Origin: Saprospirales bacterium
Lineage (GTDB): Bacteria > Bacteroidota > Bacteroidia > Chitinophagales > Saprospiraceae
DNA length: 64,000 nucleotides
Assembly (NCBI GenBank): GCA_002698985.1
Contig: PAAY01000013.1
Coordinates: 1 to 64,000, forward strand
Reading direction: 5' to 3'
The notes beneath the pieces are model-generated. The model saw nothing but the letters and a program-made list of their open reading frames with translations, ran no database searches and was not told the DNA's origin. Position 1 is the first letter of the stretch; every line of letters begins with the position of its first letter. A program made the position numbers and the translations under genes. Shown in pieces: positions 1 to 64,000 of the stretch.

Positions 1-287
1 TACCGGGGAAGGTTCGTAGTAAATGATTGACACCCGAGCTCTCTGGTACCGAACCACAATCCTGCTAATCCGTGAATCCTGCTAATCCTGATCCTGACAA
101 GGTGGATGACAAAGGGGGGGCTTGCAAAGTTGCAGGCTTGCGAGACAAGGTCTGGAAACGAGGCATCTGCCTAGCTAATCATTCGTTGTGAAGATCCGCC
201 TGTGGCGGATGACAAAAGGGGGTGCTTGTGGCAGGGAGGAACTGAAGAATCGAGGGCAAGCCCTCTCAACCTCCCAGAAAATTCCCC
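1..287. other. Intergenic region with short repeats
   Basis: No coding region is supported here. It holds short direct repeats (aatcctgctaatcc-like words at about 57-95, and two copies of a ggatgacaaa-ggggg-gcttg word near 105-125 and 205-228) and a small inverted repeat ATCCGCC/GGCGGAT at 194-210 with a 3-nt loop. It lies downstream of rodA and could contain its transcription end, but no hairpin followed by a T-run is clear. Confidence 0.6.
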
Positions 288-1685
288 TCAAATCCTTCGG
301 GCATCGAGTTTCAGGAGCACTGCGATCATGATGGTGAAGATGAGCAGGGAAGAGCCGCCTTTGCTTAGGAATGGCAGCGGGATACCAATGGTGGGAACCA
401 GCCCCATGGTCATGCCTATGTTGACGAAGAAATGGACGAAAAGGATGCTGGCCACCCCGTAAGCGTACAGGCGGGCAAAGTCAGAGCGTTGCCGCTCACC
501 AATGACGATGATTCTGCCCAGGAGGAGGATGTACAAGGTGATGACCACCATGACACCGAGGAAGCCCTGTTCTTCACCGATGGCGCAAAAGATAAAGTCG
601 GTGATTTGTTCCGGCACGAAGTTGCCCTGGGTGAGGTTTCCTTTCAGGAAGCCTTTACCGGTAAGGCCGCCGGAGCCGATGGCCATTTTTGAGTGATTGA
701 GGTTGTAAGCGGCGCCCTGCGGGTCGGCTTCGTTGGGTTTCAGCCAAACCAGGATGCGCTCTTGCTGGTGGGGTGCAAAAACGTTGTTGAAAGCAAAATT
801 TGCGAAGAAAGCCACCATGCTGCCCAGCATGAAAGAAAAGAGCACCAGGACAGCCATACCTCTTTGTCGACCTCCCCAGTGGTAGAGGAAAAAACCGAGC
901 AACAGGGCCGTCAATGCCAGGCTGGTGTACAAGGCGTAGCCGTATTTGAATCCGAAATACGCAGCGACGGACAATGTGACCAGCGCCAGTGCCCACCATC
1001 GGTGCCGGCTGGGCATGTTCCGGAAGTACACTGCAAGACCCGCCAATGCGATTATGCTGACTATGGCCAGTGGCGGATTTACAAGACCGGCAACCAGAAT
1101 GGAGCCGAGCAGGAAACCCGCAACGAACACCCAACCGGGAAAGCCCTCCCTGTACAGTACAATGAAGAACCCCATGAATACCAGGCTGGATCCGGCGTCG
1201 GGCTGTAGCATGATGAGTGCAACGGGGGCCATGAAAAACGAAAGGGCATAGAACCGGTGCTTCCAGGATTTCAGGCCTTTGGAATAGTTTCCGAGGTAGG
1301 AGGACAGGGCAAGTGCGGTCCCGAATTTTGCGAATTCAGAGGGTTGGAAAGACATGCCTCCCCCAAAATCAAACCAGGAGGTGGCGCCTTTGATGGTTTT
1401 TCCGAAGATGAGCACCAGCACCAGCAAAACCAGGCTGGCGGTGTAGATGATGTTGGCAAAGTTTCGCCAGAAAATGGCCTCGATGGAATAGGTGATGAAA
1501 AAGCCAGCCAGGGATATGCCCACCCAAATCAGTTGCCTGCCGGCGGTGGTTCCCAAAAAATCGAGGAAGTTGTCCGGGTAGCCGGATTTGTAGCCGACCG
1601 TGTAGATCATGGCCCAGCCAATGGCCACGAGTGCCAGGTAGAGCGAGAAGGTCATCCAGTCAATTCCACGGTCTTTTACAGTCAT
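288..1685 (-). CDS. rodA: RodA, SEDS peptidoglycan glycosyltransferase
   Basis: Predicted SEDS-family glycan polymerase of the elongasome, using lipid II at the cytoplasmic membrane together with a class B PBP. The 465-aa protein is strongly hydrophobic, with about ten membrane segments. Seen directly: the conserved loop GATSWFDFGGG...QPSEFAK (residues 100-120), LQPDAGSS (160-167), the extracellular segment ADPQGAAYNLNHSKMAIGSGG with the probable catalytic Asp321, and the C-terminal GIPLPFLSKGGSS signature (most SEDS proteins have Tyr where this has Lys). Family assignment is firm. RodA rather than FtsW is inferred from the GIPLPF ending and the neighbouring wall genes. The usual partners mreBCD and PBP2 are not next to it: the upstream gene is a beta-barrel protein 8 bp away, probably co-transcribed. 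Confidence 0.93.
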   Translation of the reverse strand: MTVKDRGIDWMTFSLYLALVAIGWAMIYTVGYKSGYPDNFLDFLGTTAGRQLIWVGISLAGFFITYSIEAIFWRNFANIIYTASLVLLVLVLIFGKTIKGATSWFDFGGGMSFQPSEFAKFGTALALSSYLGNYSKGLKSWKHRFYALSFFMAPVALIMLQPDAGSSLVFMGFFIVLYREGFPGWVFVAGFLLGSILVAGLVNPPLAIVSIIALAGLAVYFRNMPSRHRWWALALVTLSVAAYFGFKYGYALYTSLALTALLLGFFLYHWGGRQRGMAVLVLFSFMLGSMVAFFANFAFNNVFAPHQQERILVWLKPNEADPQGAAYNLNHSKMAIGSGGLTGKGFLKGNLTQGNFVPEQITDFIFCAIGEEQGFLGVMVVITLYILLLGRIIVIGERQRSDFARLYAYGVASILFVHFFVNIGMTMGLVPTIGIPLPFLSKGGSSLLIFTIMIAVLLKLDARRI

Positions 1686-1693
1686 CAGGGAGC

Positions 1694-2422
1694 TTAATCG
1701 ATGTATTCTACAATGCGCATGAATCGGATTCCCAGGGTCATTTCGAAAGTCACATTGCGGATGAGCCGCTCACCGAGCGCACGGGTTTGCCCTGTGTAGG
1801 GATCGTACACATTGGGGATTTGCGGTTGCTTGTACTGGTAGGAGAAATCGGGATTCACGGTGAACTCCAGCATTCCGCCAACCAGGTCGCTGAACGGAAA
1901 TTCAAAGCCGCCACCCAGAGTGACGCCGTAATTCCAATTTCTGACGAAAAACTCATCTGGGAAAAAGAGGCTGTTGTTCAGTTCGTTCAGCTCGCGGTAT
2001 TTGTCCAGGTTGGTCGTGAGGGTGTAATCTCCTCTGATTCCGAAGAGGTAGTACATTTTGTTCCGCACACCGAAATCGTATTTGCGCTTGGCGCCCAGTG
2101 TGAGTGAGATATTGTGGAAGATGAACTGCTGGGCTGGCGGGCGGTAAAACTGCCCGTTGATGGGGCTGAAGAAATTCCGGTTGCGGATGGCGCTTCCCTT
2201 CAAGTGGTAGCCGGCCTGTGCAAACACTGAAAACTGGTCCTCTTCATCGGCTGACTCGATGAACGCAATTGCATGGTACTTGATGAGCGGATCCTGTTGG
2301 AAGCCGTTCCATTTTTGTACGCCGAGGGTGGGCCCGCCTTTTATTCCGAAGGCCGAATTCTGGGCTGTCAACGACATTGCCGCCAGGGCGGCGAAACAGA
2401 GCAGTAGGATGTGTTTTTTCAT
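1694..2422 (-). CDS. Outer-membrane beta-barrel protein (PorT-like family)
   Basis: Small outer-membrane beta-barrel protein of the kind common in Bacteroidota (OMP_b-brl_2/PorT-like). The 242-aa product starts with a clear signal peptide (MKKHILLLCFAALAAMSLTAQ, cleavage around residue 21). Alternating hydrophobic/aromatic strands follow, e.g. SFGIKGGPTLGVQ-like openings and GVTLGGGFEFPFSDLVGG, and the chain ends MTLGIRFMRIVEYID. The function cannot be read from the sequence; members range from T9SS accessory barrels to uncharacterised porin-like proteins. It sits 8 bp upstream of rodA on the same strand, so co-expression with envelope growth is likely. Start chosen at the ATG giving the signal peptide. 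Confidence 0.8.
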   Translation of the reverse strand: MKKHILLLCFAALAAMSLTAQNSAFGIKGGPTLGVQKWNGFQQDPLIKYHAIAFIESADEEDQFSVFAQAGYHLKGSAIRNRNFFSPINGQFYRPPAQQFIFHNISLTLGAKRKYDFGVRNKMYYLFGIRGDYTLTTNLDKYRELNELNNSLFFPDEFFVRNWNYGVTLGGGFEFPFSDLVGGMLEFTVNPDFSYQYKQPQIPNVYDPYTGQTRALGERLIRNVTFEMTLGIRFMRIVEYID

Positions 2423-2500
2423 TTTGAGGGCAGTTTCCTGAAAATCAGATTTGCAAATATCTGATAACGTGGTGCCAATTTCCAGTACAGCGATTTGACA

Positions 2501-3757
2501 TTACCTGATCCGCAATACCTGGCCGATGCTCAGGGTGGTTCCTGTAAGGTTGTTCAGTTTCTGGATGGCTTCAACGGTGGTGCCGAAGCGCTTGGAAATT
2601 CCGTACAGGGTGTCTCCCTTCACCACGGTGTAATAAACCGCTTGCGGAGCAGGTTCAGGCTTGGTGTTTTCATCGTTGCCGGAATTTCCGGGCTCCCAGT
2701 CGTTGGTGGGTTGGGTGCTGGGGCTTGGCACTTCGACTTCGTCCAGGTATTCGTCGCCAAGGTTGGGGATGGTATTCGTTGGTTCCGGTTCATTCACCAG
2801 GCGCGGCCGGGTTCCTTTCTTGATTTTCCATCCGGAAAGCTTGATGCGTTCATCGGGCTGGGGTTCGCTGCCTTCGGGCATGCGGTTTCGGCTGTAGAGT
2901 TTTTTGAGTTTTACCCCATACAGCTGCGAAATGTCGAACATCGTTTGTCCTTCCTGTACATAGTGCCACTTCTGGTGACCCCGGTAGTTGCAGCGTTTGG
3001 GCTGGATGAAGACCCTGTAACCGTCGGGCAATGCGACGGTCTCCTCCGGCAATTGTTCGTTGTATTTTTTGAGGCGTTTCATTTTGACACCACTAGCCAA
3101 GGAGATTTGCTGTGGAGTGATGTTGTTCTTCGCAAACACCACTTTGGCATCGTTGACGAGGTGAAGGTTCAGCCCGGCAATCATGTCGTCCGGTTTTATT
3201 TCGTCCTCAAAACGATCGAGTGCCATCTGGTCAAAGCGGTAGAGTTCGTACTGCTCGATCAACTGGATGAGCTTTTTATCGTAATTGGCAGCCGTGGCAT
3301 ATCCCGCCCTTTTCAGTCCCCGTGCCCAACGTTTGTAATCGTCAGCGTCGAGCCGGAAAAGAAAGCCGTAGCGGTTGGCCTTGTTGGGGTCTCTGAGGAA
3401 CTCGGAATGTGCGATGTAAGAGTCCTCTGCATTTCTGTATTTGCGGAAGCAGGATTTCTGAAGGTTTCCGAAAGCATCGTAATCATCGTCCTTTTTGTGG
3501 TATTTTGGCCCTGTCCAGTCGTTGTGGCATTTCAGGCCGAAATGGTTGTTGGCTTTTCTGGCCAGTTCGCTTTTGCCAGCGTTGGATTCCAGGAGGGCCT
3601 GTGCCAACTTGATGCTGGCCGGAATGCCGGTGCGCTCCATTTCTTTGATTGCGATTTTCTTGTATTTCTCGATGTAATTGTAAAAATCGCTGCTCTGGGC
3701 ATTTGCACTCAAATGAAGGCAGGGAAGCAGAAGGAGGATCAGTGCAAAACGGTTCAT
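2501..3757 (-). CDS. Glucosaminidase-domain protein with LysM modules
   Basis: Predicted secreted peptidoglycan hydrolase (GH73/LYZ2-like N-acetylglucosaminidase). The 418-aa protein has a signal peptide (residues 1-20, ending SANAQ). The catalytic domain spans about 25-175 and contains LAQALLESNAGKSELA with the candidate catalytic Glu57, then NNHFGLKC. Two LysM-like segments follow (about 225-330), then a Pro/Glu/Asn-rich linker and a canonical C-terminal LysM (about 372-418, YYTVVKGDTLYGISKRFG...). The LysM modules should tether the enzyme to glycan strands. It lies upstream of the beta-barrel/rodA pair on the same strand with a 78-bp gap, consistent with a wall-remodelling neighbourhood. 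Enzyme specificity is inferred from family only. Confidence 0.9.
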   Translation of the reverse strand: MNRFALILLLLPCLHLSANAQSSDFYNYIEKYKKIAIKEMERTGIPASIKLAQALLESNAGKSELARKANNHFGLKCHNDWTGPKYHKKDDDYDAFGNLQKSCFRKYRNAEDSYIAHSEFLRDPNKANRYGFLFRLDADDYKRWARGLKRAGYATAANYDKKLIQLIEQYELYRFDQMALDRFEDEIKPDDMIAGLNLHLVNDAKVVFAKNNITPQQISLASGVKMKRLKKYNEQLPEETVALPDGYRVFIQPKRCNYRGHQKWHYVQEGQTMFDISQLYGVKLKKLYSRNRMPEGSEPQPDERIKLSGWKIKKGTRPRLVNEPEPTNTIPNLGDEYLDEVEVPSPSTQPTNDWEPGNSGNDENTKPEPAPQAVYYTVVKGDTLYGISKRFGTTVEAIQKLNNLTGTTLSIGQVLRIR

Positions 3758-4097
3758 AGGTTATTTGTTTTGGACGAAACGAGCATGCATGCTGTTGAAT
3801 TGCAGCTACAATGCTAAGGAAAGTTCAACAAAGATAGGTTTTGGGCTTTCTACCCGTGAAAGGGTATTTCCAGCGACAAGTGCAATTTTTTCAAAAGGTG
3901 AAACACATAGTAATTCTTTCATTTTCAAAGCATGCCGTTCATACAAGTGCAGTGTTTCAAAACGCCATACACAAAAGCATATAATCATATTAGTTAATTC
4001 GGCTATCTTTACACCGCCAAAATTTGGTTGGCAGGTTTCTTTTGCATTACCTTAGCCGTTCACCAAAACTTTCACACACCTACCTCTACTTTGCGTT
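3758..4097. other. Divergent intergenic region
   Basis: 340 bp between the minus-strand glucosaminidase and the plus-strand PIN-like gene. It should hold both promoters. A TATCTTTA box at 4004-4011 resembles the Bacteroidota TAnnTTTG -7 element for the plus-strand gene, but no TTTG lies 19-20 bp upstream. No coding region or repeat is supported. Confidence 0.4.
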
Positions 4098-4811
4098 ATG
4101 AACAGGACACGAAGAAGGCGTTACATTTTCATTGATTACGAGACGCTCACACTTGTCAAAGTGAAAAAGCTGCAAAAAGTAGCAACCAAGCTATTCGTCT
4201 TCGTGGATACCACTCAGCACGATAAGATTCCGCTGGCCTTTGTCAGAAAGATTCAATCTTTCGGCCGGGACCTCAAATGGATCCCCGTCTCAAACGAATA
4301 CGAAGAGGCCGGCCTGAACTTTCATATCGCTTTTGTCATGGGGCGTTTGCACCAGAAAGTGGGGCTGGATGTCGAGTTTCTCATCGTTTCTGACGAGCCG
4401 GATTTCGACACGCTTGTGGGCTTCATCAATGCCTCACGCCGCAAATGCCGGCGGGTTACCCGTTACCCGGATGACCCTTTCTATAGCCGAGAGAATGTTG
4501 AACCCGAACAGGTTGAACATTTTGACGACCCTGGAGAAGGTATTGACAACCTGCTTTACCTCAACAATGACAGCGGAGCTTTGAGCGATGTCCTGGTGGA
4601 TGAAGAAATCATCGAAAAAACGGCCACGGACACCATCAAGCGGATGATCGTGGAGGACAAACGTCCAAAGGAAATTGCCGAGCTCAAAGATTACATTTTG
4701 CTCAACAACCAGGAGGTGGGCATACACCAAACGGTTGACAGGATCATCCAGAAAATGAAGGATAAGCAGGAAATTGAGATATCAAAAGGACAGGTTATTT
4801 ACAATTTTTAA
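4098..4811 (+). CDS. PIN/NYN-like domain protein
   Basis: 237-aa protein whose N-terminal half has the layout of a PIN-like (NYN-type) nuclease fold: YIFIDYETL at residues 9-17 gives the first acidic residues, a hydrophobic strand LFVFVD follows, and VEFLIVSDEPDFDTLVGFI (about 93-111) supplies the SxDxDF-like second acidic cluster. A basic stretch RRKCRRV follows. The C-terminal ~90 residues are highly charged and alpha-helical and could be a winged-helix or partner-binding part. Such proteins cleave or bind RNA, but neither activity is shown here. The gene precedes frr by about 60 bp on the same strand, a hint of a translation/RNA context. The nuclease call is moderate; a non-catalytic PIN-like protein is possible. 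Confidence 0.6.
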   Translation: MNRTRRRRYIFIDYETLTLVKVKKLQKVATKLFVFVDTTQHDKIPLAFVRKIQSFGRDLKWIPVSNEYEEAGLNFHIAFVMGRLHQKVGLDVEFLIVSDEPDFDTLVGFINASRRKCRRVTRYPDDPFYSRENVEPEQVEHFDDPGEGIDNLLYLNNDSGALSDVLVDEEIIEKTATDTIKRMIVEDKRPKEIAELKDYILLNNQEVGIHQTVDRIIQKMKDKQEIEISKGQVIYNF

Positions 4812-4870
4812 ACTTTAGACCTGAAATTTGCGGTCTCAACCCGATCCTGAACAAACAACTATTGAGAACT

Positions 4871-5434
4871 ATGGATGCTGAAATTGAAAAGATCATGAAC
4901 GAAGCCAAAGGTTCCATGGACAAGGCCATCGAACACCTGGCATACGAACTAACCAAAGTCAGAACCGGAAAAGCTTCTCCTGCTGTACTCGAAGATATCA
5001 CTGTAGAATACTATGGTGCCAAGACGCCACTCAACCAGGTGGCTAACGTGTCCGCTTCCGATTCGAGAACGCTGTCCATCCAGCCCTGGGAGAAAAAAAT
5101 GCTTCCAGTCATCGAAAAGGCCATCTTCGAAGCCAACCTCGGCGTGACACCCATGAACGATGGTGAGGTGGTTCGCCTGAGTTTTCCTCCGCTTACCGAA
5201 GAGCGGCGTAAAGAACTGGCCAAACAAGCCAGGCACTTTGGCGAAGAAGCAAAAATCAGCGTGCGCAATGCCCGCCACAAAGCCCTCGATGCCATCAAAA
5301 AAGCCGTGAAGGATGGATACCCCGAAGATTTTGGAAAGCGCAGGGAGCAGGAAGTCCAGGACATGGTTACGGAATACTATAAAAAGATAGACCACATGGT
5401 GGAAGTGAAAGAAAAAGACATCATGAAGGTCTGA
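4871..5434 (+). CDS. frr: Ribosome recycling factor
   Basis: Releases mRNA and splits 70S ribosomes with EF-G after termination. From the ATG at 4871 the product is 187 aa, the normal family length; a TTG 9 bp upstream is in frame but gives an untypical extension. Typical RRF sequence is visible: ELTKVRTGKASPAVLEDI near residues 30-47, YYGAKTPLNQVANVS, LSIQPWEKKMLPVIEKAI, LGVTPMNDGEVVRLSFPPLTEERR, then the charged C-terminal helix ending KEKDIMKV. A strong hairpin lies just downstream. The usual partner pyrH is not in the window. Confidence 0.97.
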   Translation: MDAEIEKIMNEAKGSMDKAIEHLAYELTKVRTGKASPAVLEDITVEYYGAKTPLNQVANVSASDSRTLSIQPWEKKMLPVIEKAIFEANLGVTPMNDGEVVRLSFPPLTEERRKELAKQARHFGEEAKISVRNARHKALDAIKKAVKDGYPEDFGKRREQEVQDMVTEYYKKIDHMVEVKEKDIMKV

Positions 5435-5460
5435 TCATCATTTTTACCTGAGATCAACAG

Positions 5461-5496
5461 GCGCCCCGGGAAATCCTTTCCGGGGCGCTTGCTGTT
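5461..5496 (+). terminator. Hairpin terminator after frr
   Basis: GCGCCCCGG (5461-5469) pairs perfectly with CCGGGGCGC (5480-5488) across a 10-nt loop, followed by ttgctgtttt. Located 26 bp after the frr stop codon. Confidence 0.75.
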
Positions 5497-5553
5497 TTCG
5501 GAAATTTCTATCTTGCCCTTCTCATTCATTTTTCATTTCTGACATATTCAATT

Positions 5554-6330
5554 ATGAAGGCACTTACCTATTTGATGGTGCTGCTTTGTTTGGCAGCATG
5601 TGGCGACAATAAGCACTCAGCCGGTTCCGAAACAGCAGAGACCACTGGTGAAGCACCGGCTGCTGACAACGTTCTCTCTCCTGAAGAGGCTGAAGCCGGC
5701 TGGACCTTACTTTTCGACGGAAAAACACTGGATAGCTGGAGGGGCTACAACCGGCCCGACCTTCCGAAAAACGGTTGGGTGGTTGAAAATGGCGAAATGG
5801 TCATTCTGGCCACACCTGATCCCAAACCGGAAGATTTCGGCGGGGATATCATCACCAAAGCCCAATTTGGAAATTTCGAGCTGGTGTTTGATTTCAAGAT
5901 CACGGAAATGGCAAACAGCGGAGTCTTTTACTTCGTGAAAGAAGACAGCAACCTGCCCATGTGGGCCAATGCGCCTGAGTACCAGATTCTGGACCATGAA
6001 GCCTATGCAAAGTCCCATCCGGATTTTGACCTGAAGACCCATTGCACTTGCGACAATTACGACCTCCAGGCCGCTCCTGACAATTACATGAAGCCCGTCG
6101 GTGAATGGAACCACGGACGCATCATCCATAAAGACGGCCATGTGGAACATTGGCTCAACGGCAATAAGTGCATCGAGTACCAGGTGGGTTCAGAGGAATT
6201 TACGGCCCTGGTAAAAGCCTCCAAGTTCAGTGAATACCCGGACTTTGGCCTTACTTCACCGGGCCATATTGGCTTGCAGGATCACCAGCATGAGGTTCGT
6301 TTCAAAAACATCAAGATAAAATCACTTTAA
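5554..6330 (+). CDS. DUF1080 lipoprotein (3-keto-glycoside hydrolase family)
   Basis: 258-aa lipoprotein: MKALTYLMVLLCLAACG places a lipobox Cys at residue 16, followed by a Ser/Thr/Glu-rich linker. The rest (about 45-258) is a DUF1080/3-keto-disaccharide-hydrolase concanavalin-like domain: GWTLLFDGKTLDSWRGY, FGNFELVFDFKI, NSGVFYFV, EYQILDHEAY, and the C-terminal GHIGLQDHQHEVRFKNIKIK, all hallmarks of the family. Known members cleave 3-keto-glycosides or bind sugars at the cell surface. The gene is 12 bp upstream of a Gfo/Idh/MocA oxidoreductase, the pairing expected for sugar 3-oxidation followed by cleavage. The substrate is unknown. Confidence 0.88.
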   Translation: MKALTYLMVLLCLAACGDNKHSAGSETAETTGEAPAADNVLSPEEAEAGWTLLFDGKTLDSWRGYNRPDLPKNGWVVENGEMVILATPDPKPEDFGGDIITKAQFGNFELVFDFKITEMANSGVFYFVKEDSNLPMWANAPEYQILDHEAYAKSHPDFDLKTHCTCDNYDLQAAPDNYMKPVGEWNHGRIIHKDGHVEHWLNGNKCIEYQVGSEEFTALVKASKFSEYPDFGLTSPGHIGLQDHQHEVRFKNIKIKSL

Positions 6331-6342
6331 CCCTTTTTACTG

Positions 6343-7494
6343 ATGAAGAGAAAGATCAGAATGGGCATGGTAGGCGGCGGCCGCGGTGCCTTCATTGGCG
6401 CCGTGCACCGCATGGCTGCTGCATTGGATGGGGAGATTGAACTGGTTTGCGGAGCATTCAGCTCAGATCCCGAGCGCTCTAAATTGTCGGGGGCTGACCT
6501 GGGCCTGCCTCCCGAACGGGTATATGGCAGCTACAAAGAAATGATCGAAAAGGAAAGCAAGCTGCCAGAGGATGTGCGCATGGATTTCATCTCCATCGTG
6601 ACGCCCAACCACGTTCACTTCCGGCCGGCGGTCCTGGCACTGGAAAACGGATTCCATGTGGTGTGCGACAAGCCGCTCTGTTTCAACATGGAGGAAGCCC
6701 TGCACCTGGAAACCCTGGTCAAACGCTCAGGCCTCTTGTTTGCCTTGACCCACAACTACACGGGGTATCCCATGGTGAAACAGGCCCGGGCCATGGTTCG
6801 CAATGGCGACATCGGGGAAATCCGCAAGGTGGTGGTTGAGTACCCGCAGGGTTGGCTCTCCACCAAAGTGGAAGATACCGGCAGCAAACAAGCCTCCTGG
6901 AGGACTGACCCTGCCCGATCAGGAGCCGCAGGTGCCATGGGCGACATCGGCACCCACGCCGAAAACCTGGCCGAGTACGTTACCGGCCTTCAAATCACCG
7001 AGATGTGTGCCGATCTGAGCACCTTCGTGGAAGGTCGCCTGCTGGATGACGACGGCAATGTACTGCTGCGCTTCGACAACGGTGCCAAAGGCATCCTGCA
7101 CGCCAGCCAGATTTGCGCAGGCGAGGAGAACAACCTCAACATCCGCGTTTACGGAACGAAAGCCGGCCTTCAGTGGTTCCAGATGGAACCCAACTCGCTG
7201 TATGTGAAATGGCTGGACAAACCCATGGAGGTGCTGCGAACCGGGGTGGGCAACCTCTATCCGGAGGCCGCAGCCCACACCCGTATTCCTGCCGGACACC
7301 CGGAAGGCTACCTCGAAGCCTTTGCCAATATCTACCGGAATTTTGCCATTTGCCTTCGGGCAAGGCTGGAAGGGAAAGAACCCGATCCGCTGTACATGGA
7401 TTTCCCGACAGTATCGGATGGTGTACGAGGCATGCGCTTCATCGAAAGGGTGGTGTATGCCGGCAGCAGTGAAGAAAAATGGGTGAAGTTTTGA
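6343..7494 (+). CDS. Gfo/Idh/MocA family oxidoreductase
   Basis: 383-aa NAD(P)-dependent sugar oxidoreductase. The Rossmann motif [12 protein letters not shown] is at residues 8-19, [13 protein letters not shown] near 84-96, and CDKPL near 108-112 carries the conserved Lys110 of the EKP-type motif. [10 protein letters not shown] near 200 holds the family His. The C-terminal half is the typical substrate-binding alpha/beta domain. Many relatives oxidise sugars at C3 or interconvert keto-sugars; its position directly after the DUF1080 lipoprotein suggests 3-keto-glycoside metabolism (inference). No signal peptide is present, so it is cytoplasmic although its neighbour is a surface lipoprotein, implying import of the product. 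Confidence 0.9.
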
Positions 7495-7545
7495 ACGCGC
7501 TGCTAAAACCGCTGTTGCCCGAAGGGCGAAGTAAACAAATGCAAC

Positions 7546-7968
7546 ATGAGTAAATCACAAAAGATAGAAGCCGGTTCAGCACCAAAGCCGGTTGGCTTAT
7601 ATCCACATGCCCGCAGGGTGGGCAACCTGCTTTTCCTTTCGGGAATAGGCCCCCGTGATCCGCAAACCGATGAGGTGCCGGGCCTGAAGCGCAGTGCCAG
7701 TGGCAATTACCTGGAATTCGACTTCGAGGCTCAATGCCATTCGGTGTTTCAGAATGTGAGGCGGGTACTGGATGATGCCGGGGCCAGCTGGGATTCACTG
7801 GTGGATGTGACGGTTTTCCTCGTAAACATGGAGCGGGATTTTCACACCTTCAACCGCATTTATGCCGAGTATTTCAAAGACAACCAACCATGCCGGACCA
7901 CGGTGGGAATCACCGCCCTGCCTACCCCCATTGCCATCGAGTTGAAGTGCATAGCGGTGGTGGAGTGA
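7546..7968 (+). CDS. RidA/YjgF family protein
   Basis: 140-aa Rid-superfamily enamine/imine deaminase. Visible family features: GNLLFLSGIGPRD near residues 26-38, VFQNVRRVLDDAGASWDSLVDVTVFLVNM, and the C-terminal CRTTVGITALPTPIAIELK with the conserved Arg and Glu that bind the substrate carboxylate and water. It is longer than canonical RidA through an insert (about 36-55), which resembles the 2-aminomuconate-deaminase branch, so that activity is an alternative. It follows the Gfo/Idh gene by 51 bp on the same strand and may be co-transcribed, perhaps to clear reactive imines. No other aminomuconate-pathway genes are present. Confidence 0.88.
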   Translation: MSKSQKIEAGSAPKPVGLYPHARRVGNLLFLSGIGPRDPQTDEVPGLKRSASGNYLEFDFEAQCHSVFQNVRRVLDDAGASWDSLVDVTVFLVNMERDFHTFNRIYAEYFKDNQPCRTTVGITALPTPIAIELKCIAVVE

Positions 7969-8010
7969 AGGGGGAGAGCTTTGGTTAAACCGTTCACTTT
8001 TAAGGGCTCT

Positions 8011-8607
8011 TTACTTGCCCATAGATTTTTTCCAGGTCTGATATGCGGGAGCTTGTTTCGGCCGGTTGGCCGGAACCTCTGTGAGGGGTTCGCAGGCTTT
8101 CAGGTGGGCATGGCATTCTGCCGGCAGTTGCTGGTACAGTTCAGTGCCTTTCGTTTTCCATTTAATCATTTCGTCGCTCACTTCCTTGATGATCTTGCCG
8201 GGGTTGCCCACCACCAGGCTGCGGTTGGGAATCTGCTTTTCCGCCTGGATGAAACTGAGCGCTCCCACGATGCATTCATCCCCAATCACGGCATTGTCCA
8301 TGATGACGGCATTCATGCCGATGAGGCAGTTGCGGCCGATGGTGGCCCCGTGGATGATGGCCCCGTGCCCAATGTGTGCGGCTTCTTTCAGCGTCACCGT
8401 CACACCCGGAAACATGTGGATGGTGCAGTTTTCCTGCACGTTGCAGCCGTCCTCGATGATGATCTCACCCCAGTCGCCCCGGATGGCTGCGCCAGGGCCG
8501 ATGTACACATTCTTGCCGATGATGACATTGCCGGTGACGGCAGCCTGCGGGTGCACGAAAGAGCTGGGATGAACGACGGGGCGGTAGCCGTTGAATTCAT
8601 AAATCAT
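8011..8607 (-). CDS. Hexapeptide-repeat protein, gamma-carbonic-anhydrase/PaaY-like
   Basis: 198-aa left-handed beta-helix protein. Hexapeptide repeats run from about residue 12 to 140 (AVTGNVIIGKNVYIGPGAAIRGDW, then HIGHGAIIHGATIGRNCLIGMNAVI). His residues in TIHMFPG and HIGHGAIIHG are placed like the zinc ligands of gamma-class carbonic anhydrases. The C-terminal extension with ACEPLTEVPANRP matches the PaaY/CaiE branch, whose members act as thioesterases or carnitine/phenylacetate-associated proteins. No paa or cai genes are nearby, so the physiological role stays open. Confidence 0.85.
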   Translation of the reverse strand: MIYEFNGYRPVVHPSSFVHPQAAVTGNVIIGKNVYIGPGAAIRGDWGEIIIEDGCNVQENCTIHMFPGVTVTLKEAAHIGHGAIIHGATIGRNCLIGMNAVIMDNAVIGDECIVGALSFIQAEKQIPNRSLVVGNPGKIIKEVSDEMIKWKTKGTELYQQLPAECHAHLKACEPLTEVPANRPKQAPAYQTWKKSMGK

Positions 8608-8624
8608 TGGACGGGAGTTGAATT

Positions 8625-8695
8625 AAAAAAAAAACGGTGCGATTCCTCTGGGTCGCTTTGCAAATATGCAAACACCACCCGGAACCGCACCGTTT
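8625..8695 (-). terminator. Rho-independent terminator of the dodecin gene
   Basis: On the minus strand AAACGGTGCG (8695-8686) pairs with CGCACCGTTT (8641-8632) and is followed by a run of T (complement of the A-run at 8625-8634). Stem 10 bp, long 44-nt loop. It lies 19 bp after the dodecin stop codon. Confidence 0.75.
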
Positions 8696-8713
8696 GTGAG
8701 GAGGTGCCTGGAA

Positions 8714-8917
8714 TTACTGCACCTCGAAGGTCACTTTCAGGGTTACACGAAATTCTTTCACATCACCGTCTTTGTCAACGGTTACGCTTTGGTCCTGCAC
8801 CCAGGCAGAGCGGATGTTCTTTACACTCTGAGCCGCTTTCTTCAGTCCTTTTTTGGTGGCGTCTTCCCAGCTTTTGTCTGAGCTGGCCATGATTTCGATT
8901 ACTTTCATTACTGACAT
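8714..8917 (-). CDS. Dodecin family flavin-binding protein
   Basis: 67-aa protein of exact dodecin size. VMKVIEIMASSDKSWEDATKKGLKKAAQSVKNIRSAWVQDQSVTV shows the beta-alpha-beta-beta layout, including the IRSAWV strand whose Trp stacks against the bound flavin in known dodecins, and the closing FRVTLKVTFEV strand. Dodecins form dodecameric flavin-storage shells that quench photochemistry and oxidative damage. An internal ATG three codons in (MKVIE) is an alternative start. Followed by its own terminator; msrB and msrA lie upstream on the same strand but the 95-bp gap suggests separate control. Confidence 0.93.
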   Translation of the reverse strand: MSVMKVIEIMASSDKSWEDATKKGLKKAAQSVKNIRSAWVQDQSVTVDKDGDVKEFRVTLKVTFEVQ

Positions 8918-9012
8918 GTCAATATGATTTTATGTTAGAAAATTGGTTGCTGTCTTGAGACGGAGGTGTCGGGCAAGGTCACAAAGGGCAAAGGAATATC
9001 CGTACTGTTATT

Positions 9013-9378
9013 TTATTCTTCCGGAATGAATTTCATGGAAATTGAATTGACACAATGCCTCACATTTTTTTGGGTGAATTGTTCGCCCTCGAAAACATGC
9101 CCAAGGTGTCCTCCGCAATTGTTACATATTATTTCAATCCTTCGGCCATCCACATCGGGTACCCGTTTCACAGCGCCCGGAATTTCATCGTCAAAACTTG
9201 GCCACCCGCAGCCGGAATGAAATTTATCTTCCGAACGGTACAGGGGTGCCTCGCATCTTCGGCAAACGTAGGTCCCTCTTGCAAAGTGATCGTTGTACTC
9301 GTTCCGGAAAGGCATCTCGGTACCCTTGTGAACGATGACGTATTCTTCTTCAGGTGTTAGTTTGTTCCAGTTTCTCAT
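9013..9378 (-). CDS. msrB: Peptide-methionine (R)-S-oxide reductase MsrB
   Basis: 121-aa MsrB, cytosolic, reduces methionine-R-sulfoxide. Zinc-binding pairs are visible as CRRC (about residue 36-39) and CNNC (about 86-89). SGCGWPSF and GGHLGHVF are conserved substrate-pocket motifs, and the catalytic Cys lies in RHCVNSISM near residue 109-117. The sequence begins with [15 protein letters not shown], as in single-domain MsrB proteins. It is downstream of msrA on the same strand across 191 bp that contain a heptamer repeat and a perfect palindrome. Confidence 0.97.
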
Positions 9379-9433
9379 GAGTTGTGTGGTTTGAGGTTTT
9401 TTGGGGCCTGTTCCTGCTCTGGTGATTCACGTT

Positions 9434-9503
9434 GCGTGACACGTGACTCGTGACGCGTGACGCGTAACTCGTGACTCGTGACTCGTGACGGGTGACGGGT
9501 TGA
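9434..9503. repeat. Heptanucleotide tandem repeat (n-c/g-GTGAC), about 10 units
   Basis: Ten consecutive 7-bp units (gcgtgac, acgtgac, tcgtgac, gcgtgac, gcgtaac, tcgtgac three times, gggtgac, gggttga) lie between msrB and msrA. The unit is conserved at GTGAC and varies at its first base. The array is non-coding; a chance reading frame across it is low complexity. Confidence 0.9.
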
Positions 9504-9534
9504 GTTGGGCAGAGAGGCAAACTCGATTCCTCTC

Positions 9535-9560
9535 CCGATCCCGAAGGATTTCGGGATCGG
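9535..9560. repeat. Perfect palindrome of the CCCGAA..TTCGGG family
   Basis: Arms CCGATCCCGAA and TTCGGGATCGG, 11 bp each, with a ggat loop, just after the msrA stop codon (minus strand). Related palindromes occur at 24694, 27888, 35013, 41468 and 47701. Confidence 0.85.
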
Positions 9561-9569
9561 CATCGGGAC

Positions 9570-10223
9570 TCAATCCTTCAGCAAGTGGGCGTATTGCTTT
9601 CTGAATTTCTCCACTTTGGGGTTGATGACGATTCTGCAATAGCCCTGGTTGGGGTTGTTGCTGTAATAATCCTGGTGGTATTCTTCAGCTTCGTAAAAAG
9701 CGGTGAAGGGGCTAATTTCCGTCACAATGGGATCGTCCCACAGGGTTGGTGCAAATTCTTGTTTTAGTCTTTCGGCAATGGCCTTTTGCTCCTCATTGTG
9801 GTAAAAAATGACCGAGCGGTACTGGGTACCCACATCGGCGCCCTGGCGGTTCAGGGTGGTGGGGTCGTGTGTGGTGAAGAAGACCTTTACCAGCGTTTCA
9901 TAGGAAATGACTTCGGGGTCAAATTTCACTTGCACCACTTCGGCATGGCCGGTCAGGCCGCTGCAAACTTCCCGGTAGGTCGGGTTGGCCGATTTTCCTC
10001 CGGAATAACCGCTGGCCACGCTGTGAACGCCTTTCAGTTCCTGAAAAATGGCTTCGACGCACCAGAAGCATCCGCCACCAAAAGTGGCCGTTTCCAATTT
10101 TGAATCATCCATGCTCATCAGTTCGGGTTTTTCATTTTCAACGAGCTGTGGGTCATTGGCTGCGGTTTGGCCGCAGGCCGAAAAACCAACAAAAAACAAG
10201 AGGTGTAAGACGAGGGTCTTCAT
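9570..10223 (-). CDS. msrA: Peptide-methionine (S)-S-oxide reductase MsrA, lipoprotein form
   Basis: From the ATG at 10223 the product is 217 aa and opens with a lipoprotein signal (MKTLVLHLLFFVGFSACGQ, lipobox Cys near 17), so this MsrA is likely anchored in the envelope, unlike the neighbouring cytosolic MsrB. The catalytic motif TFGGGCFWCVEAIFQ is near residues 47-61. HDPTTLNRQGADVGTQYRS and AEEYHQDYY are standard MsrA signatures. An upstream in-frame ATG at 10247 would spoil the signal peptide. It reduces methionine-S-sulfoxide, probably in exported proteins. Confidence 0.95.
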   Translation of the reverse strand: MKTLVLHLLFFVGFSACGQTAANDPQLVENEKPELMSMDDSKLETATFGGGCFWCVEAIFQELKGVHSVASGYSGGKSANPTYREVCSGLTGHAEVVQVKFDPEVISYETLVKVFFTTHDPTTLNRQGADVGTQYRSVIFYHNEEQKAIAERLKQEFAPTLWDDPIVTEISPFTAFYEAEEYHQDYYSNNPNQGYCRIVINPKVEKFRKQYAHLLKD

Positions 10224-10263
10224 GTCAGAATTTATTTTCGTCAGCAATGTATGAGAGCAGCCA

Positions 10264-10476
10264 TCAGTCCAGCATGTCGTTTTCCTGCAGCACCTTTCTG
10301 GCTGCTTCGGCTTTTTCGGGGAGGGTGTAGAGCTCCGCTTCTCCCAGCATGGGCAACATGGAGTCGGGCTTGTTGAGGATGTGGCTCTCGATGCCGTTTT
10401 GTTTCAATACATCTTCGGCAATCTTGACCTTCACCAGGTCCTGTGAGCTGTAAATCTTGATCCAGTTTTCTTTCAT
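10264..10476 (-). CDS. DUF2007-type small protein
   Basis: 70-aa protein from the ATG at 10476. The pattern WIKIYSSQDLVKVKIAEDVLKQNGIESHILNK...ELYTLPEKAEAARKVLQEND fits the DUF2007 'putative signal transducing protein' fold, a small alpha/beta domain where a residue sits at the mouth of a pocket formed after the 'NGI' turn. No function is known. The longer in-frame extension upstream lacks conserved features and is rejected. It lies 40 bp upstream of msrA on the same strand and may share its transcript. Confidence 0.75.
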   Translation of the reverse strand: MKENWIKIYSSQDLVKVKIAEDVLKQNGIESHILNKPDSMLPMLGEAELYTLPEKAEAARKVLQENDMLD

Positions 10477-10725
10477 GGTCGTTGGTTTTTTCCTGTCAGA
10501 AACTTTTCCCGGTGGCCGGGTCTGCCTCCAACAATGAATTTGTGAAATGGTTCCGGTGTGGAAAGTTAAGATCATTTGCGGCATAAGCGCAACAACTGCC
10601 GGGGTGATAGATAACAGGCGACGAACTGAGCTTTATGAAAAGCCTCCACGGGCCGGGTATTTTTTAAGATTGGCCGGCCTGTCACCCCTTTTGGCCTTTC
10701 AATAAAATTGGCACCGGCCAACCTT

Positions 10726-10800
10726 CTACGAAAAAAATCGTAGTAAAATTTGCAACTACGACAATCTTCGTATATCATTGCAGTACGAAAAGTGTCGTAC
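10726..10800 (+). promoter_or_regulatory. Promoter with three BlaI-type dyad operators
   Basis: Three dyads of the form TACGA-N6-TCGTA lie before the repressor gene: CTACGA/TCGTAG at 10726-10743, CTACGA/TCGTAT at 10756-10773 and GTACGA/TCGTAC at 10783-10800. Their centres are 30 and 27 bp apart. A promoter TTTG (10749-10752), N20, TATCATTG (10773-10780) is interleaved so that the middle dyad fills the spacer and the third dyad covers the expected start of transcription. This is the arrangement expected for autorepression of blaI-M56. Confidence 0.85.
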
Positions 10801-10819
10801 TTAATTCAATCGATAAAGA

Positions 10820-11209
10820 ATGGCTGAAAAGAAATACGCCAAGCCCACAGAGGCTGAATTGGAAATACTGCAAGTGTTGTGGGAGCACGGACCCTCCACG
10901 GTGCGCTTCGTCAACGAATTTTTGAACAGCAAAAGGGAGGTGGGCTACACCACCACCCTGAAAGTGATGCAGATCATGCACGAAAAGGGATTGCTGAAGC
11001 GGAATACCGATTCCCGCACCCACATTTACGAAGCAATACCTGAGCGGGAAGCCATCCAGCGCAACCTTCTGGACAATTTCCTGGACAATGTATTCAGCGG
11101 CTCTGCCATGCAACTGGTGGTGCAGGCCCTGGGCAGTCACAAACCTTCGGCGGAGGAGCTCGGCAAGATCAAATCGCTGATCGAGGAGATCGAGAAGCAG
11201 CGGAAATAA
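10820..11209 (+). CDS. BlaI/MecI/CopY family transcriptional repressor
   Basis: 129-aa winged-helix repressor. KPTEAELEILQVLWEHGPSTVRFVNEFL (residues 7-34) is the standard BlaI/MecI opening, GYTTTLKVMQIMHEKGLLKRN (about 43-63) the recognition helix and wing, and the C-terminal part with FLDNVFSGSAMQLVVQAL the dimerisation helices. Known members are inactivated by the partner M56 protease. The gene is 22 bp upstream of such a protease and downstream of three TACGA-N6-TCGTA dyads, so autoregulation is very likely. The target genes beyond its own operon are unknown; no beta-lactamase gene is nearby. Confidence 0.95.
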   Translation: MAEKKYAKPTEAELEILQVLWEHGPSTVRFVNEFLNSKREVGYTTTLKVMQIMHEKGLLKRNTDSRTHIYEAIPEREAIQRNLLDNFLDNVFSGSAMQLVVQALGSHKPSAEELGKIKSLIEEIEKQRK

Positions 11210-11231
11210 CCACAGCAAAAACCAGCGTGCA

Positions 11232-13325
11232 ATGGATATTCTGGAAAACATATTCACCGGGCAGGTCATGAGTGCATTGGGCTGGACGGTACTTCATTCA
11301 CTTTGGCAAGCCTTTTTGGTGGCACTCATCCTCAGCGCCTTCCAGTTTTTTCTTCGGAAAAAAGGCGCCCACTTGCTGCACACAGTGGGGTATGTCGCCC
11401 TGATGGTGGTCTTGACGACCAGTGTGATCACTTTCTTCGCCCTCTTGGATCAGGGAGGCAAGGCAGTGCAAGGCTTTATGCTGACGGCTGAAAGTGCCGG
11501 AGGTCAGGTGGGTCTCGATTCCTGGTTGCACAGGCTGATAGGATTTTGCGACGACCACCTGCCTGCCATCGTGTTGGTGTGGCTCATGGGAGTGGTCATT
11601 TTTTCCTTGCGTTTTGCCGGTGGGCTGATAGCCGTTCAACGCCTCAAATACCGCAACAGCTCCCCGGTAGATGCCCGCTGGCAGGAGCTACTTCAGGCCA
11701 TCCGCTTGAAAATTGGCGTGGACAGGGAGGTCGTTTTACTGGAATCGTTGGCGGCCGGGGTACCCATGGTCATCGGCTGGCTCAAGCCGGTCATTCTTTT
11801 CCCTGTGGGTGCCCTCAACCACTTGTCCATCGAGGAAGTGGAGGCCGTGCTGGCCCATGAGTTGGCTCACATCAAAAGGCAGGACTACCTGCTCAACATC
11901 CTTCAGTCCATCGTCGAAATACTTTTCTATTTCAACCCGGCTGTTTGGTGGATTTCCGCTCAGATCCGGCTGGAGCGGGAGCACAGTGCCGATGACCTGG
12001 CAGTGGCGCATTGCGGCGATTCCCTGGTGTACGCCCGGGCCTTGTACAAACTGCAGGAAATCCACCAATCGGCGCCACTGCTTGCCATGCCCCTTATGAC
12101 AAGAAATTACCGACTGTTGAACCGTATCCGCAGGATACTGAAACCTTCATCCAATAAAACTGATCTTATGGGACGCATTAGTGCAATGGCCATTCTGCTG
12201 GTCTCAACAATGTTGTTTGCCTTCAACACTAAAAATACAGCGGTGGCTGAAGAGGCCCTGCCGCTGAACGATCCTGACTTGCCGGCTGCCGTATTCACTG
12301 ACTGGCAGGAAGTGCCGGCTGACACCATTCCGGGCAAAGAAAAAAGGGAAGAAGTCAGGCGTTTTCTACGCAGCAATGGAAAGGAAGAAATCGAAGTGGA
12401 GATGCGCAACGGTGAAATTACCGAGCTGAAGATCGATGGCAAGGTGATTCCGGAATCGGAGTACTCCAACTACGAAGGTCGCATTGCAGAATTAATGGAA
12501 GAACTGCCTGTGCCTCCGGCGCCACCTGTGCCGCCCACACCACCCACACCACCCACACCACCCGTTGCTCCGGCCCCACCCGCTGCACCTGCGCCACCGG
12601 CCCCACCCGCCAGAGGCTTTTCACCGGAGCATGAGGCCTTTTTCCATTCCTTCGGTAAACAGCAACGGAAAATTGTGACGAAAATGACAGGCAGGGGTGA
12701 AACGACCATCATCGTGGAAACGGGGCCTGGAGAAGAACCCGTTGAGATCATTGTGAAGGAAGGCAAGAAAGGCAGTGTCATCATCAACGGACAGGAAATC
12801 AAAGGCATGAAAAAAGGAGACCAGACCATCATCCTGGATGATGCCGGAAACGAGGCCCTGTGGGATGCCTATGCCTTTGCACATCCGCAAAACTTCGACA
12901 ACTTCCGCTTCTTCACCCACCCGGAGGGCTTTGAGTTCAATTTCAATTTTGAGGACATGACTGAAAGAGCCCTGGAAATGGAAGAACGGATGCGGGAGCG
13001 CTTCGGGGATTTTGACGAGGAATGGTTCCGCCAGCACGCCGATGGTGATTTTGACGAAGAAGAACTGAAGGCGCGCATGGAAGAATTGCGACAGCGAATG
13101 AAAGAAGAAGAAGCCGTAATCCGGGAGCGCATGGAGGAATTGCAGTCCAGAGGTGCTGAAAGGATGCGGGAGCAGGCCGAGCGGCTGAAGGAAATGGAAC
13201 TTCGCCAGCAGGAAACCTACCAACGGCTGCAAAAGGAACTGGAAAAGGAGCAGTTGAAACAGGAGAAAGAGCAGCGGAAGCAACTGGACAAAGAAAGGAA
13301 AAAAGGAAAGCGCTCGAGGCTTTGA
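11232..13325 (+). CDS. BlaR1/MecR1-like M56 membrane metallopeptidase with long C-terminal extension
   Basis: 697-aa sensor-protease partner of the upstream repressor. The N-terminal ~330 residues hold membrane segments and the M56 zinc motif HELAH at 209-213, with the downstream REHSADDLA segment near 250 supplying the third ligand. A further membrane segment lies near 318-335. The periplasmic part has no beta-lactam-sensor (PBP-like) domain: it contains a Pro-rich stretch (about 426-460, PPAPP/PPTPP repeats), a small beta-rich region, and a very charged Glu/Arg/Lys coiled coil from about 575 to the end. What it senses is therefore unknown. It is followed by a strong bidirectional terminator. 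Confidence 0.92.
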   Translation: MDILENIFTGQVMSALGWTVLHSLWQAFLVALILSAFQFFLRKKGAHLLHTVGYVALMVVLTTSVITFFALLDQGGKAVQGFMLTAESAGGQVGLDSWLHRLIGFCDDHLPAIVLVWLMGVVIFSLRFAGGLIAVQRLKYRNSSPVDARWQELLQAIRLKIGVDREVVLLESLAAGVPMVIGWLKPVILFPVGALNHLSIEEVEAVLAHELAHIKRQDYLLNILQSIVEILFYFNPAVWWISAQIRLEREHSADDLAVAHCGDSLVYARALYKLQEIHQSAPLLAMPLMTRNYRLLNRIRRILKPSSNKTDLMGRISAMAILLVSTMLFAFNTKNTAVAEEALPLNDPDLPAAVFTDWQEVPADTIPGKEKREEVRRFLRSNGKEEIEVEMRNGEITELKIDGKVIPESEYSNYEGRIAELMEELPVPPAPPVPPTPPTPPTPPVAPAPPAAPAPPAPPARGFSPEHEAFFHSFGKQQRKIVTKMTGRGETTIIVETGPGEEPVEIIVKEGKKGSVIINGQEIKGMKKGDQTIILDDAGNEALWDAYAFAHPQNFDNFRFFTHPEGFEFNFNFEDMTERALEMEERMRERFGDFDEEWFRQHADGDFDEEELKARMEELRQRMKEEEAVIRERMEELQSRGAERMREQAERLKEMELRQQETYQRLQKELEKEQLKQEKEQRKQLDKERKKGKRSRL

Positions 13326-13358
13326 ATACAACCAGCCATCCAATCAAAACAGGCTCTA

Positions 13359-13393
13359 AAAAGGCCCGGTGAAACTCAGTCACCGGGCCTTTT
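13359..13393. terminator. Bidirectional terminator
   Basis: AAAAGGCCCGGTGA (13359-13372) pairs perfectly with TCACCGGGCCTTTT (13380-13393) over a 7-nt loop. It separates the convergent M56 gene (plus) and SPOR-domain gene (minus) and has A/T tails on both sides. Confidence 0.9.
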
Positions 13394-13400
13394 CGGTATA

Positions 13401-15137
13401 TCACATAAACCTTTTGAGATCCTCACCGGCAATGGCCTTGATGGTGGCCAGTGCCAGTGCCGTCGCCTCTTCAGCTTTCAGTCCGTAATTCATGTAGTAG
13501 TCTTCCAGCAAGACCTGTGTCTGGAACCAGGTGATCTTGAGGGCATTGACCATGTCCGTGAACATGGGGTCACGGCTCGACCAGGCATTCAGGTTGCTCC
13601 AAAGGGTGGCATTCCACTGTTTCAGTTCTTTTTGGGTGGCGGCATCGGGTGCCTGCGGATTCAGGAAATAAGAAGCCAAAACCGGTGTGGAGCTATGCGA
13701 AGGATGGTCAGCGGCTCCGATGTCCTGGGCAATGGCGTGCAGGAGTTGCACTTCTTCCCAATCCCAGAAGCCGCCGCAGTTTTGCATGTGGAGACCGAGG
13801 GTTTGTGACGATGCAGAAAAGGCATTGAGTGCCGGACCGGGGTGTTTGCTGAACAGCCAGCAGGGTGCTTCAACTTCCTGTGGGCTCACTTGCTGTACAT
13901 AGCGCAGGTGCAGGATCAGCTGCTCGATGTTTACATAGGCGTAGGTGGCGCTCGGATCAAAGCGGGGGAAATCGCTCTTCACATTTGCGAAGGCCTGTTT
14001 GATGGCGCTGTTCATCAGGTCGTTGACGGTGGCACCGGGGCCTTTGGTGACAAACTCGAAATAGGCCCGGTAGGCCTTGGCCACTGGCAGGCTGGATTGC
14101 TTCAGCACTTCCAGGGCTGCGGGGCTGTCTTCCCAAAGTGAATTGATGGCCCATTGCACCGTTCCCGGTTTGGCCGTATTGGCCGGGGCGTAATAATAGC
14201 GGGCGAGGATGCGGTATTTTTTGAGTTGGCGGTTGTTGGCCACGGCTCTATCGTAGGCTGCCCGGGTGTTGGGTCCGTAATAGCCGTCGGCCTTGCCGGA
14301 ATAGGTGCCCAGGGTTTTGAGCACTTTTTGCAACTCGATAGCCGACTGGCGCTTCACGTTGGCACGGATATCCGGCAGGGTGGCGCTCAAGTTGACCGCC
14401 GGTTTGTTGGCAGGAGGAGCAGGCGGGGTTTCTTCCACGCCCTTGCTGGTCAGCATTTCCGGTTGGGCAACAACCACTTCTGCAGGTTGGGTTTCTTTTT
14501 TCGTCTCAACGACGGGCTGCTCTGCCGGCGGCCGGTCGAAGTTGAGCGGGATCAGCGGTTTCTTTTTGCGGGGGCCGATTTCAAAATCGCCGATTTCGTG
14601 CAGCAAAACGTTGTTGACATCTTTCACGAAAGCATCTTTGAATCCGGCTGCCCGGATGCGCGGAAGCTCGCCGTTTGCGGTGGCCTTGTCAGGAAAAATG
14701 CCGGTGTAAACCTTGATCATCTTGTCTTCCAAAACCACATAGATGCGGCCCAGCTGAAGGTAGGGTTCCCAGTCTATTTCCTTGCCGGCGGTGAGGATTT
14801 CCAACTGAACCATGGTGTAAAAGTGGCCACCTTCGGTGTTGAGTTCCACCATGCGGGCATTGGCAAATCCGTACTGCGGGCTACGCAGGGTTTCAGCGAG
14901 TTTTTCCGCTTCCAGTTGATCGGTGAAACCGCCGATGAAGATATCAGCCTGGTTTTGCGTTTGCGGAACAGCATATACGAAGCCGAGGGTTTGCAGGCTT
15001 TTGAAGTCTTCAGGTTTGGGGTTCACAAACGTGCCTATTTGCACCGTGTAAGCGGGGTCGTTGTTTTGGCCGGAGGCCGAAAAAGCAAAAACCAGTAGAA
15101 AGAAAGCGAGAAAGGTTTGGCGCAAAATGTTTGTCAT
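13401..15137 (-). CDS. Secreted protein with SPOR-like and peptidoglycan-binding domains
   Basis: 578-aa exported protein with signal peptide (about residues 1-23, ending FSASGQ). A SPOR-like repeat (YTVQIGTFVNPKPEDFKSL, about 29-47) is followed by a second one (YTMVQLEILTAGKEIDW...DAFVKDV), both typical of septal glycan binding. A Pro/Glu/Val-rich linker covers about 200-255. A peptidoglycan-binding-1-like helix bundle follows (LQKVLKTLGTYSGKADGYYGPNTRAAYDRAV, about 270-300). The C-terminal ~230 residues are helical and not recognised. It probably binds the cell wall in the periplasm. Its expected -7 box (TACCTTTG on the minus strand at 15356-15349) implies a 200-nt leader. Confidence 0.75.
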   Translation of the reverse strand: MTNILRQTFLAFFLLVFAFSASGQNNDPAYTVQIGTFVNPKPEDFKSLQTLGFVYAVPQTQNQADIFIGGFTDQLEAEKLAETLRSPQYGFANARMVELNTEGGHFYTMVQLEILTAGKEIDWEPYLQLGRIYVVLEDKMIKVYTGIFPDKATANGELPRIRAAGFKDAFVKDVNNVLLHEIGDFEIGPRKKKPLIPLNFDRPPAEQPVVETKKETQPAEVVVAQPEMLTSKGVEETPPAPPANKPAVNLSATLPDIRANVKRQSAIELQKVLKTLGTYSGKADGYYGPNTRAAYDRAVANNRQLKKYRILARYYYAPANTAKPGTVQWAINSLWEDSPAALEVLKQSSLPVAKAYRAYFEFVTKGPGATVNDLMNSAIKQAFANVKSDFPRFDPSATYAYVNIEQLILHLRYVQQVSPQEVEAPCWLFSKHPGPALNAFSASSQTLGLHMQNCGGFWDWEEVQLLHAIAQDIGAADHPSHSSTPVLASYFLNPQAPDAATQKELKQWNATLWSNLNAWSSRDPMFTDMVNALKITWFQTQVLLEDYYMNYGLKAEEATALALATIKAIAGEDLKRFM

Positions 15138-15705
15138 GATGTATCAGTATTGTTGGGTTGAAATCAGAACCCGGTTAGCTCATTTCAGTTGGCAGGCCTC
15201 TTTGCCCCTGTGCGGCCTCGGCCGGCTGATCTTTGGACTGCATGGGCAAAATTAGTCACCAATGCAGCAGCCGGAATCATTGCCCGGGCGGCCATTGCCA
15301 AAAGCGCCATCATAACTTGCTGGAAACCAATAGAACGGATGTTGAACGCAAAGGTAGTGCAAATTCATATCAAAAGCGAATCCTTAAAAGATCTCAGGAC
15401 TGTGACCTCCGCCGCAAAACCCACTCATACATTCCCGAACCTTTTAATGAGTTATCACCTTAATGGGGGTAAGCCGGACAGGGAGTTCTGGTTGGAAATC
15501 AGTTCCTTTGCGGCTTCTCCGGTTGAAACTCTGCCGGGAATTTTTGAAAATTTGTCATTGTCTTTCAAAATTTTATAACCGCTTGGTGGTTATTAAGCCG
15601 GCTGCGCCTCTCAAAAAATGCAAAGCCTTGCCATGGCAGAAGCACAGCATAAAATGGCAAATTGACATCTCAACCTCATTTGAAACACGTAAATTCTTGT
15701 AAACT
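15138..15705. other. Long divergent intergenic region
   Basis: 568 bp without a supported gene between two divergent genes. On the minus strand TACCTTTG at 15356-15349 resembles a Bacteroidota -7 element. The middle is GC-rich and the right end AT-rich. Short frames on the plus strand have no conserved features. No hairpin with a T-run was seen. Confidence 0.4.
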
Positions 15706-16680
15706 ATGTCCACTTACTCATCAAACAAACCGCAAAATCAGAACACGACGGCCATCATCGTCACCGTCGGAATTTTGTTGCTGGCCGCCATCGGATACCT
15801 CGCCTACAATTCCATTACCAAGGCACGTGCCCTGGAGCAGACCGTTTCGGAACTGGAAGAAAGCGAAAAACTGCGTGAAGAACTCGAAATGCAGTACAAT
15901 GCCGCACTGGCTGACCTGGAAGCTCAGAAAACGAGCAACGAAGAATTGAACGCACTGATCGATCAGCAAAAAGCCGAACTGGAGCAGCAAAAACGCCGCA
16001 TTTCCCAACTGATCGGTTCCAAGGATAAACTGGAAAAAGCACGCGTGGAGCTCAACAACCTGAAAGCACAGGTGAGCCAATACCTCGCTCAGATCGAAAA
16101 ACTGAAAGAGGAGAACGAAATGCTGGCCACCGAAAACGAGCAACTGGTGGAAGAGCGCACAAAATTATCCACTGACCTGCAGGCAAAAGCCGCTGAAAAC
16201 CAAGACCTCCAAAAAGTGAAGGCTCAACTGGCTTCAGAAAAGGAAGAACTGGCCAGCAAGGTGAGCATCGCATCCGTTGTGAAGATGCGGGAAGTGAAAG
16301 CCGTTGGACAAAAGGTGCGAAACAGCGGCAAAGTGAAAGATGAAGACAAAGCCAAGCGGGTGGATCAGATCAAAGTTTGCTTCACTGCACTTGACAACAA
16401 AGTGGTAAAGCCCGGGACTGAAACCTTCATTGTCAGAATCATCAATCCGCTTGGTGAAACACTTGCCGTGGAAGACATGGGCTCTGGGTTCTTCAAGGAC
16501 CTGGATAAAAACGACGAAATTCGTTTTACCATGATGAGCCAGATCGACTATGCAAATGAAGAGGTGCAGGAATGCCTGGTATGGGCGCCGGTAAACGCTT
16601 CTTTCATTGCAGGTGAATACACCGTAGAGGTGTACAACAAAGGCCATCTTGCCGGCAAAGGCAAGTTCAAGCTCAAGTAA
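15706..16680 (+). CDS. Membrane-anchored coiled-coil protein
   Basis: 324-aa protein of unknown function. One membrane segment near the N-terminus (about 15-35, TVGILLLAAIGYLAY) places the rest in the periplasm. A long coiled coil spans about 38-205 with heptads rich in Glu, Leu, Lys and Gln (e.g. ELEQQKRRISQLIGSKDKLE). The last ~105 residues form a compact beta-rich domain (KVCFTALDNKVVKPGTETFIVRIINPLG to KGHLAGKGKFKLK), reminiscent of an immunoglobulin-like fold. The same architecture recurs in Bacteroidota as envelope structural proteins, but no role is established. Single gene with its own terminator. Confidence 0.7.
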   Translation: MSTYSSNKPQNQNTTAIIVTVGILLLAAIGYLAYNSITKARALEQTVSELEESEKLREELEMQYNAALADLEAQKTSNEELNALIDQQKAELEQQKRRISQLIGSKDKLEKARVELNNLKAQVSQYLAQIEKLKEENEMLATENEQLVEERTKLSTDLQAKAAENQDLQKVKAQLASEKEELASKVSIASVVKMREVKAVGQKVRNSGKVKDEDKAKRVDQIKVCFTALDNKVVKPGTETFIVRIINPLGETLAVEDMGSGFFKDLDKNDEIRFTMMSQIDYANEEVQECLVWAPVNASFIAGEYTVEVYNKGHLAGKGKFKLK

Positions 16681-16703
16681 GTTTCTCTCTCATAAATGAC
16701 AAC

Positions 16704-16732
16704 AGGCGGCCCGGAACTGATCCGGACCGCCT
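16704..16732. terminator. Bidirectional hairpin terminator
   Basis: AGGCGGCCCGGA (16704-16715) pairs with TCCGGACCGCCT (16721-16732), 12 bp with one G-T wobble and a 5-nt loop, followed by ttgtcattt. It ends the coiled-coil gene. Confidence 0.8.
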
Positions 16733-16756
16733 TTGTCATTTAACCGAAAACCCTAT

Positions 16757-16860
16757 TATACTCAAAACGAAGTGGTTTGGGCGGCGAAGCCGGCCAAACT
16801 CCCACCTCCTACTGAAGTTTAGAGCTTGGGGTATTCCCAAACTACTTCGATTTGGGTATA
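16757..16860. repeat. MITE-like palindromic element, copy A
   Basis: 104-bp element bounded by imperfect ~25-bp inverted ends: left TATACTCAAAACGAAGTGG then TTTGGG, right the complement of TATACCCAAATCGAAGTAG then TTTGGG. An inner stem GTTTGG/CCAAAC encloses gcggcgaagccgg. The right end touches the stop codon of the secreted protease (16861). Related copies are at 24627-24754 and 32176-32277. Confidence 0.85.
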
Positions 16861-19560
16861 TCATCTAAGGATAACCAGTTTCTGGGTCAGACTTTCAGTA
16901 TCGTTTTTCATTTGCACGAAGTAATAGCCCGGGCGCAGGCTGCTGATGTCCAGCTTGTAGATTCCGCTTGGGTCCTCAACTTTTCTGATGAGGTGGACTT
17001 TGCCGGTCAGGTCGGTTACCAGCAGTTTGGCAGCAGTGCCGGTAGAGAGCTTGTAACCGATGCTTACTTCAGAGCTTGCCGGGTTGGGGAACAGCTTCAG
17101 GGTATTTTCTGAAAAATCCTCGATGTTCCAGGCCGGGGCGGTCTGAATGGCTGAGATGGCCTTGTCATCATCCCCGGTAGGATTGAGATTTGGTCCTGTG
17201 CTGCAGCCCGAGATGGAGATGTCATCCAGGTACACCCAGTCGGAGTTGCCGGAGGCATCGCAGCGGAAGCGCAGCTGAGTGGTTGCAGTGAACGGCCCGG
17301 CGATGATGACCGTGTCGTTGTAGCGTTGCAGGTTCACGAACTCGTCGTTCAGGTTCCATTCTTCCACGGTGGTGAAGGAGGCTCCGCCGTCCAGCGAGAT
17401 CTGGAGCCAGAAATCTTCATTGGAGTTGTCCATGCTTGCAGTGATGTAAGAGAATGCAACGGTCAGTTCCTCGTAATTGGACAGGTCCAGGTTATCCGTA
17501 GTGGTGGTTGAAGAGTTGGTGTTGTCGCGGAGGCGAACACTTCTCACCCCGGTGTTGGCATAGCTGCTGGAGCTGATCCGGCGGCAGTCAGAGCCTCCGT
17601 CGTTCCAGATGCCCCATCCACCTTCAAAACTCTCCGAGTTGATCAGTGAGTAAGTGCATCCGCCGCCACCACCTCCGCCGCCGGCAGGCAGGCAGAAGGG
17701 CGTTGCTTCGGAAAAGCCAAATGTGCCGCCACTGGCAAGGGTGGTTCCGGACAGGTCGTCAACCAGCGTGTATGAGCCATTGCCGTAGGAGCAGCAGATG
17801 CCGTCCCCGTACACATCAAAAATGGTGAAGGTGTAACAGCCGTCTGCCAGACAGATGTTTTCAGTTACGATGGCACCGTCGGCATAGCTGCCATAGGTTC
17901 CACCCGAGGAAGCCACGACGGTTCCGGCGTCATCGGTTATTTCCCAGCTCGTTTCTTCCGGATAATTGTCCAGCACGATGGTCAGGGTGAGGGCATTTTG
18001 CGAGCAGGGGGTTTGATCTTCTACGGTGTAACTTCCGGTGGCGGTACATCCGGCGTTGTCGGTCACGGTTACGTTGTATGTGCCAGGTGCAAGGCCGGAG
18101 ATCGAGGCGGTGGTGCCACCGTTGCTCCAGGTGTATGAATAGGGGCTTGTACCATTGCTGGGAGCGGCAGTTGCAGAACCATTGTTGCCATTGGTAGCGG
18201 GTGTGCCCGTTACCGAAACAGTCATGTTGCAGCCGGGTACGCAGGTGCTCAGGCAAGGTGCGTTGGTAATCTTGTTGCGGATGAGATCACCGGGCTGTGT
18301 GCCAAAACCGAGGTTGAAGTCGATGCCGACACCGCTTACCAGGTGGCAGTAGCTCATGATGGTTCCTTTGGCTGGTACGGTGGCGTTGCAACCTTCGCTG
18401 TAGCCGGCTGCCGGGCCGCAGCCATCGATGGCGGTGTTGTTGCCGTTCCAGGCGCAGGCGTGGGTGTGTGGTGAGCCGAGGTTGTGGCCCATCTCATGGG
18501 TGATCACTTCCACTGACCAGGAATATACCGGCACCTGCTGGTAGGTGCTGAAGATGTAGCTGTAACCGTAGGCATAAGTTGAACACAGCGCATCCAGCCA
18601 GGCCACACCGCCGTTGGCAGGAGCACCCCGGGAAACGAGGTGGGCAATGTCGCCATTGAAAGTAGGCCGTGCAGTGCGGAAAGCATTCAGTGCATCGATG
18701 GTGCTGGTGGTGGGATAGGAATCGGCCGTGTCCCAAACAAAGATTTCAGAGGCCTGCATGGTGATGGTCTCATTGGCATACAGGGCTGATACCATGTTGA
18801 ACAGGCCCGTCATGTAATTGACCGTGGCGGCCACAGAGCCGTTTTCGAGGAACATGTCGTAGTCGCATTCCAGGTAGGCAAACACGCAGTTTGCGACGCT
18901 TTTGTTGTTGCCACTGGTCTGGGGCTTGTACTTCTTCAAGTCCACCTTTTTCATGGCCGGGTGGTCGGTGTAGCACTCGAATTCGTTGATGGCCAGCATG
19001 TCTTTTTCACGGTAATAAACATAGACATCCTTTTTGCCTTCGAGCTTTCCGATGACCGATGGGCCGTCTTCTTCTGTACTCAGCATGCCCATGAGTTCAT
19101 CTTCGAAAAGGCTGATGGCAGCCAGTGAGTTGCTTTTCCCCCTGACGATGCCCCGGTAGTGGAGGCCGGGCTGGTAGGCTACGACATTGCCGTTTGCACC
19201 GGAGGTGCGAACGACGAAATCATCGGCGAGGGGTTCGGCCCGCACCAGGTCGATGAGGACCGGTGAACCGTTTGCCGAAGGAAGCTCCAGTGTGATGGCT
19301 TCGGGTTGGGCTTTGAAAGCGTTTTGCAATGTGGAAATTTTGAGATTGAGCAGGGTGGCTTCTGCCAGCTCACTTTTGACAGCCGGAAATTCGCTGACAT
19401 CACTTCGGTATTCAAATGGGCTGAATTGACTAAAGGAAAGTTCCTGTTGTGCTTGCTTCACTTTTAGCTCCAGCGGATTGAGCTGGTTTTGCGAAGCGAG
19501 TGGAAATGCAGTAATGAGAAGGCAGAGAAAGGCCAGAAGGCGCGAGTGGATGTTTGTCAT
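16861..19560 (-). CDS. Secreted reprolysin-like metallopeptidase with T9SS sorting domain
   Basis: 899-aa secreted zinc protease. A signal peptide (about 1-23) and a prodomain to about 210 precede the M12B-type catalytic domain (about 215-440) with HEMGHNLGSPH at 355-365 (zinc ligands His355, His359, His365; catalytic Glu356) and a downstream Met-turn GTIMSY. A SprB-type repeat follows (about 449-519, SYTWSNGGTTASISGLAPGTY). Next come a Cys-containing beta domain with FDVYGDGICCSYG, a Gly run, and a jelly-roll-like domain (about 650-785). The C-terminal ~80 residues (LKLFPNPASSEVSIGYKL to ESLTQKLVILR) are a type A T9SS sorting signal, so the enzyme should be exported by the same system as the PorW-like protein at 24812. 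Substrate unknown. Confidence 0.92.
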   Translation of the reverse strand: MTNIHSRLLAFLCLLITAFPLASQNQLNPLELKVKQAQQELSFSQFSPFEYRSDVSEFPAVKSELAEATLLNLKISTLQNAFKAQPEAITLELPSANGSPVLIDLVRAEPLADDFVVRTSGANGNVVAYQPGLHYRGIVRGKSNSLAAISLFEDELMGMLSTEEDGPSVIGKLEGKKDVYVYYREKDMLAINEFECYTDHPAMKKVDLKKYKPQTSGNNKSVANCVFAYLECDYDMFLENGSVAATVNYMTGLFNMVSALYANETITMQASEIFVWDTADSYPTTSTIDALNAFRTARPTFNGDIAHLVSRGAPANGGVAWLDALCSTYAYGYSYIFSTYQQVPVYSWSVEVITHEMGHNLGSPHTHACAWNGNNTAIDGCGPAAGYSEGCNATVPAKGTIMSYCHLVSGVGIDFNLGFGTQPGDLIRNKITNAPCLSTCVPGCNMTVSVTGTPATNGNNGSATAAPSNGTSPYSYTWSNGGTTASISGLAPGTYNVTVTDNAGCTATGSYTVEDQTPCSQNALTLTIVLDNYPEETSWEITDDAGTVVASSGGTYGSYADGAIVTENICLADGCYTFTIFDVYGDGICCSYGNGSYTLVDDLSGTTLASGGTFGFSEATPFCLPAGGGGGGGGCTYSLINSESFEGGWGIWNDGGSDCRRISSSSYANTGVRSVRLRDNTNSSTTTTDNLDLSNYEELTVAFSYITASMDNSNEDFWLQISLDGGASFTTVEEWNLNDEFVNLQRYNDTVIIAGPFTATTQLRFRCDASGNSDWVYLDDISISGCSTGPNLNPTGDDDKAISAIQTAPAWNIEDFSENTLKLFPNPASSEVSIGYKLSTGTAAKLLVTDLTGKVHLIRKVEDPSGIYKLDISSLRPGYYFVQMKNDTESLTQKLVILR

Positions 19561-19850
19561 TAGTTTTTGTTTTTGTGTTTAAAAAAAGCCTGTGGTTGCT
19601 TGCAACCTTGTTCGTTCAATTCATAGGATTAGCTGAAGCTCGTGTGGAGTGTTGTGGATGAGAAGGGAGGGCGGTGCAATTGGAATGCATCTAACAGACA
19701 CAAAGAAAGATGCCAAAGACGGCCGTTTTCTGGTGGTCATTCATCAAATTGTGACAGGGAAAGCGGCGGCGTGATCCAAATGACGGGTCATCCCATACGC
19801 TTTTGACCAGAAGAACTGACATTCGTGGCTGTTGAATTTACCCGACTGCC

Positions 19851-21089
19851 ATGATTGCCCGCACCATTTCCTTGTACAAAAAGTCCTTTGCCGGTTTGTC
19901 AAGACCGGTCTGGCTCTTGTCGCTGGTGATGTTCATCAACCGGAGCGGCACCATGGTGCTTCCATTTCTGACCATTTACCTCACCACCAAACTGGGCTTT
20001 TCGCTGGAGCAGGCCGGCTGGGCCATGACCGCCTTCGGGGTGGGATCGGTGGCGGGGTCTTTCCTCGGTGGGAAGCTGACCGACCGCTTTGGTTTTTACG
20101 AGGTGCAGTTCTGGACGCTGTTTTTGGGTGGCATCCTGTTCACCCTATTGCAGTTCATGAAAACCCCCATGGAGGTTTACCTGATGGTGCTTCTCATGAG
20201 CACGGTGGCGGAGGCCTTCCGCCCGGCAAGCATGACCTCGGTGGCAGCTTATTCCAAAGCCGAAAACCGGACCCGCTCCTTTTCGCTGTTGCGCCTGGCC
20301 ATCAACCTGGGCTGGTCGGCTGGGCCGGCGTTGGGGGGCTGGCTGGCCATGAAGTACGGCTACTTTACACTGTTTTATGTAGATGGGTTCACCTGCATTG
20401 CAGCGGCCCTGGTGTTCCGTGCGGTGCTGGCTCCAAAAAAGGTGGAGAAGATGGAAGCCGTGGAGGAGGAAGTTTCCGACGATGAAGGATTCGGCTCTCC
20501 CTGTAAAGACCGGCGCTACCTTTTCTTCCTGCTAATTACCTTGCTGGGGGCTGTGGCATTCATGCAGTTTTTATCCACACTGCCGGTGTTTTACAAACAG
20601 GAAATGTCATTGACCGAAGGGCAGATAGGACTGCTGATGGCCTACAACGGCCTTTTGATATTCATTCTGGAAATGCCCATCGTTTACCTGGCTGAGCGGC
20701 GCTTCAACCAGTTGGACACCATCATTTGGGGCACCATTCTTTACGCTGTTTCATACCTCGTTCTGGATTTGGGAGGGCTAATCCCCATCGTCATAGCCTT
20801 GATCTCGATGACGGCCATCACCTTCGGTGAAATTCTGAACATGCCATTTTCAAATTCTTATGCCCTCAACATGGCTCCGCCAAAGCAGCGGGGGCAATAC
20901 ATGGGCTTGTTCACCATGACATTTTCCCTGGGGCACATCCTGGCGCCGGCCATAGGCATGCAGGTAGCTGCACACTGGGGCTTCAGCACGCTGTGGTGGT
21001 TCCTCAGCGGTTTGTGTGTGCTTGCGGTACTTGGTTTGTGGTTTCTGAAAAAGTCGGAGCCTGCTACTCCTTCATCTTCAGCAGGTTGA
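19851..21089 (+). CDS. MFS transporter
   Basis: 412-aa major facilitator protein with about twelve membrane segments in two halves separated by a charged cytoplasmic loop (about 190-222, [18 protein letters not shown]). The first half shows [22 protein letters not shown] and [14 protein letters not shown], matching the loop 2-3 motif of drug/proton antiporter-like members, and the second half [19 protein letters not shown]. Related Bacteroidota proteins are annotated as multidrug or sugar efflux carriers; the substrate cannot be read here. Its last 26 bp overlap the convergent rfbA gene. Confidence 0.88.
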
Positions 21090-21933
21090 GGAGGTATTCT
21101 CCGTAACCGCTTTTGATGAACTTATGGCCGAGGCGCTCGAGCTGCTCGTCGTCGATGAAGCCCATTTCCCAGGCCACTTCCTCGATACAGCCGATCTTCA
21201 AGCCCTGCCTTTCTTCGATAACCTGGATGAACTGCCCCGCCTGCAACAATGAGGTGTGGGTTCCGGTATCCAGCCAGGCTACGCCCCGCCCGAGCACACC
21301 CACGTTGAGCCGGCCCATTTCGAGGTAGGTCTTGTTCACATCGGTAATCTCGTACTCACCGCGGGGGCTGGGTTTCAGGTTTTTGGCAATGTCCACCACC
21401 TGGTTGTCATAAAAGTAAAGCCCCGGCACCGCGTAGTTGGATTTGGGTTTGGCGGGTTTTTCCTCGATGGATATGGCCCTGAGGTCTTTGTCGAACTCCA
21501 CCACGCCGTAGCGTTCCGGATCGGCCACCTGGTAGGCGAAGATGACCCCGCCTTCCGGGTCGGCACTTTGCTGGAGCAGTTCCGGCAAGCCGGCCCCGTA
21601 GAAGATGTTGTCGCCGAGGATGAGCGCTGCAGCGTCGTTGCCGATGAAAGATTCGCCCAGCACAAAGGCTTGCGCCAGGCCATTGGGATCCGGTTGCGGA
21701 ACGTAAGAGAATGAGCAACCGATCTCGCTGCCGTCTTTCAACAGTTTTTCAAAATTGGGCAGGTCGTAAGGGGTGGAAATGATGAGTATTTCCCGGATGC
21801 CCGCCTGCATGAGGGTGGACAGGGGGTAATAGATCATCGGTTTGTCGTAAACGGGCATCAGCTGTTTGCTGACAGCCAGCGTCAAAGGGTAGAGGCGGGT
21901 GCCGAGCCCGCCCGCCAGAATGATTCCTTTCAT
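21064..21933 (-). CDS. rfbA: Glucose-1-phosphate thymidylyltransferase
   Basis: 289-aa RmlA enzyme making dTDP-glucose from glucose-1-phosphate and dTTP, the first step to dTDP-rhamnose and related sugars. The N-terminus [18 protein letters not shown] carries the nucleotide-binding GGxGTRL motif, followed by [17 protein letters not shown]. Central [14 protein letters not shown] holds the Mg-binding Asp, and later [20 protein letters not shown] and [17 protein letters not shown] are family signatures. Length is normal. rfbB, rfbC and rfbD are not adjacent, so the pathway genes are scattered. The 3' end overlaps the convergent MFS gene by 26 bp. Confidence 0.97.
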
Positions 21934-22069
21934 GAACGGAGTGTTGATGTTGATTCCCGGATTTTGCCGAAGGCGAAAATACAGGCCTGAAAGATAGCCA
22001 CTATATGGCGGTTTTTCACGTCACCCCGGCTCATGCAAAAGTCGTTCCCCAGCCGAATGCCACCGGCTG

Positions 22070-22456
22070 TTATTCCAGAACCGGGGCGGAGATGGATTTT
22101 GTCAGCTTCTGGATGCGAATGATCAGCTCATCCGGACGGTAGGGTTTGCCGATGAAATCACTGGCACCCAGCCGCAGGGCCTCGCGGATGAGGGCAACTT
22201 CGTCGAGCTGACTGCCGGCAATGATGGGGAATTCCGCACCTGCCTCGCGCCGGAGCATCTGGATGATGTCGAGTCCGGCGTAATCAGGCATGTGGAGGTC
22301 AACGATGGCCAGGTCGGGATAGCTGTGATTGAGCGCTTTTTTGGCGGCGGCTTCATCAGAGACGGACTTGAGAACCCATCCCACTTTTCTGAAGCGGAAG
22401 CTGAGGGTAGTCTGGAGCAGCGTTTCTTTCGTACACAACAAGATGGTCATAGGCAT
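22070..22456 (-). CDS. Stand-alone response-regulator receiver, atypical acidic pocket
   Basis: 128-aa single receiver domain (CheY-like) with no output domain. The phosphoacceptor position is Asp53 (LAIVDLHMPDYAG), the Ser/Thr switch is Ser82 (IIAGSQ) and the conserved Lys is Lys104 (GKPYRP). The N-terminal acidic pair that normally follows strand 1 is missing: the sequence is ILLCTKE, so Mg binding may be weakened and this may be a pseudo-receiver. A second ATG two codons in (22450) is an alternative start. No histidine kinase is adjacent. It lies between rfbA and the E1 gene, all on the minus strand, without obvious operon linkage. Confidence 0.85.
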   Translation of the reverse strand: MPMTILLCTKETLLQTTLSFRFRKVGWVLKSVSDEAAAKKALNHSYPDLAIVDLHMPDYAGLDIIQMLRREAGAEFPIIAGSQLDEVALIREALRLGASDFIGKPYRPDELIIRIQKLTKSISAPVLE

Positions 22457-22543
22457 TTCATGGTTGTTCCATCGCCTTGCGGCAATGGTGTTGTTTCGTT
22501 TTGGATAATGTTGGTATGACAGAAAAGCCTGTGTACGGAGAAA

Positions 22544-24547
22544 TCAGTAAAAGGTTATCTCTTTTAATTTTCGTCGGAAACGCTCCACGGGCATGAAGTT
22601 CTTTTCGAGGACGGGTGCAAAAGGCACGGGTGTATCCAGTGATGCGGCCCGGGCCACAGGGGCATCCAGGTATTCAAAGAGGTTTTCGGAAATGTACGCT
22701 GCAATCTCAGCACCAAAGCCGCTGGTCAGCGTGGCTTCGTGCAGCACAATGGCTTTGTTGGTTTTTTTAACGGTGTCTGCAATGGCCTCCCGGTCGTAAG
22801 GCAGCAGGGTGCGCAGGTCCAGGATTTCGGCGTCGATGCCTTCTTCTTCGCAAACTTTTAGTGCCCAATGGACGCCCATGCCGTAAGTGATGACGCTGAC
22901 ATCAGCTCCCTGGCGCACCACCTTTGCTTTGCCGATTTCTTCGGTGTAAAATCCTTCCGGCACTTCGCCGCTGATACTGCGGTAAAGGGCCTTGTGCTCA
23001 AAAAACATCACGGGGTTGGGGTCTTCAAAACTTGCCAGCAGCAGGCCTTTGGCATCGTGGCTGTTGGAGGGGTACACCACCTTGAGGCCCGGCGTATGGG
23101 TGAACCAGGCTTCGGTGGTTTGTGAGTGGAAAGGCCCGGCAGCTACGCCACCGCCACAGGGCATCCGCACCACCACATCGGCATTGGCGCCCCAGCGGTA
23201 GTGGATCTTTGCCAGGTTGTTCACGATCTGGTTGAAACCCACGCTGACGAAGTCGGCAAACTGCATTTCCACCATGGCTTTGTAGCCCTTCAGGCTTAGT
23301 CCCAGCGCTGCACCGATGATGGCGCTTTCGCAAAGCGGGGTGTTGCGCACCCGCTCCCTGCCAAATTTATTGACAAAGCCCTCGGTAATTTTGAAAACGC
23401 CGCCGTATTCGGCAATGTCCTGGCCCATGAGCACCAGCTTGTCGTGGCGCTGCATGGCTGTGCGCAGGCCGTCGGAAATGGCATCCACGAAACGCAGCTC
23501 TTTTTTACCCGCTCCGGAGGCCGGGGCAACTGCCTTGTTTTCCGAAGGTGCATACACGTCTGCCAGTTCCGCAGCTTCATCGGGCTGGGGCTCAGGCTGT
23601 GCTTCCGTTTCTTTCCAGGCAGCATTGATGCGGTCTTTGAGTTCTTTCCGGATGGCCTCTGACTTTTCCTTCGTCAAAATTCCTTCGGACAGCAGGAAGT
23701 TCTCGTAGTTCACCACCGGGTCTTTCTGAGCCCAGGTCTCCAGCAGCTCTTTCGGAACGTACTTCACACCGCTGGCCTCCTCGTGGCCCCGCATCCGGAA
23801 GGTTTTGCACTCCACCAGTACCGGCTCCGGCTTTTCTCTCAGTTCTTCGGCAAGCTGGCTGATGGCCTGATAAACTTCGAGAATGTTGTTGCCATCCAGG
23901 ATGACCGAGCGCATTCCGTAACCCTTTGCCCGGTCTGCAATGTGCTCACAACGAAACTGCTCCGACACCGGAGTGGACAATCCGTAACCGTTGTTTTCGA
24001 CGATGAAAATGACAGGCAGTTCCCGGACGGCGGCCACGTTCAGCGCTTCGTGGAAATCGCCTTCGCTGGTGCCGCCCTCGCCGGTGAAGGCCACGCTTAC
24101 CTTTTTTTCTTCGGAAAGTTTGTGGGCCAGGGCCACACCGTCGGCCAGTGCAAGTTGCGGACCCAGGTGGCTGATCATTCCCACGATGTGGTAATCCAGC
24201 GCACCGAAGTGAAAGGAGCGGTCCCGGCCTTTGGTGAAGCCGGTCAGCTTGCCCTGCCATTGGCTGAACAGCCGAACCAGGGGCATCTCACGGGTGGTGA
24301 ACACCCCCAAATTGCGGTGCATGGGAAAGATGATCTCGTCCGGCTCCAGGGCGCTGGTCACCCCCACTGCGATGGCCTCCTGCCCGATGCCGGAAAACCA
24401 TTTTGAGATCTTGCCCTGCCGAAGCAGGATGAGCATTTTTTCCTCGATCAGGCGGGGCAGCAGAATGCGCTCGTAAAGCGACATTAGCTGGTCATTGCTG
24501 AGTTTGCCTATTTTGAATTCCATCGGCTGAGCAGGTGTGGTAAGCAT
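22544..24547 (-). CDS. Fused alpha/beta E1 component of a 2-oxoacid dehydrogenase
   Basis: 667-aa thiamine-diphosphate enzyme with E1-alpha (about 10-325) and E1-beta (about 345-667) in one chain, a fusion usual in Bacteroidota. The TPP motif GEGGTSEGDFHEALN to ENNGYG spans 156-188, and the beta part has VLMGQDIAEYGGVFKIT and NTPLCESAIIGAALG-like signatures and VLHEATLTSGFG near the C-terminus. A short Pro/Glu/Ala-rich linker joins the halves. It likely decarboxylates branched-chain 2-oxoacids (or pyruvate) and passes acyl groups to an E2 encoded elsewhere. The start at 24547 or the Met nine codons later are both possible. Confidence 0.92.
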   Translation of the reverse strand: MLTTPAQPMEFKIGKLSNDQLMSLYERILLPRLIEEKMLILLRQGKISKWFSGIGQEAIAVGVTSALEPDEIIFPMHRNLGVFTTREMPLVRLFSQWQGKLTGFTKGRDRSFHFGALDYHIVGMISHLGPQLALADGVALAHKLSEEKKVSVAFTGEGGTSEGDFHEALNVAAVRELPVIFIVENNGYGLSTPVSEQFRCEHIADRAKGYGMRSVILDGNNILEVYQAISQLAEELREKPEPVLVECKTFRMRGHEEASGVKYVPKELLETWAQKDPVVNYENFLLSEGILTKEKSEAIRKELKDRINAAWKETEAQPEPQPDEAAELADVYAPSENKAVAPASGAGKKELRFVDAISDGLRTAMQRHDKLVLMGQDIAEYGGVFKITEGFVNKFGRERVRNTPLCESAIIGAALGLSLKGYKAMVEMQFADFVSVGFNQIVNNLAKIHYRWGANADVVVRMPCGGGVAAGPFHSQTTEAWFTHTPGLKVVYPSNSHDAKGLLLASFEDPNPVMFFEHKALYRSISGEVPEGFYTEEIGKAKVVRQGADVSVITYGMGVHWALKVCEEEGIDAEILDLRTLLPYDREAIADTVKKTNKAIVLHEATLTSGFGAEIAAYISENLFEYLDAPVARAASLDTPVPFAPVLEKNFMPVERFRRKLKEITFY

Positions 24548-24626
24548 GGGAGAAATTTGGTTTTATTCTGACCGGCAAAAGTAGTCCTTCGCCTTTCAAT
24601 AACCACTTTTTTGAAGACTGACAATC

Positions 24627-24754
24627 TATACCCAAGTCGAAGTAGTTTGGGAAAGCCCCAGCCTTAAACTTCAGTAGGGGTTGGGAGTTAGGTCCCGATC
24701 CCGAAGGATTTCGGGATTCGGGATCGCCGCCCTAACCACTTCGTTTTGAGTATA
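24627..24754. repeat. MITE-like palindromic element, copy B (with inserted palindrome)
   Basis: 128 bp, inverted relative to copies A and C. Ends: TATACCCAAGTCGAAGTAG then TTTGGG on the left, and the complement of TATACTCAAAACGAAGTGG on the right. The inner stem reads GTTAGG/CCTAAC instead of GTTTGG/CCAAAC, a compensatory pair change. Its loop has been enlarged by a CCCGAA-type palindrome (24694-24720). It lies between the PorW-like gene and the E1 gene. Confidence 0.85.
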
Positions 24755-24759
24755 CAAAC

Positions 24760-24792
24760 ACGAACGCCGGCAGTTGGGCTGCCGGCGTTCGT
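24760..24792. terminator. Terminator after the PorW-like gene
   Basis: ACGAACGCCGGCAG (24760-24773) pairs perfectly with CTGCCGGCGTTCGT (24779-24792) over a 5-nt loop. On the minus strand it is followed by gtttgtat. It starts 20 bp after the stop of the lipoprotein gene. Confidence 0.85.
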
Positions 24793-24811
24793 TCACCTGT
24801 TGGAGAATCCT

Positions 24812-27772
24812 TTACTGAAGGTAGTGCAATTGGAAGAAAGTTTTGTATTCCTCCACTTGTTTGGTCTTCAGCAATTCCCGGTAATTGTCCTGACAGATGG
24901 GCAGGAGGTCGTAGCTGTATTTTCCTTCATCCAGAAAGTCCGCTTTGTTTTTCAATACCGTGTCGTAATAAGTCATGGCATCGTCCCGGTTTTTAAAGCG
25001 GCGGATGGCGACGATCGGCAATTTGCTTTCCCCGTTGTCGAGGTAGATGTTGTTCATGCGCAGCTTCTGCAGCTTGAAGAACTTGCTATTGAAATCCGAG
25101 ATTGCAATTTTGGCATCGTTGAGTGACACATCGTGGTTGAAGACGACGACCACGTAGTGCTGCTGCGTGTCATTGGGCTTGTAATTGCCAATTTGGCCTT
25201 CCTCGGCCGGCAGGTTTCGCTCCTGGCCGGGGCCGCTGGCCACCTTCTCGCCCAAGAGGCGGAGTATCTCCCGGGCCCTGGCGGCTTCTGGTTCTTCCGG
25301 ATATTTGGCCAGGATTTCCTTCAATGCTTCCACATAGGCATCCCTTCCCTGGAGGTTGCCGAGGCACATGGCACCGATCAGGGCAAAACGGGGTTGCAAG
25401 CTGTTGGTAGCGCCAAACTGTTCGCCCACTTTCTTGACCCGCTCATAAGCCTCACTGTATTGGCGGGCAACGAATTTTGCATAGGTCTCGTCGTAATAGC
25501 GGGTCAGCTTGTTGGCCTCTTCATTCACCTGGTTGGCAAAGTTGGGGTCCTTCAGCAGCTTCGCATAACGGGTTTCCGGATAGCCATTCACGATCTTGTC
25601 GTAATACAGTTGCGCATTCTGTTCGTCACCCAGGTCTTTGTAGCACAGGTGCATGTAGTACATGGCATCCAGGATGTACTGCGTTTGCGGATATCGATTC
25701 AGCAGCGTCTGGAAGGTCTCGATGGCTTTCTCGTAATTCTGCAGTTTATCGCGGTAGAGTGTTCCAAGTTTGAACAAGGCCGACTCGATCTGGCGGTGAG
25801 CCGCTGCCAGTTCCTTATCGTTTTTCGGAACATCTTTGAAAATCTCATCGACCTCTTCCTGTGTCAGCGCTGCGGGTTGGATGGCTGCCCCTCCGATGCT
25901 TTCTTCAAGCTCAGCGAAGGATTGGCGGTTGGAGCGTCGCCAGTCGTCTTCCAGCACCCGGTTGCCCCATTTGCGTTGGAATTCACGTTTGCCGTTTTTC
26001 ACTTGCCGGTCGTCGTAGGCCCAGAAATTTGATTTGGAGCCGGGCTGGAAGGCAGGGCCGGTGGGGCCTTGTGTGTTTTTCTTGGCCTGTTGATTGGCTT
26101 TGGCTTTCAGTTCCGCCAGTCGCTTTTCTTCCCGTTCTTTTTTGATCCGGGCGGCCAGATCTCTTTTCTCCTCGTCGGAAAGACGGCTGAGGCTTATGAG
26201 GCTATCCTGCAGGGCAATGGTTTGAATGCTTTCGGCAATGCCTTCCAGGTTGGCAGCGATGTTGTTCACCCTGCCGTAGCGCTCATCTGTCACCGTCATC
26301 ACTGTCAGGGTGCTGTCGTAGTACAGCTTGGCCTGAACGAAATCCTGGTCTTCAAAAAACAGATCGGCCATCAGCAGGTAGGCTTCTGCCTTTTGGGAGC
26401 GGTTGCTGGTGCTGTTGTCCAGTGACTTGCGCAAGTACTGGCGTGTGGCCACTTTGTCGCCCTTGTTGAGGGCTATCTGAGCCAGAGCAAAATAGATCTG
26501 GTCCCTGAACTCTTTGTTCTTTTCTTCTTTGAGCATCCGCTCCAGTTGTTTCACGGACTCCTCTTCGGAATTGACTCCGGCGGTGGCCAGGTTCAGCCGG
26601 GCGCTGAATTCCATTTCGTAATTCGGACGGTATTTCAGCACTTGTTCAAAAGCGGCATAGGCATCGCTGCCCCGGCCGGCCATCTGATGGATTTGCCCCA
26701 GGATGAAGGCCAGGCGGGCTTTGCGCTGGTTGTCTTTCACCTGTGCAATGGCACTCTCCAGGGCCGGCACAGCCTGGTCGTACTTTTTCTGACGAATGTA
26801 AAAATGGGCCTTGGCGACCATCGCCTCAGCACGTACATCAGGATAGGTGGAGCCGCTGCTTTCGAGTTGTTTCAACAGGCGTTCGGCCTGGGCGTAATTC
26901 TCCCGCTCGATGTAGGTGCGGGCCAGCCACAGCACGGCCTCCTGGTACACCGGCCGGTGTTTGATGATGTACTTTTCGGGATCGCCTTCGGGAATGATGG
27001 GTTTCACATCGCCCAGCCGGATGGAACCCGGTGCAGGGCGGTGCCTGGTGGTGTCGGCAGGTTCTTCGGTTTCACCGGCATCCACGATGGTGGTTTCTTC
27101 TTTCGGTTCTTCTTTGGGTTTTCTGGGTGGAGCCTTGCCACCCTTCTTTCTGGCCTTTTTGATTTCCTTGTTGCGCTGTTTGCGCTCCTTCTCACGCTCT
27201 CTTTGTTTCTGTTTGGCCAGCTTTATTCGCTGTTTCTTGCTCAGTTGTTTGACGGCCTCTTTGTCGGTGTTCTCGCCTCTCTTGGCGGCCTTTTTCAATC
27301 GCTTTCCCGATTTGGTTTTGGCTTCTCTTGCCGCCACCTCGGTCGGGTGGAATTCGGCGGTCATGAATTCAAAAGTCTCCTCAGCCGATTCGTATTCCTG
27401 TTTCAGGAACTGCGCTTTTCCGAAGATGAGGTAGCAGTCGTCGGTCCATTGGCTCACCCGGTGCAGGTTCACCACCACGGAGACTTTTTCCATGGCCAGG
27501 TCGAGGTCTTCGGCTACGGCTTTGGGGTTGGAGGCTTCCACATAGGGGTAAATGGCCAGCAGTTGGCTGTAGTTGTCCAGGTGTTGCTGTTCCAGTTGCA
27601 GAATGCTTTCCTGAATGAGCAGGTCGGCGTTGTAATAGCCGTTGTAGCGGGCCGTGGTATTGTGGTAAACCTTGCCCAACTTGCTGACTTCGTCCTTTTT
27701 CTTTTGGGTGACGCAGCCGGCAATGACAAGTGAACAAAGGGCAAAACACAGAAGGGTGTTGATATATCTCAT
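24812..27772 (-). CDS. porW: PorW/SprE-like TPR lipoprotein (type IX secretion / gliding)
   Basis: Large lipoprotein, 986 aa from the ATG at 27772. The signal MRYINTLLCFALCSLVIAGC ends in a lipobox Cys at residue 20. Next comes YHNTTARYNGYYNADLLIQESI, characteristic of the PorW/SprE family. A Lys/Arg-rich stretch (about 150-230) is followed by many TPR-like helices (about 270-880). The C-terminal ~110 residues repeat a small alpha/beta motif (HYVVVVFNHDVSLNDAKIAISDFNSKF and LPIVAIRRFKNRDDAMTYY). Known PorW/SprE links T9SS ring and motor parts and is needed for secretion of CTD proteins. The two T9SS cargo proteins in this window agree with that. Family call is good; symbol is by similarity. 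Confidence 0.82.
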   Translation of the reverse strand: MRYINTLLCFALCSLVIAGCVTQKKKDEVSKLGKVYHNTTARYNGYYNADLLIQESILQLEQQHLDNYSQLLAIYPYVEASNPKAVAEDLDLAMEKVSVVVNLHRVSQWTDDCYLIFGKAQFLKQEYESAEETFEFMTAEFHPTEVAAREAKTKSGKRLKKAAKRGENTDKEAVKQLSKKQRIKLAKQKQREREKERKQRNKEIKKARKKGGKAPPRKPKEEPKEETTIVDAGETEEPADTTRHRPAPGSIRLGDVKPIIPEGDPEKYIIKHRPVYQEAVLWLARTYIERENYAQAERLLKQLESSGSTYPDVRAEAMVAKAHFYIRQKKYDQAVPALESAIAQVKDNQRKARLAFILGQIHQMAGRGSDAYAAFEQVLKYRPNYEMEFSARLNLATAGVNSEEESVKQLERMLKEEKNKEFRDQIYFALAQIALNKGDKVATRQYLRKSLDNSTSNRSQKAEAYLLMADLFFEDQDFVQAKLYYDSTLTVMTVTDERYGRVNNIAANLEGIAESIQTIALQDSLISLSRLSDEEKRDLAARIKKEREEKRLAELKAKANQQAKKNTQGPTGPAFQPGSKSNFWAYDDRQVKNGKREFQRKWGNRVLEDDWRRSNRQSFAELEESIGGAAIQPAALTQEEVDEIFKDVPKNDKELAAAHRQIESALFKLGTLYRDKLQNYEKAIETFQTLLNRYPQTQYILDAMYYMHLCYKDLGDEQNAQLYYDKIVNGYPETRYAKLLKDPNFANQVNEEANKLTRYYDETYAKFVARQYSEAYERVKKVGEQFGATNSLQPRFALIGAMCLGNLQGRDAYVEALKEILAKYPEEPEAARAREILRLLGEKVASGPGQERNLPAEEGQIGNYKPNDTQQHYVVVVFNHDVSLNDAKIAISDFNSKFFKLQKLRMNNIYLDNGESKLPIVAIRRFKNRDDAMTYYDTVLKNKADFLDEGKYSYDLLPICQDNYRELLKTKQVEEYKTFFQLHYLQ

Positions 27773-27887
27773 GTTGAACATGTTTCTAATCGCAATTGGA
27801 AAAAATGCTTTTCGGGCAAGTGGCGAGCGGGTTATGGTTTTTCAGGTTTCTGCTGGTTAGTTCAGTTCCTCAGTTCTTCAGTTCCTC

Positions 27888-27905
27888 CCCCGAAAGCTTT
27901 CGGGG
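27888..27905. repeat. Perfect 18-bp palindrome
   Basis: CCCCGAAAG directly followed by CTTTCGGGG, no loop. It lies in the 260-bp divergent intergenic region between the PorW-like gene and the M23 peptidase and is flanked by cagttcctcagttcttcagttcctc-type short repeats. Same family as 9535, 35013 and 47701. Confidence 0.85.
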
Positions 27906-28033
27906 TTCGATTCCTCAGTTTAATTCCGAATTTTACGGGGCGAACCAAAAGGGGTTTCAAAACCTGCTTTTCTTGCCGCCCACTCAACTAAAAGGGCCGC
28001 AAATTTATTTTGTTCGCATCAAACGATAACGAC

Positions 28034-28924
28034 ATGACAGAGGAAAAGAAGCAAGGCAGCAGGTGGGAACGGCTCAAAGACAACTACCGCCTGGTGGTGA
28101 TGAACAAAGATACCTTTGAAGAAGTGGGGGCTTACAACCTCTCTCTCCTCAATGTTTACATCCTTATCAGCTCTGTGGTGGTGCTGGTAGCGATACTGGT
28201 ATGGCTGGCTTTTGCCTTCACCCCACTGGCCCGCCTCCTGCCCAACAACCATACCGTGGATCACGAAACCCTGGTCAAACTATATCAGGACCTGGACTCT
28301 CTGGAACAACTCACTGAGGCCCAGGCCACCTACAATGAATCTTTCCGCCGCATGCTCACCGGAGAAGTCCAGTACGAGCCGGAAGGAGAGGTGCCGACCA
28401 CGCCCAACCTCGATTCCGTTTTCGAAGAAATTCCCATTTCCGAAGAAGAGCAGGAATTGCGAAGAGAATTTGAAATCCAAAACGGAACCGCCCAGGCGCT
28501 CGACCAGTCAGGTGTTCCGGTCAACATTTCTCCGCGTGACAAGCCGCTGGAGCAGATGTATTTCAGTCCGCCCATCAGCGGCACCATCACCGCCAATTTC
28601 AACAAAGACGAAAACCACCTCGGCGTCGATGTCGTAGCGCCTAAAAACACCCCCATCAAAGCAGCCCTCGATGGTTGGATCATCTTTTCAGACTGGACGC
28701 TGGAAACCGGCAACACCATCGCCATCCAGCACGCCAACAACATCGTGACCTTTTACAAACACAATTCCTCGCTGCTGAAAAAAACCGGCAGCTTCGTCCG
28801 GGCCGGAGAGGCCATCGCCATCATCGGCAATACCGGTGAACTCTCCGATGGACCCCATCTCCACTTTGAACTGTGGCACGAAGGCAAACCCGTCAACCCC
28901 ACGGATTTTGTGGATTTCAAGTGA
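28034..28924 (+). CDS. Membrane-anchored M23 family endopeptidase
   Basis: 296-aa protein from the ATG at 28034 (a TTG eight codons upstream is the alternative). One membrane segment lies at about 38-62 (LNVYILISSVVVLVAILVWL), so the C-terminal part is periplasmic. An acidic, partly helical linker precedes the LytM domain (about 175-296), which has intact zinc motifs HLGVD (195-199) and HLHFELW (275-281). Such enzymes cut peptide cross-links in peptidoglycan or activate amidases. Many Bacteroidota encode a closely similar protein of this size. Downstream is the tandem repeat array. Confidence 0.92.
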   Translation: MTEEKKQGSRWERLKDNYRLVVMNKDTFEEVGAYNLSLLNVYILISSVVVLVAILVWLAFAFTPLARLLPNNHTVDHETLVKLYQDLDSLEQLTEAQATYNESFRRMLTGEVQYEPEGEVPTTPNLDSVFEEIPISEEEQELRREFEIQNGTAQALDQSGVPVNISPRDKPLEQMYFSPPISGTITANFNKDENHLGVDVVAPKNTPIKAALDGWIIFSDWTLETGNTIAIQHANNIVTFYKHNSSLLKKTGSFVRAGEAIAIIGNTGELSDGPHLHFELWHEGKPVNPTDFVDFK

Positions 28925-28970
28925 GGAGAAATGTATGGTATGAGGAATCGAAGAATCGAGGAATCGAGCG

Positions 28971-29552
28971 AGCTAGCGCCCCAAACCCTACTCTCTACTC
29001 CCTACTCCCTACTCTTTTTAACCACGGAGTTGCACAGCGTTTTGACACGGAGTTCCACGGAGGAATATTACCTAGCGCCCCCAAACCCTACACTCTAAAC
29101 CCTACACCCTAAACCTTTTAACCACAGAGTTGAACAGAGTAATTTCACGGAGTTCCACAGAGGATAATGAGCTAGCGCCCCCAAACCCTACTCTCTACTC
29201 CCTACTCCCTACTCTTATTAGCCACGGAGTTGCACAGAGTTTTGACACGGAGTTCCACGGAGGAATATGAGCTAGCCCCTCCAAACCCTACTCTCTACTC
29301 CCTACTCTTATTAGCCACGGAGTTGCACAGAGTTTTGACACGGAGTTCCACAGAGGATAATGAGCTAGCACCCCCAAACCCTACTCTCTACTCCCTACTC
29401 CCTACTCTTATTAGCCACGGAGTTGCACAGAGTTTTTACACGGAGTTCCACGGAGGAATATGAGCTAGTGCCCCCAAACCCTAAACCAGGGATGAGGGAT
29501 GAGGGATAAATGAAGAGCTAGCCCCCCAAACCCTACACCCTACACCCTAAAC
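28971..29552. repeat. Tandem array of ~100-bp units
   Basis: Five to six direct copies begin near 28971, 29071, 29170, 29270, 29363 and 29463, plus a short last one near 29516. Each unit has (1) a gctagc word, (2) a CCCAAACCCTAC / TACTCCC microsatellite, and (3) a doubled CACGGAGTTnCACrGAG segment. Unit spacing is 93-100 bp. No open frame is conserved across copies. A single related copy lies at 39659. Confidence 0.9.
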
Positions 29553-29553
29553 T

Positions 29554-30495
29554 CTAAACTCTCCTCCACACCTTCCTTACCTGATAGGGTCTTTTCTGCT
29601 GTGATTCGTAATAGGTGCGCATCTGGATTTCCACCACGATGCCGATGGTGATGAACTGGATGCCGCCGATGACCAGCATGAGGCCGAGCAGCAGCAGGGG
29701 TTTGCCCCAGATGTCATGGCCGAGCAGCTTGAGCCAGCCGAGGTAGAGGTTGATGATGGCGCCGATGGTGAACAGCACGATGCCGATGCCGCCAAAGAGG
29801 TGCATGGGGCGGCGCAGGTAGCGTTTGAAGAAGAGCATCAGCAGCAGGTCGCTGATGACTTTGATGGTGCGGCCCATGCCGTATTTCGACTGACCGAATT
29901 GGCGGGGGTGGTGCTGTACGGGCACCTGGGTGATGCGGGCTCCTTCCAAAACGGCCAGCACCGGGATGAATCGGTGCAACTCACCGTAGAGACCCAGATC
30001 CCGGGCAATATCCGTTCTGATGATCTTGAGCGCACAGCCGTAATCCCGGAGCTTGACACCGGAGCTCTGACGGATGATCCAGTTGGCGATGAGGCTGGGA
30101 ATTTTCCGAAGGAAAAAATCGTCTTTGCGGTTGGTACGCTCACCGGCCACCATGTCCCAGTCACCTTCTTCGGCAAGTTTGAGCATTTCCGGAATGTCAG
30201 CAGGGTCGTTTTGCAGATCGCCGTCCAGGGTGGCAATCCACTCACCGGAGGCGTGATCGATGCCGGCCATCAGTGCCAGGCTCTGTCCGTAGTTCTTTCG
30301 GAGTTCTATGATCTTCAGCCGCTCGTCGGAGAGGCTCTTCAGTTTTTTCAGGGTTCCGTCGGTGGAGCCGTCGTCAACGAAGATGAGCTCGTAGTCAATG
30401 CCCTGCAGTGCAACGGCGACGCGTTGGCACATCGGCAGGATGTTGTCCTCCTCATTCAGCACGGCGATGACCACAGAGAGTTTGGGTTGGCTCAT
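29554..30495 (-). CDS. GT2 glycosyltransferase, polyisoprenyl-phosphate sugar synthase type
   Basis: 313-aa GT-A enzyme of the GtrB/ArnC/DPM1 group. LSVVIAVLNEEDNI (residues 6-19), ELIFVDDGSTDGT (36-48) and TLDGDLQNDP (89-98, metal-binding Asp91/Asp93) are clear. KLRDYGCALKIIRTDIARDL follows, and two C-terminal membrane segments (about 230-290) anchor it. Known members load a sugar onto undecaprenyl phosphate. Its ATG overlaps the TGA of the upstream GT-C gene (ATGA), so the two are translationally coupled: this enzyme probably makes the lipid-linked donor used by that one. Its own stop codon (TAG) lies inside the flanking CCCTAAACTCTAA-type repeat. Confidence 0.92.
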   Translation of the reverse strand: MSQPKLSVVIAVLNEEDNILPMCQRVAVALQGIDYELIFVDDGSTDGTLKKLKSLSDERLKIIELRKNYGQSLALMAGIDHASGEWIATLDGDLQNDPADIPEMLKLAEEGDWDMVAGERTNRKDDFFLRKIPSLIANWIIRQSSGVKLRDYGCALKIIRTDIARDLGLYGELHRFIPVLAVLEGARITQVPVQHHPRQFGQSKYGMGRTIKVISDLLLMLFFKRYLRRPMHLFGGIGIVLFTIGAIINLYLGWLKLLGHDIWGKPLLLLGLMLVIGGIQFITIGIVVEIQMRTYYESQQKRPYQVRKVWRRV

Positions 30496-32183
30496 TTGCT
30501 GTCGTTTTGTTGCGCCTTGTTGCGCTGGTGCCAGTGCAAAAAGGTGCTGTTGATGCGGCCCAGCACCAGGTCGCGGCACTCCCACCGGATTTTGAAGGTG
30601 GTGAGGGTGTCGTAGGTATTGGGCGGGTAGGTCATGGGGTTGATGATGTAAAGGGCGCTGGTGTCAAAGTTTTCAAATTTTACGGAAAGGGGCTGCTTTG
30701 TTTCACGGGCGAAGTAATACCCGGTGGCCGGTTGCAGTCCCAGGCTGTATTCCAGGGCATAAACGGGCTTTCTTCCGGTCAATTTTGCGGCAGCGATGGT
30801 TTCTTCCCGCATCACGGTGGCGCACATCACCCGGTTTCGTTCCGGAATGAGAAAGAGGTCGTAGCCCAGGCGCACCAGCAGCATGATTGCGACGAAATAA
30901 AAAAGCCGGGCCTTTTGCATGCGCCAGCCCAGAAGGCCCAGGGCCGCCAGTCCCGCCGTCAGCAATGCGGTTTTAAGGTAAAAGTGAGGTATTGCTTTCA
31001 GCGGTTCCCAAAACAGGGGGGCAAGCCCTGCTCCGATGGCCAGCAGGCACAGCAGGCCAAAAGCCTTGTTGACCGCCGAATGAATGCGCTGCCCCCGGTG
31101 CTGGTAATGCAAGTAAAACAGCACCGTGTAAACCGCTGGCACCAACATGAGCAGGTAGCGCGGGTACACCTCCACCGACAACCAGTAAGGTACGATGTTG
31201 ATGCCCACCACCAGGGCGTTCCAGAAGATGAAATCGTTTTGGCGGAGGAACTGCCAGCCTTTTTTCCGAAGGAGATAAACCGCCAATAGGGTCCAGGGCA
31301 AAAAGTGGAAGAGGAACTCAAAAGGAAAGCTGAAAAAGTGCAGCACCGTGTCGCCAATGCCGTATTGCATCGGGGTGCGTTTGGCCGACTCGTTGAAGAG
31401 GGTGCTGAAAACCTGATCCAGTCCGTTGTATTGCGAATAGGCCCAATAGTAAGCAGCCATTGGGACGATGAAAAAAAGCGAACCCATAAGGTGGGCTGCA
31501 CTGAACACTCGCTTCCATTGCCGCTGCAATATGAGCCAGGCGGCCATGCTCAGCCCGAGAAAAACGATAGCCGGCAGGCCTTTCAGTAAAAAGCCGATGG
31601 CCGTGAGCGCATACGCTCCGGCAAAGAACCAGCCCCAGCGCTGCCGCCGGCCGGTGAAAAACAGCCACATGAACAGGCAGTAAATGACCAACGAAAAGCT
31701 GGTGTCGATGAGGGCCAGCATGGAATCCCAGAACAGCACCCGGCCGCAGGTGAGGAAGGCCAGCGCCGGCAGCCAGTCCCAGCCGGTGGGCCAGTTGTTT
31801 TGCGCTGCTGTTTTCCGAAGGGCCTGCCACAGGGTCAGGCGAATGAGGTACACGAACAGCAGCAGGGCGATCACCGTGGTCAGCCGGGCGGTGAACTCTG
31901 ACTGATCACCGGTGAGCTGGAAGAAGGCGGCCAGCAGCCAGTTGTACAGCGGCGGCTTGTTGTAGTAATACTCCCCGAAAAGCGTGGGTACGATGTAGTT
32001 GCCGCTGTGCTCCATCTCCAGCGCCACCAGCGTGCGGATGCCCTCGTCGTCGGTCAAGGGGGCCATGCCCAGGTTGAGCAAAAAGGCGGGCAGGGCCAGC
32101 AAGCCTATGAGCAGTGCCGCCAGGGTGATCGGATCGCTATGTCGGAAAATGCTGTTCTGCAAAAGGGTTTTTGTTGTACTCAT
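30492..32183 (-). CDS. GT-C (GT39/GT83, ArnT-like) membrane glycosyltransferase
   Basis: 563-aa integral membrane glycosyltransferase with about 11-12 hydrophobic segments. The first loop contains the acidic motif of the superfamily (MAPLTDDEGIRTLVALEM, about 33-50), followed by GEYYYNKPPLYNWLLAAFFQL, the conserved YxKPPL motif. These enzymes move sugars from polyprenyl-phosphate donors to lipid A, proteins or glycans on the outer face. The downstream GT2 gene overlaps by 4 bp and likely makes the donor. The ATG at 32183 is chosen because conserved sequence begins there; the start lies at the edge of MITE-like copy C, which covers its upstream region. Acceptor unknown. Confidence 0.9.
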   Translation of the reverse strand: MSTTKTLLQNSIFRHSDPITLAALLIGLLALPAFLLNLGMAPLTDDEGIRTLVALEMEHSGNYIVPTLFGEYYYNKPPLYNWLLAAFFQLTGDQSEFTARLTTVIALLLFVYLIRLTLWQALRKTAAQNNWPTGWDWLPALAFLTCGRVLFWDSMLALIDTSFSLVIYCLFMWLFFTGRRQRWGWFFAGAYALTAIGFLLKGLPAIVFLGLSMAAWLILQRQWKRVFSAAHLMGSLFFIVPMAAYYWAYSQYNGLDQVFSTLFNESAKRTPMQYGIGDTVLHFFSFPFEFLFHFLPWTLLAVYLLRKKGWQFLRQNDFIFWNALVVGINIVPYWLSVEVYPRYLLMLVPAVYTVLFYLHYQHRGQRIHSAVNKAFGLLCLLAIGAGLAPLFWEPLKAIPHFYLKTALLTAGLAALGLLGWRMQKARLFYFVAIMLLVRLGYDLFLIPERNRVMCATVMREETIAAAKLTGRKPVYALEYSLGLQPATGYYFARETKQPLSVKFENFDTSALYIINPMTYPPNTYDTLTTFKIRWECRDLVLGRINSTFLHWHQRNKAQQNDSK

Positions 32184-32277
32184 AACGAAGTGGTTTGGGC
32201 GGCAAAGCCGACCAAACTCCCAACCCCTGCTGAAGTTTAAAGCTGGGATTTTCCCAAAAAACTTCTTCTTGGGTATA
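32176..32277. repeat. MITE-like palindromic element, copy C
   Basis: About 102 bp. Left end TGTACTCATAACGAAGTGG then TTTGGG, right end the complement of TATACCCAAGAAGAAGTTT. Inner stem GTTTGG/CCAAAC as in copy A. It lies between the divergent GT-C gene and PBP gene, and its left end contains the GT-C start codon (cat at 32181-32183). Confidence 0.85.
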
Positions 32278-32395
32278 AAAGGGGTAAAGTTAGGGGGAGG
32301 TAACTTTCTTTCCATTGCAAACCTATTACAAGAAATTTGCACTTCCAGCGTTTGGCCTGTGCCATCACCTAAGTTCAAAGCGGCATCAAAACACT

Positions 32396-34996
32396 ATGAC
32401 CGACCAAAACCCAGTTCCTCAGCATTCGAATTCCGGTGATTCGGGAGGCTTTTTACATTCCCTAAAACGGCGTTGGGCCAGGTTCAGCAAGGAGCGGCCC
32501 CGGACGGCCAAATGGCTGAAGCGCCTCGGCATGGCCGCCGGAAGCTTGTTCTTGCTCATGCTGCTCTTTGTGATACTGGTGTATGCCGGAGCATTTGGCA
32601 AGCTGCCTTCTTATGCCGAGTTGCGAGACATCAACCAGAATGTGGCCTCTGAGGTGTATTCCGAAGACGGGGAACTACTCGGCAAGTTTTTCATCGAAAA
32701 CCGCCTGCCAGCCGACCTGGACGACCTGCCCGAGTACGTCATCAATGCGCTGGTGGCCACAGAGGATGCCCGTTTCTTTCAGCACAGCGGCATCGACCTG
32801 CGGGCATGGGTGCGGGTGTTCCTGCGCACCGTCCTGCTGATGGACCGCACCGGCGGTGGCGGTTCCACACTCAGCCAGCAACTGGCCAAAAACCTCTACC
32901 CACGCAAGGATCACGGCATATTCAGCATTCCCGTTGCCAAGGTGAAAGAGATCTTCATCGCCCACCGCCTGGAGCAGATCTACGACAAGGACCAGCTCCT
33001 GGCCCTTTACCTGAACACGGTTTCCTTCGGTGAAAACATCTATGGCATCAAGGTCGCTTCGCAACGCTTTTTTGGCGAAGACCCCAAAGACCTTACGGTG
33101 GAGCAGGCGGCCATGCTGGTGGGCATGCTCAAAGGCCCCAACCTTTACAACCCCGTCAGGCATCCCGAACGGGCGCAGACCCGCCGCAACGTGGTGCTGC
33201 AACAGATGAGCAAATACGGCTACCTGGAACCTGCCGATTGCGACTCCCTGCAAGCCATTCCGCTGGAGGTGAACTACTCTCACGAGAGCCATTACGAAGG
33301 CATGGCCACCTACTTCAGGAGCCACCTGCGCCAGCAACTCGACGATGAACTGAGCAAACTGACGAAACCCGACGGCCGCCCCTACAACCTCTACACCGAC
33401 GGGCTGAAAATTTACACCACCATCAATTCCCGCATGCAGCGCTATGCCGAGGAAGCCGTGAACCGCCAGATGGCCGAGGTGCAACGGCAGTACTACCGCC
33501 ACCTGAAAGGCCGCAGAAATGCCCTGCCCTGGGGCAGCAACCAGTTGTTGCGCAGCGAAATGAAAAAAACAAAGCGCTACCAGGTATGGAAGGAGCAGGG
33601 CCATTCCGACGAAGAAATTGACTCCCTTTTCAAACTGCCGGTCAACATGACCATTTTCGACTGGCGTGCTGCCGATCACAACCGGGACACCCTGCTGGCG
33701 CCGATGGATTCGCTCAAATACTACCTCTCGCTTTTCCATGCGGGCTTCCTGGCGCTGGAACCTGCCACCGGAAAAGTAAGGGCCTGGGTGGGCGGCATCG
33801 ATTTCAAATACTTTCAGTATGACCACGTAAAGTCAAAGCGGCAGGTGGGCTCCACTTTCAAACCCATCCTGTACAGCGCAGCCCTGATGAAAGGGGTTGA
33901 TCCCTGCCAGCGCTTTCCCAACGAACTGATCACCTACGAGGAGTACCAGGACTGGACACCCCGCAATGCGGAGGGGGAATACGGCGGCAGTTATTCCATG
34001 AAAGGTGCCCTGAAGAAATCCGTGAATACTGTCGCTGCGCAACTGATCATGCAAACCGGCATAGAGCCCGTGCGGGAACTGGCCCGTAGCATGGGCATCA
34101 GCTCTGACATTCCAAAAGAGCCGGGCATAGCCCTGGGCGCCGTCGATGCCAGCTTGTACGAGATGGTGCAGGTGTATGCCACGCTGGCCAACCAGGGCCG
34201 CAAACCAGAACCCTGGTACCTGGTGCGGGTGGAAACCGCCGAGGGCGATACCCTGATCGATTTCGACCGCCCCCATGCCCGCAATTTCGAGCAGGTGCTG
34301 AGCGACAGCATTGCCAGGGTGATGACGACCATGCTGCAAGCCGTGGTGAACGAAGGCACCGGCGCCCGCCTGCGCAGTCAGTTCGGTTTTCAGTATGCCG
34401 TGGCCGGCAAAACGGGCACCACCAACAACAACGCCGATGGCTGGTTCCTGGGCTACACCCCCGACCTGGCTTTCGGCGCCTGGGTGGGTGCCTCACAGCC
34501 GGTAGTGCGCTTTCATTCCACTTCGCTGGGGCAGGGCTCGGCAACGGCATTGCCCATTTGCGGTTACTTCCTCAACCGGGTTTATCGCAACCCACGTTTC
34601 AAAAAGTTCAAGGAATCGAAATTTGAACAGCCCGATAGCAGTGCCCTCGCCAACCTGGATTGTTACGATTACATCCCCGCTGATTCCGTACTCATAGATT
34701 CTTTCCTTCGGTTAATGATGCTGCCGGAAGACAGTATCGTGCGTGCCCGGAAACTGGAACTGGCCGATATGATCATCACCTCGATGGGGGAAGAGGTGCT
34801 CCAATACACACCCCGCTTTTTTGATCAGCAAAATGAGGATGGAAATGGCTACCTCCCCGAAAACATCCGCCGGGAGATCCTTCGCTTGCGCAATGATGAG
34901 CAAAAGGAGATTCGCCGTGAAAAACGCCGGCGGCGCCAGGAGAAGCGAAAACGAAACCTGTGGGAACGGCTCTTTGGCAAGAAACAGCGGAATTGA
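32396..34996 (+). CDS. Class A penicillin-binding protein (PBP1A-like)
   Basis: 866-aa bifunctional peptidoglycan synthase, starting at the ATG at 32396. A membrane anchor lies at about 48-68 (MAAGSLFLLMLLFVILVYAG). The GT51 transglycosylase domain (about 80-270) has the catalytic Glu123 in ATEDARFF and GGGGSTLSQQLAKNL. The transpeptidase domain has STFK at 486-489 (active Ser486), SVN at 542-544 and KTGT at 672-675, so all three motifs are intact. The C-terminal ~120 residues end in a strongly basic Arg/Lys tail. Probable main wall polymerase of the cell; monocistronic. Confidence 0.96.
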   Translation: MTDQNPVPQHSNSGDSGGFLHSLKRRWARFSKERPRTAKWLKRLGMAAGSLFLLMLLFVILVYAGAFGKLPSYAELRDINQNVASEVYSEDGELLGKFFIENRLPADLDDLPEYVINALVATEDARFFQHSGIDLRAWVRVFLRTVLLMDRTGGGGSTLSQQLAKNLYPRKDHGIFSIPVAKVKEIFIAHRLEQIYDKDQLLALYLNTVSFGENIYGIKVASQRFFGEDPKDLTVEQAAMLVGMLKGPNLYNPVRHPERAQTRRNVVLQQMSKYGYLEPADCDSLQAIPLEVNYSHESHYEGMATYFRSHLRQQLDDELSKLTKPDGRPYNLYTDGLKIYTTINSRMQRYAEEAVNRQMAEVQRQYYRHLKGRRNALPWGSNQLLRSEMKKTKRYQVWKEQGHSDEEIDSLFKLPVNMTIFDWRAADHNRDTLLAPMDSLKYYLSLFHAGFLALEPATGKVRAWVGGIDFKYFQYDHVKSKRQVGSTFKPILYSAALMKGVDPCQRFPNELITYEEYQDWTPRNAEGEYGGSYSMKGALKKSVNTVAAQLIMQTGIEPVRELARSMGISSDIPKEPGIALGAVDASLYEMVQVYATLANQGRKPEPWYLVRVETAEGDTLIDFDRPHARNFEQVLSDSIARVMTTMLQAVVNEGTGARLRSQFGFQYAVAGKTGTTNNNADGWFLGYTPDLAFGAWVGASQPVVRFHSTSLGQGSATALPICGYFLNRVYRNPRFKKFKESKFEQPDSSALANLDCYDYIPADSVLIDSFLRLMMLPEDSIVRARKLELADMIITSMGEEVLQYTPRFFDQQNEDGNGYLPENIRREILRLRNDEQKEIRREKRRRRQEKRKRNLWERLFGKKQRN

Positions 34997-35060
34997 CCTT
35001 GGCCCTGTCCTTCGAAAGCTTTCGGGGCTCAGTTTTTCAAATCCACAAATCCTCACCCAC

Positions 35061-37778
35061 TCATATCTCCTGCCTCAGCACCTCCAGTGGTGGTTTGCTG
35101 ACCACTTCCCGACTGTTCAGCATGCCGATGAGCACCGTCAGCAAGGTGATGCTGAAGAACACGGCTGCGGCCGGCCAGAGGTTGGGTGTGAACGGAATGT
35201 CGAGGATGAAGCGGGCGAAGGCCCAGCTGCCGGCAATGCTCAGTCCGATACCCGTGAAGGTGGCCAGGGTTCCCAGCAGGAAGTATTCCAGGGCGTTGAT
35301 CCAGAGTATCTGGCTTCGTTGGGCGCCCAGGGTGCGGAGCAAAACGCTTTCTTTCACACGCTGGAATTTGCTCAGCACTACCGAGCTGATGAGCACCACC
35401 AGTCCGGTCAGGATGCTGAACAGGGCCATGAAGCGGATCACGAATGAGACCTTGTTCAGCACCGTTTCCACCGATCGGAGGATCTGCGTCAGATCGATGA
35501 CAGAGACGTTCGGGAAGTTCTTGACCAGGGCCTGCTGGTAGCGGGCGCTTTGCTCTTCTGAATCCACCCGTGAGACCACCACATAAAACTGTGGGGCCTG
35601 TTCCAGCACCCCCTTCGGGAAAAGGATGAGGAAGTTTGTCTGCACCCTGCGGAAATCCACTTTGCGGATGCTGCCCACCACCGTTTCCACCAGGGCGCCC
35701 TGCACGTTGAAGGTCACCTTGCTGCCGATTTTGGCGTTCATGGCCCGGGCCACGTTGTCGGCTACGGAGATGTAAACCACCCCGTCTTCGCCCACTTCGC
35801 CTTTCCACTCGCCTTCCACGATTTCTTCGGTGTCGATGAGGGTGTCGCGGTAGGTGCAGCGAAATTCCCGGTCGAAGATCCAGTTGCGCACTTTTCTGCC
35901 ATCGTCGCGGCGCGGTCTGTCTTCATCATCGTCAAAACGGCGGTCTTCGTCTTCGTCAATGCTTGCTTCGGCTGTCGCCAATGAGTCGGGCAGGTTGGTG
36001 GCTTTGGTGATGCCATCCACACTTTCCACCCGCATGGTCACGATGGGCACCAGTTGTTTGACGGGCAGGCCCTGCTCTTCGGTCAGTTTGACGATGTCGT
36101 CCTTTTGCGGCGGCTGGATGTCGAACACGATCATGTTGGGTACATCGCCGGTGCCGGCATAGGCCACCTGTTGCAGCAGCAGGTCTTTGACGAGGAAGAG
36201 CGTCGAGATGAGCGCCGTGCCAAGTCCTATTGTGACGATGAGGATGAGGGTCTGGTTGTTCGGACGGTAAAGGTTGGCGATGGACTGTCGGGCCACATAG
36301 CTCCAGCCCACCGGAAACCACTTTCGCACCGCCCACACCAGGAGTTTGGCCACGCCGGCCAGCGCCAGGAAAGCCAGACCCACGGCCACCGGAAAAAACA
36401 TGGCCTTCAAATCATGGGATTGCATCCAGGTGAATCCAGCCACGAAGCCGAAGATGAGCAGGTACACCACCCAGCGCAACGGATCGCTGCCGGCGGTGTC
36501 GGCTTCGTAAGAGGCCCTGAGGGTGCGCAGCGGTGAGATGCGGCGGATGTTGAGCAGCGGCAGCAGGGCAAACAAAACGGTGATGCCCAGTCCCGTCAGC
36601 ACGCCGCCGCCGATGGCCGTCCAGGATACCTCAGTGCTCACACCTTCGATGGGCAAAAAATCGCCCATGACGGCTGGCAGGCTCACCTGCAAGAGGCTGC
36701 CCAGCAAGGCTCCCAACAGTCCACCAGCCAGGCCGAGCACCACCACTTGCAGCAGGTAGATGCGAAAGGCCTGTCCGCCTTTCAGCCCCAGGCAGCGCAG
36801 CACGGCAATGCTCGCAATTTTGTCTTTGATGTAGATGTGCACCGAGCTGGCCACCCCGATACAGCCCAGCAGCAGGGCGATGAAGCCCACCAGGTTGAGG
36901 AAGGCCTGCATATTGCTGAATGCTTCGGTCACACCTTCCTGTCGGTCGCTCACGGTTTCCACCCGCAGGGGGGTCTTTTTCAGTTTGGGTTTGAGGGAAG
37001 CGTCCACCAGGGCGTCGGCGTCGGTTCCTTCCGGCGTTTTAAAGAAGTACTGGTACCAGATGAGGCTGCCCATTTGCACCAGTCCTGTTTCTTTCAGGTA
37101 TTTGCCGGGGATGTACACCACCGGCACCATGGAGCCGGCCACTCCGGCCCTTCCCGATGCTGCGTTCAGGGTGCCTTCGATGACGAAAGGAACTTTGCCG
37201 ACCCGGACCGTATCGCCCGGCTCCAGTCCGAATTGCAGCATCAGCGTTTTCTCTACCAGTGCAATGCGGTCTGTACCATTGGGATCGGGTTCGGGTTGCG
37301 AAGCGACGGCCTTGAAGCGCTCAGCGGCTTCGGGCGGGCTGGTGCCGAACTTGCCATAAAAGGGGAATGCCCCCTGCTGGGCCCTGATCTGCGCCAGCCG
37401 GGTGCCTTCGTTTTTGGGGAAATACACCATCGAAAGCAGGTTCATGGTGTTGGACTGCTCCTCTACGGCCAGGGTGTCGAAAACGGCCAGGATGCTGTCG
37501 GGAGCGGGTTGGTTGCTCTCCACCACGAAATCGGCGCCGAGCAGGCTCTTGGCCTCCCGCCCAATGTCCCTTTCCAGGTTGTGGCTGAAGGTGTTGATGG
37601 CTACGAGGGCCGCTATTCCGATGACGATGGAAGAGATGAACAACAGCAGGCGGCCCCGGTTGCGACGGCTGTCGCGCCAGGCCATTTTCAGCAGCCAGAA
37701 TGGAGTTGGTTTTGTCAAAGCAGCAGGAATTTTCGGAAGGAACAAGCTACCCCCTAAAGGGTTGACCCGTGCCGGCAT
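35061..37778 (-). CDS. FtsX-like ABC transporter permease (YbbP/MacB type)
   Basis: 905-aa permease from the ATG at 37778 (a TTG at 37799 is upstream). One membrane helix follows MAWRDSRRNRGRLLLF; then comes a periplasmic domain (about 65-270), a first FtsX core of about three helices (270-420), further helices, a second large periplasmic domain with an Asp/Arg-rich insert (DEDEDRRFDDDEDRPRRDD), and a second FtsX core at the end (about 775-905). This duplicated layout is typical of YbbP-like lipoprotein/lipid-extruding permeases. The ATPase partner (YbbA-like) is not adjacent, so it must be supplied from elsewhere. Convergent with the PBP gene, 64 bp apart. Confidence 0.88.
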   Translation of the reverse strand: MPARVNPLGGSLFLPKIPAALTKPTPFWLLKMAWRDSRRNRGRLLLFISSIVIGIAALVAINTFSHNLERDIGREAKSLLGADFVVESNQPAPDSILAVFDTLAVEEQSNTMNLLSMVYFPKNEGTRLAQIRAQQGAFPFYGKFGTSPPEAAERFKAVASQPEPDPNGTDRIALVEKTLMLQFGLEPGDTVRVGKVPFVIEGTLNAASGRAGVAGSMVPVVYIPGKYLKETGLVQMGSLIWYQYFFKTPEGTDADALVDASLKPKLKKTPLRVETVSDRQEGVTEAFSNMQAFLNLVGFIALLLGCIGVASSVHIYIKDKIASIAVLRCLGLKGGQAFRIYLLQVVVLGLAGGLLGALLGSLLQVSLPAVMGDFLPIEGVSTEVSWTAIGGGVLTGLGITVLFALLPLLNIRRISPLRTLRASYEADTAGSDPLRWVVYLLIFGFVAGFTWMQSHDLKAMFFPVAVGLAFLALAGVAKLLVWAVRKWFPVGWSYVARQSIANLYRPNNQTLILIVTIGLGTALISTLFLVKDLLLQQVAYAGTGDVPNMIVFDIQPPQKDDIVKLTEEQGLPVKQLVPIVTMRVESVDGITKATNLPDSLATAEASIDEDEDRRFDDDEDRPRRDDGRKVRNWIFDREFRCTYRDTLIDTEEIVEGEWKGEVGEDGVVYISVADNVARAMNAKIGSKVTFNVQGALVETVVGSIRKVDFRRVQTNFLILFPKGVLEQAPQFYVVVSRVDSEEQSARYQQALVKNFPNVSVIDLTQILRSVETVLNKVSFVIRFMALFSILTGLVVLISSVVLSKFQRVKESVLLRTLGAQRSQILWINALEYFLLGTLATFTGIGLSIAGSWAFARFILDIPFTPNLWPAAAVFFSITLLTVLIGMLNSREVVSKPPLEVLRQEI

Positions 37779-37891
37779 GAAGGCGCAAAAATAGGACAAG
37801 CGGCCACTTACCCACGCCGAATGTCCGTTTAAGCAAGTCGCTTAGTACTTTTGCCTGCTGTCGGGCTAAGCCCTGTATCCAAGCTGACTCC

Positions 37892-38626
37892 ATGAATCGC
37901 ATCATTGCTCCAGGTATTTTCTTTTTTTTCGTCGCAATGTCATTGGCCCTTCCTTCGGCAAAAAGCCAGGACGCTGCCAATGGCCATGCGCTGTTGCGGA
38001 AGGCCGACCGTTTCTATGAGTCAGGCCGTTTTGACGAAGCTGAGGATACCTACCGGAAGGCCCAGGAACTGGACCCCACTCCAAAAGGCGCCTACAACCT
38101 GGGCAACAGCATTTACCGGCAGGAGCGTTTTGACGAAGCCATCGAGCACTACAAAGGTGTGACCGAGTCAGCCACCGACCCGGCCATCAAGGCCAGGGCC
38201 TGGCACAACCTGGGCAACGCCTGGTTCAACAAGGAAGATTTCAAAAACAGTGTTGAGGCTTACAAACAGGCGCTGCGAATCAACCCCAACGACCTTGCGA
38301 CGAAAGAAAACCTGGCCCTGGCCCAGCAACTGCTGAAGCTGCAACAGCAACAGCAGCAGAACCAACAGAACCAGCAACAAGACCAAAACCAGGATCAGCA
38401 GAACCAGGATCAGCAACAGCAACAGGATCAGAACCAGGATCAGCAAAACCAGCAACAGCAGCAGCAACCCCAACAGTCACAACCGAAAGAAAAACCCGAA
38501 AAGGAAAAGCTCTCCAAACAAGAAATGGAGCAGTTGCTCAAAATCATGGAACAAGAGGAGCAAAAGGTTCAGCGGAAACTGAGAAGAGCCAAGGCCACCA
38601 AACCCGCATCCGGAAGAAACTGGTGA
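37892..38626 (+). CDS. Exported TPR protein with Gln/Asn/Asp-rich tract (BatC-like)
   Basis: 244-aa protein with an N-terminal signal peptide (about 1-25, ending PSAKSQ). Three to four TPR motifs follow (about 30-150, e.g. FDEAEDTYRKAQELDPTPKGAYNLGNSIYRQ). A low-complexity tract of mostly Gln with Asn and Asp fills about 150-196, followed by a Lys/Glu-rich end. TPR plus Gln-rich tails are seen in BatC of the Bacteroidota bat (aerotolerance) operon, but batA, batB, batD and batE are absent here. The stop TGA overlaps the ATG of the next gene by one base, so it is coupled to two tiny lipoproteins, an arrangement I do not recognise. Confidence 0.75.
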   Translation: MNRIIAPGIFFFFVAMSLALPSAKSQDAANGHALLRKADRFYESGRFDEAEDTYRKAQELDPTPKGAYNLGNSIYRQERFDEAIEHYKGVTESATDPAIKARAWHNLGNAWFNKEDFKNSVEAYKQALRINPNDLATKENLALAQQLLKLQQQQQQNQQNQQQDQNQDQQNQDQQQQQDQNQDQQNQQQQQQPQQSQPKEKPEKEKLSKQEMEQLLKIMEQEEQKVQRKLRRAKATKPASGRNW

Positions 38627-38913
38627 TGATTAAACTACTGTCGAAAATAGCACTGGCAAGCGTGGTGGCTTCAATGTTGGCTGCCGCCTGCACCGAGCCG
38701 CCGCCACCCACGCTCAATTACAAAGAGCGACTGTTGGTGGACAGCCTCTACAACCAGGGGGTGGACAGCCTACGGCCCATCCTCGACAGTTTGTGCACAC
38801 TCCATTTCGACAGCCTGGTGCAGGCCAGCGTGGATTCCATGATGCAGGAGCGGCTGGAGGAAATAGAGCGCTACCTGCAACGCATCAAAGGCGACACCAC
38901 CGAACAGCAATAA
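38626..38913 (+). CDS. Small lipoprotein of unknown function
   Basis: 95-aa lipoprotein. The ATG at 38626 overlaps the preceding stop by one base (TGATG). The lipobox is LAAAC at about residues 18-22, followed by Thr-Glu-Pro-Pro-Pro. The mature part is a short helical peptide with three repeats of a D-S-L/M word (LLVDSLYNQGVDSLRPILDSL, and VQASVDSMMQERLEEIERY). No family recognised. It is probably an envelope-anchored partner of the TPR protein encoded just upstream. Three bases separate it from the next lipoprotein gene. Confidence 0.7.
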   Translation: MIKLLSKIALASVVASMLAAACTEPPPPTLNYKERLLVDSLYNQGVDSLRPILDSLCTLHFDSLVQASVDSMMQERLEEIERYLQRIKGDTTEQQ

Positions 38914-38916
38914 GCC

Positions 38917-39264
38917 ATGGCAAAACGATTGACATACCTGATGGTTTTGGCCCTGCTGCTCGCCCAGGCCTGTGTGGAACAGCCCAAAGGGAAAACCAAG
39001 GAAGAGGTGATTCAGGAAAAGGTGACCGAGCGCCTGTCCCGCTGGGAACGCTCCTGGCGCCGCAGCTGCACAGACAAAGCCCTGGAGCGGGCCGGCGAGA
39101 TCGTAGATTCAACCATTCTGGCCAGGGCCCGTGCCAACCGCGATACCTCCGTGCGAAGCCTCATCCCGCCACGCCCGGAAAAACCCGTCGTGGAAATGCC
39201 CCTGGACACCGTTCCCGTTGAGCCGTTTTTGAAGGAAGAGAAGGACACTGTTTCAGGAGGTTAA
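38917..39264 (+). CDS. Small lipoprotein of unknown function
   Basis: 115-aa lipoprotein with lipobox LLAQAC (Cys at 19). The mature part is basic and helical in the first half (ERLSRWERSWRRSCTDKALERAGEIVDSTI) and Pro-rich in the second (RSLIPPRPEKPVVEMPLDTVPVEPF). One extra Cys (in RRSCTD) could form a disulfide. No known domain. Starts 3 bp after the previous lipoprotein, so the three genes from 37892 form one transcription unit. Confidence 0.7.
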   Translation: MAKRLTYLMVLALLLAQACVEQPKGKTKEEVIQEKVTERLSRWERSWRRSCTDKALERAGEIVDSTILARARANRDTSVRSLIPPRPEKPVVEMPLDTVPVEPFLKEEKDTVSGG

Positions 39265-39326
39265 GCCTGGGGCTATATGTCGGATAGATTATTGTAAATT
39301 TGTCCAAAGCAATTTATATCCAATCA

Positions 39327-39629
39327 ATGAACCACCAATCGATAATCAATACCATCAGAAAATATTTTGAGGACAAGCCTGTCCTGTGGGTAGGTGTATT
39401 TGGTTCGTTGGCTCGTAATGAAATGACCGAAAGCAGTGATGTTGACATCGCCCTGCAGTTTGAAAAAAAATCCGGAACCAGCTTGTTTGACTATGTAAAG
39501 TACAAACAGGATTTGGAGGAGTTGATAGGTAGAAAAGTGGACCTGGTAACCTACAAATACTTGCGTCCAAGACTGAAAAAATATGTTGATCGGGATCTTC
39601 TGATCATTTACAAGAAAGAAGCGGCATGA
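39327..39629 (+). CDS. MNT-type minimal nucleotidyltransferase
   Basis: 100-aa minimal nucleotidyltransferase from the ATG at 39327. The active-site signature GSLARNEMTESSDVDI (residues 24-39) matches GSxARGxx(7)SDxD with both catalytic Asp, and DLVTYKYL near 73 gives the third acidic residue. Such MntA-like proteins are usually antitoxins that AMPylate a HEPN toxin encoded next to them. Here the downstream DNA is a repeat and a convergent unrelated gene, so no HEPN partner is present. The gene is visibly more AT-rich than its neighbours, suggesting acquisition or a relic of a toxin-antitoxin pair. Confidence 0.85.
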   Translation: MNHQSIINTIRKYFEDKPVLWVGVFGSLARNEMTESSDVDIALQFEKKSGTSLFDYVKYKQDLEELIGRKVDLVTYKYLRPRLKKYVDRDLLIIYKKEAA

Positions 39630-39658
39630 GTAGGCCCTCATGACTCATCCAATTTTAA

Positions 39659-39759
39659 CCACAGAGTTATACAGCGTTTTGACGCAGAGTTTAGCAGAGT
39701 AGCAGGTCTAAACCCTAAACTCTAAACTCTACACCCTACACCCTACACCCTAAACCCTA
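39659..39759. repeat. Single repeat copy with CCCTAAA/CCCTACA tract
   Basis: Begins with accacagagtta-tacagcg-ttttgacgcagagttta (related to the array at 28971) and continues as a CCCTAAACTCTAA / CACCCTA microsatellite (39709-39758). The stop codon (TAG) of the minus-strand gene at 39757 is formed by the repeat. Confidence 0.8.
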
Positions 39760-40476
39760 TTCCAGCCACCCCTTGCTCCGGCATTTTTCATAGAACTTGT
39801 GGAGTTGGTCGTTGAAGCGGCTGACGTGGAAGTGGTAGTCGCTTTTCCAGTTCTTATCCTTTTTGAAGATGAGCACGATGCCTTCCCAGAAACTCACGTT
39901 TCCGGAAGTTGGGAAGGGCGCCGGAAGGTCCCTGAAATCGAGGTCCATGCCGATGAGGCTTTTGCGTTGTTTCATGCCGCTTTTGCTGCCGAAGCGCACC
40001 AGCCGGAATGGCCTGCCCTGCAAGGACAGGTGCGGGTCGGCTTGCAGGCTGTCGTTGAGGAAGTAGCCTTCCTGCAAGCCTTTTTTTACCAGGTAGGTGG
40101 CCGTATCGTACATGAAAAGTACTTCGCTGAAATCGAAATGCTCCCGGAAGGCAGCCACGAGTGATTTGTTTTCCACTTCTTTCTCACGGCGGGTATCGTC
40201 CAGCAATTTTTGCAAACGCTGTCGGTATTTTTCTTTCAGGTTTGGGGTGGCCAGTTGCCCTTCCAGGGCTTCTATCTTCCGCTGGTCTGAGCGGAGGCGT
40301 ACCACCAGCACGCCGTCTTTCAGGTCTTTGATAGCAGCGGCGGCCTGTTCAGCGCGGCTTTCGTAACCCAGGGTGTCAAAAGGCTCGATGAAGTTGCCAT
40401 CCTGGGCATGCAGGGCAGGCCAGCTGCTCAGAAAGAAAAGGCTGAAGAATGTGAGAAGCAAGCTGTTGTGGTTCAT
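39757..40476 (-). CDS. Secreted protein of unknown function
   Basis: 239-aa exported protein with a signal peptide (about 1-24, ending PALHAQ). The first half is helical and charged (AEQAAAAIKDLKDGVLVVRLRSDQRKIEALEGQL). The second half has NVSFWEGIVLIFKKDKNWKSDYHFHVSRFNDQLHKFYEKC. A loop with FLNDSLQADPHL lies between. No family recognised with certainty. Its ATG overlaps the stop of the upstream pseudouridine synthase gene (ATGA), so it is translated from the same operon. The 3' end runs into a repeat that provides its stop codon. Confidence 0.7.
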   Translation of the reverse strand: MNHNSLLLTFFSLFFLSSWPALHAQDGNFIEPFDTLGYESRAEQAAAAIKDLKDGVLVVRLRSDQRKIEALEGQLATPNLKEKYRQRLQKLLDDTRREKEVENKSLVAAFREHFDFSEVLFMYDTATYLVKKGLQEGYFLNDSLQADPHLSLQGRPFRLVRFGSKSGMKQRKSLIGMDLDFRDLPAPFPTSGNVSFWEGIVLIFKKDKNWKSDYHFHVSRFNDQLHKFYEKCRSKGWLE

Positions 40477-41186
40477 TGTGCATCGGCTTGAGTAAGAGGG
40501 GGGAGGGATCCGTTGTCAGCAAATGCCCTCCAAACGGGGTCTTCGGGAGTTGGGGCTTCCAGGTTTAGTAGTTCACCGGAAACGGGGTGCCGCAAGGCCA
40601 GTTTCCAGGCGTGCAGGTGGATGCTGCGGTCTTTGTTGGAGCGGCGGAAACCGTATTTCACATCGCCTTTGATGGGGCAACCGATGGCCGCCAGTTGGGC
40701 CCTTATCTGGTGGTAGCGGCCGGTCAGGGGCTTGATCTCCAGCAGGTGATAGTTTTCGATGCTGCCCAGCACCATGTATTCCAAAACAGCCTCTTTGCCC
40801 TGCTGCTCGTCCACGATGATGGCCTTGTTGCCTTTGCCGCTTTTCCGGATGAAATGGCGCAGGGTGCCGGATTTTTCCGAAGGCATTTCACCGACCACGG
40901 CCAGGTAGGTCTTTTCCACTTTTCGCTCCCGGAATTGCTTGCTCAGGTGGGCGGTGGCGCTTTCTTTCCTTCCGAAAACGACGAGTCCGCTGGCCGGCCG
41001 GTCAATGCGGTTGATGGGGAAAAGCGTGCGCTTGCTGTAGGCACTGCCCAGCTGCAGCAGCGAGTTGTCGCCGGTCTTGTCGGCTTGCACGGGAATGCCT
41101 GCCGGTTTGTTGAAAACGATGAACTGGTTGCATTTGAAAACCACCCAGTCGCCAATGTTGAAGGCTGAATGCTGCGTTGTACTCAT
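40473..41186 (-). CDS. RluA family RNA pseudouridine synthase
   Basis: 237-aa pseudouridine synthase acting on rRNA or tRNA uridines. Active-site motif is NRIDRPASGLVVF with catalytic Asp62 (canonical HRLDxxTSG, so His-to-Asn, Leu-to-Ile and Thr-to-Ala variants surround an intact Asp). KTYLAVV, LTGRYHQIRAQLAAIGCPIKGDVKYG and HLHAWKLALRHP are conserved. There is no N-terminal S4 domain. Middle gene of three joined by ATGA overlaps: a 54-aa membrane peptide upstream and a secreted protein downstream. Target nucleotide unknown. Confidence 0.92.
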   Translation of the reverse strand: MSTTQHSAFNIGDWVVFKCNQFIVFNKPAGIPVQADKTGDNSLLQLGSAYSKRTLFPINRIDRPASGLVVFGRKESATAHLSKQFRERKVEKTYLAVVGEMPSEKSGTLRHFIRKSGKGNKAIIVDEQQGKEAVLEYMVLGSIENYHLLEIKPLTGRYHQIRAQLAAIGCPIKGDVKYGFRRSNKDRSIHLHAWKLALRHPVSGELLNLEAPTPEDPVWRAFADNGSLPPLTQADAQ

Positions 41187-41347
41187 TTTATTTCTTCGTA
41201 ATCGATGTACTCGCCTTCGTCAATGGGCTCGTTCTGTTGCGGTTCCTGAAAGTGCTGTTGGTTGCTGCCGCTCATCAATGCCAATTTTTTCTGCACCCAT
41301 TGGTACACGAAGTAAAGCGCCAGCCCCCATATCAGTAGTTTAATCAT
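41183..41347 (-). CDS. Short single-pass membrane peptide (54 aa)
   Basis: ATG at 41347 opens a 54-codon frame ending in TGA at 41185-41183, which overlaps the ATG of the pseudouridine synthase gene (ATGA). The product has an N-terminal membrane helix (MIKLLIWGLALYFVYQWVQKK), then a polar Gln/Asn segment and an acidic tail ending GEYIDYEEIK. The topology resembles DUF4834-type small membrane proteins of Bacteroidota, but that link is tentative. Evidence for being real: start/stop coupling, a membrane helix and a sensible hydrophilic tail. Confidence 0.7.
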   Translation of the reverse strand: MIKLLIWGLALYFVYQWVQKKLALMSGSNQQHFQEPQQNEPIDEGEYIDYEEIK

Positions 41348-41484
41348 AACGGGTTGCTTTTGTGCAAAGGTAACAAGCCCCGCTCAGGCAGGTTGAAAAG
41401 TATTTCCCTCCCCGCTTTATTTTGACAATTATCATTTTGGTTGAGAGGAGTTGCCTTCAGATCCTCTCCCGACGGATGTCGGGA

Positions 41485-41955
41485 TCAGTTCCTCGATTCC
41501 TCAGCACTCCTGAACGGCAGTTGGGCGGCTGCTTCGGGGTGTTTCTGGAAAAAGGCCCTGAGCATGGAATCATCCAGAAGGAAACTGATGCGTGAGCCGA
41601 AATGCCCTTTGCCTTTGAACTTGATTCGAACCAGGTGAAAGAAGACGACGTCCCGTTCGCTGATGCTGTCAATTTCGGAAAATGGATAGCGATAGGTCTT
41701 GAAATAGTTGCTCAGGAACAGGTGCCCCTCGTCCAGGTCAACGCGGAGCAATTGCATGAGGGTGAAGTACAGGGCCGCCGTTCCGACGAGGAAAAAGAAG
41801 GTCATGCCCAGCTTGAAAGGCATGGCGGGAATGTTGCCAAAGTAAGGCGTGTCCACCATCCAGAGGGCAATGGTGAGGGCACCAAAAAAGACCATCCAGA
41901 AGGTGGGCAGAAATATTTTGAAGAACAAGGTCCAGTTGCTGGAAATCCTGTGCAT
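41485..41955 (-). CDS. Membrane protein with two helices and PH-like tail
   Basis: 156-aa protein of unknown function. Two membrane segments (about 10-32 and 46-68) are followed by a cytoplasmic beta-rich domain (LLRVDLDEGHLFLSNYFKTYRYPFSEIDSISERD...VRIKFKGKGHFGSRISFLL), whose pattern resembles bacterial PH-like domains found in two-TM proteins. It ends in a helical tail. The preceding gene on the same strand starts 30 bp upstream and may be co-transcribed. A CCCGAC..GTCGGG palindrome (41468-41483) abuts the stop codon and could act in termination. Confidence 0.65.
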   Translation of the reverse strand: MHRISSNWTLFFKIFLPTFWMVFFGALTIALWMVDTPYFGNIPAMPFKLGMTFFFLVGTAALYFTLMQLLRVDLDEGHLFLSNYFKTYRYPFSEIDSISERDVVFFHLVRIKFKGKGHFGSRISFLLDDSMLRAFFQKHPEAAAQLPFRSAEESRN

Positions 41956-41985
41956 GTCTGATGATTTACCGAAGGGGAAAATTCA

Positions 41986-42816
41986 TTACACCAATCCCTG
42001 GTGCTCACCGGTAAAGGCCAGTACCGCCGTAGTGATTACAAACACCCAAATGGCTACGTAGAGCCAGGCAAAGGGTTTGCGACGCTGCAGCATGTCCGGG
42101 AACAGAATCGGCTTGCCGGCGAATTTACCTCTTGGTTTCGACGGGAAAAAGAAGGTCTTGTAGGTTTCGATGCTGGCCACGGTGAAGCCGATGGAGCACA
42201 TGGCGATGACCACCCAGTTGTCGGTCAGGTTGCCGGCCACCCAGGCGTAGAAGTAGGCGATACCGGGGCTCCGGAAAAACTTGAAAGTCTCAAAACCCTC
42301 GATGGGGGCATCTTTCCACGCCCCGCCGAATGCCGATACCCAGCCACCCACACTCAGCAGGAGCAGGATGAGGTAGGGGTTGATGCTCACATCTCCGGCT
42401 TTCCAGGCCTGCCACAGGCTGATGACGCCCCAACCTACCAGGATGATTCCGCCGACATAACCCACAGCCGCCAGGTAGCGGGCGCTGCGGCTTTCCACCA
42501 CACGGCCCATGACGTGCAGCTGCATGGGGATGAAGTATTTGGACTGGTCTTCAGAACGGAGGAAGGTTTTCCACACTTCCAGGGTCAGGCGTTCGGCCAT
42601 GTAGGTGGCGCCCCAGAGCAGGAAGATGCCGGCTGCTGTATCCAGGTCGAGGCCCGTGAGGGTCCAGACGATGGGTCCGTAGATGGCCCCAATGATGGCG
42701 CTGCGAAAATACTTGCTCCATGAAAATCCTTCGTGCGGACTGTCTTTGTACATGCCCCAGGTGGAAGCGTGCAATCCGGAAAGCAAACCCGTAATGACGG
42801 CGATGAGTGCGTGCAT
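41986..42816 (-). CDS. Polytopic membrane protein with internal duplication
   Basis: 276-aa protein with about seven hydrophobic segments. The two halves share a motif: WGMYKDSPHEGFSWSKYFRS near residues 20-39 and GGAWKDAPIEGFETFKFFRS near 164-183, each followed by membrane helices and an E-x(3)-KTF segment (EVWKTF, ETYKTF). This indicates ancestral duplication, as in transporters and channels with inverted or parallel repeats, although none is recognised. The KD-P-EGF loop is probably functional because it is the best-kept part. Upstream of the PH-like two-TM gene by 30 bp. Confidence 0.7.
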   Translation of the reverse strand: MHALIAVITGLLSGLHASTWGMYKDSPHEGFSWSKYFRSAIIGAIYGPIVWTLTGLDLDTAAGIFLLWGATYMAERLTLEVWKTFLRSEDQSKYFIPMQLHVMGRVVESRSARYLAAVGYVGGIILVGWGVISLWQAWKAGDVSINPYLILLLLSVGGWVSAFGGAWKDAPIEGFETFKFFRSPGIAYFYAWVAGNLTDNWVVIAMCSIGFTVASIETYKTFFFPSKPRGKFAGKPILFPDMLQRRKPFAWLYVAIWVFVITTAVLAFTGEHQGLV

Positions 42817-43046
42817 GACTCTAAGTTGTTGTTAATTAGTGGTTTCGCTTCGCAAAATGTCCAACTGCCCCAGCTTCGATTTCACCGTTTTGCCAAAGCG
42901 GCGGCAAAGGTACTTAAACTACCGGCACTGGCGGACATTCTGCGCTTGCTTTCGGTTCGCCGGGCTTTGTCGTGCCGTGGCTTTTGGCACTTTTTCGGAA
43001 AAAGCCAACGCACACATGGCTACCTTTGGCCAAAATACAAAGCACT

Positions 43047-45344
43047 ATGAGCCGCCTTTACTGCTGTTTTTGTTTCCTCTTTTTCTTCGCTGTGCAACTC
43101 GCTTCGCAACCCCTCTACAGCCCGTTCGATATTGCGACGATAGAAATCAACTTTGAGCAAAGCAACTGGGACGCCATTCTGGACGATTACTACGCCGCCG
43201 GCAACGGTGAGCGCCTGCTGGCCACGGTGGAGGTCAACGGCGTCAGCTACGACAGCGTGGGAGTGCGATACCGTGGAGGAGGAACCTACCATCCTGACAA
43301 CCCTAAAAATCCCCTCAACATCAAACTGGATTATGTAAAGAACCAGGATTACGAAGGCATCGAAGTGCTCAAACTGTCCAACGGCGCCAAAGACCCCTCC
43401 TTTTTGCGTGAGGTGCTCTCGCTGGAGGCGGCGCGGCAGTTCATGGAAGCACCCCGGGCCAGTTATGCCAGGGTCTTCGTCAACGGCGCTTACCACGGCC
43501 TTTATGCCAATGTGGAAAGCATCAACGCTGCCTTTTTTGAAAGGGCCTTCCCGCTCGATCCGGATGCCCCCCGCTTTGAATGCAACCCCGCTTACGATTT
43601 TGACGACGTTCCGCAAAACCCGCCCTTTGGCTGCACGGTGGGGCATGGGGCCTCGCTCGAATACCTTGGCCCCGGCATTGCCTGCTATTTCGAACATTAC
43701 CAGATGCAGTCAACCACAGGCTGGGAAGCGCTCATTGCAGCCACTGAGACCCTGGCCAACAACCCCGCCGGTGCCAACCAGCATTTCGACATCGACCGCA
43801 TGCTGTGGTGGTCGGCATTCAACAACCTCTTCGTCAACCTCGACAGCTACCTCGGAGCGGGTGCACGCAATTATTACCTGGCCACTATGGATGACGGCCA
43901 CTTTGTGCCGGTGCCGGATGACCTCAACGAGTCCTTCGCCAAATTTCCCTGGGTGGATGTGGATGCCGCTGCGGGCGCTCAACCGCCACTCGGCTTTTTT
44001 CAGGAACTGAACCCATATCAGGGAGAAGACGATCCGCAGAAGCCCCTGCTGCAGGCACTCTTCGGCCAGCCTACCTGGCGCAGGATGTACATGGCCCACT
44101 ACCGCACCATGGTGGAGGAACTCATCCTGTCGGGCTGGCTGGAGAACAGGGCCGATGAATTGCACGAGTTCATTGCCGACGAGCTGCAAACCGACCCCAA
44201 CAGTTTTTACAGCTTTCAGGATTTCGAAGACAACCTGACCCAAACCGTGGTGGACAGCTACGATGGCTACGATGCTTTTGGCCTGCTCCAACTGATGGAT
44301 GGCCGAACGGCCTACCTGCAAGGCCTGCCCGAACGGCAGTACCAGTCCCCAGCGCTGAGCAATCATGCCCACAGCCCGGCCGTGCCGGCCCCCGGCGAAA
44401 ACGTGGTGTTTACGGTGGAACTGGACGAAGCTGCCGATGCCTGGCTGGGTTTCCGCTCCAACGTCAGGAAGGTGTTCAAATACTACCAGCTTTTTGACGA
44501 CGGACTGCACGGCGACGGTGCTGCCGGTGACCTCATCTACGGCGCTGTGTTGCCGGTAGGCGCAGGCGGCGGGCAATATTTTTTCTATGCGGAAAATGAG
44601 CAGGCTGGCCGCTTTCTGCCAGCCAAAGCTGCCCATGAATACTTTGCCCTGTCTACAGCTTCCAGTGTGGTCATCAACGAACTGATGGCCAACAACAAAA
44701 GCGCCGTGTCCGACCAGAACGGCGAGTACGACGACTGGATAGAACTCTTCAACAACAGCTCCCAAAGCATCGACCTCAGCGGCTGGCACCTCACCGACGA
44801 TGTGCTTCTGCCCGCCAAATGGACTTTCCCCAACGGGGTGTTCATTGACCCCGGGGCTTACCTCATCGTCTGGGCTGATGATGATACCGGTCAGGCTGGA
44901 CTGCACGCATCTTTCAAGTTGTCGGCAGGTGGAGAGCAGCTGCAACTGGTGAACCCCAACCTGCAGGTAGTTGACGAGGTGGTGTTCCCCCAACTTGATG
45001 AAGATATTTCTTTTGCCCGTTGTCCCAATGGCACCGGCCCATTCTCCACCAATGAACCTTCCTTCGCCTCCGGCAACGATGCAGCCTGCGCAACCCCCAC
45101 CTCGGAAGCACTGACCGAAATACTGACGTATTACCCCAACCCGGCTGCCGGGCAAGTGGTTTTTGCGACGAAAAATACAGCGGGTGGCGAACTGCTGATC
45201 ACTGATTTGCCCGGGCGGCTTGTAAGCAGGCAAAGCATCTCCGGCTCACTGACACTGGATGTGTCGGATTGGAATCCGGGCCTGTACATCGTGCGCTTCA
45301 ATGGCCGGACCATCGGTAAACTGGTGGTTCAGGCGGGCCACTGA
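43047..45344 (+). CDS. CotH kinase-domain protein with lamin-tail and T9SS domains
   Basis: 765-aa secreted protein from the ATG at 43047 (signal peptide MSRLYCCFCFLFFFAVQLASQ). The CotH-like domain covers about 25-430 with VGVRYRGGGTYHPDNPK and the kinase-like VFVNGAYHGLYANVE and PVPDDLNESFAKFPW segments. A beta-domain follows (about 455-530). A lamin-tail domain at about 541-640 begins VVINELMANNKSAVSDQNGEYDDWIELFN. The C-terminal ~75 residues (TYYPNPAAGQVVF to GRTIGKLVVQAGH) are a type A T9SS sorting domain. CotH proteins phosphorylate spore-coat proteins in Bacillus; surface targets in Bacteroidota are unknown. A -7-like TACCTTTG is at 43021-43028. Confidence 0.9.
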   Translation: MSRLYCCFCFLFFFAVQLASQPLYSPFDIATIEINFEQSNWDAILDDYYAAGNGERLLATVEVNGVSYDSVGVRYRGGGTYHPDNPKNPLNIKLDYVKNQDYEGIEVLKLSNGAKDPSFLREVLSLEAARQFMEAPRASYARVFVNGAYHGLYANVESINAAFFERAFPLDPDAPRFECNPAYDFDDVPQNPPFGCTVGHGASLEYLGPGIACYFEHYQMQSTTGWEALIAATETLANNPAGANQHFDIDRMLWWSAFNNLFVNLDSYLGAGARNYYLATMDDGHFVPVPDDLNESFAKFPWVDVDAAAGAQPPLGFFQELNPYQGEDDPQKPLLQALFGQPTWRRMYMAHYRTMVEELILSGWLENRADELHEFIADELQTDPNSFYSFQDFEDNLTQTVVDSYDGYDAFGLLQLMDGRTAYLQGLPERQYQSPALSNHAHSPAVPAPGENVVFTVELDEAADAWLGFRSNVRKVFKYYQLFDDGLHGDGAAGDLIYGAVLPVGAGGGQYFFYAENEQAGRFLPAKAAHEYFALSTASSVVINELMANNKSAVSDQNGEYDDWIELFNNSSQSIDLSGWHLTDDVLLPAKWTFPNGVFIDPGAYLIVWADDDTGQAGLHASFKLSAGGEQLQLVNPNLQVVDEVVFPQLDEDISFARCPNGTGPFSTNEPSFASGNDAACATPTSEALTEILTYYPNPAAGQVVFATKNTAGGELLITDLPGRLVSRQSISGSLTLDVSDWNPGLYIVRFNGRTIGKLVVQAGH

Positions 45345-45558
45345 CGGGCATTATTCCTGCATCGGTTGTTTGTATGACAATTGAGGGGTGGCCCCGGCGG
45401 CGTTTTTTGGTTATCTTCGCAAACAAGCGTTCAGGCCCCTAAAAGATCAGCATTCTGACTTTTGCGATTTTTTGGCACTGCCAACATGCAACCCCACAGT
45501 AATTTTAAGCTGGCTAAAAATCGCCTTACTTTAACAGCACCTGCAAAACGTATTCTGT

Positions 45559-45774
45559 ATGAAAAAGAAGTTGACCCTCGATGATTTTCGAAGCCAGGCC
45601 CTGGATCGCAAAGAGGCCCGTAAAACAACAGGCGGCCGCAACTACATCCCCTCCACCAGCGGCTCTTTTGGTTACATCAATTGGGACGATGTGGACATTC
45701 GCAACGAAGGATTCACACCTCAGCCCACCAGCAGCTTCAGCCTGCTCAACACCAAATTGAAATTCGGAGGCTGA
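45559..45774 (+). CDS. GG-leader peptide, candidate RiPP precursor
   Basis: 71-aa peptide. The first 26 residues, MKKKLTLDDFRSQALDRKEA then RKTTGG, have the form of Bacteroidota GG-type natural-product leader peptides (basic start, LxxDF helix, KxxxGG end). The remaining 45 residues (RNYIPSTSGSFGYINWDDVD... to LLNTKLKFGG) are rich in Gly, Ser, Thr, Asn and aromatic residues, lack Cys, and end in a second GG. That layout suggests a ribosomally made, cleaved peptide, exported by a C39-type transporter. No modification enzyme or transporter gene is nearby, so it may be an orphan precursor or a small secreted peptide. It ends base-to-base with the convergent gene in a TGATCA palindrome. Confidence 0.6.
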   Translation: MKKKLTLDDFRSQALDRKEARKTTGGRNYIPSTSGSFGYINWDDVDIRNEGFTPQPTSSFSLLNTKLKFGG

Positions 45775-47388
45775 TCAGCCGGCTTTGCCAGTCTCTTTCT
45801 GAAACCTTTCTTTCACCACCTGAGAGAAGGGTTTTCCGCTTACCTTACTCTCTATCCACGACATAATATCGAACAGCTCGAAGACACTGTGGGCAGGTTG
45901 CGACTGCAACTGCCCAAATTCTTCTTTCACCGCCTCAAAGGAAGCTGCACGCTCTTTCTTCGTCAAAGGCTTGTTCATGTCGCGGATGAAGGTCATCATC
46001 TTCCGCTCAAATTCTGACAGCCGGTTTTCCCGCGACAGGTAGCGATAAGTTGACCGCAGCAGGCTCTCCAGCAGCAGGCTGTTTCCCAGTTCGTAGTGGA
46101 TGATCAGGTTGAGGATGCGGGCAAGGCTCTGCAGGTCCTTTCGCTCCACGCTACCCGTCAGGCTCAGCCAGTCGTTGAGGGCATCCAGGGCTTTTTCATA
46201 CTCCCCACAGCCGAAGTAAATGCAGAAGTATTGCAAGTAAAAGTTGCTTTTGCTGAACTGGGCCTGGTCAAACTTTTCGGCTTCACGCAGGTGTTCCTCG
46301 AGGGCTTTTTTCCCTTCGGTAAAATCGCCGCTGCTGATGCAAAGCCGGAACTTGTTCTGGTAATACTGCCTGTGGATTTTGGCCTCGTCGTCTTTGGTGA
46401 GGGGTTTTACGGCCTTCAGTTTTTCAAGTGTTTGCTCCACTTCCCCGTAGCGCTGCAGGCGGCCGCAACTGATGATGTGATTGTTCAGCGCTGAGATGTA
46501 TTCTGATACATCTTCCTTGAGCAGGCGGGGGTGACTCTCCATCAATTCCACAAGCCTTTTACTGGACTGGTAAAACGCCTCGAATTCCGAAGCTGTGAAA
46601 AGGTAAATGGAGTTGATCCGGTGGTACATCACCCGGGCTGAAAAGGACAGGGCCTGGCTTTCGTCCTGCATCAATGGATGTTCCATCAATTTACGCATTT
46701 GGGCCAGCTGCTCCGGACTCCTCGACACCTCCTTCCGGACATTGAGCAGCATGTTGAAAAACAGATTGCGGTAAGCCACGAAGTTGCTCAGACAGTTGGC
46801 CCAGTGCGCCTCTTCTTCTGAAATGCGGCGCAGTTCCCGGTCCAGCCAGGCAATGTCCGTCTGGGCATAGGCAATGCGCTTTTCCCATTCCAGAATTTCT
46901 ATCAGCGAGGTGAAATGCTCGTACTCCGTGGCCACTTTTTTAGCCTTGTAAAGCAGGTCTTTGCAATTGTCAAAAAAAGAGCGCCGGAACAAGGTTCTCA
47001 CGCCCAGCAAGTATCCTTTCAGGCGGTAATCAATCGATGACTTTTCGTCGTAACTCTCCAGGCTCTTCAGCACCAATTGGTAGAGGTAGGCTTTCAGTTC
47101 CGAAAACTTGCGGCTCTCCACCGGCTCGTTTCCGTAAATCTCAAGGCGGAGGGCTTCGTCGTCAAATTCCTCCTGGGCATAAATGGCATCGAAGAGTTGC
47201 AGGTACTTGCTGTTGGAGGCATCCTTGCTGTTGATGAAGAGCTTGAAGTACCGCTTCTCCGCACTCGACAGCGATTTGATGAGATTGTACAATTTATCCG
47301 AAGGGGTCTTGGGCATGGGTTCTGTGTGTGAAATGGGCATCTCCGAAACCTGACTTGAAATGCGCACCACTTGCTCATTCCTGCGCAT
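45775..47388 (-). CDS. Helical repeat protein of unknown function
   Basis: 537-aa protein without signal peptide or membrane helix, almost entirely alpha-helical, with paired-helix segments suggestive of degenerate TPR units (e.g. YEKALDALNDWLSLTGSVERKDLQSLARILNLIIHYELGNSLLLESLLRSTYRYL). The region after residue 25 (MPKTPSDKLYNLIKSLSSAEKRYFKLFI) looks like the conserved beginning, so Met at 47316 or 47340 are alternative starts. A similar protein is common in Saprospiria-type genomes as a hypothetical protein; no function is known. It is convergent with the leader-peptide gene with no bases between the two stop codons. Confidence 0.7.
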   Translation of the reverse strand: MRRNEQVVRISSQVSEMPISHTEPMPKTPSDKLYNLIKSLSSAEKRYFKLFINSKDASNSKYLQLFDAIYAQEEFDDEALRLEIYGNEPVESRKFSELKAYLYQLVLKSLESYDEKSSIDYRLKGYLLGVRTLFRRSFFDNCKDLLYKAKKVATEYEHFTSLIEILEWEKRIAYAQTDIAWLDRELRRISEEEAHWANCLSNFVAYRNLFFNMLLNVRKEVSRSPEQLAQMRKLMEHPLMQDESQALSFSARVMYHRINSIYLFTASEFEAFYQSSKRLVELMESHPRLLKEDVSEYISALNNHIISCGRLQRYGEVEQTLEKLKAVKPLTKDDEAKIHRQYYQNKFRLCISSGDFTEGKKALEEHLREAEKFDQAQFSKSNFYLQYFCIYFGCGEYEKALDALNDWLSLTGSVERKDLQSLARILNLIIHYELGNSLLLESLLRSTYRYLSRENRLSEFERKMMTFIRDMNKPLTKKERAASFEAVKEEFGQLQSQPAHSVFELFDIMSWIESKVSGKPFSQVVKERFQKETGKAG

Positions 47389-47733
47389 CCCCGGTCCCGG
47401 ATTTTGTTTTAATTGCTGTTTCTCAGGGCTTAAACTACTAAATCCCCCGATTCGCTGCCAGTAATCGCCGTTGCGCAGCGAAATTAAAAACCTGACTTTT
47501 GTTTAGTGTAGGGTGTAGGGTTTAAGGTGTAGGGTTTGTGGAGCGCTAGCTTTTACATTTCCGTGGTACTCCCATCCTTCTTTATGAATTGTTATCAATG
47601 TAGAGACGTTGCACCGCAACGTCTGATCCACCACCCAACTCCATCAACAATTCAACAGTCTCAACAGTCTCAACAGTCTCAACAATTTCAACACTTCAAC
47701 TCCCGAAAGCTTTCGGGATCAACACTTCAACAA
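47389..47733. repeat. Repeat-rich intergenic region
   Basis: 345 bp upstream of the helical-repeat gene and downstream of nadB. It holds a GGGTGTAGGGTTTAAGG-type microsatellite (about 47508-47539), the inverted repeat AGACGTTGC-acc-GCAACGTCT (47604-47624), a TCAACAGTC 9-mer repeated three to four times (about 47643-47700), and a perfect 18-bp palindrome TCCCGAAAG/CTTTCGGGA (47701-47718). No coding region. Confidence 0.8.
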
Positions 47734-49338
47734 TCACAAAATGCTCTTGTCAATAAAAGGCAGCTTGTTGGGGTAGTCGGTGGTGTAGTGCAGGCCGCGG
47801 CTTTCCCTTCTGATGGAAGCCGAGCGGGTTATCAGATAAGCGATGGTGATGAGGTTGCGGAGTTCGCAGAGTTGCGGAGAGAGGGTGGTGTGTGAGTACA
47901 ATTCTTCCGTTTCCCGGTAGAGCAGGTACAGGCGGTCGGAAGCCCTTTTCAGACGGACATTGGAGCGGACGATGCCCACATAGTAGCTCATCAGGTCTTT
48001 CAGCTCTTTCATGCTTTGCACGATCAGCACCAACTCTTCGGGTTCCGTGGTTCCCTGGGCATTCCAGTCCGGAATATTTTTGTTGATAGGGGGCAGGCTG
48101 TCAATTTTCTTTTCCAGGTCGAGGAAAATGCGGTGGGCAAAAACCATGGCTTCCAGGAGGGAGTTGGAGGCCAGGCGGTTGGCGCCGTGCAGGCCGGTGC
48201 AGGTGCATTCGCCGGCAGCATAGAGGTTTTTGATGGAGGTGCGACCCCATTCATCTGTACGGATGCCGCCACACATGTAGTGGCAGGCAGGAGTCACCGG
48301 AATCATGTCCTTCATGGGATCGATGCCGATGGAGAGGCACTTTTCGTAAATGTTGGGGAAGTGGGCCAGGAAGGCGTCTTTGTCCAGGTGCCGGCAGTCC
48401 AGGCACATGTATTCGGCACCGAGGATCTTCATCTCCCGGTCGATGGCCCTGGCCACAATGTCTCTGGGAGCCAGGCTACCCCGCTCGTCGTATTTCTGCA
48501 TGAACTCTTCTCCGGAGGGCGTTTTCAGGATGCCGCCAAAACCCCGCACCGCCTCTGAAATCAGAAAGGAGGGGTTTTCTCCCTGCGGATTGTAAAGGGC
48601 TGTGGGGTGAAACTGCACGAACTCCATGTTTTCGATGCGGCCCTTTGCCCGGTACATCATGGCAGTGCCGTCTCCGGTGGCAATGACGGGGTTGGTGGTG
48701 TTGCGGTAGACCTGTCCGGCGCCACCGGTGGCCACCACAGTGGTTCGGGCCAGCAGCGTTTCAATCTCGCCAGTCTTTTTATTGAGGGCATAGGCTCCGT
48801 AGCATTCAATGCCCGGGGTCACCCTGGTGATGGTGTGTCCCAGGTGGTGCTGCGTAATGAGGTCTATGGCGAAGTAATGCTCCAGCACTTCCAGGTTTGG
48901 GGTGTGTTCCACCTGCGCCAGCAGGGTGCGCTGCAATTCCCAGCCGGTGATGTCTTTGTAATGAAGGATGCGGTTTTCGCTGTGGCCACCTTCCCTGCCC
49001 AGGTCGTATTTCTGGTTTTCCTTTTTGTCGAAACGCGCACCCCATTCGATGATCTCCCGGACCCGTTCCGGCCCTTCGTGAACCACAATCTTGACCACTT
49101 CCTCGTTGCAAAGTCCGTCACCCGCTATGAGGGTGTCTTTGATGTGCTTTTCGTAGCTGTCAACTTCCGGATTCCATACGGCTGCTACGCCTCCCTGCGC
49201 ATAGGCGGTATTGCTTTCGGTGTCAGCGGTTTTGCTCAGGGCAATTATCTTCAGATCGGGCCGTGCATGGGCCATCTTGAGGGCAAAAGTCAACCCGGCA
49301 ATACCGGAACCCAGCACGAGAACATCACTTTCTATCAT
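47734..49338 (-). CDS. nadB: L-aspartate oxidase
   Basis: 534-aa flavoprotein oxidising L-aspartate to iminoaspartate, first step of de novo NAD synthesis. The FAD motif VLVLGSGIAGLTFALKMA is at residues 6-23. SNTAYAQGGVAAVW is the NadB signature. TVVATGGAGQVYRNTTNP, GDGTAMMYRAKGRIENMEFVQFHPTALY and CHYMCGGIRTDEWGRTSIKNLYAAGECTC complete the fumarate-reductase-like core, followed by the helical C-terminal domain. The ATG at 49338 is preferred to a TTG two codons upstream. nadA and nadC are not in the window. Divergent from the VWA gene. Confidence 0.96.
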   Translation of the reverse strand: MIESDVLVLGSGIAGLTFALKMAHARPDLKIIALSKTADTESNTAYAQGGVAAVWNPEVDSYEKHIKDTLIAGDGLCNEEVVKIVVHEGPERVREIIEWGARFDKKENQKYDLGREGGHSENRILHYKDITGWELQRTLLAQVEHTPNLEVLEHYFAIDLITQHHLGHTITRVTPGIECYGAYALNKKTGEIETLLARTTVVATGGAGQVYRNTTNPVIATGDGTAMMYRAKGRIENMEFVQFHPTALYNPQGENPSFLISEAVRGFGGILKTPSGEEFMQKYDERGSLAPRDIVARAIDREMKILGAEYMCLDCRHLDKDAFLAHFPNIYEKCLSIGIDPMKDMIPVTPACHYMCGGIRTDEWGRTSIKNLYAAGECTCTGLHGANRLASNSLLEAMVFAHRIFLDLEKKIDSLPPINKNIPDWNAQGTTEPEELVLIVQSMKELKDLMSYYVGIVRSNVRLKRASDRLYLLYRETEELYSHTTLSPQLCELRNLITIAYLITRSASIRRESRGLHYTTDYPNKLPFIDKSIL

Positions 49339-49438
49339 CTTCAAAAATTGAGCGTGTTAATCCATTTCGGTGCTGCACAAAAGTAAAGGGCTGCTGTGTA
49401 TTCCATCACTATTTCTCCCTTCGGGTAAATGCCCCGGT

Positions 49439-49446
49439 TATCTTTG
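49439..49446 (+). promoter_or_regulatory. -7 element (TATCTTTG) just before the VWA gene
   Basis: Exact match to the Bacteroidota TAnnTTTG element, ending 4 bp before the chosen ATG at 49451. Transcription starting about 5-7 bp after it would give a leaderless or nearly leaderless mRNA. No TTTG is found at the ideal upstream distance, only TTTC at 49412. Confidence 0.45.
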
Positions 49447-49450
49447 CCAC

Positions 49451-50569
49451 ATGGCTGATCACCTGGAAAAATGGCGTATGATCCTTGGCCGCAAGGCCGA
49501 TCCCGAAAGCGAGATCACGCTGGGGGAGCAACTGCGTGGCATGGATGCCACCCTGGAAGCGCTGTACGACAGCGAGCGGAAAGGGGGGCTGGGCAGTTCT
49601 TCACCCAACGTCAACCGCTGGCTGGGCGATATCCGGAAGTATTTTCCACGGTCGGTGGTGCAGCTGATCCAAAAGGATGCTCTGGAGCGCCTCGATCTGA
49701 AGCAAATGCTGATGGAGCCGGAGTTGCTCTCCATGATGGAGCCGGATGTCTCTTTGGTTGCCACCCTCATTTCGCTGAGCAAGGTGATGCCGGAAAAGAC
49801 CAGGGATACCGCCAGACAGCTTGTGCAACAAGTGGTGGAAGACTTGCGACGCCGCCTCGAGAATCCGCTCAAGCAGGCCGTCAGGGGCAGCCTGAACAGG
49901 GCCGACCGCAACCGCCGCCCCAAATTGCGTGAGATAGACTGGCACCGTACCATCAGGGCCAATCTGAAGCATTACCAGCCCAGCCTTCACACCATCATTC
50001 CGGAACAAATGCACGGCCATGGCCGCCGGCAACAGTCTCTGCGCAATGTCATCCTGCTGGTGGACCAGAGCGGCTCCATGGCTAACTCGGTGGTGTATGC
50101 CGGAATTTTCGGGGCCATACTGGCTTCACTTCCTTCGGTAAAAACCCATTTCGTCGCTTTTGATACCAGCGTGGCAGACCTTACCGCACAACTCCACGAC
50201 CCCGTAGATATGCTGTTTGGCGTGCAGCTCGGTGGCGGCACCGATATCAACGCTGCCCTGGCCTATGCCGAAAAACTGGTTTCAGCTCCTGCCAAAACCA
50301 TCCTCGTCCTGATCAGCGACTTGTTCGAAGGAGGAAACAAAAACGAAATGTTGCGAAGAGTGGCCCAACTGAAAGAGAGTGGCGTTCAGTTCATTTCCCT
50401 GCTGGCCCTCGATGATGGAGGAGCACCGGCCTACGACCACCAGCTGGCAGCCCAATTGGCAGGCATGGACGTTCCCGCATTTGCCTGTACACCCGACAAG
50501 TTTCCGGACCTCATGGAAGCCGCCATCAAACGCCAGAGCTTCAGCCGTTTTATCAGTCGATATGGTTGA
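49451..50569 (+). CDS. VWA domain protein with MIDAS motif
   Basis: 372-aa cytoplasmic protein. The first ~190 residues are helical and charged (GEQLRGMDATLEALYDSERKGGLGSSSPNVNRWLGDIRKYFP...). A von Willebrand factor A domain follows (about 195-360) with an intact metal-ion site: DQSGS (205-209), GGGTD and ISDLFEGG. Such VWA proteins pair with MoxR-type AAA+ ATPases as chaperone-like remodelling complexes, often with SWIM-finger and other proteins; here no ATPase gene is adjacent, so the partner is elsewhere or off-window. The ATG at 49451 sits right behind a TATCTTTG promoter box. Confidence 0.85.
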   Translation: MADHLEKWRMILGRKADPESEITLGEQLRGMDATLEALYDSERKGGLGSSSPNVNRWLGDIRKYFPRSVVQLIQKDALERLDLKQMLMEPELLSMMEPDVSLVATLISLSKVMPEKTRDTARQLVQQVVEDLRRRLENPLKQAVRGSLNRADRNRRPKLREIDWHRTIRANLKHYQPSLHTIIPEQMHGHGRRQQSLRNVILLVDQSGSMANSVVYAGIFGAILASLPSVKTHFVAFDTSVADLTAQLHDPVDMLFGVQLGGGTDINAALAYAEKLVSAPAKTILVLISDLFEGGNKNEMLRRVAQLKESGVQFISLLALDDGGAPAYDHQLAAQLAGMDVPAFACTPDKFPDLMEAAIKRQSFSRFISRYG

Positions 50570-51133
50570 GGGGCTCCACAATTCCGCCTTTCTGGTTTTG
50601 AGGATACTGCGTAAGCTATCTGATTTTGAAATTGCTGTTTGCTAAAAGTCAATTCACTCCATCAAACATCTTGAAACCCCTTGCTTCAGCGAGGGGTTGC
50701 CGAAAAGACCCCTCACAGCATCAACCATCTTTACAAAACATCAGCATCAACATTTCAAGCTGCAATGGTGATTGGTCGTTTCTGATGTGATGTTCTGAAT
50801 AGAAGTTTGATGTGGGTTGGGGGACTGGCATTATTCCCGCCGTTGAAACAGCGGGTTACAAGATGGCTGATGTAATCGGGGCTTTTTTTTCAGCCAGGAA
50901 CGACGATTGAAAAATGATTTTTTCACATTCAATGAAGCCGAGTTGCTGAGACACTTTATTGAACACCCTCTCGCCAACTTCTCTGAACTCCTCTCAACCT
51001 CTCTGAACCACTCTCAACGATTGATGGCACTTTCTCTGCAGCTGACTCATGATGACACTCAAAGAAACATTTTAGCAAACCCCAAACCCCAAACTCTAAA
51101 CTCTACACCCTAAACCCTACACCCTACACCCAA
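50570..51133. other. Convergent intergenic region with hairpins and CCCTAAA repeat
   Basis: 564 bp without a supported gene. It contains a 10-bp hairpin AACCCCTTGC-ttca-GCGAGGGGTT (50675-50698), a second hairpin CCCGCCGTT-ga-AACAGCGGG (50836-50855, one mismatch) followed 30 bp later by a run of eight T (50883-50890), and a CCCCAAA/CCCTAAA/CCCTACA tract (about 51079-51131) against the stop codon of the lipoprotein gene. Confidence 0.6.
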
Positions 51134-52072
51134 TCAAAAGATCGTCTTGGGCAGGCGGAGGCTGTCGCGCAAATACAGGTCGTCGTTGTCGTGTTGCGTC
51201 CAATAGGGAGCTTTGATGGATTGCAGCAGGGTTCCTTTTGAAGAAAGCTTTCCTTCGTCCTGCTCTTCCCAGGCAAGGATATGGTAGGGGAACTGCGGCT
51301 CGTAACCGATGATGACGGTCCGGTCGAGGTGCATGTATTCCACGATGAGGCGGTTCATGGCTTCGGACTGTTCCAGGCGGATGCGGGCGCGGCGTGGTCT
51401 TATGGACTCGTGTTTCAGCCGGCTGAACAAAGTGCTGGGCACCAGGTCCATTTCTCCGGGTTGAATACTTTGGGGGTTTATTCGGATGCGGTTCCACAAT
51501 TCGTCTTCCAGCAGGTCTCCGCCGGTTGAGAAATCCTTATCGCCTTCCGATTCGAAATAGGACCTGAGTTGCACTTTGTAATCATTGCCTTTGAGGTTCA
51601 TCTGAACGAATGACTGGCCGCACCAGTCCTGCGATGTCGTCGTTGTTTTCAGGCTGTGGGGGTAGTTTTCCAGATCAACCGGCGTAAAGGCCGAGAGCAT
51701 CATGGAGTAATCGTAAATGCCCGTGACAAAGCGCTTTACGAAATTGAGCTTCATCACCGATACCTTGTCCTTCCAGTCTTTTTCCGGGTTGTCCAGTTTT
51801 ACATGCTTTGATTTTGAGAAATCTTCGGTAACGAAAACCATGACGGCTTTGCCTTCTCGCATTTCCCCGTAGCGGGATTGTTCTACCTGGTAAGTATTCA
51901 GTTCTGCCTGGCCAGCGTACCAGTAGTCCGCAAATCTCGATTTACCGTCCTTTGAAGAAACCAGCACTTTTTGACTATCTTCCTGGGCGATTTGCTGACA
52001 TCCAAAAACGTTGAAAAGCAGTGAGCCGGCCAACAGAGAGGTAAGAATGGGTGTAGCTTTCAGGCGGTTCAT
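51134..52072 (-). CDS. Lipoprotein of unknown function
   Basis: 312-aa lipoprotein with signal MNRLKATPILTSLLAGSLLF and lipobox VFGC (Cys near 25). Mature sequence shows ADYWYAGQAELNTYQVEQSRYGEMREGKAVMVFVTEDFS, then MKLNFVKRFVTGIYDYSMMLSAFTPVD, TTTTSQDWCGQSFVQMNL and ELWNRIRINPQSIQPGEMDLVPS. This pattern matches a Bacteroidota lipoprotein family often mislabelled 'septum formation inhibitor Maf'; it has no Maf pyrophosphatase motifs. Role unknown. Its downstream edge is a CCCTAAA/CCCTACA repeat. Confidence 0.75.
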   Translation of the reverse strand: MNRLKATPILTSLLAGSLLFNVFGCQQIAQEDSQKVLVSSKDGKSRFADYWYAGQAELNTYQVEQSRYGEMREGKAVMVFVTEDFSKSKHVKLDNPEKDWKDKVSVMKLNFVKRFVTGIYDYSMMLSAFTPVDLENYPHSLKTTTTSQDWCGQSFVQMNLKGNDYKVQLRSYFESEGDKDFSTGGDLLEDELWNRIRINPQSIQPGEMDLVPSTLFSRLKHESIRPRRARIRLEQSEAMNRLIVEYMHLDRTVIIGYEPQFPYHILAWEEQDEGKLSSKGTLLQSIKAPYWTQHDNDDLYLRDSLRLPKTIF

Positions 52073-52411
52073 TTCAATCAGGTTTCAATAGTGTTTCTAA
52101 AGGCTGCTGAATATGACGCAAAAAGAACAGCTAAGCTCCCCGGCTTTGTTCTGAGAATTTCTACTTTTGTGGTGGAATTGTCGGGGACAGATCTTGCGAA
52201 TGGGATTTGGAGCGAGAAAGATAACTACTTTGCAAGAAACGGGCTGATAACTTCACCATTTTAAGGCGACGAAATCCATTTTTACCCACTTTCAGGGGCA
52301 TCAATACCACCTTCGGGTTCTCTTATGAGACAGAGTGACATACTACTGAGTCAGGTTAAAGGTACAGCACAACCGTTGGCCGGCTCTCCCACTCCTTTTT
52401 CATCAAATACC
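52073..52411. other. Divergent intergenic region upstream of prs
   Basis: About 340 bp, counting to the preferred prs start. A TACTTTTG box (52162-52169) fits the TAnnTTTG -7 element on the plus strand. No repeat or hairpin stands out. An in-frame ATG at 52325 would extend Prs by 29 residues into this region. Confidence 0.4.
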
Positions 52412-53344
52412 ATGGTCGAAGTCAAACTCTTTTCCGGAACAAGTTCTCTGTACCTTTCAGAGAAAATCGCTGATTATTATGGTCAGCCTTTGGGCGATGT
52501 AAAGCTTAACCGCTTCAGCGATGGCGAAATGCAGCTAGTGATCAACGAATCGGTGAGGGGGGCCTTTGTTTTCCTCATCCAGTCAACTTTCTCTCCTGCG
52601 GAAAATTTCATGGAGCTGCTGCTCATGATCGATGCGGCCAAACGGGCTTCCTCGGGTTACATCACCGCTGTGATGCCATATTTCGGCTATGCCCGACAGG
52701 ACAGGAAGGACAAGCCCCGCGTACCCATTTCAGCCAAACTGGTTGCAGACCTGCTGCAGGCCGCCGGCGCCAACAGGGTAATGACCATGGATTTCCACGC
52801 AGATCAAATCCAGGGCTTTTTCGATATCCCCGTTGACCACCTGAAAAGTGAAGCCATCTACATTCCTTTCCTGGAACAACAGAAATTGGACAATGTCATT
52901 TTCGCATCGCCGGATGTGGGAGGTGTGAAGCGGGCGAGGACCTATGCCAAGTACTTCGGCCGCGATCTCGTCATTTGTGACAAGTACCGCAAGAAAGCCA
53001 ATGAGGTGGCAGGGATGACTGTCATCGGTGATGTGTCCGGAGCAGATGTCATCCTGGTTGACGACCTCGTTGATACCGCCGGAACACTCTGCCGCGCTGC
53101 CGACATCATTCTGAAGAAAGGGGCCAAAAGTGTAAAAGCCATCTGTACCCACCCCGTTCTCAGTGGCAAAGCTTATGAAAACATCGAGTCCTCCTCACTG
53201 GAGGAATTGATCGTATGCGATACCATTCCGTTGCGAAAAACTTCCAAAAAGATCAAGGTGCTTTCAACGGCCAAATTGTTTGCACGTGCCATCAGGAACA
53301 CGCACGAGCACCGTTCCATTTCCGCCTTGTTTATCGAAGGCTAA
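52412..53344 (+). CDS. prs: Ribose-phosphate pyrophosphokinase
   Basis: Makes PRPP from ribose-5-phosphate and ATP for nucleotide, His, Trp and NAD synthesis. From the ATG at 52412 the protein is 310 aa, the usual length, beginning VEVKLFSGTSSLYLSEKIAD; an upstream ATG at 52325 would add 29 untypical residues. Key motifs: RFSDGEMQLVINESVRG, YFGYARQDRK (ATP loop), TMDFHADQIQGFFDIPVDHL, and the PRPP loop VILVDDLVDTAGTL. A strong terminator lies 25 bp downstream. Confidence 0.97.
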   Translation: MVEVKLFSGTSSLYLSEKIADYYGQPLGDVKLNRFSDGEMQLVINESVRGAFVFLIQSTFSPAENFMELLLMIDAAKRASSGYITAVMPYFGYARQDRKDKPRVPISAKLVADLLQAAGANRVMTMDFHADQIQGFFDIPVDHLKSEAIYIPFLEQQKLDNVIFASPDVGGVKRARTYAKYFGRDLVICDKYRKKANEVAGMTVIGDVSGADVILVDDLVDTAGTLCRAADIILKKGAKSVKAICTHPVLSGKAYENIESSSLEELIVCDTIPLRKTSKKIKVLSTAKLFARAIRNTHEHRSISALFIEG

Positions 53345-53369
53345 GCTGGATTGACCAGAAGCCAAATGT

Positions 53370-53406
53370 AAAGGGCTGAAACCTGATTTGCTGGTTTCAG
53401 CCCTTT
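53370..53406 (+). terminator. Terminator after prs
   Basis: AAAGGGCTGAAACC (53370-53383) pairs perfectly with GGTTTCAGCCCTTT (53393-53406), 14 bp with a 9-nt loop. The stem itself ends in TTT. Confidence 0.9.
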
Positions 53407-53506
53407 GTGCGCAGATTGTTAAGCGATTCTCATTTTGCAAACATTCGCAATGTATAATCAGTGCACCTATTCAGCATCTGGAAATGTTGAAAATGAAAAT
53501 GCCTTG

Positions 53507-53824
53507 TTAAGCATCTTCCGATTTCTGCAAAAAGGTATCAATGGCTCCAACTGCCTGGTTGAGTTTGTCGTAGTTGATCTTGTAATAGATGTACTTTCCT
53601 TCGCGGTGGGTCTCTACAAGGTCAACAGAGCGCAGTATTCTAAGGTGCTGGGAGGTAATGGATTGTTCGAGCTTGAGGGTGTTGTAGATTTTGTTGACGT
53701 TGATCATCGAGTTCTGATCTATAAACCCGAGAATTCTCATCCGGAGCGGGTGAGCCAGTGCCCTTAGTAGCTCAGCAGACGCTTGCAGCTTATCGCTGTC
53801 AATCGATAACTTAGCCTTTCTCAT
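53507..53824 (-). CDS. ArsR-type winged-helix regulator, paralogue 1
   Basis: 105-aa DNA-binding protein from the ATG at 53824. Helix-turn-helix core: LRALAHPLRMRILGFIDQNSMINVNKIYNTLKLEQSITSQHLRILRSVDLVETHREGKYIYYKI. The metal-binding ELCVCDL motif of ArsR/SmtB sensors is replaced by VNKIYNTL and there is no Cys at all, so it does not sense metals through the classical site. It is clearly paralogous to the next gene upstream (54120-54458). Preceded by a promoter-like TTTG-N19-CATATTTG. Targets unknown. Confidence 0.9.
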   Translation of the reverse strand: MRKAKLSIDSDKLQASAELLRALAHPLRMRILGFIDQNSMINVNKIYNTLKLEQSITSQHLRILRSVDLVETHREGKYIYYKINYDKLNQAVGAIDTFLQKSEDA

Positions 53825-53862
53825 AGAAGTTGTTTTAATAGAAGTTTGCAAAATGGGTTGAG

Positions 53863-53893
53863 CAAATATGCGGCAATTATTTATTTTTTCAAA
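53863..53893 (-). promoter_or_regulatory. Promoter of ArsR-type paralogue 1
   Basis: On the minus strand TTTG (53893-53890), a 19-bp spacer and CATATTTG (53870-53863) match TTTG-N19-TAnnTTTG with one mismatch. It would give a leader of roughly 30 nt. Confidence 0.55.
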
Positions 53894-53958
53894 AACAGTA
53901 TAAAAAAATGCCGCAAACCCACTGATTTGCAGCATCTTTTGAATTGTTTACACTAATT

Positions 53959-53988
53959 AGCCCGAACTGCCGGGGGGCGGTTCGGGCT
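53959..53988 (-). terminator. Terminator of ArsR-type paralogue 2
   Basis: AGCCCGAACTGCC (53959-53971) pairs with GGCGGTTCGGGCT (53976-53988), 13 bp with one wobble and a 4-nt loop, between the two ArsR-type genes. Confidence 0.75.
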
Positions 53989-54119
53989 TACTCTTTCAGT
54001 GCCTGCTTTCAATGTTTTGTGTAGCTTTTTGAATCACAGGATTATTTCTCGAAATGTGTGTAAAGCCGTTATCCAATAAATGCCGCTTCTGGTTTGCTTC
54101 TCAAAGAGGGTAGCCTGTG

Positions 54120-54458
54120 TCAGGCAGCCAACTCTTCAATCAAGCCGGAGATCTGCTCGAGGCGATCTTTGTTGAGGGAGTAGTAGATGTACTTTCCCTG
54201 CCGCTGTGTGACTACCACTCCGGCTCTGCGCAGAATGGCGAGGTGTTGTGAAGCAACAGATTGCTCAAGGCGGAGTTTCACGTAGATGTCGGTCACGGTC
54301 ATGCTGCCGTTTTCCTCCAACAAGTTGATCATCCGCTGCCGCAATTTGTGGTTGATGGCCCTCAGGACCAACACCGCTTTGCGTAACTCAGAGTAATCGA
54401 GTTGAATCTCTTGCTTTCCCTTCTTCAACACGATTGTCTCGTTCTTTTGCTTTCTCAT
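54120..54458 (-). CDS. ArsR-type winged-helix regulator, paralogue 2
   Basis: 112-aa regulator. HTH core: LRAINHKLRQRMINLLEENGSMTVTDIYVKLRLEQSVASQHLAILRRAGVVVTQRQGKYIYYSL. The LEQS(V/I)(A/T)SQHL-ILR and GKYIYY elements are shared with paralogue 1. No Cys is present and the usual metal motif reads VTDIYVKL, so the signal is unknown. It has its own terminator, so the two paralogues are separately transcribed in tandem. Both are flanked by prs and tsaB, with no obvious target gene between them. Confidence 0.9.
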   Translation of the reverse strand: MRKQKNETIVLKKGKQEIQLDYSELRKAVLVLRAINHKLRQRMINLLEENGSMTVTDIYVKLRLEQSVASQHLAILRRAGVVVTQRQGKYIYYSLNKDRLEQISGLIEELAA

Positions 54459-54705
54459 ACTTATGTTTTTAGACTGTGGTTAAAAAATTGCTTTCATTGA
54501 ACATGAAACTCGCCGTTAGTAGTCCCTTACAAATTAGCGAAATTTCGATACATGGTTAACCAAGAACTATACCAATCGGTAAAATAAGTTCTTTCCCTTA
54601 TGCCTAACCAGACTGAGTTCAAGGCGAAAATAGAAATAGGTTTTCAAAATAAAAAAAAAGCTGAAAGTATTGGAAAGTTTAATATGAAAAGCGCTTAATC
54701 TGTAG

Positions 54706-55401
54706 TCAAAAAGCCCGTTTTCGGGGAGTTGTGATGTTGGGCGGTTTGAGGTAGAAAGGGGCAAAGTAGGCCAGGTCTTCAAACTGTTGGTTCTGGTACT
54801 TCAAAAAAGTCAGCTCCACCAGGTGCCGGGCTGAGGTTTGGAGGTCGGCAAAACGGGCCTTGGGGTGGGAGCGCAATTGTTGTGCCTTCTGTGCACCGTT
54901 GCCGGTGAAGACCAGCGTTTTACCTTCGGAAAAATACTTGCTGAACGCATCTTCCGTCAACACCAGGTTTCCGGCCTCCGTCAGAGCACTGTTGGTATCG
55001 TCAAAAATCCGGTAGTACACCTCCATTCTGCGCGCATCGATCATGGGGATGTACAAGGCCCCATCGATGGGCATCGCCCGTTGCGCAGCGAGGGCCAAAG
55101 CCTGTAAAGTGTCGATGCCGATGAGCGGAATGTCCAACGCATAACAGATGCCTTTGGCTACGGAAGTGCCCACCCGGAGTGATGAGTAAGAACCGGGGCC
55201 ACTGCTGACAGCCACCGCTTTGAGTTCCTCCAGCGTTTTGCCTGCTTTGCCGAGGCATTCCTGTACGAAAAGGGTGAGGTTTCTTGAATGGTCGTTGTGG
55301 TGTTGAAACTGCTCTTCTCTCCATGCCAGGACTTGCCCGGCTTCCGCAAGGGCGACGGAGCAGACATCGGTAGCTGTTTCTATGTGGAGGATGCAGGCCA
55401 T
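54706..55401 (-). CDS. tsaB: tRNA threonylcarbamoyladenosine biosynthesis protein TsaB
   Basis: 231-aa ASKHA-fold protein that partners TsaD and TsaE in adding t6A37 to tRNAs reading ANN codons. Opening strand ILHIETATDVCSVALAEAGQVLAW, then SSGPGSYSSLRVGTSVAKGICYALDIPLIGIDTLQALA (about 67-104) are the TsaB hallmarks; the chain lacks the TsaD metal-binding motif HxxxH. Normal length. Divergent from prfA with 186 bp between the start codons containing a good promoter for the latter. Confidence 0.94.
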   Translation of the reverse strand: MACILHIETATDVCSVALAEAGQVLAWREEQFQHHNDHSRNLTLFVQECLGKAGKTLEELKAVAVSSGPGSYSSLRVGTSVAKGICYALDIPLIGIDTLQALALAAQRAMPIDGALYIPMIDARRMEVYYRIFDDTNSALTEAGNLVLTEDAFSKYFSEGKTLVFTGNGAQKAQQLRSHPKARFADLQTSARHLVELTFLKYQNQQFEDLAYFAPFYLKPPNITTPRKRAF

Positions 55402-55431
55402 CTGTTTCTGAAATCAGCTGCGAAAGTAAAG

Positions 55432-55463
55432 TTTGTAAACCGAATGCGGGGGCCTTACCTTTG
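55432..55463 (+). promoter_or_regulatory. Promoter of prfA
   Basis: TTTG (55432-55435), a 20-bp spacer and TACCTTTG (55456-55463) match the Bacteroidota consensus TTTG-N19/20-TAnnTTTG without mismatch. The leader to the prfA ATG would be about 115 nt. Confidence 0.75.
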
Positions 55464-55587
55464 CGGCCTGAAATTTATAGCCATGCATATTCTTCCGGTA
55501 CATCTTAATTACTAGCCTTTCATCAACTGTCCCTGTTGAGCCCTACCGGAGTGTTTCCACCTTCATTTTCAAAGAATTGCCGCAACC

Positions 55588-56655
55588 ATGATCGATAAGT
55601 TAGAAGCCATACATAACAACTTTTTGACGCTCGAAGAGCAACTGTCAGACCCTTCCATCATTTCCGATCAGTCCAGGTATGCCAAACTCAATAAAGAGTA
55701 CGCCAAGCTGAAAGAAATCGTGGATGCCTACCTGGAGTACAAAACAGTGCTCGAAAACCTCGAGCAGGCCCGTGAACTGGCTGCCGAAAAGGATCCGGAG
55801 ATCCGTGAAATGGCAAAGGCCGAATTGGAGGAACTGGAAGCGCAAAAGGAAGCCTTGGAAGAGAAGCTCAAGGTGCTGCTCACCCCCAAAGACCCCGAAG
55901 ATGAAAAGGATGTTATCTTCGAAATCAGGGCAGGCACCGGGGGTGACGAGGCAAGCCTGTTTGCTGGTGACCTGTATAGAATGTACAGCCGCTATTTTGA
56001 GAAGCAGGGCTGGAGCGTGGAAATCCTTTCAGAAAACCCCGGCACCGTTGGAGGCTTCAAAGAGATAACCATGGAAGTGACCGGTACCGATGTTTACGGC
56101 AAGCTGAAATACGAATCGGGTGTGCACCGGGTGCAACGTGTTCCGGAGACCGAATCAAAAGGCCGGGTGCACACCTCTGCCGCCACCGTGGCCGTGATGC
56201 CCAAGATGGAAATGGAGGATGTGAACATCAAGCGCTCCGATCTGAAAATCGACACCTTCCGTTCCAGCGGGGCCGGTGGCCAGCATGTGAACAAGACCGA
56301 ATCGGGGGTGCGGCTCACCCACCTACCCACGGGGGTGGTGGTGGAATGCACGGAAGGGCGCTCACAGCACTCCAACAAGGAAATAGCCGAACAGCGCCTT
56401 TACCAGAAGGTGTATGAAATGCAGAAAAACAAAATGGAGACGGCTGTGGCCGCCCAGCGGAAATCACTCGTTGGCTCCGGCGACCGCTCTGAAAAGATCA
56501 GGACCTACAACTTCCCGCAGAACCGCATTACCGACCACCGCATTGACCTCACGCTCTACAACCTGGACCAGGTATTGGAAGGAGACCTCGATAAAATCAT
56601 CGAGGCGCTGACCATTGCGGAAAATGCAGAAAAAATGAAGGCGGAATCCGCCTGA
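55588..56655 (+). CDS. prfA: Peptide chain release factor 1
   Basis: 355-aa RF1 for UAA/UAG stop codons. The GGQ catalytic motif is at 230-232 (SSGAGGQHVNKTESGVRLTH). The codon-reading tripeptide region reads RVPETESKGRVHTSA: Pro-Glu-Thr, an allowed P-x-T form, marking RF1 rather than RF2 (which has SPF). EIRAGTGGDEASLFAGDLYRMY is also conserved. Ends 5 bp before the stop of the convergent GH57 gene, so there is no room for a terminator between them. Confidence 0.97.
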   Translation: MIDKLEAIHNNFLTLEEQLSDPSIISDQSRYAKLNKEYAKLKEIVDAYLEYKTVLENLEQARELAAEKDPEIREMAKAELEELEAQKEALEEKLKVLLTPKDPEDEKDVIFEIRAGTGGDEASLFAGDLYRMYSRYFEKQGWSVEILSENPGTVGGFKEITMEVTGTDVYGKLKYESGVHRVQRVPETESKGRVHTSAATVAVMPKMEMEDVNIKRSDLKIDTFRSSGAGGQHVNKTESGVRLTHLPTGVVVECTEGRSQHSNKEIAEQRLYQKVYEMQKNKMETAVAAQRKSLVGSGDRSEKIRTYNFPQNRITDHRIDLTLYNLDQVLEGDLDKIIEALTIAENAEKMKAESA

Positions 56656-56660
56656 CCGCT

Positions 56661-59063
56661 TCACTTCATGGCAATCTTCAGCAGTCGTCCGAGCTCTTCA
56701 AAACTCGACTGCCATTCTTTGTTTATGTAAACCCAGTCGCCTCTGCGGTAACCTTCGGTAAGTTGGTAGTACAGGTTTTGTGTTTTCCACAATTCAGGGT
56801 GTACGTCCAATACATCAAGTGCTTCAATGATCTGGATAATCGAGTTCAGGTGTTTCAGGCCCGCCTCATTCGCACCCACTTTCTGAATTTCAGCAAAGAT
56901 CCGCTCACCGGCGGCCAGGCTTAGGGCCTCTTCGTTGGTCAGGCTGAGGTTCCAGCGTTCAAACTCATCGGCCAGCCGGATCAGGGTTTTCACTTTCAGG
57001 TTGCCGTTCCGGAAAAACTCATACAGGTCCCTGTTGATGATGTACTGGGCGATGCTCTTCCAGCCTTCCGGAATGGGGATGTTGCTGTTTTTCATGCCCA
57101 CCATCAGCTGGTAGTTGTCTTCGAAATAATCCCTGATGGCGGTTTCCACAGGAGGAAGGTTGCGGGCCATGATCAGGTTCAGGAATTTGCGCTTCTCGTC
57201 CTTGAACAGGTGCCGGAAAGAGAACAGCTCTGTTCCGAAACCATGGATCATTTCGATGGTGTCGCCCAGGCTGGAGCTTTTGAAAGCCTCTTCCATCTGC
57301 CGCTGTTTCTGCATGAATTCTTCCAGCGGCATGTTGATACCCACCGATCCGAAAATGTTCTGTTGCCCCAGGTAGAGCACCACGAAGCTGAACTTTTTAA
57401 CCGACCAGGTGATGTCGGAAACCAAAGAGGTTCTGCCAAATGCCAGCCTTTGAAAGCCGGCTTGCTTTCTGTCAAAAAAGTCGTTTTGCACTTCAAAATG
57501 CAGAAACTCGTCCTCCTTTTCATAGTCTTCAAAAACACAGGAGGCGGCATAGTGCATGCCTACCCTGGTGAGGTTCATTTCCGACGGCAAAACATTGATC
57601 CTGAAGCTTTCCGCTCCGTTTTTGTAAACATTGCTCGGTGCCAGCTCCAGCCTTTTTTCCAGCTCAGGGCTGAGGTCCTGGCCGGTTTCGGCAGCGGCAT
57701 GACGGATGGCACGCAGGGCGTACTGCAAAACCTGGTTGGTCTCGATGCCGGAGATCTCGGCAAAGAACCAGGCACAGGAGGTGTACATCAACATGCAGTG
57801 GCGTTGCATTTCCAGCATGCGCAGCACCGTGGTGGTCTCTTCGGCTGACAGCTCCTTCACTGCATGCCTTTTCAGGAACTGCTTCACGTTGGCTTTCTCG
57901 CGGTTCAGGATTACCTGAATGTAGTCATTGCGGGCAGCCCAGATGTCTTTCAGCAGCACGCCGGCTTTGTCTTCGAAAACCTTGCGCAGTTCATCCCTGA
58001 GCCAGTCGAGGGCGTCGCGCAGGGGGCCACGCCATTCCTGTGTCCATCCTGGTTGGCCGCCGTCAGAACAGCCGCAGTTGGAACGCCAGCGCTCAACTCC
58101 GTGCACGCAACTCCATGAGGAGGGCTCGTGGATCTGCACTTCGTATTCCGGTGGGAAGCGTTCGAGGTACAGGCCGTAGTTGATGATCTCGGCTTCCTTA
58201 CCCTCGTCAATGAAATCGAGGCAATGGGCCAGGGCCATTTCGCCGAAGCGGTGGTGGTGGCCGTAGCTTTCGCCATCGGTGGCGATGTGTGAAAGTTGAG
58301 GGGAGTCATCATTGTCGAAGACACTCAACATGCGGCCGGCAAAGTACTCGCCCTTGTTGAGCAGACCTTCGAAAGCCACGGCTTTGGCGTTGCCACCGTC
58401 GTAAAAAAACAGGTCGATGTATTTACCCGAAGGGAGAAAACAGCGGTAAGGCCTGCGGGGGTCTATGTTCTCATCGAGGGGTATCCATTCCTCATCCCCG
58501 ATTTTGCGGAAGGCTTTGGCCTGCCGGGGCGCCAACACGGTGAATTTGATGCCGTGTTTTGCCAGCGCCTCCAGGGTGGGCAGGTCGGCAGCGGTTTCGG
58601 GCAGCCACATGCCTTCCGGTGCCCTGCCAAAGCGGTGCCTGAAATCGGCAATGCCCCACAGCACCTGGGTTTCTTTGTCGAGCTCATCGGCCAGGGGCAG
58701 TATCATGTGGTTGTAGCCCTGCGCCATCGCATTGCCGTGGCCGCCGAACTCCAGCACACTATCGGCATCGGCATTCAGGATGGACTGATAGGTGCCGGGG
58801 TCTTCCTTCTCCAGCCAGTCGAGCAGGGTAGGGCCAAAGTTGAAACTGATGCGGGCGTAGTTGTTGACGATTTTCCGGATCTCTTTCGCTTCGTTCAAAA
58901 TGCGGGCAGCCGCGTTGGGGGCATAGCATTCGAAGTTTATCCGCTCGTTCCAGTCGTGAAAGGGGGCTGCGCTTTCCTGCAGCTCTATCACCTCCAGCCA
59001 GGCGTTTTCCCGGGGTGGCTGGTAGAAGTGACCGTGTATGCAGACGAATTTGTTGGAAGCCAT
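56661..59063 (-). CDS. GH57/DUF3536 family glycoside hydrolase-like protein
   Basis: 800-aa protein. The N-terminal ~330 residues form a GH57-type barrel: FVCIHGHFYQPPRENAWLE (residues 5-23), FGGHGNAMAQGYNHMILPLA, RFGRAPEGMWLPETAADLPTLEALAKHGIKFTVLAPRQA, IATDGESYGHHHRFGEMALAHCLDFI. The conserved Glu in MWLPETA and Asp in ATDGESYGHHH are plausible catalytic residues. The rest is the DUF3536 helical and beta part. Relatives are taken to be amylase or branching-enzyme-like; the substrate is unknown. No signal peptide, so it is probably cytoplasmic glycogen-related. Convergent with prfA. Confidence 0.88.
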   Translation of the reverse strand: MASNKFVCIHGHFYQPPRENAWLEVIELQESAAPFHDWNERINFECYAPNAAARILNEAKEIRKIVNNYARISFNFGPTLLDWLEKEDPGTYQSILNADADSVLEFGGHGNAMAQGYNHMILPLADELDKETQVLWGIADFRHRFGRAPEGMWLPETAADLPTLEALAKHGIKFTVLAPRQAKAFRKIGDEEWIPLDENIDPRRPYRCFLPSGKYIDLFFYDGGNAKAVAFEGLLNKGEYFAGRMLSVFDNDDSPQLSHIATDGESYGHHHRFGEMALAHCLDFIDEGKEAEIINYGLYLERFPPEYEVQIHEPSSWSCVHGVERWRSNCGCSDGGQPGWTQEWRGPLRDALDWLRDELRKVFEDKAGVLLKDIWAARNDYIQVILNREKANVKQFLKRHAVKELSAEETTTVLRMLEMQRHCMLMYTSCAWFFAEISGIETNQVLQYALRAIRHAAAETGQDLSPELEKRLELAPSNVYKNGAESFRINVLPSEMNLTRVGMHYAASCVFEDYEKEDEFLHFEVQNDFFDRKQAGFQRLAFGRTSLVSDITWSVKKFSFVVLYLGQQNIFGSVGINMPLEEFMQKQRQMEEAFKSSSLGDTIEMIHGFGTELFSFRHLFKDEKRKFLNLIMARNLPPVETAIRDYFEDNYQLMVGMKNSNIPIPEGWKSIAQYIINRDLYEFFRNGNLKVKTLIRLADEFERWNLSLTNEEALSLAAGERIFAEIQKVGANEAGLKHLNSIIQIIEALDVLDVHPELWKTQNLYYQLTEGYRRGDWVYINKEWQSSFEELGRLLKIAMK

Positions 59064-59373
59064 TGTTTGTGCTTTTTGCTCAGGCGAAGGCCAAATTCAA
59101 CATTTTGCCGCAGGTGAAGTAACAGACTTGTCCAAATTAATGCAATTATGGTTGGCAAGGGGTTCGGAAAATGCTCTAGCCCGGTTTTGCATCCATGGTC
59201 ATAAACCGGCCGTTGACAAAACAATAGCGGCCATTTGTCGAAGCGGGCAACTCCACGGCGCTTCAGGCAGTCATTGTTCCTATCTTTGCCAACTTTCGTT
59301 AAGAAGATTATTTGTCAATCTCATCGCCGACTGCAAGGCGTCCTTTACTATCAAACCACTCAACCTCGACTGC
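59064..59373. other. Divergent intergenic region
   Basis: 310 bp between the GH57-type gene and the M1 aminopeptidase. TATCTTTG at 59281-59288 is an exact TAnnTTTG -7 element on the plus strand and would give an ~80-nt leader. The upstream in-frame sequence to 59038 has no signal peptide or conserved residues and is considered non-coding. Confidence 0.5.
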
Positions 59374-62010
59374 ATGAACAAGTTGTTTTTTTTCGCTGTC
59401 GCAATACTGCTTCTGGGCAGTTGCGCCCCAAAAGAATATTCCGCCATCATCCTGCCGGAACCGGAACACCGGAACCTCGACACCCTGGTGGTCACCGCTC
59501 CCAAGCCCGACCCCGACACCATTCCGGAAATTGCCGAAGAAGATTACACACTGCCGGTTTACAACCCCAGTGCCCGCCGGGAAAACGACCTGCTACACAC
59601 CAAACTGGAACTCAGCTTCGACTGGGAAAAGGAGGAGGTCCTCGGCAAGGCCACCCTTACCCTGAAACCTTACTTCTATGCCACCGACAAGGTGGTGCTG
59701 GATGCCAAAGGCTTCGAATTTCACGAAGTAAAACTGGTGGATAACGGTAAAGACCTGAAATACGATTACGACGGCAGTCAGATCACCATCCACCTGGACC
59801 GCAGCTACGACCGCGATGAGAAATACAAGCTGTTCATTGACTACACCGCCCGCCCTTCCGAAACAGGAGGCAGCGCCGCCATCACTTCCGACAAAGGGCT
59901 GTTTTTCATCAACCCACGCGGTGAAGACCCCGGCAAGCCCCGCCAGATATGGACCCAGGGCGAAACCGAAAACAACTCCCGCTGGTTCCCCACCATCGAC
60001 AAGCCCAACGAGCGCTGCACCCAGGAAATGTACCTCACCGTTGACGACAACTTTGTGACCCTGTCAAACGGCCGCCTCATTTCTTCGAAGAAAAACCCCG
60101 ACGGCACCCGCACCGATTATTGGCACATGGACCTGCCGCATGCCCCTTACCTTTTCATGGTGGCCATTGGGGAATTTTCGGTGGTGCACGACGAGTGGAA
60201 AGGCAAACCTGTGGATTATTACGTGGAGCCGGAGTATGAGCCGTATGCTCGCAGAATCTTCCCTTACACACCGGAGATGCTGACCTTCTTCTCCGATATT
60301 CTCAACTACGAATACCCCTGGCAGAAATATTCCCAGGTGGTGGTGAGGGACTATGTGTCAGGTGCCATGGAGAACACTACGGCCGTTATTTTCGGAGAGT
60401 TCATGCAGGGTACTGACAGGGAACTCGTGGATGAGCTGACCAATGAAAAGATTGTGGCGCACGAAATGTTCCACCACTGGTTCGGCGACCTGGTGACCTG
60501 CGAGAGCTGGGCCAACCTCACCCTCAACGAGGGCTTTGCCAACTACAGCGAATACCTCTGGCTGGAGCACAAATACGGCAAGGACGAAGCAGATTTTCAC
60601 CGCATTCAGGAACTGCAGGGTTACCTCCAATCGGCAGAGCAGGGCATCCACCCGCTGATGCATTTTACTTATGACGACAAAGAGGACATGTTCGACGCAC
60701 ACAGCTACAACAAAGGTGGACTGGTATTGCACATGCTACGCAATTACGTCGGCGATGAGGCTTTCTTTGCTTCGCTGAACAAGTACCTCGTTGACAATGA
60801 GTTCTCTGATGTGGAAGGCCACGAACTGCGCCTGGCTTTTGAGGACGTGACCGGCGAAGACCTCAACTGGTTTTTCAACCAGTGGTTCTACGAGGAAGGC
60901 CATCCTGAGCTGAAAGTGGATTACGATTACGACGACGAAACCGGCGAGGTCATCGTGGAGGTGGCACAGACACAGAACGCCGAGGAGATGCCGCCCATCT
61001 TCATCCTGCCGGTGGACGTAGATGTTTACGTCAACGGCGAGGTGCAACGCCACCGCATCCTGATCAACCAGCGCAAACAGGAATTCCGTTTGCCGGCTCC
61101 AGCCGATCCCGAACTCATCGTTTTCGATGGCGACGGCATGTTGCTGGCCAAAATTGACGAATCCAAAAGCGAGGAGGAATACATCAGTCAACTGAAGCTG
61201 GCACCCAACATCCTCCACCGCCTCAAAGCCATGCAGGAACTTCGGGAGAGCGATAGCCCGGAAGTTCAGGCCCTCTTCAAGCAAACCCTGAGCGATGACT
61301 TCTGGCTGCTGCGCCTCTTCGCCACCAACCTGGTGGAGCTTGACGATGAAACGGAACCCCAACTGCTGAAAATGGCCACCGACGATCCCCACTCCGCCGT
61401 GCGGGAAACCGTGCTGGGCAAGCTCGCCGAAAGCGGCGACTCCACCTACGTGGATGTAATCAAGTCCGCCATCAACAACGACCCCGCCCTGAGCGTGGTG
61501 TCGGCAGCGCTGAAAGCCCTGCTGGAACTCGACAAGGAGGAGGCACTCTCCGTTGCCGAAAAGCTGGAATCTGAGAAAAGCGAGAGCATCATCCTGGCCC
61601 TGGCCGGCTTGTACGCCGATGCAGGCCGCACCGACAAGCTGCCGTTTTTCGAAGAAAACCTCAACAAGGTGGGCGGTTTCAGCCAGTTTGGCTTCATCGA
61701 AGACTACACCAACCTTGCCGCTCAGGCCAGTCCTGAACAAATGATCGAAGTGGCCTCGCAACTGAAAGACATCGCCATGAACGATGGCAAGCTGTTCTGG
61801 ATGCGCTACGTTGCGACGAAGAGCATCAACGACCTGCACGCCGCCCTGGCCGAGCAAAAAGAAGCCGCTGCCACAGAGGAGGAAAAAATGAAAATCGCCA
61901 CCGCCGATGAGCAACTCATCTCGATCATCGAAGTGGTGAAAGCCTGGGAGAAAGACGAGCGTGTGCAACGCATGTATGCCGGTTTCCCCGATCCACCCCT
62001 GAAGCCCTAA
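59374..62010 (+). CDS. M1 family aminopeptidase, lipoprotein
   Basis: 878-aa gluzincin aminopeptidase from the ATG at 59374, which gives a lipoprotein signal (MNKLFFFAVAILLLGSCAPK, Cys17). The exopeptidase motif GAMEN is at 330-334 and the zinc site HEMFH at 363-367 with the third ligand Glu386 in NEGFANY, giving HExxH-x18-E. The beta-sandwich domain precedes it (about 65-240) and the C-terminal ~280 residues are helical repeats resembling HEAT/ARM (e.g. LFKQTLSDDFWLLRLFATNLVEL). It trims N-terminal residues from peptides, presumably at the outer or inner membrane surface. Single gene with its own terminator. Confidence 0.95.
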   Translation: MNKLFFFAVAILLLGSCAPKEYSAIILPEPEHRNLDTLVVTAPKPDPDTIPEIAEEDYTLPVYNPSARRENDLLHTKLELSFDWEKEEVLGKATLTLKPYFYATDKVVLDAKGFEFHEVKLVDNGKDLKYDYDGSQITIHLDRSYDRDEKYKLFIDYTARPSETGGSAAITSDKGLFFINPRGEDPGKPRQIWTQGETENNSRWFPTIDKPNERCTQEMYLTVDDNFVTLSNGRLISSKKNPDGTRTDYWHMDLPHAPYLFMVAIGEFSVVHDEWKGKPVDYYVEPEYEPYARRIFPYTPEMLTFFSDILNYEYPWQKYSQVVVRDYVSGAMENTTAVIFGEFMQGTDRELVDELTNEKIVAHEMFHHWFGDLVTCESWANLTLNEGFANYSEYLWLEHKYGKDEADFHRIQELQGYLQSAEQGIHPLMHFTYDDKEDMFDAHSYNKGGLVLHMLRNYVGDEAFFASLNKYLVDNEFSDVEGHELRLAFEDVTGEDLNWFFNQWFYEEGHPELKVDYDYDDETGEVIVEVAQTQNAEEMPPIFILPVDVDVYVNGEVQRHRILINQRKQEFRLPAPADPELIVFDGDGMLLAKIDESKSEEEYISQLKLAPNILHRLKAMQELRESDSPEVQALFKQTLSDDFWLLRLFATNLVELDDETEPQLLKMATDDPHSAVRETVLGKLAESGDSTYVDVIKSAINNDPALSVVSAALKALLELDKEEALSVAEKLESEKSESIILALAGLYADAGRTDKLPFFEENLNKVGGFSQFGFIEDYTNLAAQASPEQMIEVASQLKDIAMNDGKLFWMRYVATKSINDLHAALAEQKEAAATEEEKMKIATADEQLISIIEVVKAWEKDERVQRMYAGFPDPPLKP

Positions 62011-62032
62011 AGAAAGCAGCCAGAACCAGAAA

Positions 62033-62069
62033 GAAAAAAGGTTGTTGTCAAGCACAGCAACCTTTTTTC
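62033..62069 (+). terminator. Terminator after the M1 aminopeptidase gene
   Basis: GAAAAAAGGTTGTTG (62033-62047) pairs with CAGCAACCTTTTTTC (62055-62069), 15 bp with one wobble and a 7-nt loop; the 3' arm ends in six T. Confidence 0.85.
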
Positions 62070-62073
62070 TTTT

Positions 62074-62099
62074 GGAGTAGGGAGTAGGGAGTAGGGAGG
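62074..62099. repeat. GGAGTAG microsatellite
   Basis: Seven-base ggagtag unit repeated about three and a half times, the complement of the CTACTCC units in the array at 28971. Lies between the M1 terminator and the P450 gene and is followed by aaaaccctcaaaaacc-type direct repeats (62112-62150). Confidence 0.8.
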
Positions 62100-62191
62100 C
62101 AACCACCTGCTCAAAAACCCAAAAAACCTCAAAAACCCTCAAAAACCTGCTGGCGCCGGTCTCCGGACCGGTGCCTGTAAAAACCCTCACC

Positions 62192-63541
62192 ATGGTTTCT
62201 GAGCTTCCGGTTTTCAAAGGCAAAAATCCGCTCATCCCCGGGACAGAGTTTCTGATGGACCCTTTCCGGTTCACCACCGGAAAGGGCATGTCGCTGGGCA
62301 GTTTTTACCGCATTCCCTTTTTCTTCAGAAAAATTTTCGTCACAACGGACCTCGAGGCCATTGCCCATGTTTTGCAGCGCAACCAGAAAAACTACCGGAA
62401 GAGCTTTGCTTATCGAAACCTCCGCCTCGCCCTCGGCAATGGGCTGGTGACCAACGAGGGGGAGTCCTGGTTTCAGCAGCGCAGGCTGATACAGCCGGGC
62501 TTTCACAAAGCAAAGCTGGAAGGGCTTTTCGTCGCAATGGGCGAAGTGGCAGAGCGCTACTTTGCGGATTTGCGCCGGCGAACGGAAAAGCCTACCGTGC
62601 TGGACCTCTCCGTGGAGATGATGAAAGTGACGGCCGACATCGTGCTCAAGACCCTTTTCAGCACCGACAACAAAGCCGACATCGCCGAGATGTACCGCAT
62701 CATGGTGGATGCACAGGACTACCTCGTCGATCGCACCACCAAGCCCTACTTCGTTCCTTTTTACTACGTCAATGGCCGCCACCGGCATTTCCGAAAGGAC
62801 ATGGACTGGTTCGACAGGCAGCTCTACGCCCTGGTGGATGAGCGGCGGGCCATGACCAACCGTCCCAACGACCTGCTGACCATGCTGCTGGAAGCCCGTG
62901 ACGCCGACACCGGCGAAGCCATGTCCGACCAGCAACTTCGCGACGAGGCCATCACCCTCTTTGCCGCCGGGCACGAGACCTCTTCCAACGGCCTCAGCTG
63001 GATACTTTACCTGCTGTCGCAACATCCTGAAGTGCTTCGGTCGCTCCGCAATGAAGTGGACGAAGTGCTGGGTGACCGAACCCCCACCTTTAACGACCTG
63101 CCCGGGCTGAGCTACCCCATGCAGGTCATCAAAGAAGGCATGCGGCTGTATCCACCGGCCTTCGCCATCGGCAGGGAACCCATCGAAGACGATGTGATCC
63201 TGGGCCACCGGGTGCCGGCCGGCTCGGTGGTGTTCATCGCCATTGCCGCCGTGCACCGCAACCCGGACTGGTACGAAAGGCCCACCGACTTTTATCCGGA
63301 ACACTTTTTACCGGAAGCGGAAAAAGAAAGGCCCCGCCTGGCTTACATGCCTTTTGGCGCCGGCCCCCGCATGTGCATCGGCAACCACTTCGCCCTGATG
63401 GAAATGCAGCTCCTGCTGGCCATGATGGTCCGTCGCTTCAACTTCGAACTGCTGCCCGGCCACCCCATCAAACCCGAACCCCTCATCACCCTCAAACCCA
63501 GGTATGGGGTGAAGATGAGAGTGGGATGGAGGGAGTCTTGA
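62192..63541 (+). CDS. Cytochrome P450
   Basis: 449-aa P450 starting at the ATG at 62192 (a GTG seven codons upstream is in frame). I-helix oxygen-activation motif FAAGHETSSN near 258-267, ExxR motif in KEGMRLYPPAF near 310-320, and the heme-binding loop FGAGPRMCIGNH with the axial Cys395. It is soluble and lacks a fused reductase. Closest in type to CYP102-head/CYP4-like fatty-acid or xenobiotic monooxygenases; substrate and redox partner are not evident from context. Plus-strand gene flanked by a microsatellite upstream and an AT-rich gene downstream. Confidence 0.95.
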   Translation: MVSELPVFKGKNPLIPGTEFLMDPFRFTTGKGMSLGSFYRIPFFFRKIFVTTDLEAIAHVLQRNQKNYRKSFAYRNLRLALGNGLVTNEGESWFQQRRLIQPGFHKAKLEGLFVAMGEVAERYFADLRRRTEKPTVLDLSVEMMKVTADIVLKTLFSTDNKADIAEMYRIMVDAQDYLVDRTTKPYFVPFYYVNGRHRHFRKDMDWFDRQLYALVDERRAMTNRPNDLLTMLLEARDADTGEAMSDQQLRDEAITLFAAGHETSSNGLSWILYLLSQHPEVLRSLRNEVDEVLGDRTPTFNDLPGLSYPMQVIKEGMRLYPPAFAIGREPIEDDVILGHRVPAGSVVFIAIAAVHRNPDWYERPTDFYPEHFLPEAEKERPRLAYMPFGAGPRMCIGNHFALMEMQLLLAMMVRRFNFELLPGHPIKPEPLITLKPRYGVKMRVGWRES

Positions 63542-63629
63542 AAAGCGTAGTGCAGGGTGGAAACTTAAATCAATGGGAGATGGTTGGGTGGCCAATCCAT
63601 ATTACATTTAGTCACATTTTCCGACTCGA

Positions 63630-64000
63630 TTAGCTGGCGTTCTCTTTTTTTGAGAATACTATATTGTCCGATTCCAAATTGTTTTCCTCTAAATATTTTG
63701 ATATAAAATCAATTTTTCTGAGATTCCCGGATTTATCAATAATAAAGGAAGTGTATCCTAAAGAATTTAGGTTGTTCTCTGCTTTTTGGTGCTCTTCATT
63801 ACCTCGTTGATCCGATAAATATTCCATGACTATAAAAGGTGAATGTTCGGATAAATAATTCTTTAGTCCAACAATAACTTTATTTTCTGCTCCTTCTACA
63901 TCTATCTTGATAATCTTTGGATCTATTTTTTTGGTAGATAGAAAATCATCTAAAATGATGCTTTTTACAGTGATTTCTTTTGGCTTGTATTCAGAATACC
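63630..64000 (-). CDS. FkbM family methyltransferase, 3' part (cut by window edge)
   Basis: The frame stays open to the window end, so the N-terminus is missing; 123 codons are visible. The segment IDPKIIKIDVEGAENKVIVGLKNYL is the FkbM signature (KIDVEGAE), which contacts S-adenosylmethionine, and SIILDDFLSTKKI before it is also typical. FIVMEYLSDQRGNEEHQKAENNLNSLGY forms the C-terminal strand region. FkbM enzymes O-methylate sugars or polyketides and often lie in polysaccharide clusters. The sequence is strikingly AT-rich compared with the rest of the window, and codons end mostly in A or T, so recent horizontal acquisition is likely. Confidence 0.88.
   Translation of the reverse strand, partial: YSEYKPKEITVKSIILDDFLSTKKIDPKIIKIDVEGAENKVIVGLKNYLSEHSPFIVMEYLSDQRGNEEHQKAENNLNSLGYTSFIIDKSGNLRKIDFISKYLEENNLESDNIVFSKKENAS

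Follow-up and report, generated by a model that had tools for sequence, protein, structure and literature searches.

The window analysed here, 64,000 nucleotides of contig PAAY01000013.1 from a Saprospirales bacterium (genome G000), contains three copies of a short palindromic element. The first-pass annotation had attributed to them common ends, a middle word and an inner stem, and all three were found with these parts at the following positions:

16757..16758, no strand: left TA of copy A (target duplication)
16759..16858, plus strand: copy A, a putative MITE of 100 bp, composed of the left TIR TACTCAAAACGAAGTGG, hairpin 1 from 16775 (GTTTGG...CCAAAC), the middle word CTACTGAAGTTTA and the right TIR CTACTTCGATTTGGGTA
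16859..16860, no strand: right TA of copy A; directly after it, minus-strand ORF 16861-19560 has its TGA stop
24627..24628, no strand: TA of copy B (target duplication)
24629..24752, minus strand: copy B, a putative MITE of 124 bp with a GTTAGG/CCTAAC inner stem and a nested CCCGAATCCCGAAATCCTTCGGGATCGGG palindrome
24753..24754, no strand: TA of copy B (target duplication)
32177..32275, plus strand: copy C, a putative MITE of 99 bp whose left outer dinucleotide is TG, not TA
32276..32277, no strand: right TA of copy C

The window copies, 99 to 124 bp long, start with TACTCAAAACGAAGTGG (TACTCATAACGAAGTGG in copy C), end with GGGTA and are bordered by TA, except on the left of copy C, where it has been lost. 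According to the ORF list they stand in convergent, tandem and divergent gene arrangements. Two contacts with coding sequence noted earlier are correct: copy A abuts a stop codon, and the left end of copy C contains an ATG (32183-32181) in frame with a minus-strand ORF. A changed base in the left end (TACTCAT) creates this ATG; in the sister species G003, the orthologue has no element and no Met in the matching stretch. It is possible that copy C provides a borrowed start codon to the minus-strand ORF.

The three window copies are part of a dispersed family. With the 104-bp copy A as blastn query, the own assembly (4.83 Mb, 102 contigs) gave at least 45 matches among 40 scored of 79 candidates, the best at 1.3e-48, a recurrence that is not due to chance, and among 60 relatives three genomes gave matches, all congeneric. 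A covariance model built on 40 copies, applied to 150 candidates per genome so that counts are possibly low, recognised at least 64 copies in G000, at least 126 in G003 (JALWSS01, a Saprospiraceae MAG of the sister species) and at least 2 in G010, and found 0 among the 150 candidates scored in each of the other 11 of the 14 genomes of the genus. Further copies in the genome and in relatives, which the first-pass annotation had proposed to look for, are thus abundant, with a patchy distribution (3/14 genomes). A search for the 17-bp end, allowing up to 2 mismatches, gives 65 places in G000 and 134 in G003, versus 1 and 0 for its reversed control; in 12 other congeners it gives 0-4, about equal to the control (0-3). 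The exact 22-bp form of the end is present in four MAGs, JALWSS01, DROJ01 (G010), WFYJ01 and CALLVY01, the last three having a different interior behind it.

Removal of 4 rows with wrong boundaries from an initial 85, and addition of 1 real copy, left a cleaned set of 82 copies from G000 and G003. They measure 58 to 161 bp, mostly about 100 bp, and carry no transposase gene, in agreement with the first description of the element as MITE-like and protein-free. Their left end is nearly invariant and their right end variable. Hairpin 1 (GTTTGG...CCAAAC) lies directly inside the left end and has a core of many forms: GGCGAAGCC, TTGGCGTACGCCAA, GTGCGGCGTACGCCGCAC or nested CCCGA...TCGGG palindromes. 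The middle part is of at least three types (CTACTGAAGTTTA; CATCTTCTCTGGAATGAAGAG; ATCCACACTTGACGTGAGTGATGGAT), each of which could, judged by eye, form a second small hairpin. The third was read in G003 only, bar one similar copy of G000, and each species therefore seems to have amplified its own subfamily. The second palindrome that had been seen in the loop of one window copy is of a common type, present in 25/82 cleaned copies when defined by at least one CCCG, at least one CGGG and a length of at least 104. Its arms hold 1 to 5 repeat units, mostly of different unit lengths in the two arms (6 and 7 nt), and in 22 of the 25 the raw count gives as many CCCG as CGGG units, from 1:1 up to 5:5; the 3 unequal cases have, by eye, CCTG units or a CGGG counted outside the hairpin. 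Free-standing TCCCGAA...TTCGGGA palindromes that resemble the nested one are found at 9537-9558 and 47701-47718 of the window and are maybe a separate small repeat.

TA is found at both sides in 67 of the 80 copies having both flanks and not at both sides in the other 13 (left 72/82, right 75/80). Flanks vary between copies and the boundaries stay at TA. Segmental duplication or recombination, which the first-pass annotation had named, next to a lack of further copies, as what would speak against its proposal, could account for a few copies standing close together (e.g., G003:C110 41568 and 41685); the differing flanks contradict this origin and orthologous empty sites exist, which makes it close to negligible. 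Such sites, whose search had also been proposed, were looked for by comparing 17 orthologous positions of G000 and G003. One is letter-perfect (L007/L197: AAATGT-TA-GTATTGG versus the filled AAATGT-TA[element]TA-GTATTGG) and keeps exactly one TA; copy B is missing at its orthologous G003 site, where 2 bp (TG) are left; and two more (L004, L005) are compatible with an empty state with extra changes. Hence 4/17 sites are readable as empty, one of them letter-perfect. Elsewhere the comparison was ambiguous (L017, L087), met diverged spacers (nine sites) or ran off the contig (one). For copies A and C, the orthologous G003 spacers are too diverged or replaced to read; that of copy C is also filled by TAGGG/CCCTA-rich runs. 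The orthologous site L012/L189 is filled in both species by different subfamilies, either because each inserted independently into the same TA or because an old copy was converted.

For 11/79 copies the restored insertion site lies within an open frame of 150 aa or longer, versus 241/305 control positions 700-900 bp away; the element is therefore mostly between genes. This location, a strong fold and the ATG of copy C, which could serve a gene, would suit a host regulatory or terminator element that is repetitive by chance. Such an element is very improbable given the three different gene arrangements in the window, the empty orthologous sites, the presence in few genomes of the genus, and an Rfam search of window positions 15000-34000 that gave 0 matches above gathering score.

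The candidate mobiliser was found through an end match at G000:C3:37320, about 120 bp behind a DDE_3 hit. The two belong to a decayed IS of 1,109 bp (G000:C3 = L092:929-2037; DDE_3 2.2e-26) with TA at both sides, ends TACTCATAGCGATTTGATTTGGGAG and TACTCAAACCGAAGTGGTTTGGGC and a split transposase frame, whose open piece is assigned to the IS630 family (NF033545, 1.6e-35). Over 24 bp, the end TACTCAAACCGAAGTGGTTTGGGC and the left end of the MITE differ by one mismatch. The other end matches worse, the MITE right end and the IS left end differing at several positions. Relatives of this transposase are found in 21/298 genomes of the family, own included (E 1e-20 or better). Intact ones with 63-70% amino acid identity are present in three genomes of two other genera, G308, G097 and G275, with IS ends TATACCCTTCACGAATTGGTTTGGGC, TATACCCGTCCCTAAGTGGTTTGGGC and TATACGCATCACGAAGAGGTTTGGGA, respectively, that are equivalent to the MITE ends. 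The closest intact relatives have one end in ..TTTGGGA and the other in ..TTTGGGC; G275 has ..TTTGGGA at both. No relative of the L092 transposase piece was found among the named genome contigs. The draft assembly of G003 gave no DDE_3 hit and no relative at 1e-20, and its draft state may or may not be the cause of the missing IS. Two other candidates were set aside: the remaining DDE_3 genes of the genus (L137, L139-L145) have no matching ends within 7/22 mismatches, and in G003 the frames between paired ends that could have bounded a complete IS (L077, L078) contain no recognised transposase, each paired end belonging to a separate MITE.

The first-pass annotation had foreseen an IS or RAYT-type transposase with matching ends; the IS part of this expectation stood, with an IS630-family member in G000, and the RAYT part did not. 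RAYT, a Y1 tyrosine transposase, would move the element as a REPIN. This origin would explain the tetranucleotides at the hairpin foot in both arms (in many copies of alignment A1, which holds the 40/82 copies of 96-102 bp and leaves out nested palindromes, GTGG precedes hairpin 1 and GTAG stands in the right arm), and G000 does have one Y1_Tnp gene. The same GTAG/GTGG tetranucleotide, however, belongs to the IS630 ends themselves, the TA duplication and the end match fit a DDE transposase, and no element end (up to 4 mismatches) occurs in the 2.5-kb locus around the sole Y1_Tnp gene found in G000. We regard a REPIN origin as highly improbable. Behind this Y1_Tnp (IS200/RAYT-like) gene (L046, G000:C58) stand two repeated palindrome blocks, GGCGGCC/GGCCGCC, that have no relation to the MITE.

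A parallel case comes from another genus. G097, a one-contig genome, has 7 full-length transposase matches, and a search pattern based on its own IS end hits 52 places, including IS copies and a 159-bp MITE. The ends of the latter, TACCCGGCACTAAGTGG and TACCCGTTACTAAGTGG, match the G097 IS locally; MITE ends thus follow the local IS, with CTAAGTGG in G097 and CGAAGTGG in G000. The 159-bp element is present also in G251 and in at least one copy in G308. G275 and G019, whose own ends were not used as pattern or are different, had 0 matches to the G097 pattern. Two G097 end pairs (C1:1605173-1605364 and 4229636-4229858) have spacings of 192 and 223 bp in place of 159; this MITE therefore has length variants too.

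The dispersed copies, TA flanks, empty site, near-equal IS ends and equivalent pairs in another genus lead us to consider the family an IS630-type MITE, a short non-autonomous DNA transposon very probably moved by an IS630-family transposase. We hold with high confidence that its inverted ends of about 25 bp are bound by such a transposase (Tc1/mariner-like DDE), which would act in trans and insert the element into TA, duplicating this dinucleotide, mostly between genes. The interior is modular and largely made of palindromes, which are replaced or become longer on both arms together. Movement is attributed, from the ends, to a transposase of the L092 type, probably by cut and paste. Against this mobiliser stands the fact that G000 has a single decayed IS and that none was found in G003, which has about twice as many MITEs. 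We infer that little movement of the family occurs here at present, given that the only matching IS found in G000 is broken and that the search in the sister species yielded none.

An internal deletion of the IS as the origin of the MITE is a lead and no more than suggested. In copies of the first subfamily the middle word matches the 3' coding end of the G275 transposase, with CTGAAGTTTAAAG in common and an equal distance to the end. When only this collinear place is considered, 6/42 copies score at least 24 versus 1/4000 shuffles, the copies not being independent, and 18 other places of the IS score at most 22. Scored along the entire IS, copies and shuffles have the same maximum (28), and 11/82 related copies reach at least 24 versus 16/410 shuffles. 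No match was seen in the other subfamilies.

The inner stem reads GTTAGG/CCTAAC in the copy at 24.6 kb and GTTTGG/CCAAAC in the other two, a paired change that is real and recurs in copy C46:40395. In the outer stem and hairpin 1 of alignment A1, 19 cells are changed on two sides versus a mean of 6.9 in shuffles, which leave the relatedness of the copies in place (0/500); hairpin 1 contributes four of the changed pairs and the outer stem one. Neither the count of changed pairs (5 versus 3.2; 39/500 shuffles) nor that of further pair types (106/500) is exceptional. Because 16/19 two-side-changed cells come from one subfamily and two adjacent pairs, we count roughly four independent double-change events, GTTAGG/CCTAAC among them. 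The signal is stronger in the 159-bp family: in six hand-picked sequences from G097, G251 and G308, 12/61 pairs are two-side changed, including 9/15 in the inner stem (0/500 shuffles, again with relatedness left in). The compensatory base pair is therefore part of a wider pattern, in which the inner hairpin tends to keep its fold while the letters change. The TIR stem extended into the left arm of hairpin 1 shows no covariation beyond shuffling, which suggests that the ends are conserved for protein binding and not for folding.

The first-pass annotation had taken the paired change to imply selection on, or replication through, the folded structure. This is not established, since the TIR stem does not covary, the inner stem covaries by some measures only and some copies have lost the hairpin. 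Selection would act on a cruciform or single-strand hairpin that aids transposition, or on an RNA stem in read-through transcripts, and would be an addition to the MITE reading, not an alternative to it; the compensatory changes would then be true selective covariation. The excess of two-side changes in both families points that way, as do folding z-scores of -5.0 to -10.4 (four elements) and the equal unit numbers in most nested palindromes. We nevertheless find such selection unlikely. Beyond the subfamily bias and the absence of an Rfam match, RNAalifold's own consensus is a long stem with neither hairpin 1 nor a double change, and columns 23/36 of A1 form no standard pair in 13/40 copies, eight of them read by us as G-G. 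By a strict rule 17/82 copies have no matching right arm, although four of these keep, by eye, a mismatched or end-to-end arm. Three of the 17, hairpin-less and at separate loci of the two species, have a nearly identical junction, and such elements therefore apparently still spread. Template switching between palindrome arms, a described mutational source of double changes that creates and mends palindromes in one step, gives the same pattern without selection (PMC8794818). Since it does so and some copies have no hairpin, the compensatory pair does not prove selection. We favour as most economical that the pair would arise by template switching between the arms, possibly with weak selection for a foldable element.

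Both the 100-bp and the 159-bp family have a covarying inner stem in unrelated interiors. A broader idea, to which we give only a small chance, is that MITEs of this IS630 group would need an internal hairpin as an exchangeable structural part, with the fold and not the letters being inherited and selected. If true, the hairpin might, for example, help the transposase by drawing the two ends of so short an element close to each other. The palindromic cores of about 190 copies from two sister genomes form a data set to separate fold selection from template-switch mutation, a general problem in the interpretation of compensatory changes.

Among described repeats, the closest in kind is RUP of Streptococcus pneumoniae, reported as 107 bp long, in 108 copies and with IS630-Spn1 as proposed mover (PMC2229807, PMC3049150). 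Likened by description, it resembles the present family in length, copy number, intergenic location, TA target, ends matching a resident IS630-family IS and lack of protein; it belongs to another phylum, and the swappable, covarying inner stem and the decayed resident IS are features of the present family. The latter would accordingly be a further member of a kind already known. Nezha of cyanobacteria, an ISNpu3-like MITE also likened by description, shares the proposal of an IS mover through end similarity and differs in host (PMC3049150). The Correia/NEMIS elements of Neisseria are described in 107- and 155-bp forms that differ by an internal insert, with proposed stem-loop transcripts; two size forms and TA at the termini are common features (PMC2229807), whereas in the present family, again compared by description, differences in size mainly reflect palindromes nested in the hairpin loop. 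REPIN/RAYT systems with GTAG REPs have, as described, palindromes with a GTAG/GTGG foot and complementary stem variants (PMC3733652); the present family differs in its candidate IS630 partner instead of a tyrosine transposase, its TA duplication and its IS-type inverted ends. What the family contributes is an IS630/MITE pair documented in Bacteroidota, family Saprospiraceae, in which MITE ends track the local transposase from genus to genus and interiors are exchanged.

Some composite structures were also observed. A 58-bp element of G003 (L079:2008-2065, G003:C15:10107-10164) consists of the left end and its mirror image and lies beside a fragment of another MITE end. A similar composite is found in two species (L272 of DROJ01, G010, 3109-3165, and L256:3232), where a short palindromic element with the TACTCAAAACGAAGTGG end is joined to a second element starting with TATGCCGAT. 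Positions 28960-29567 of the window contain imperfect tandem repeats of about 100 bp (by eye), with CCCTA-rich runs alternating with CCACGGAGTTGCACAGAG; similar stretches occur at no fewer than 15 other places in G000 and at least 7 in G003.
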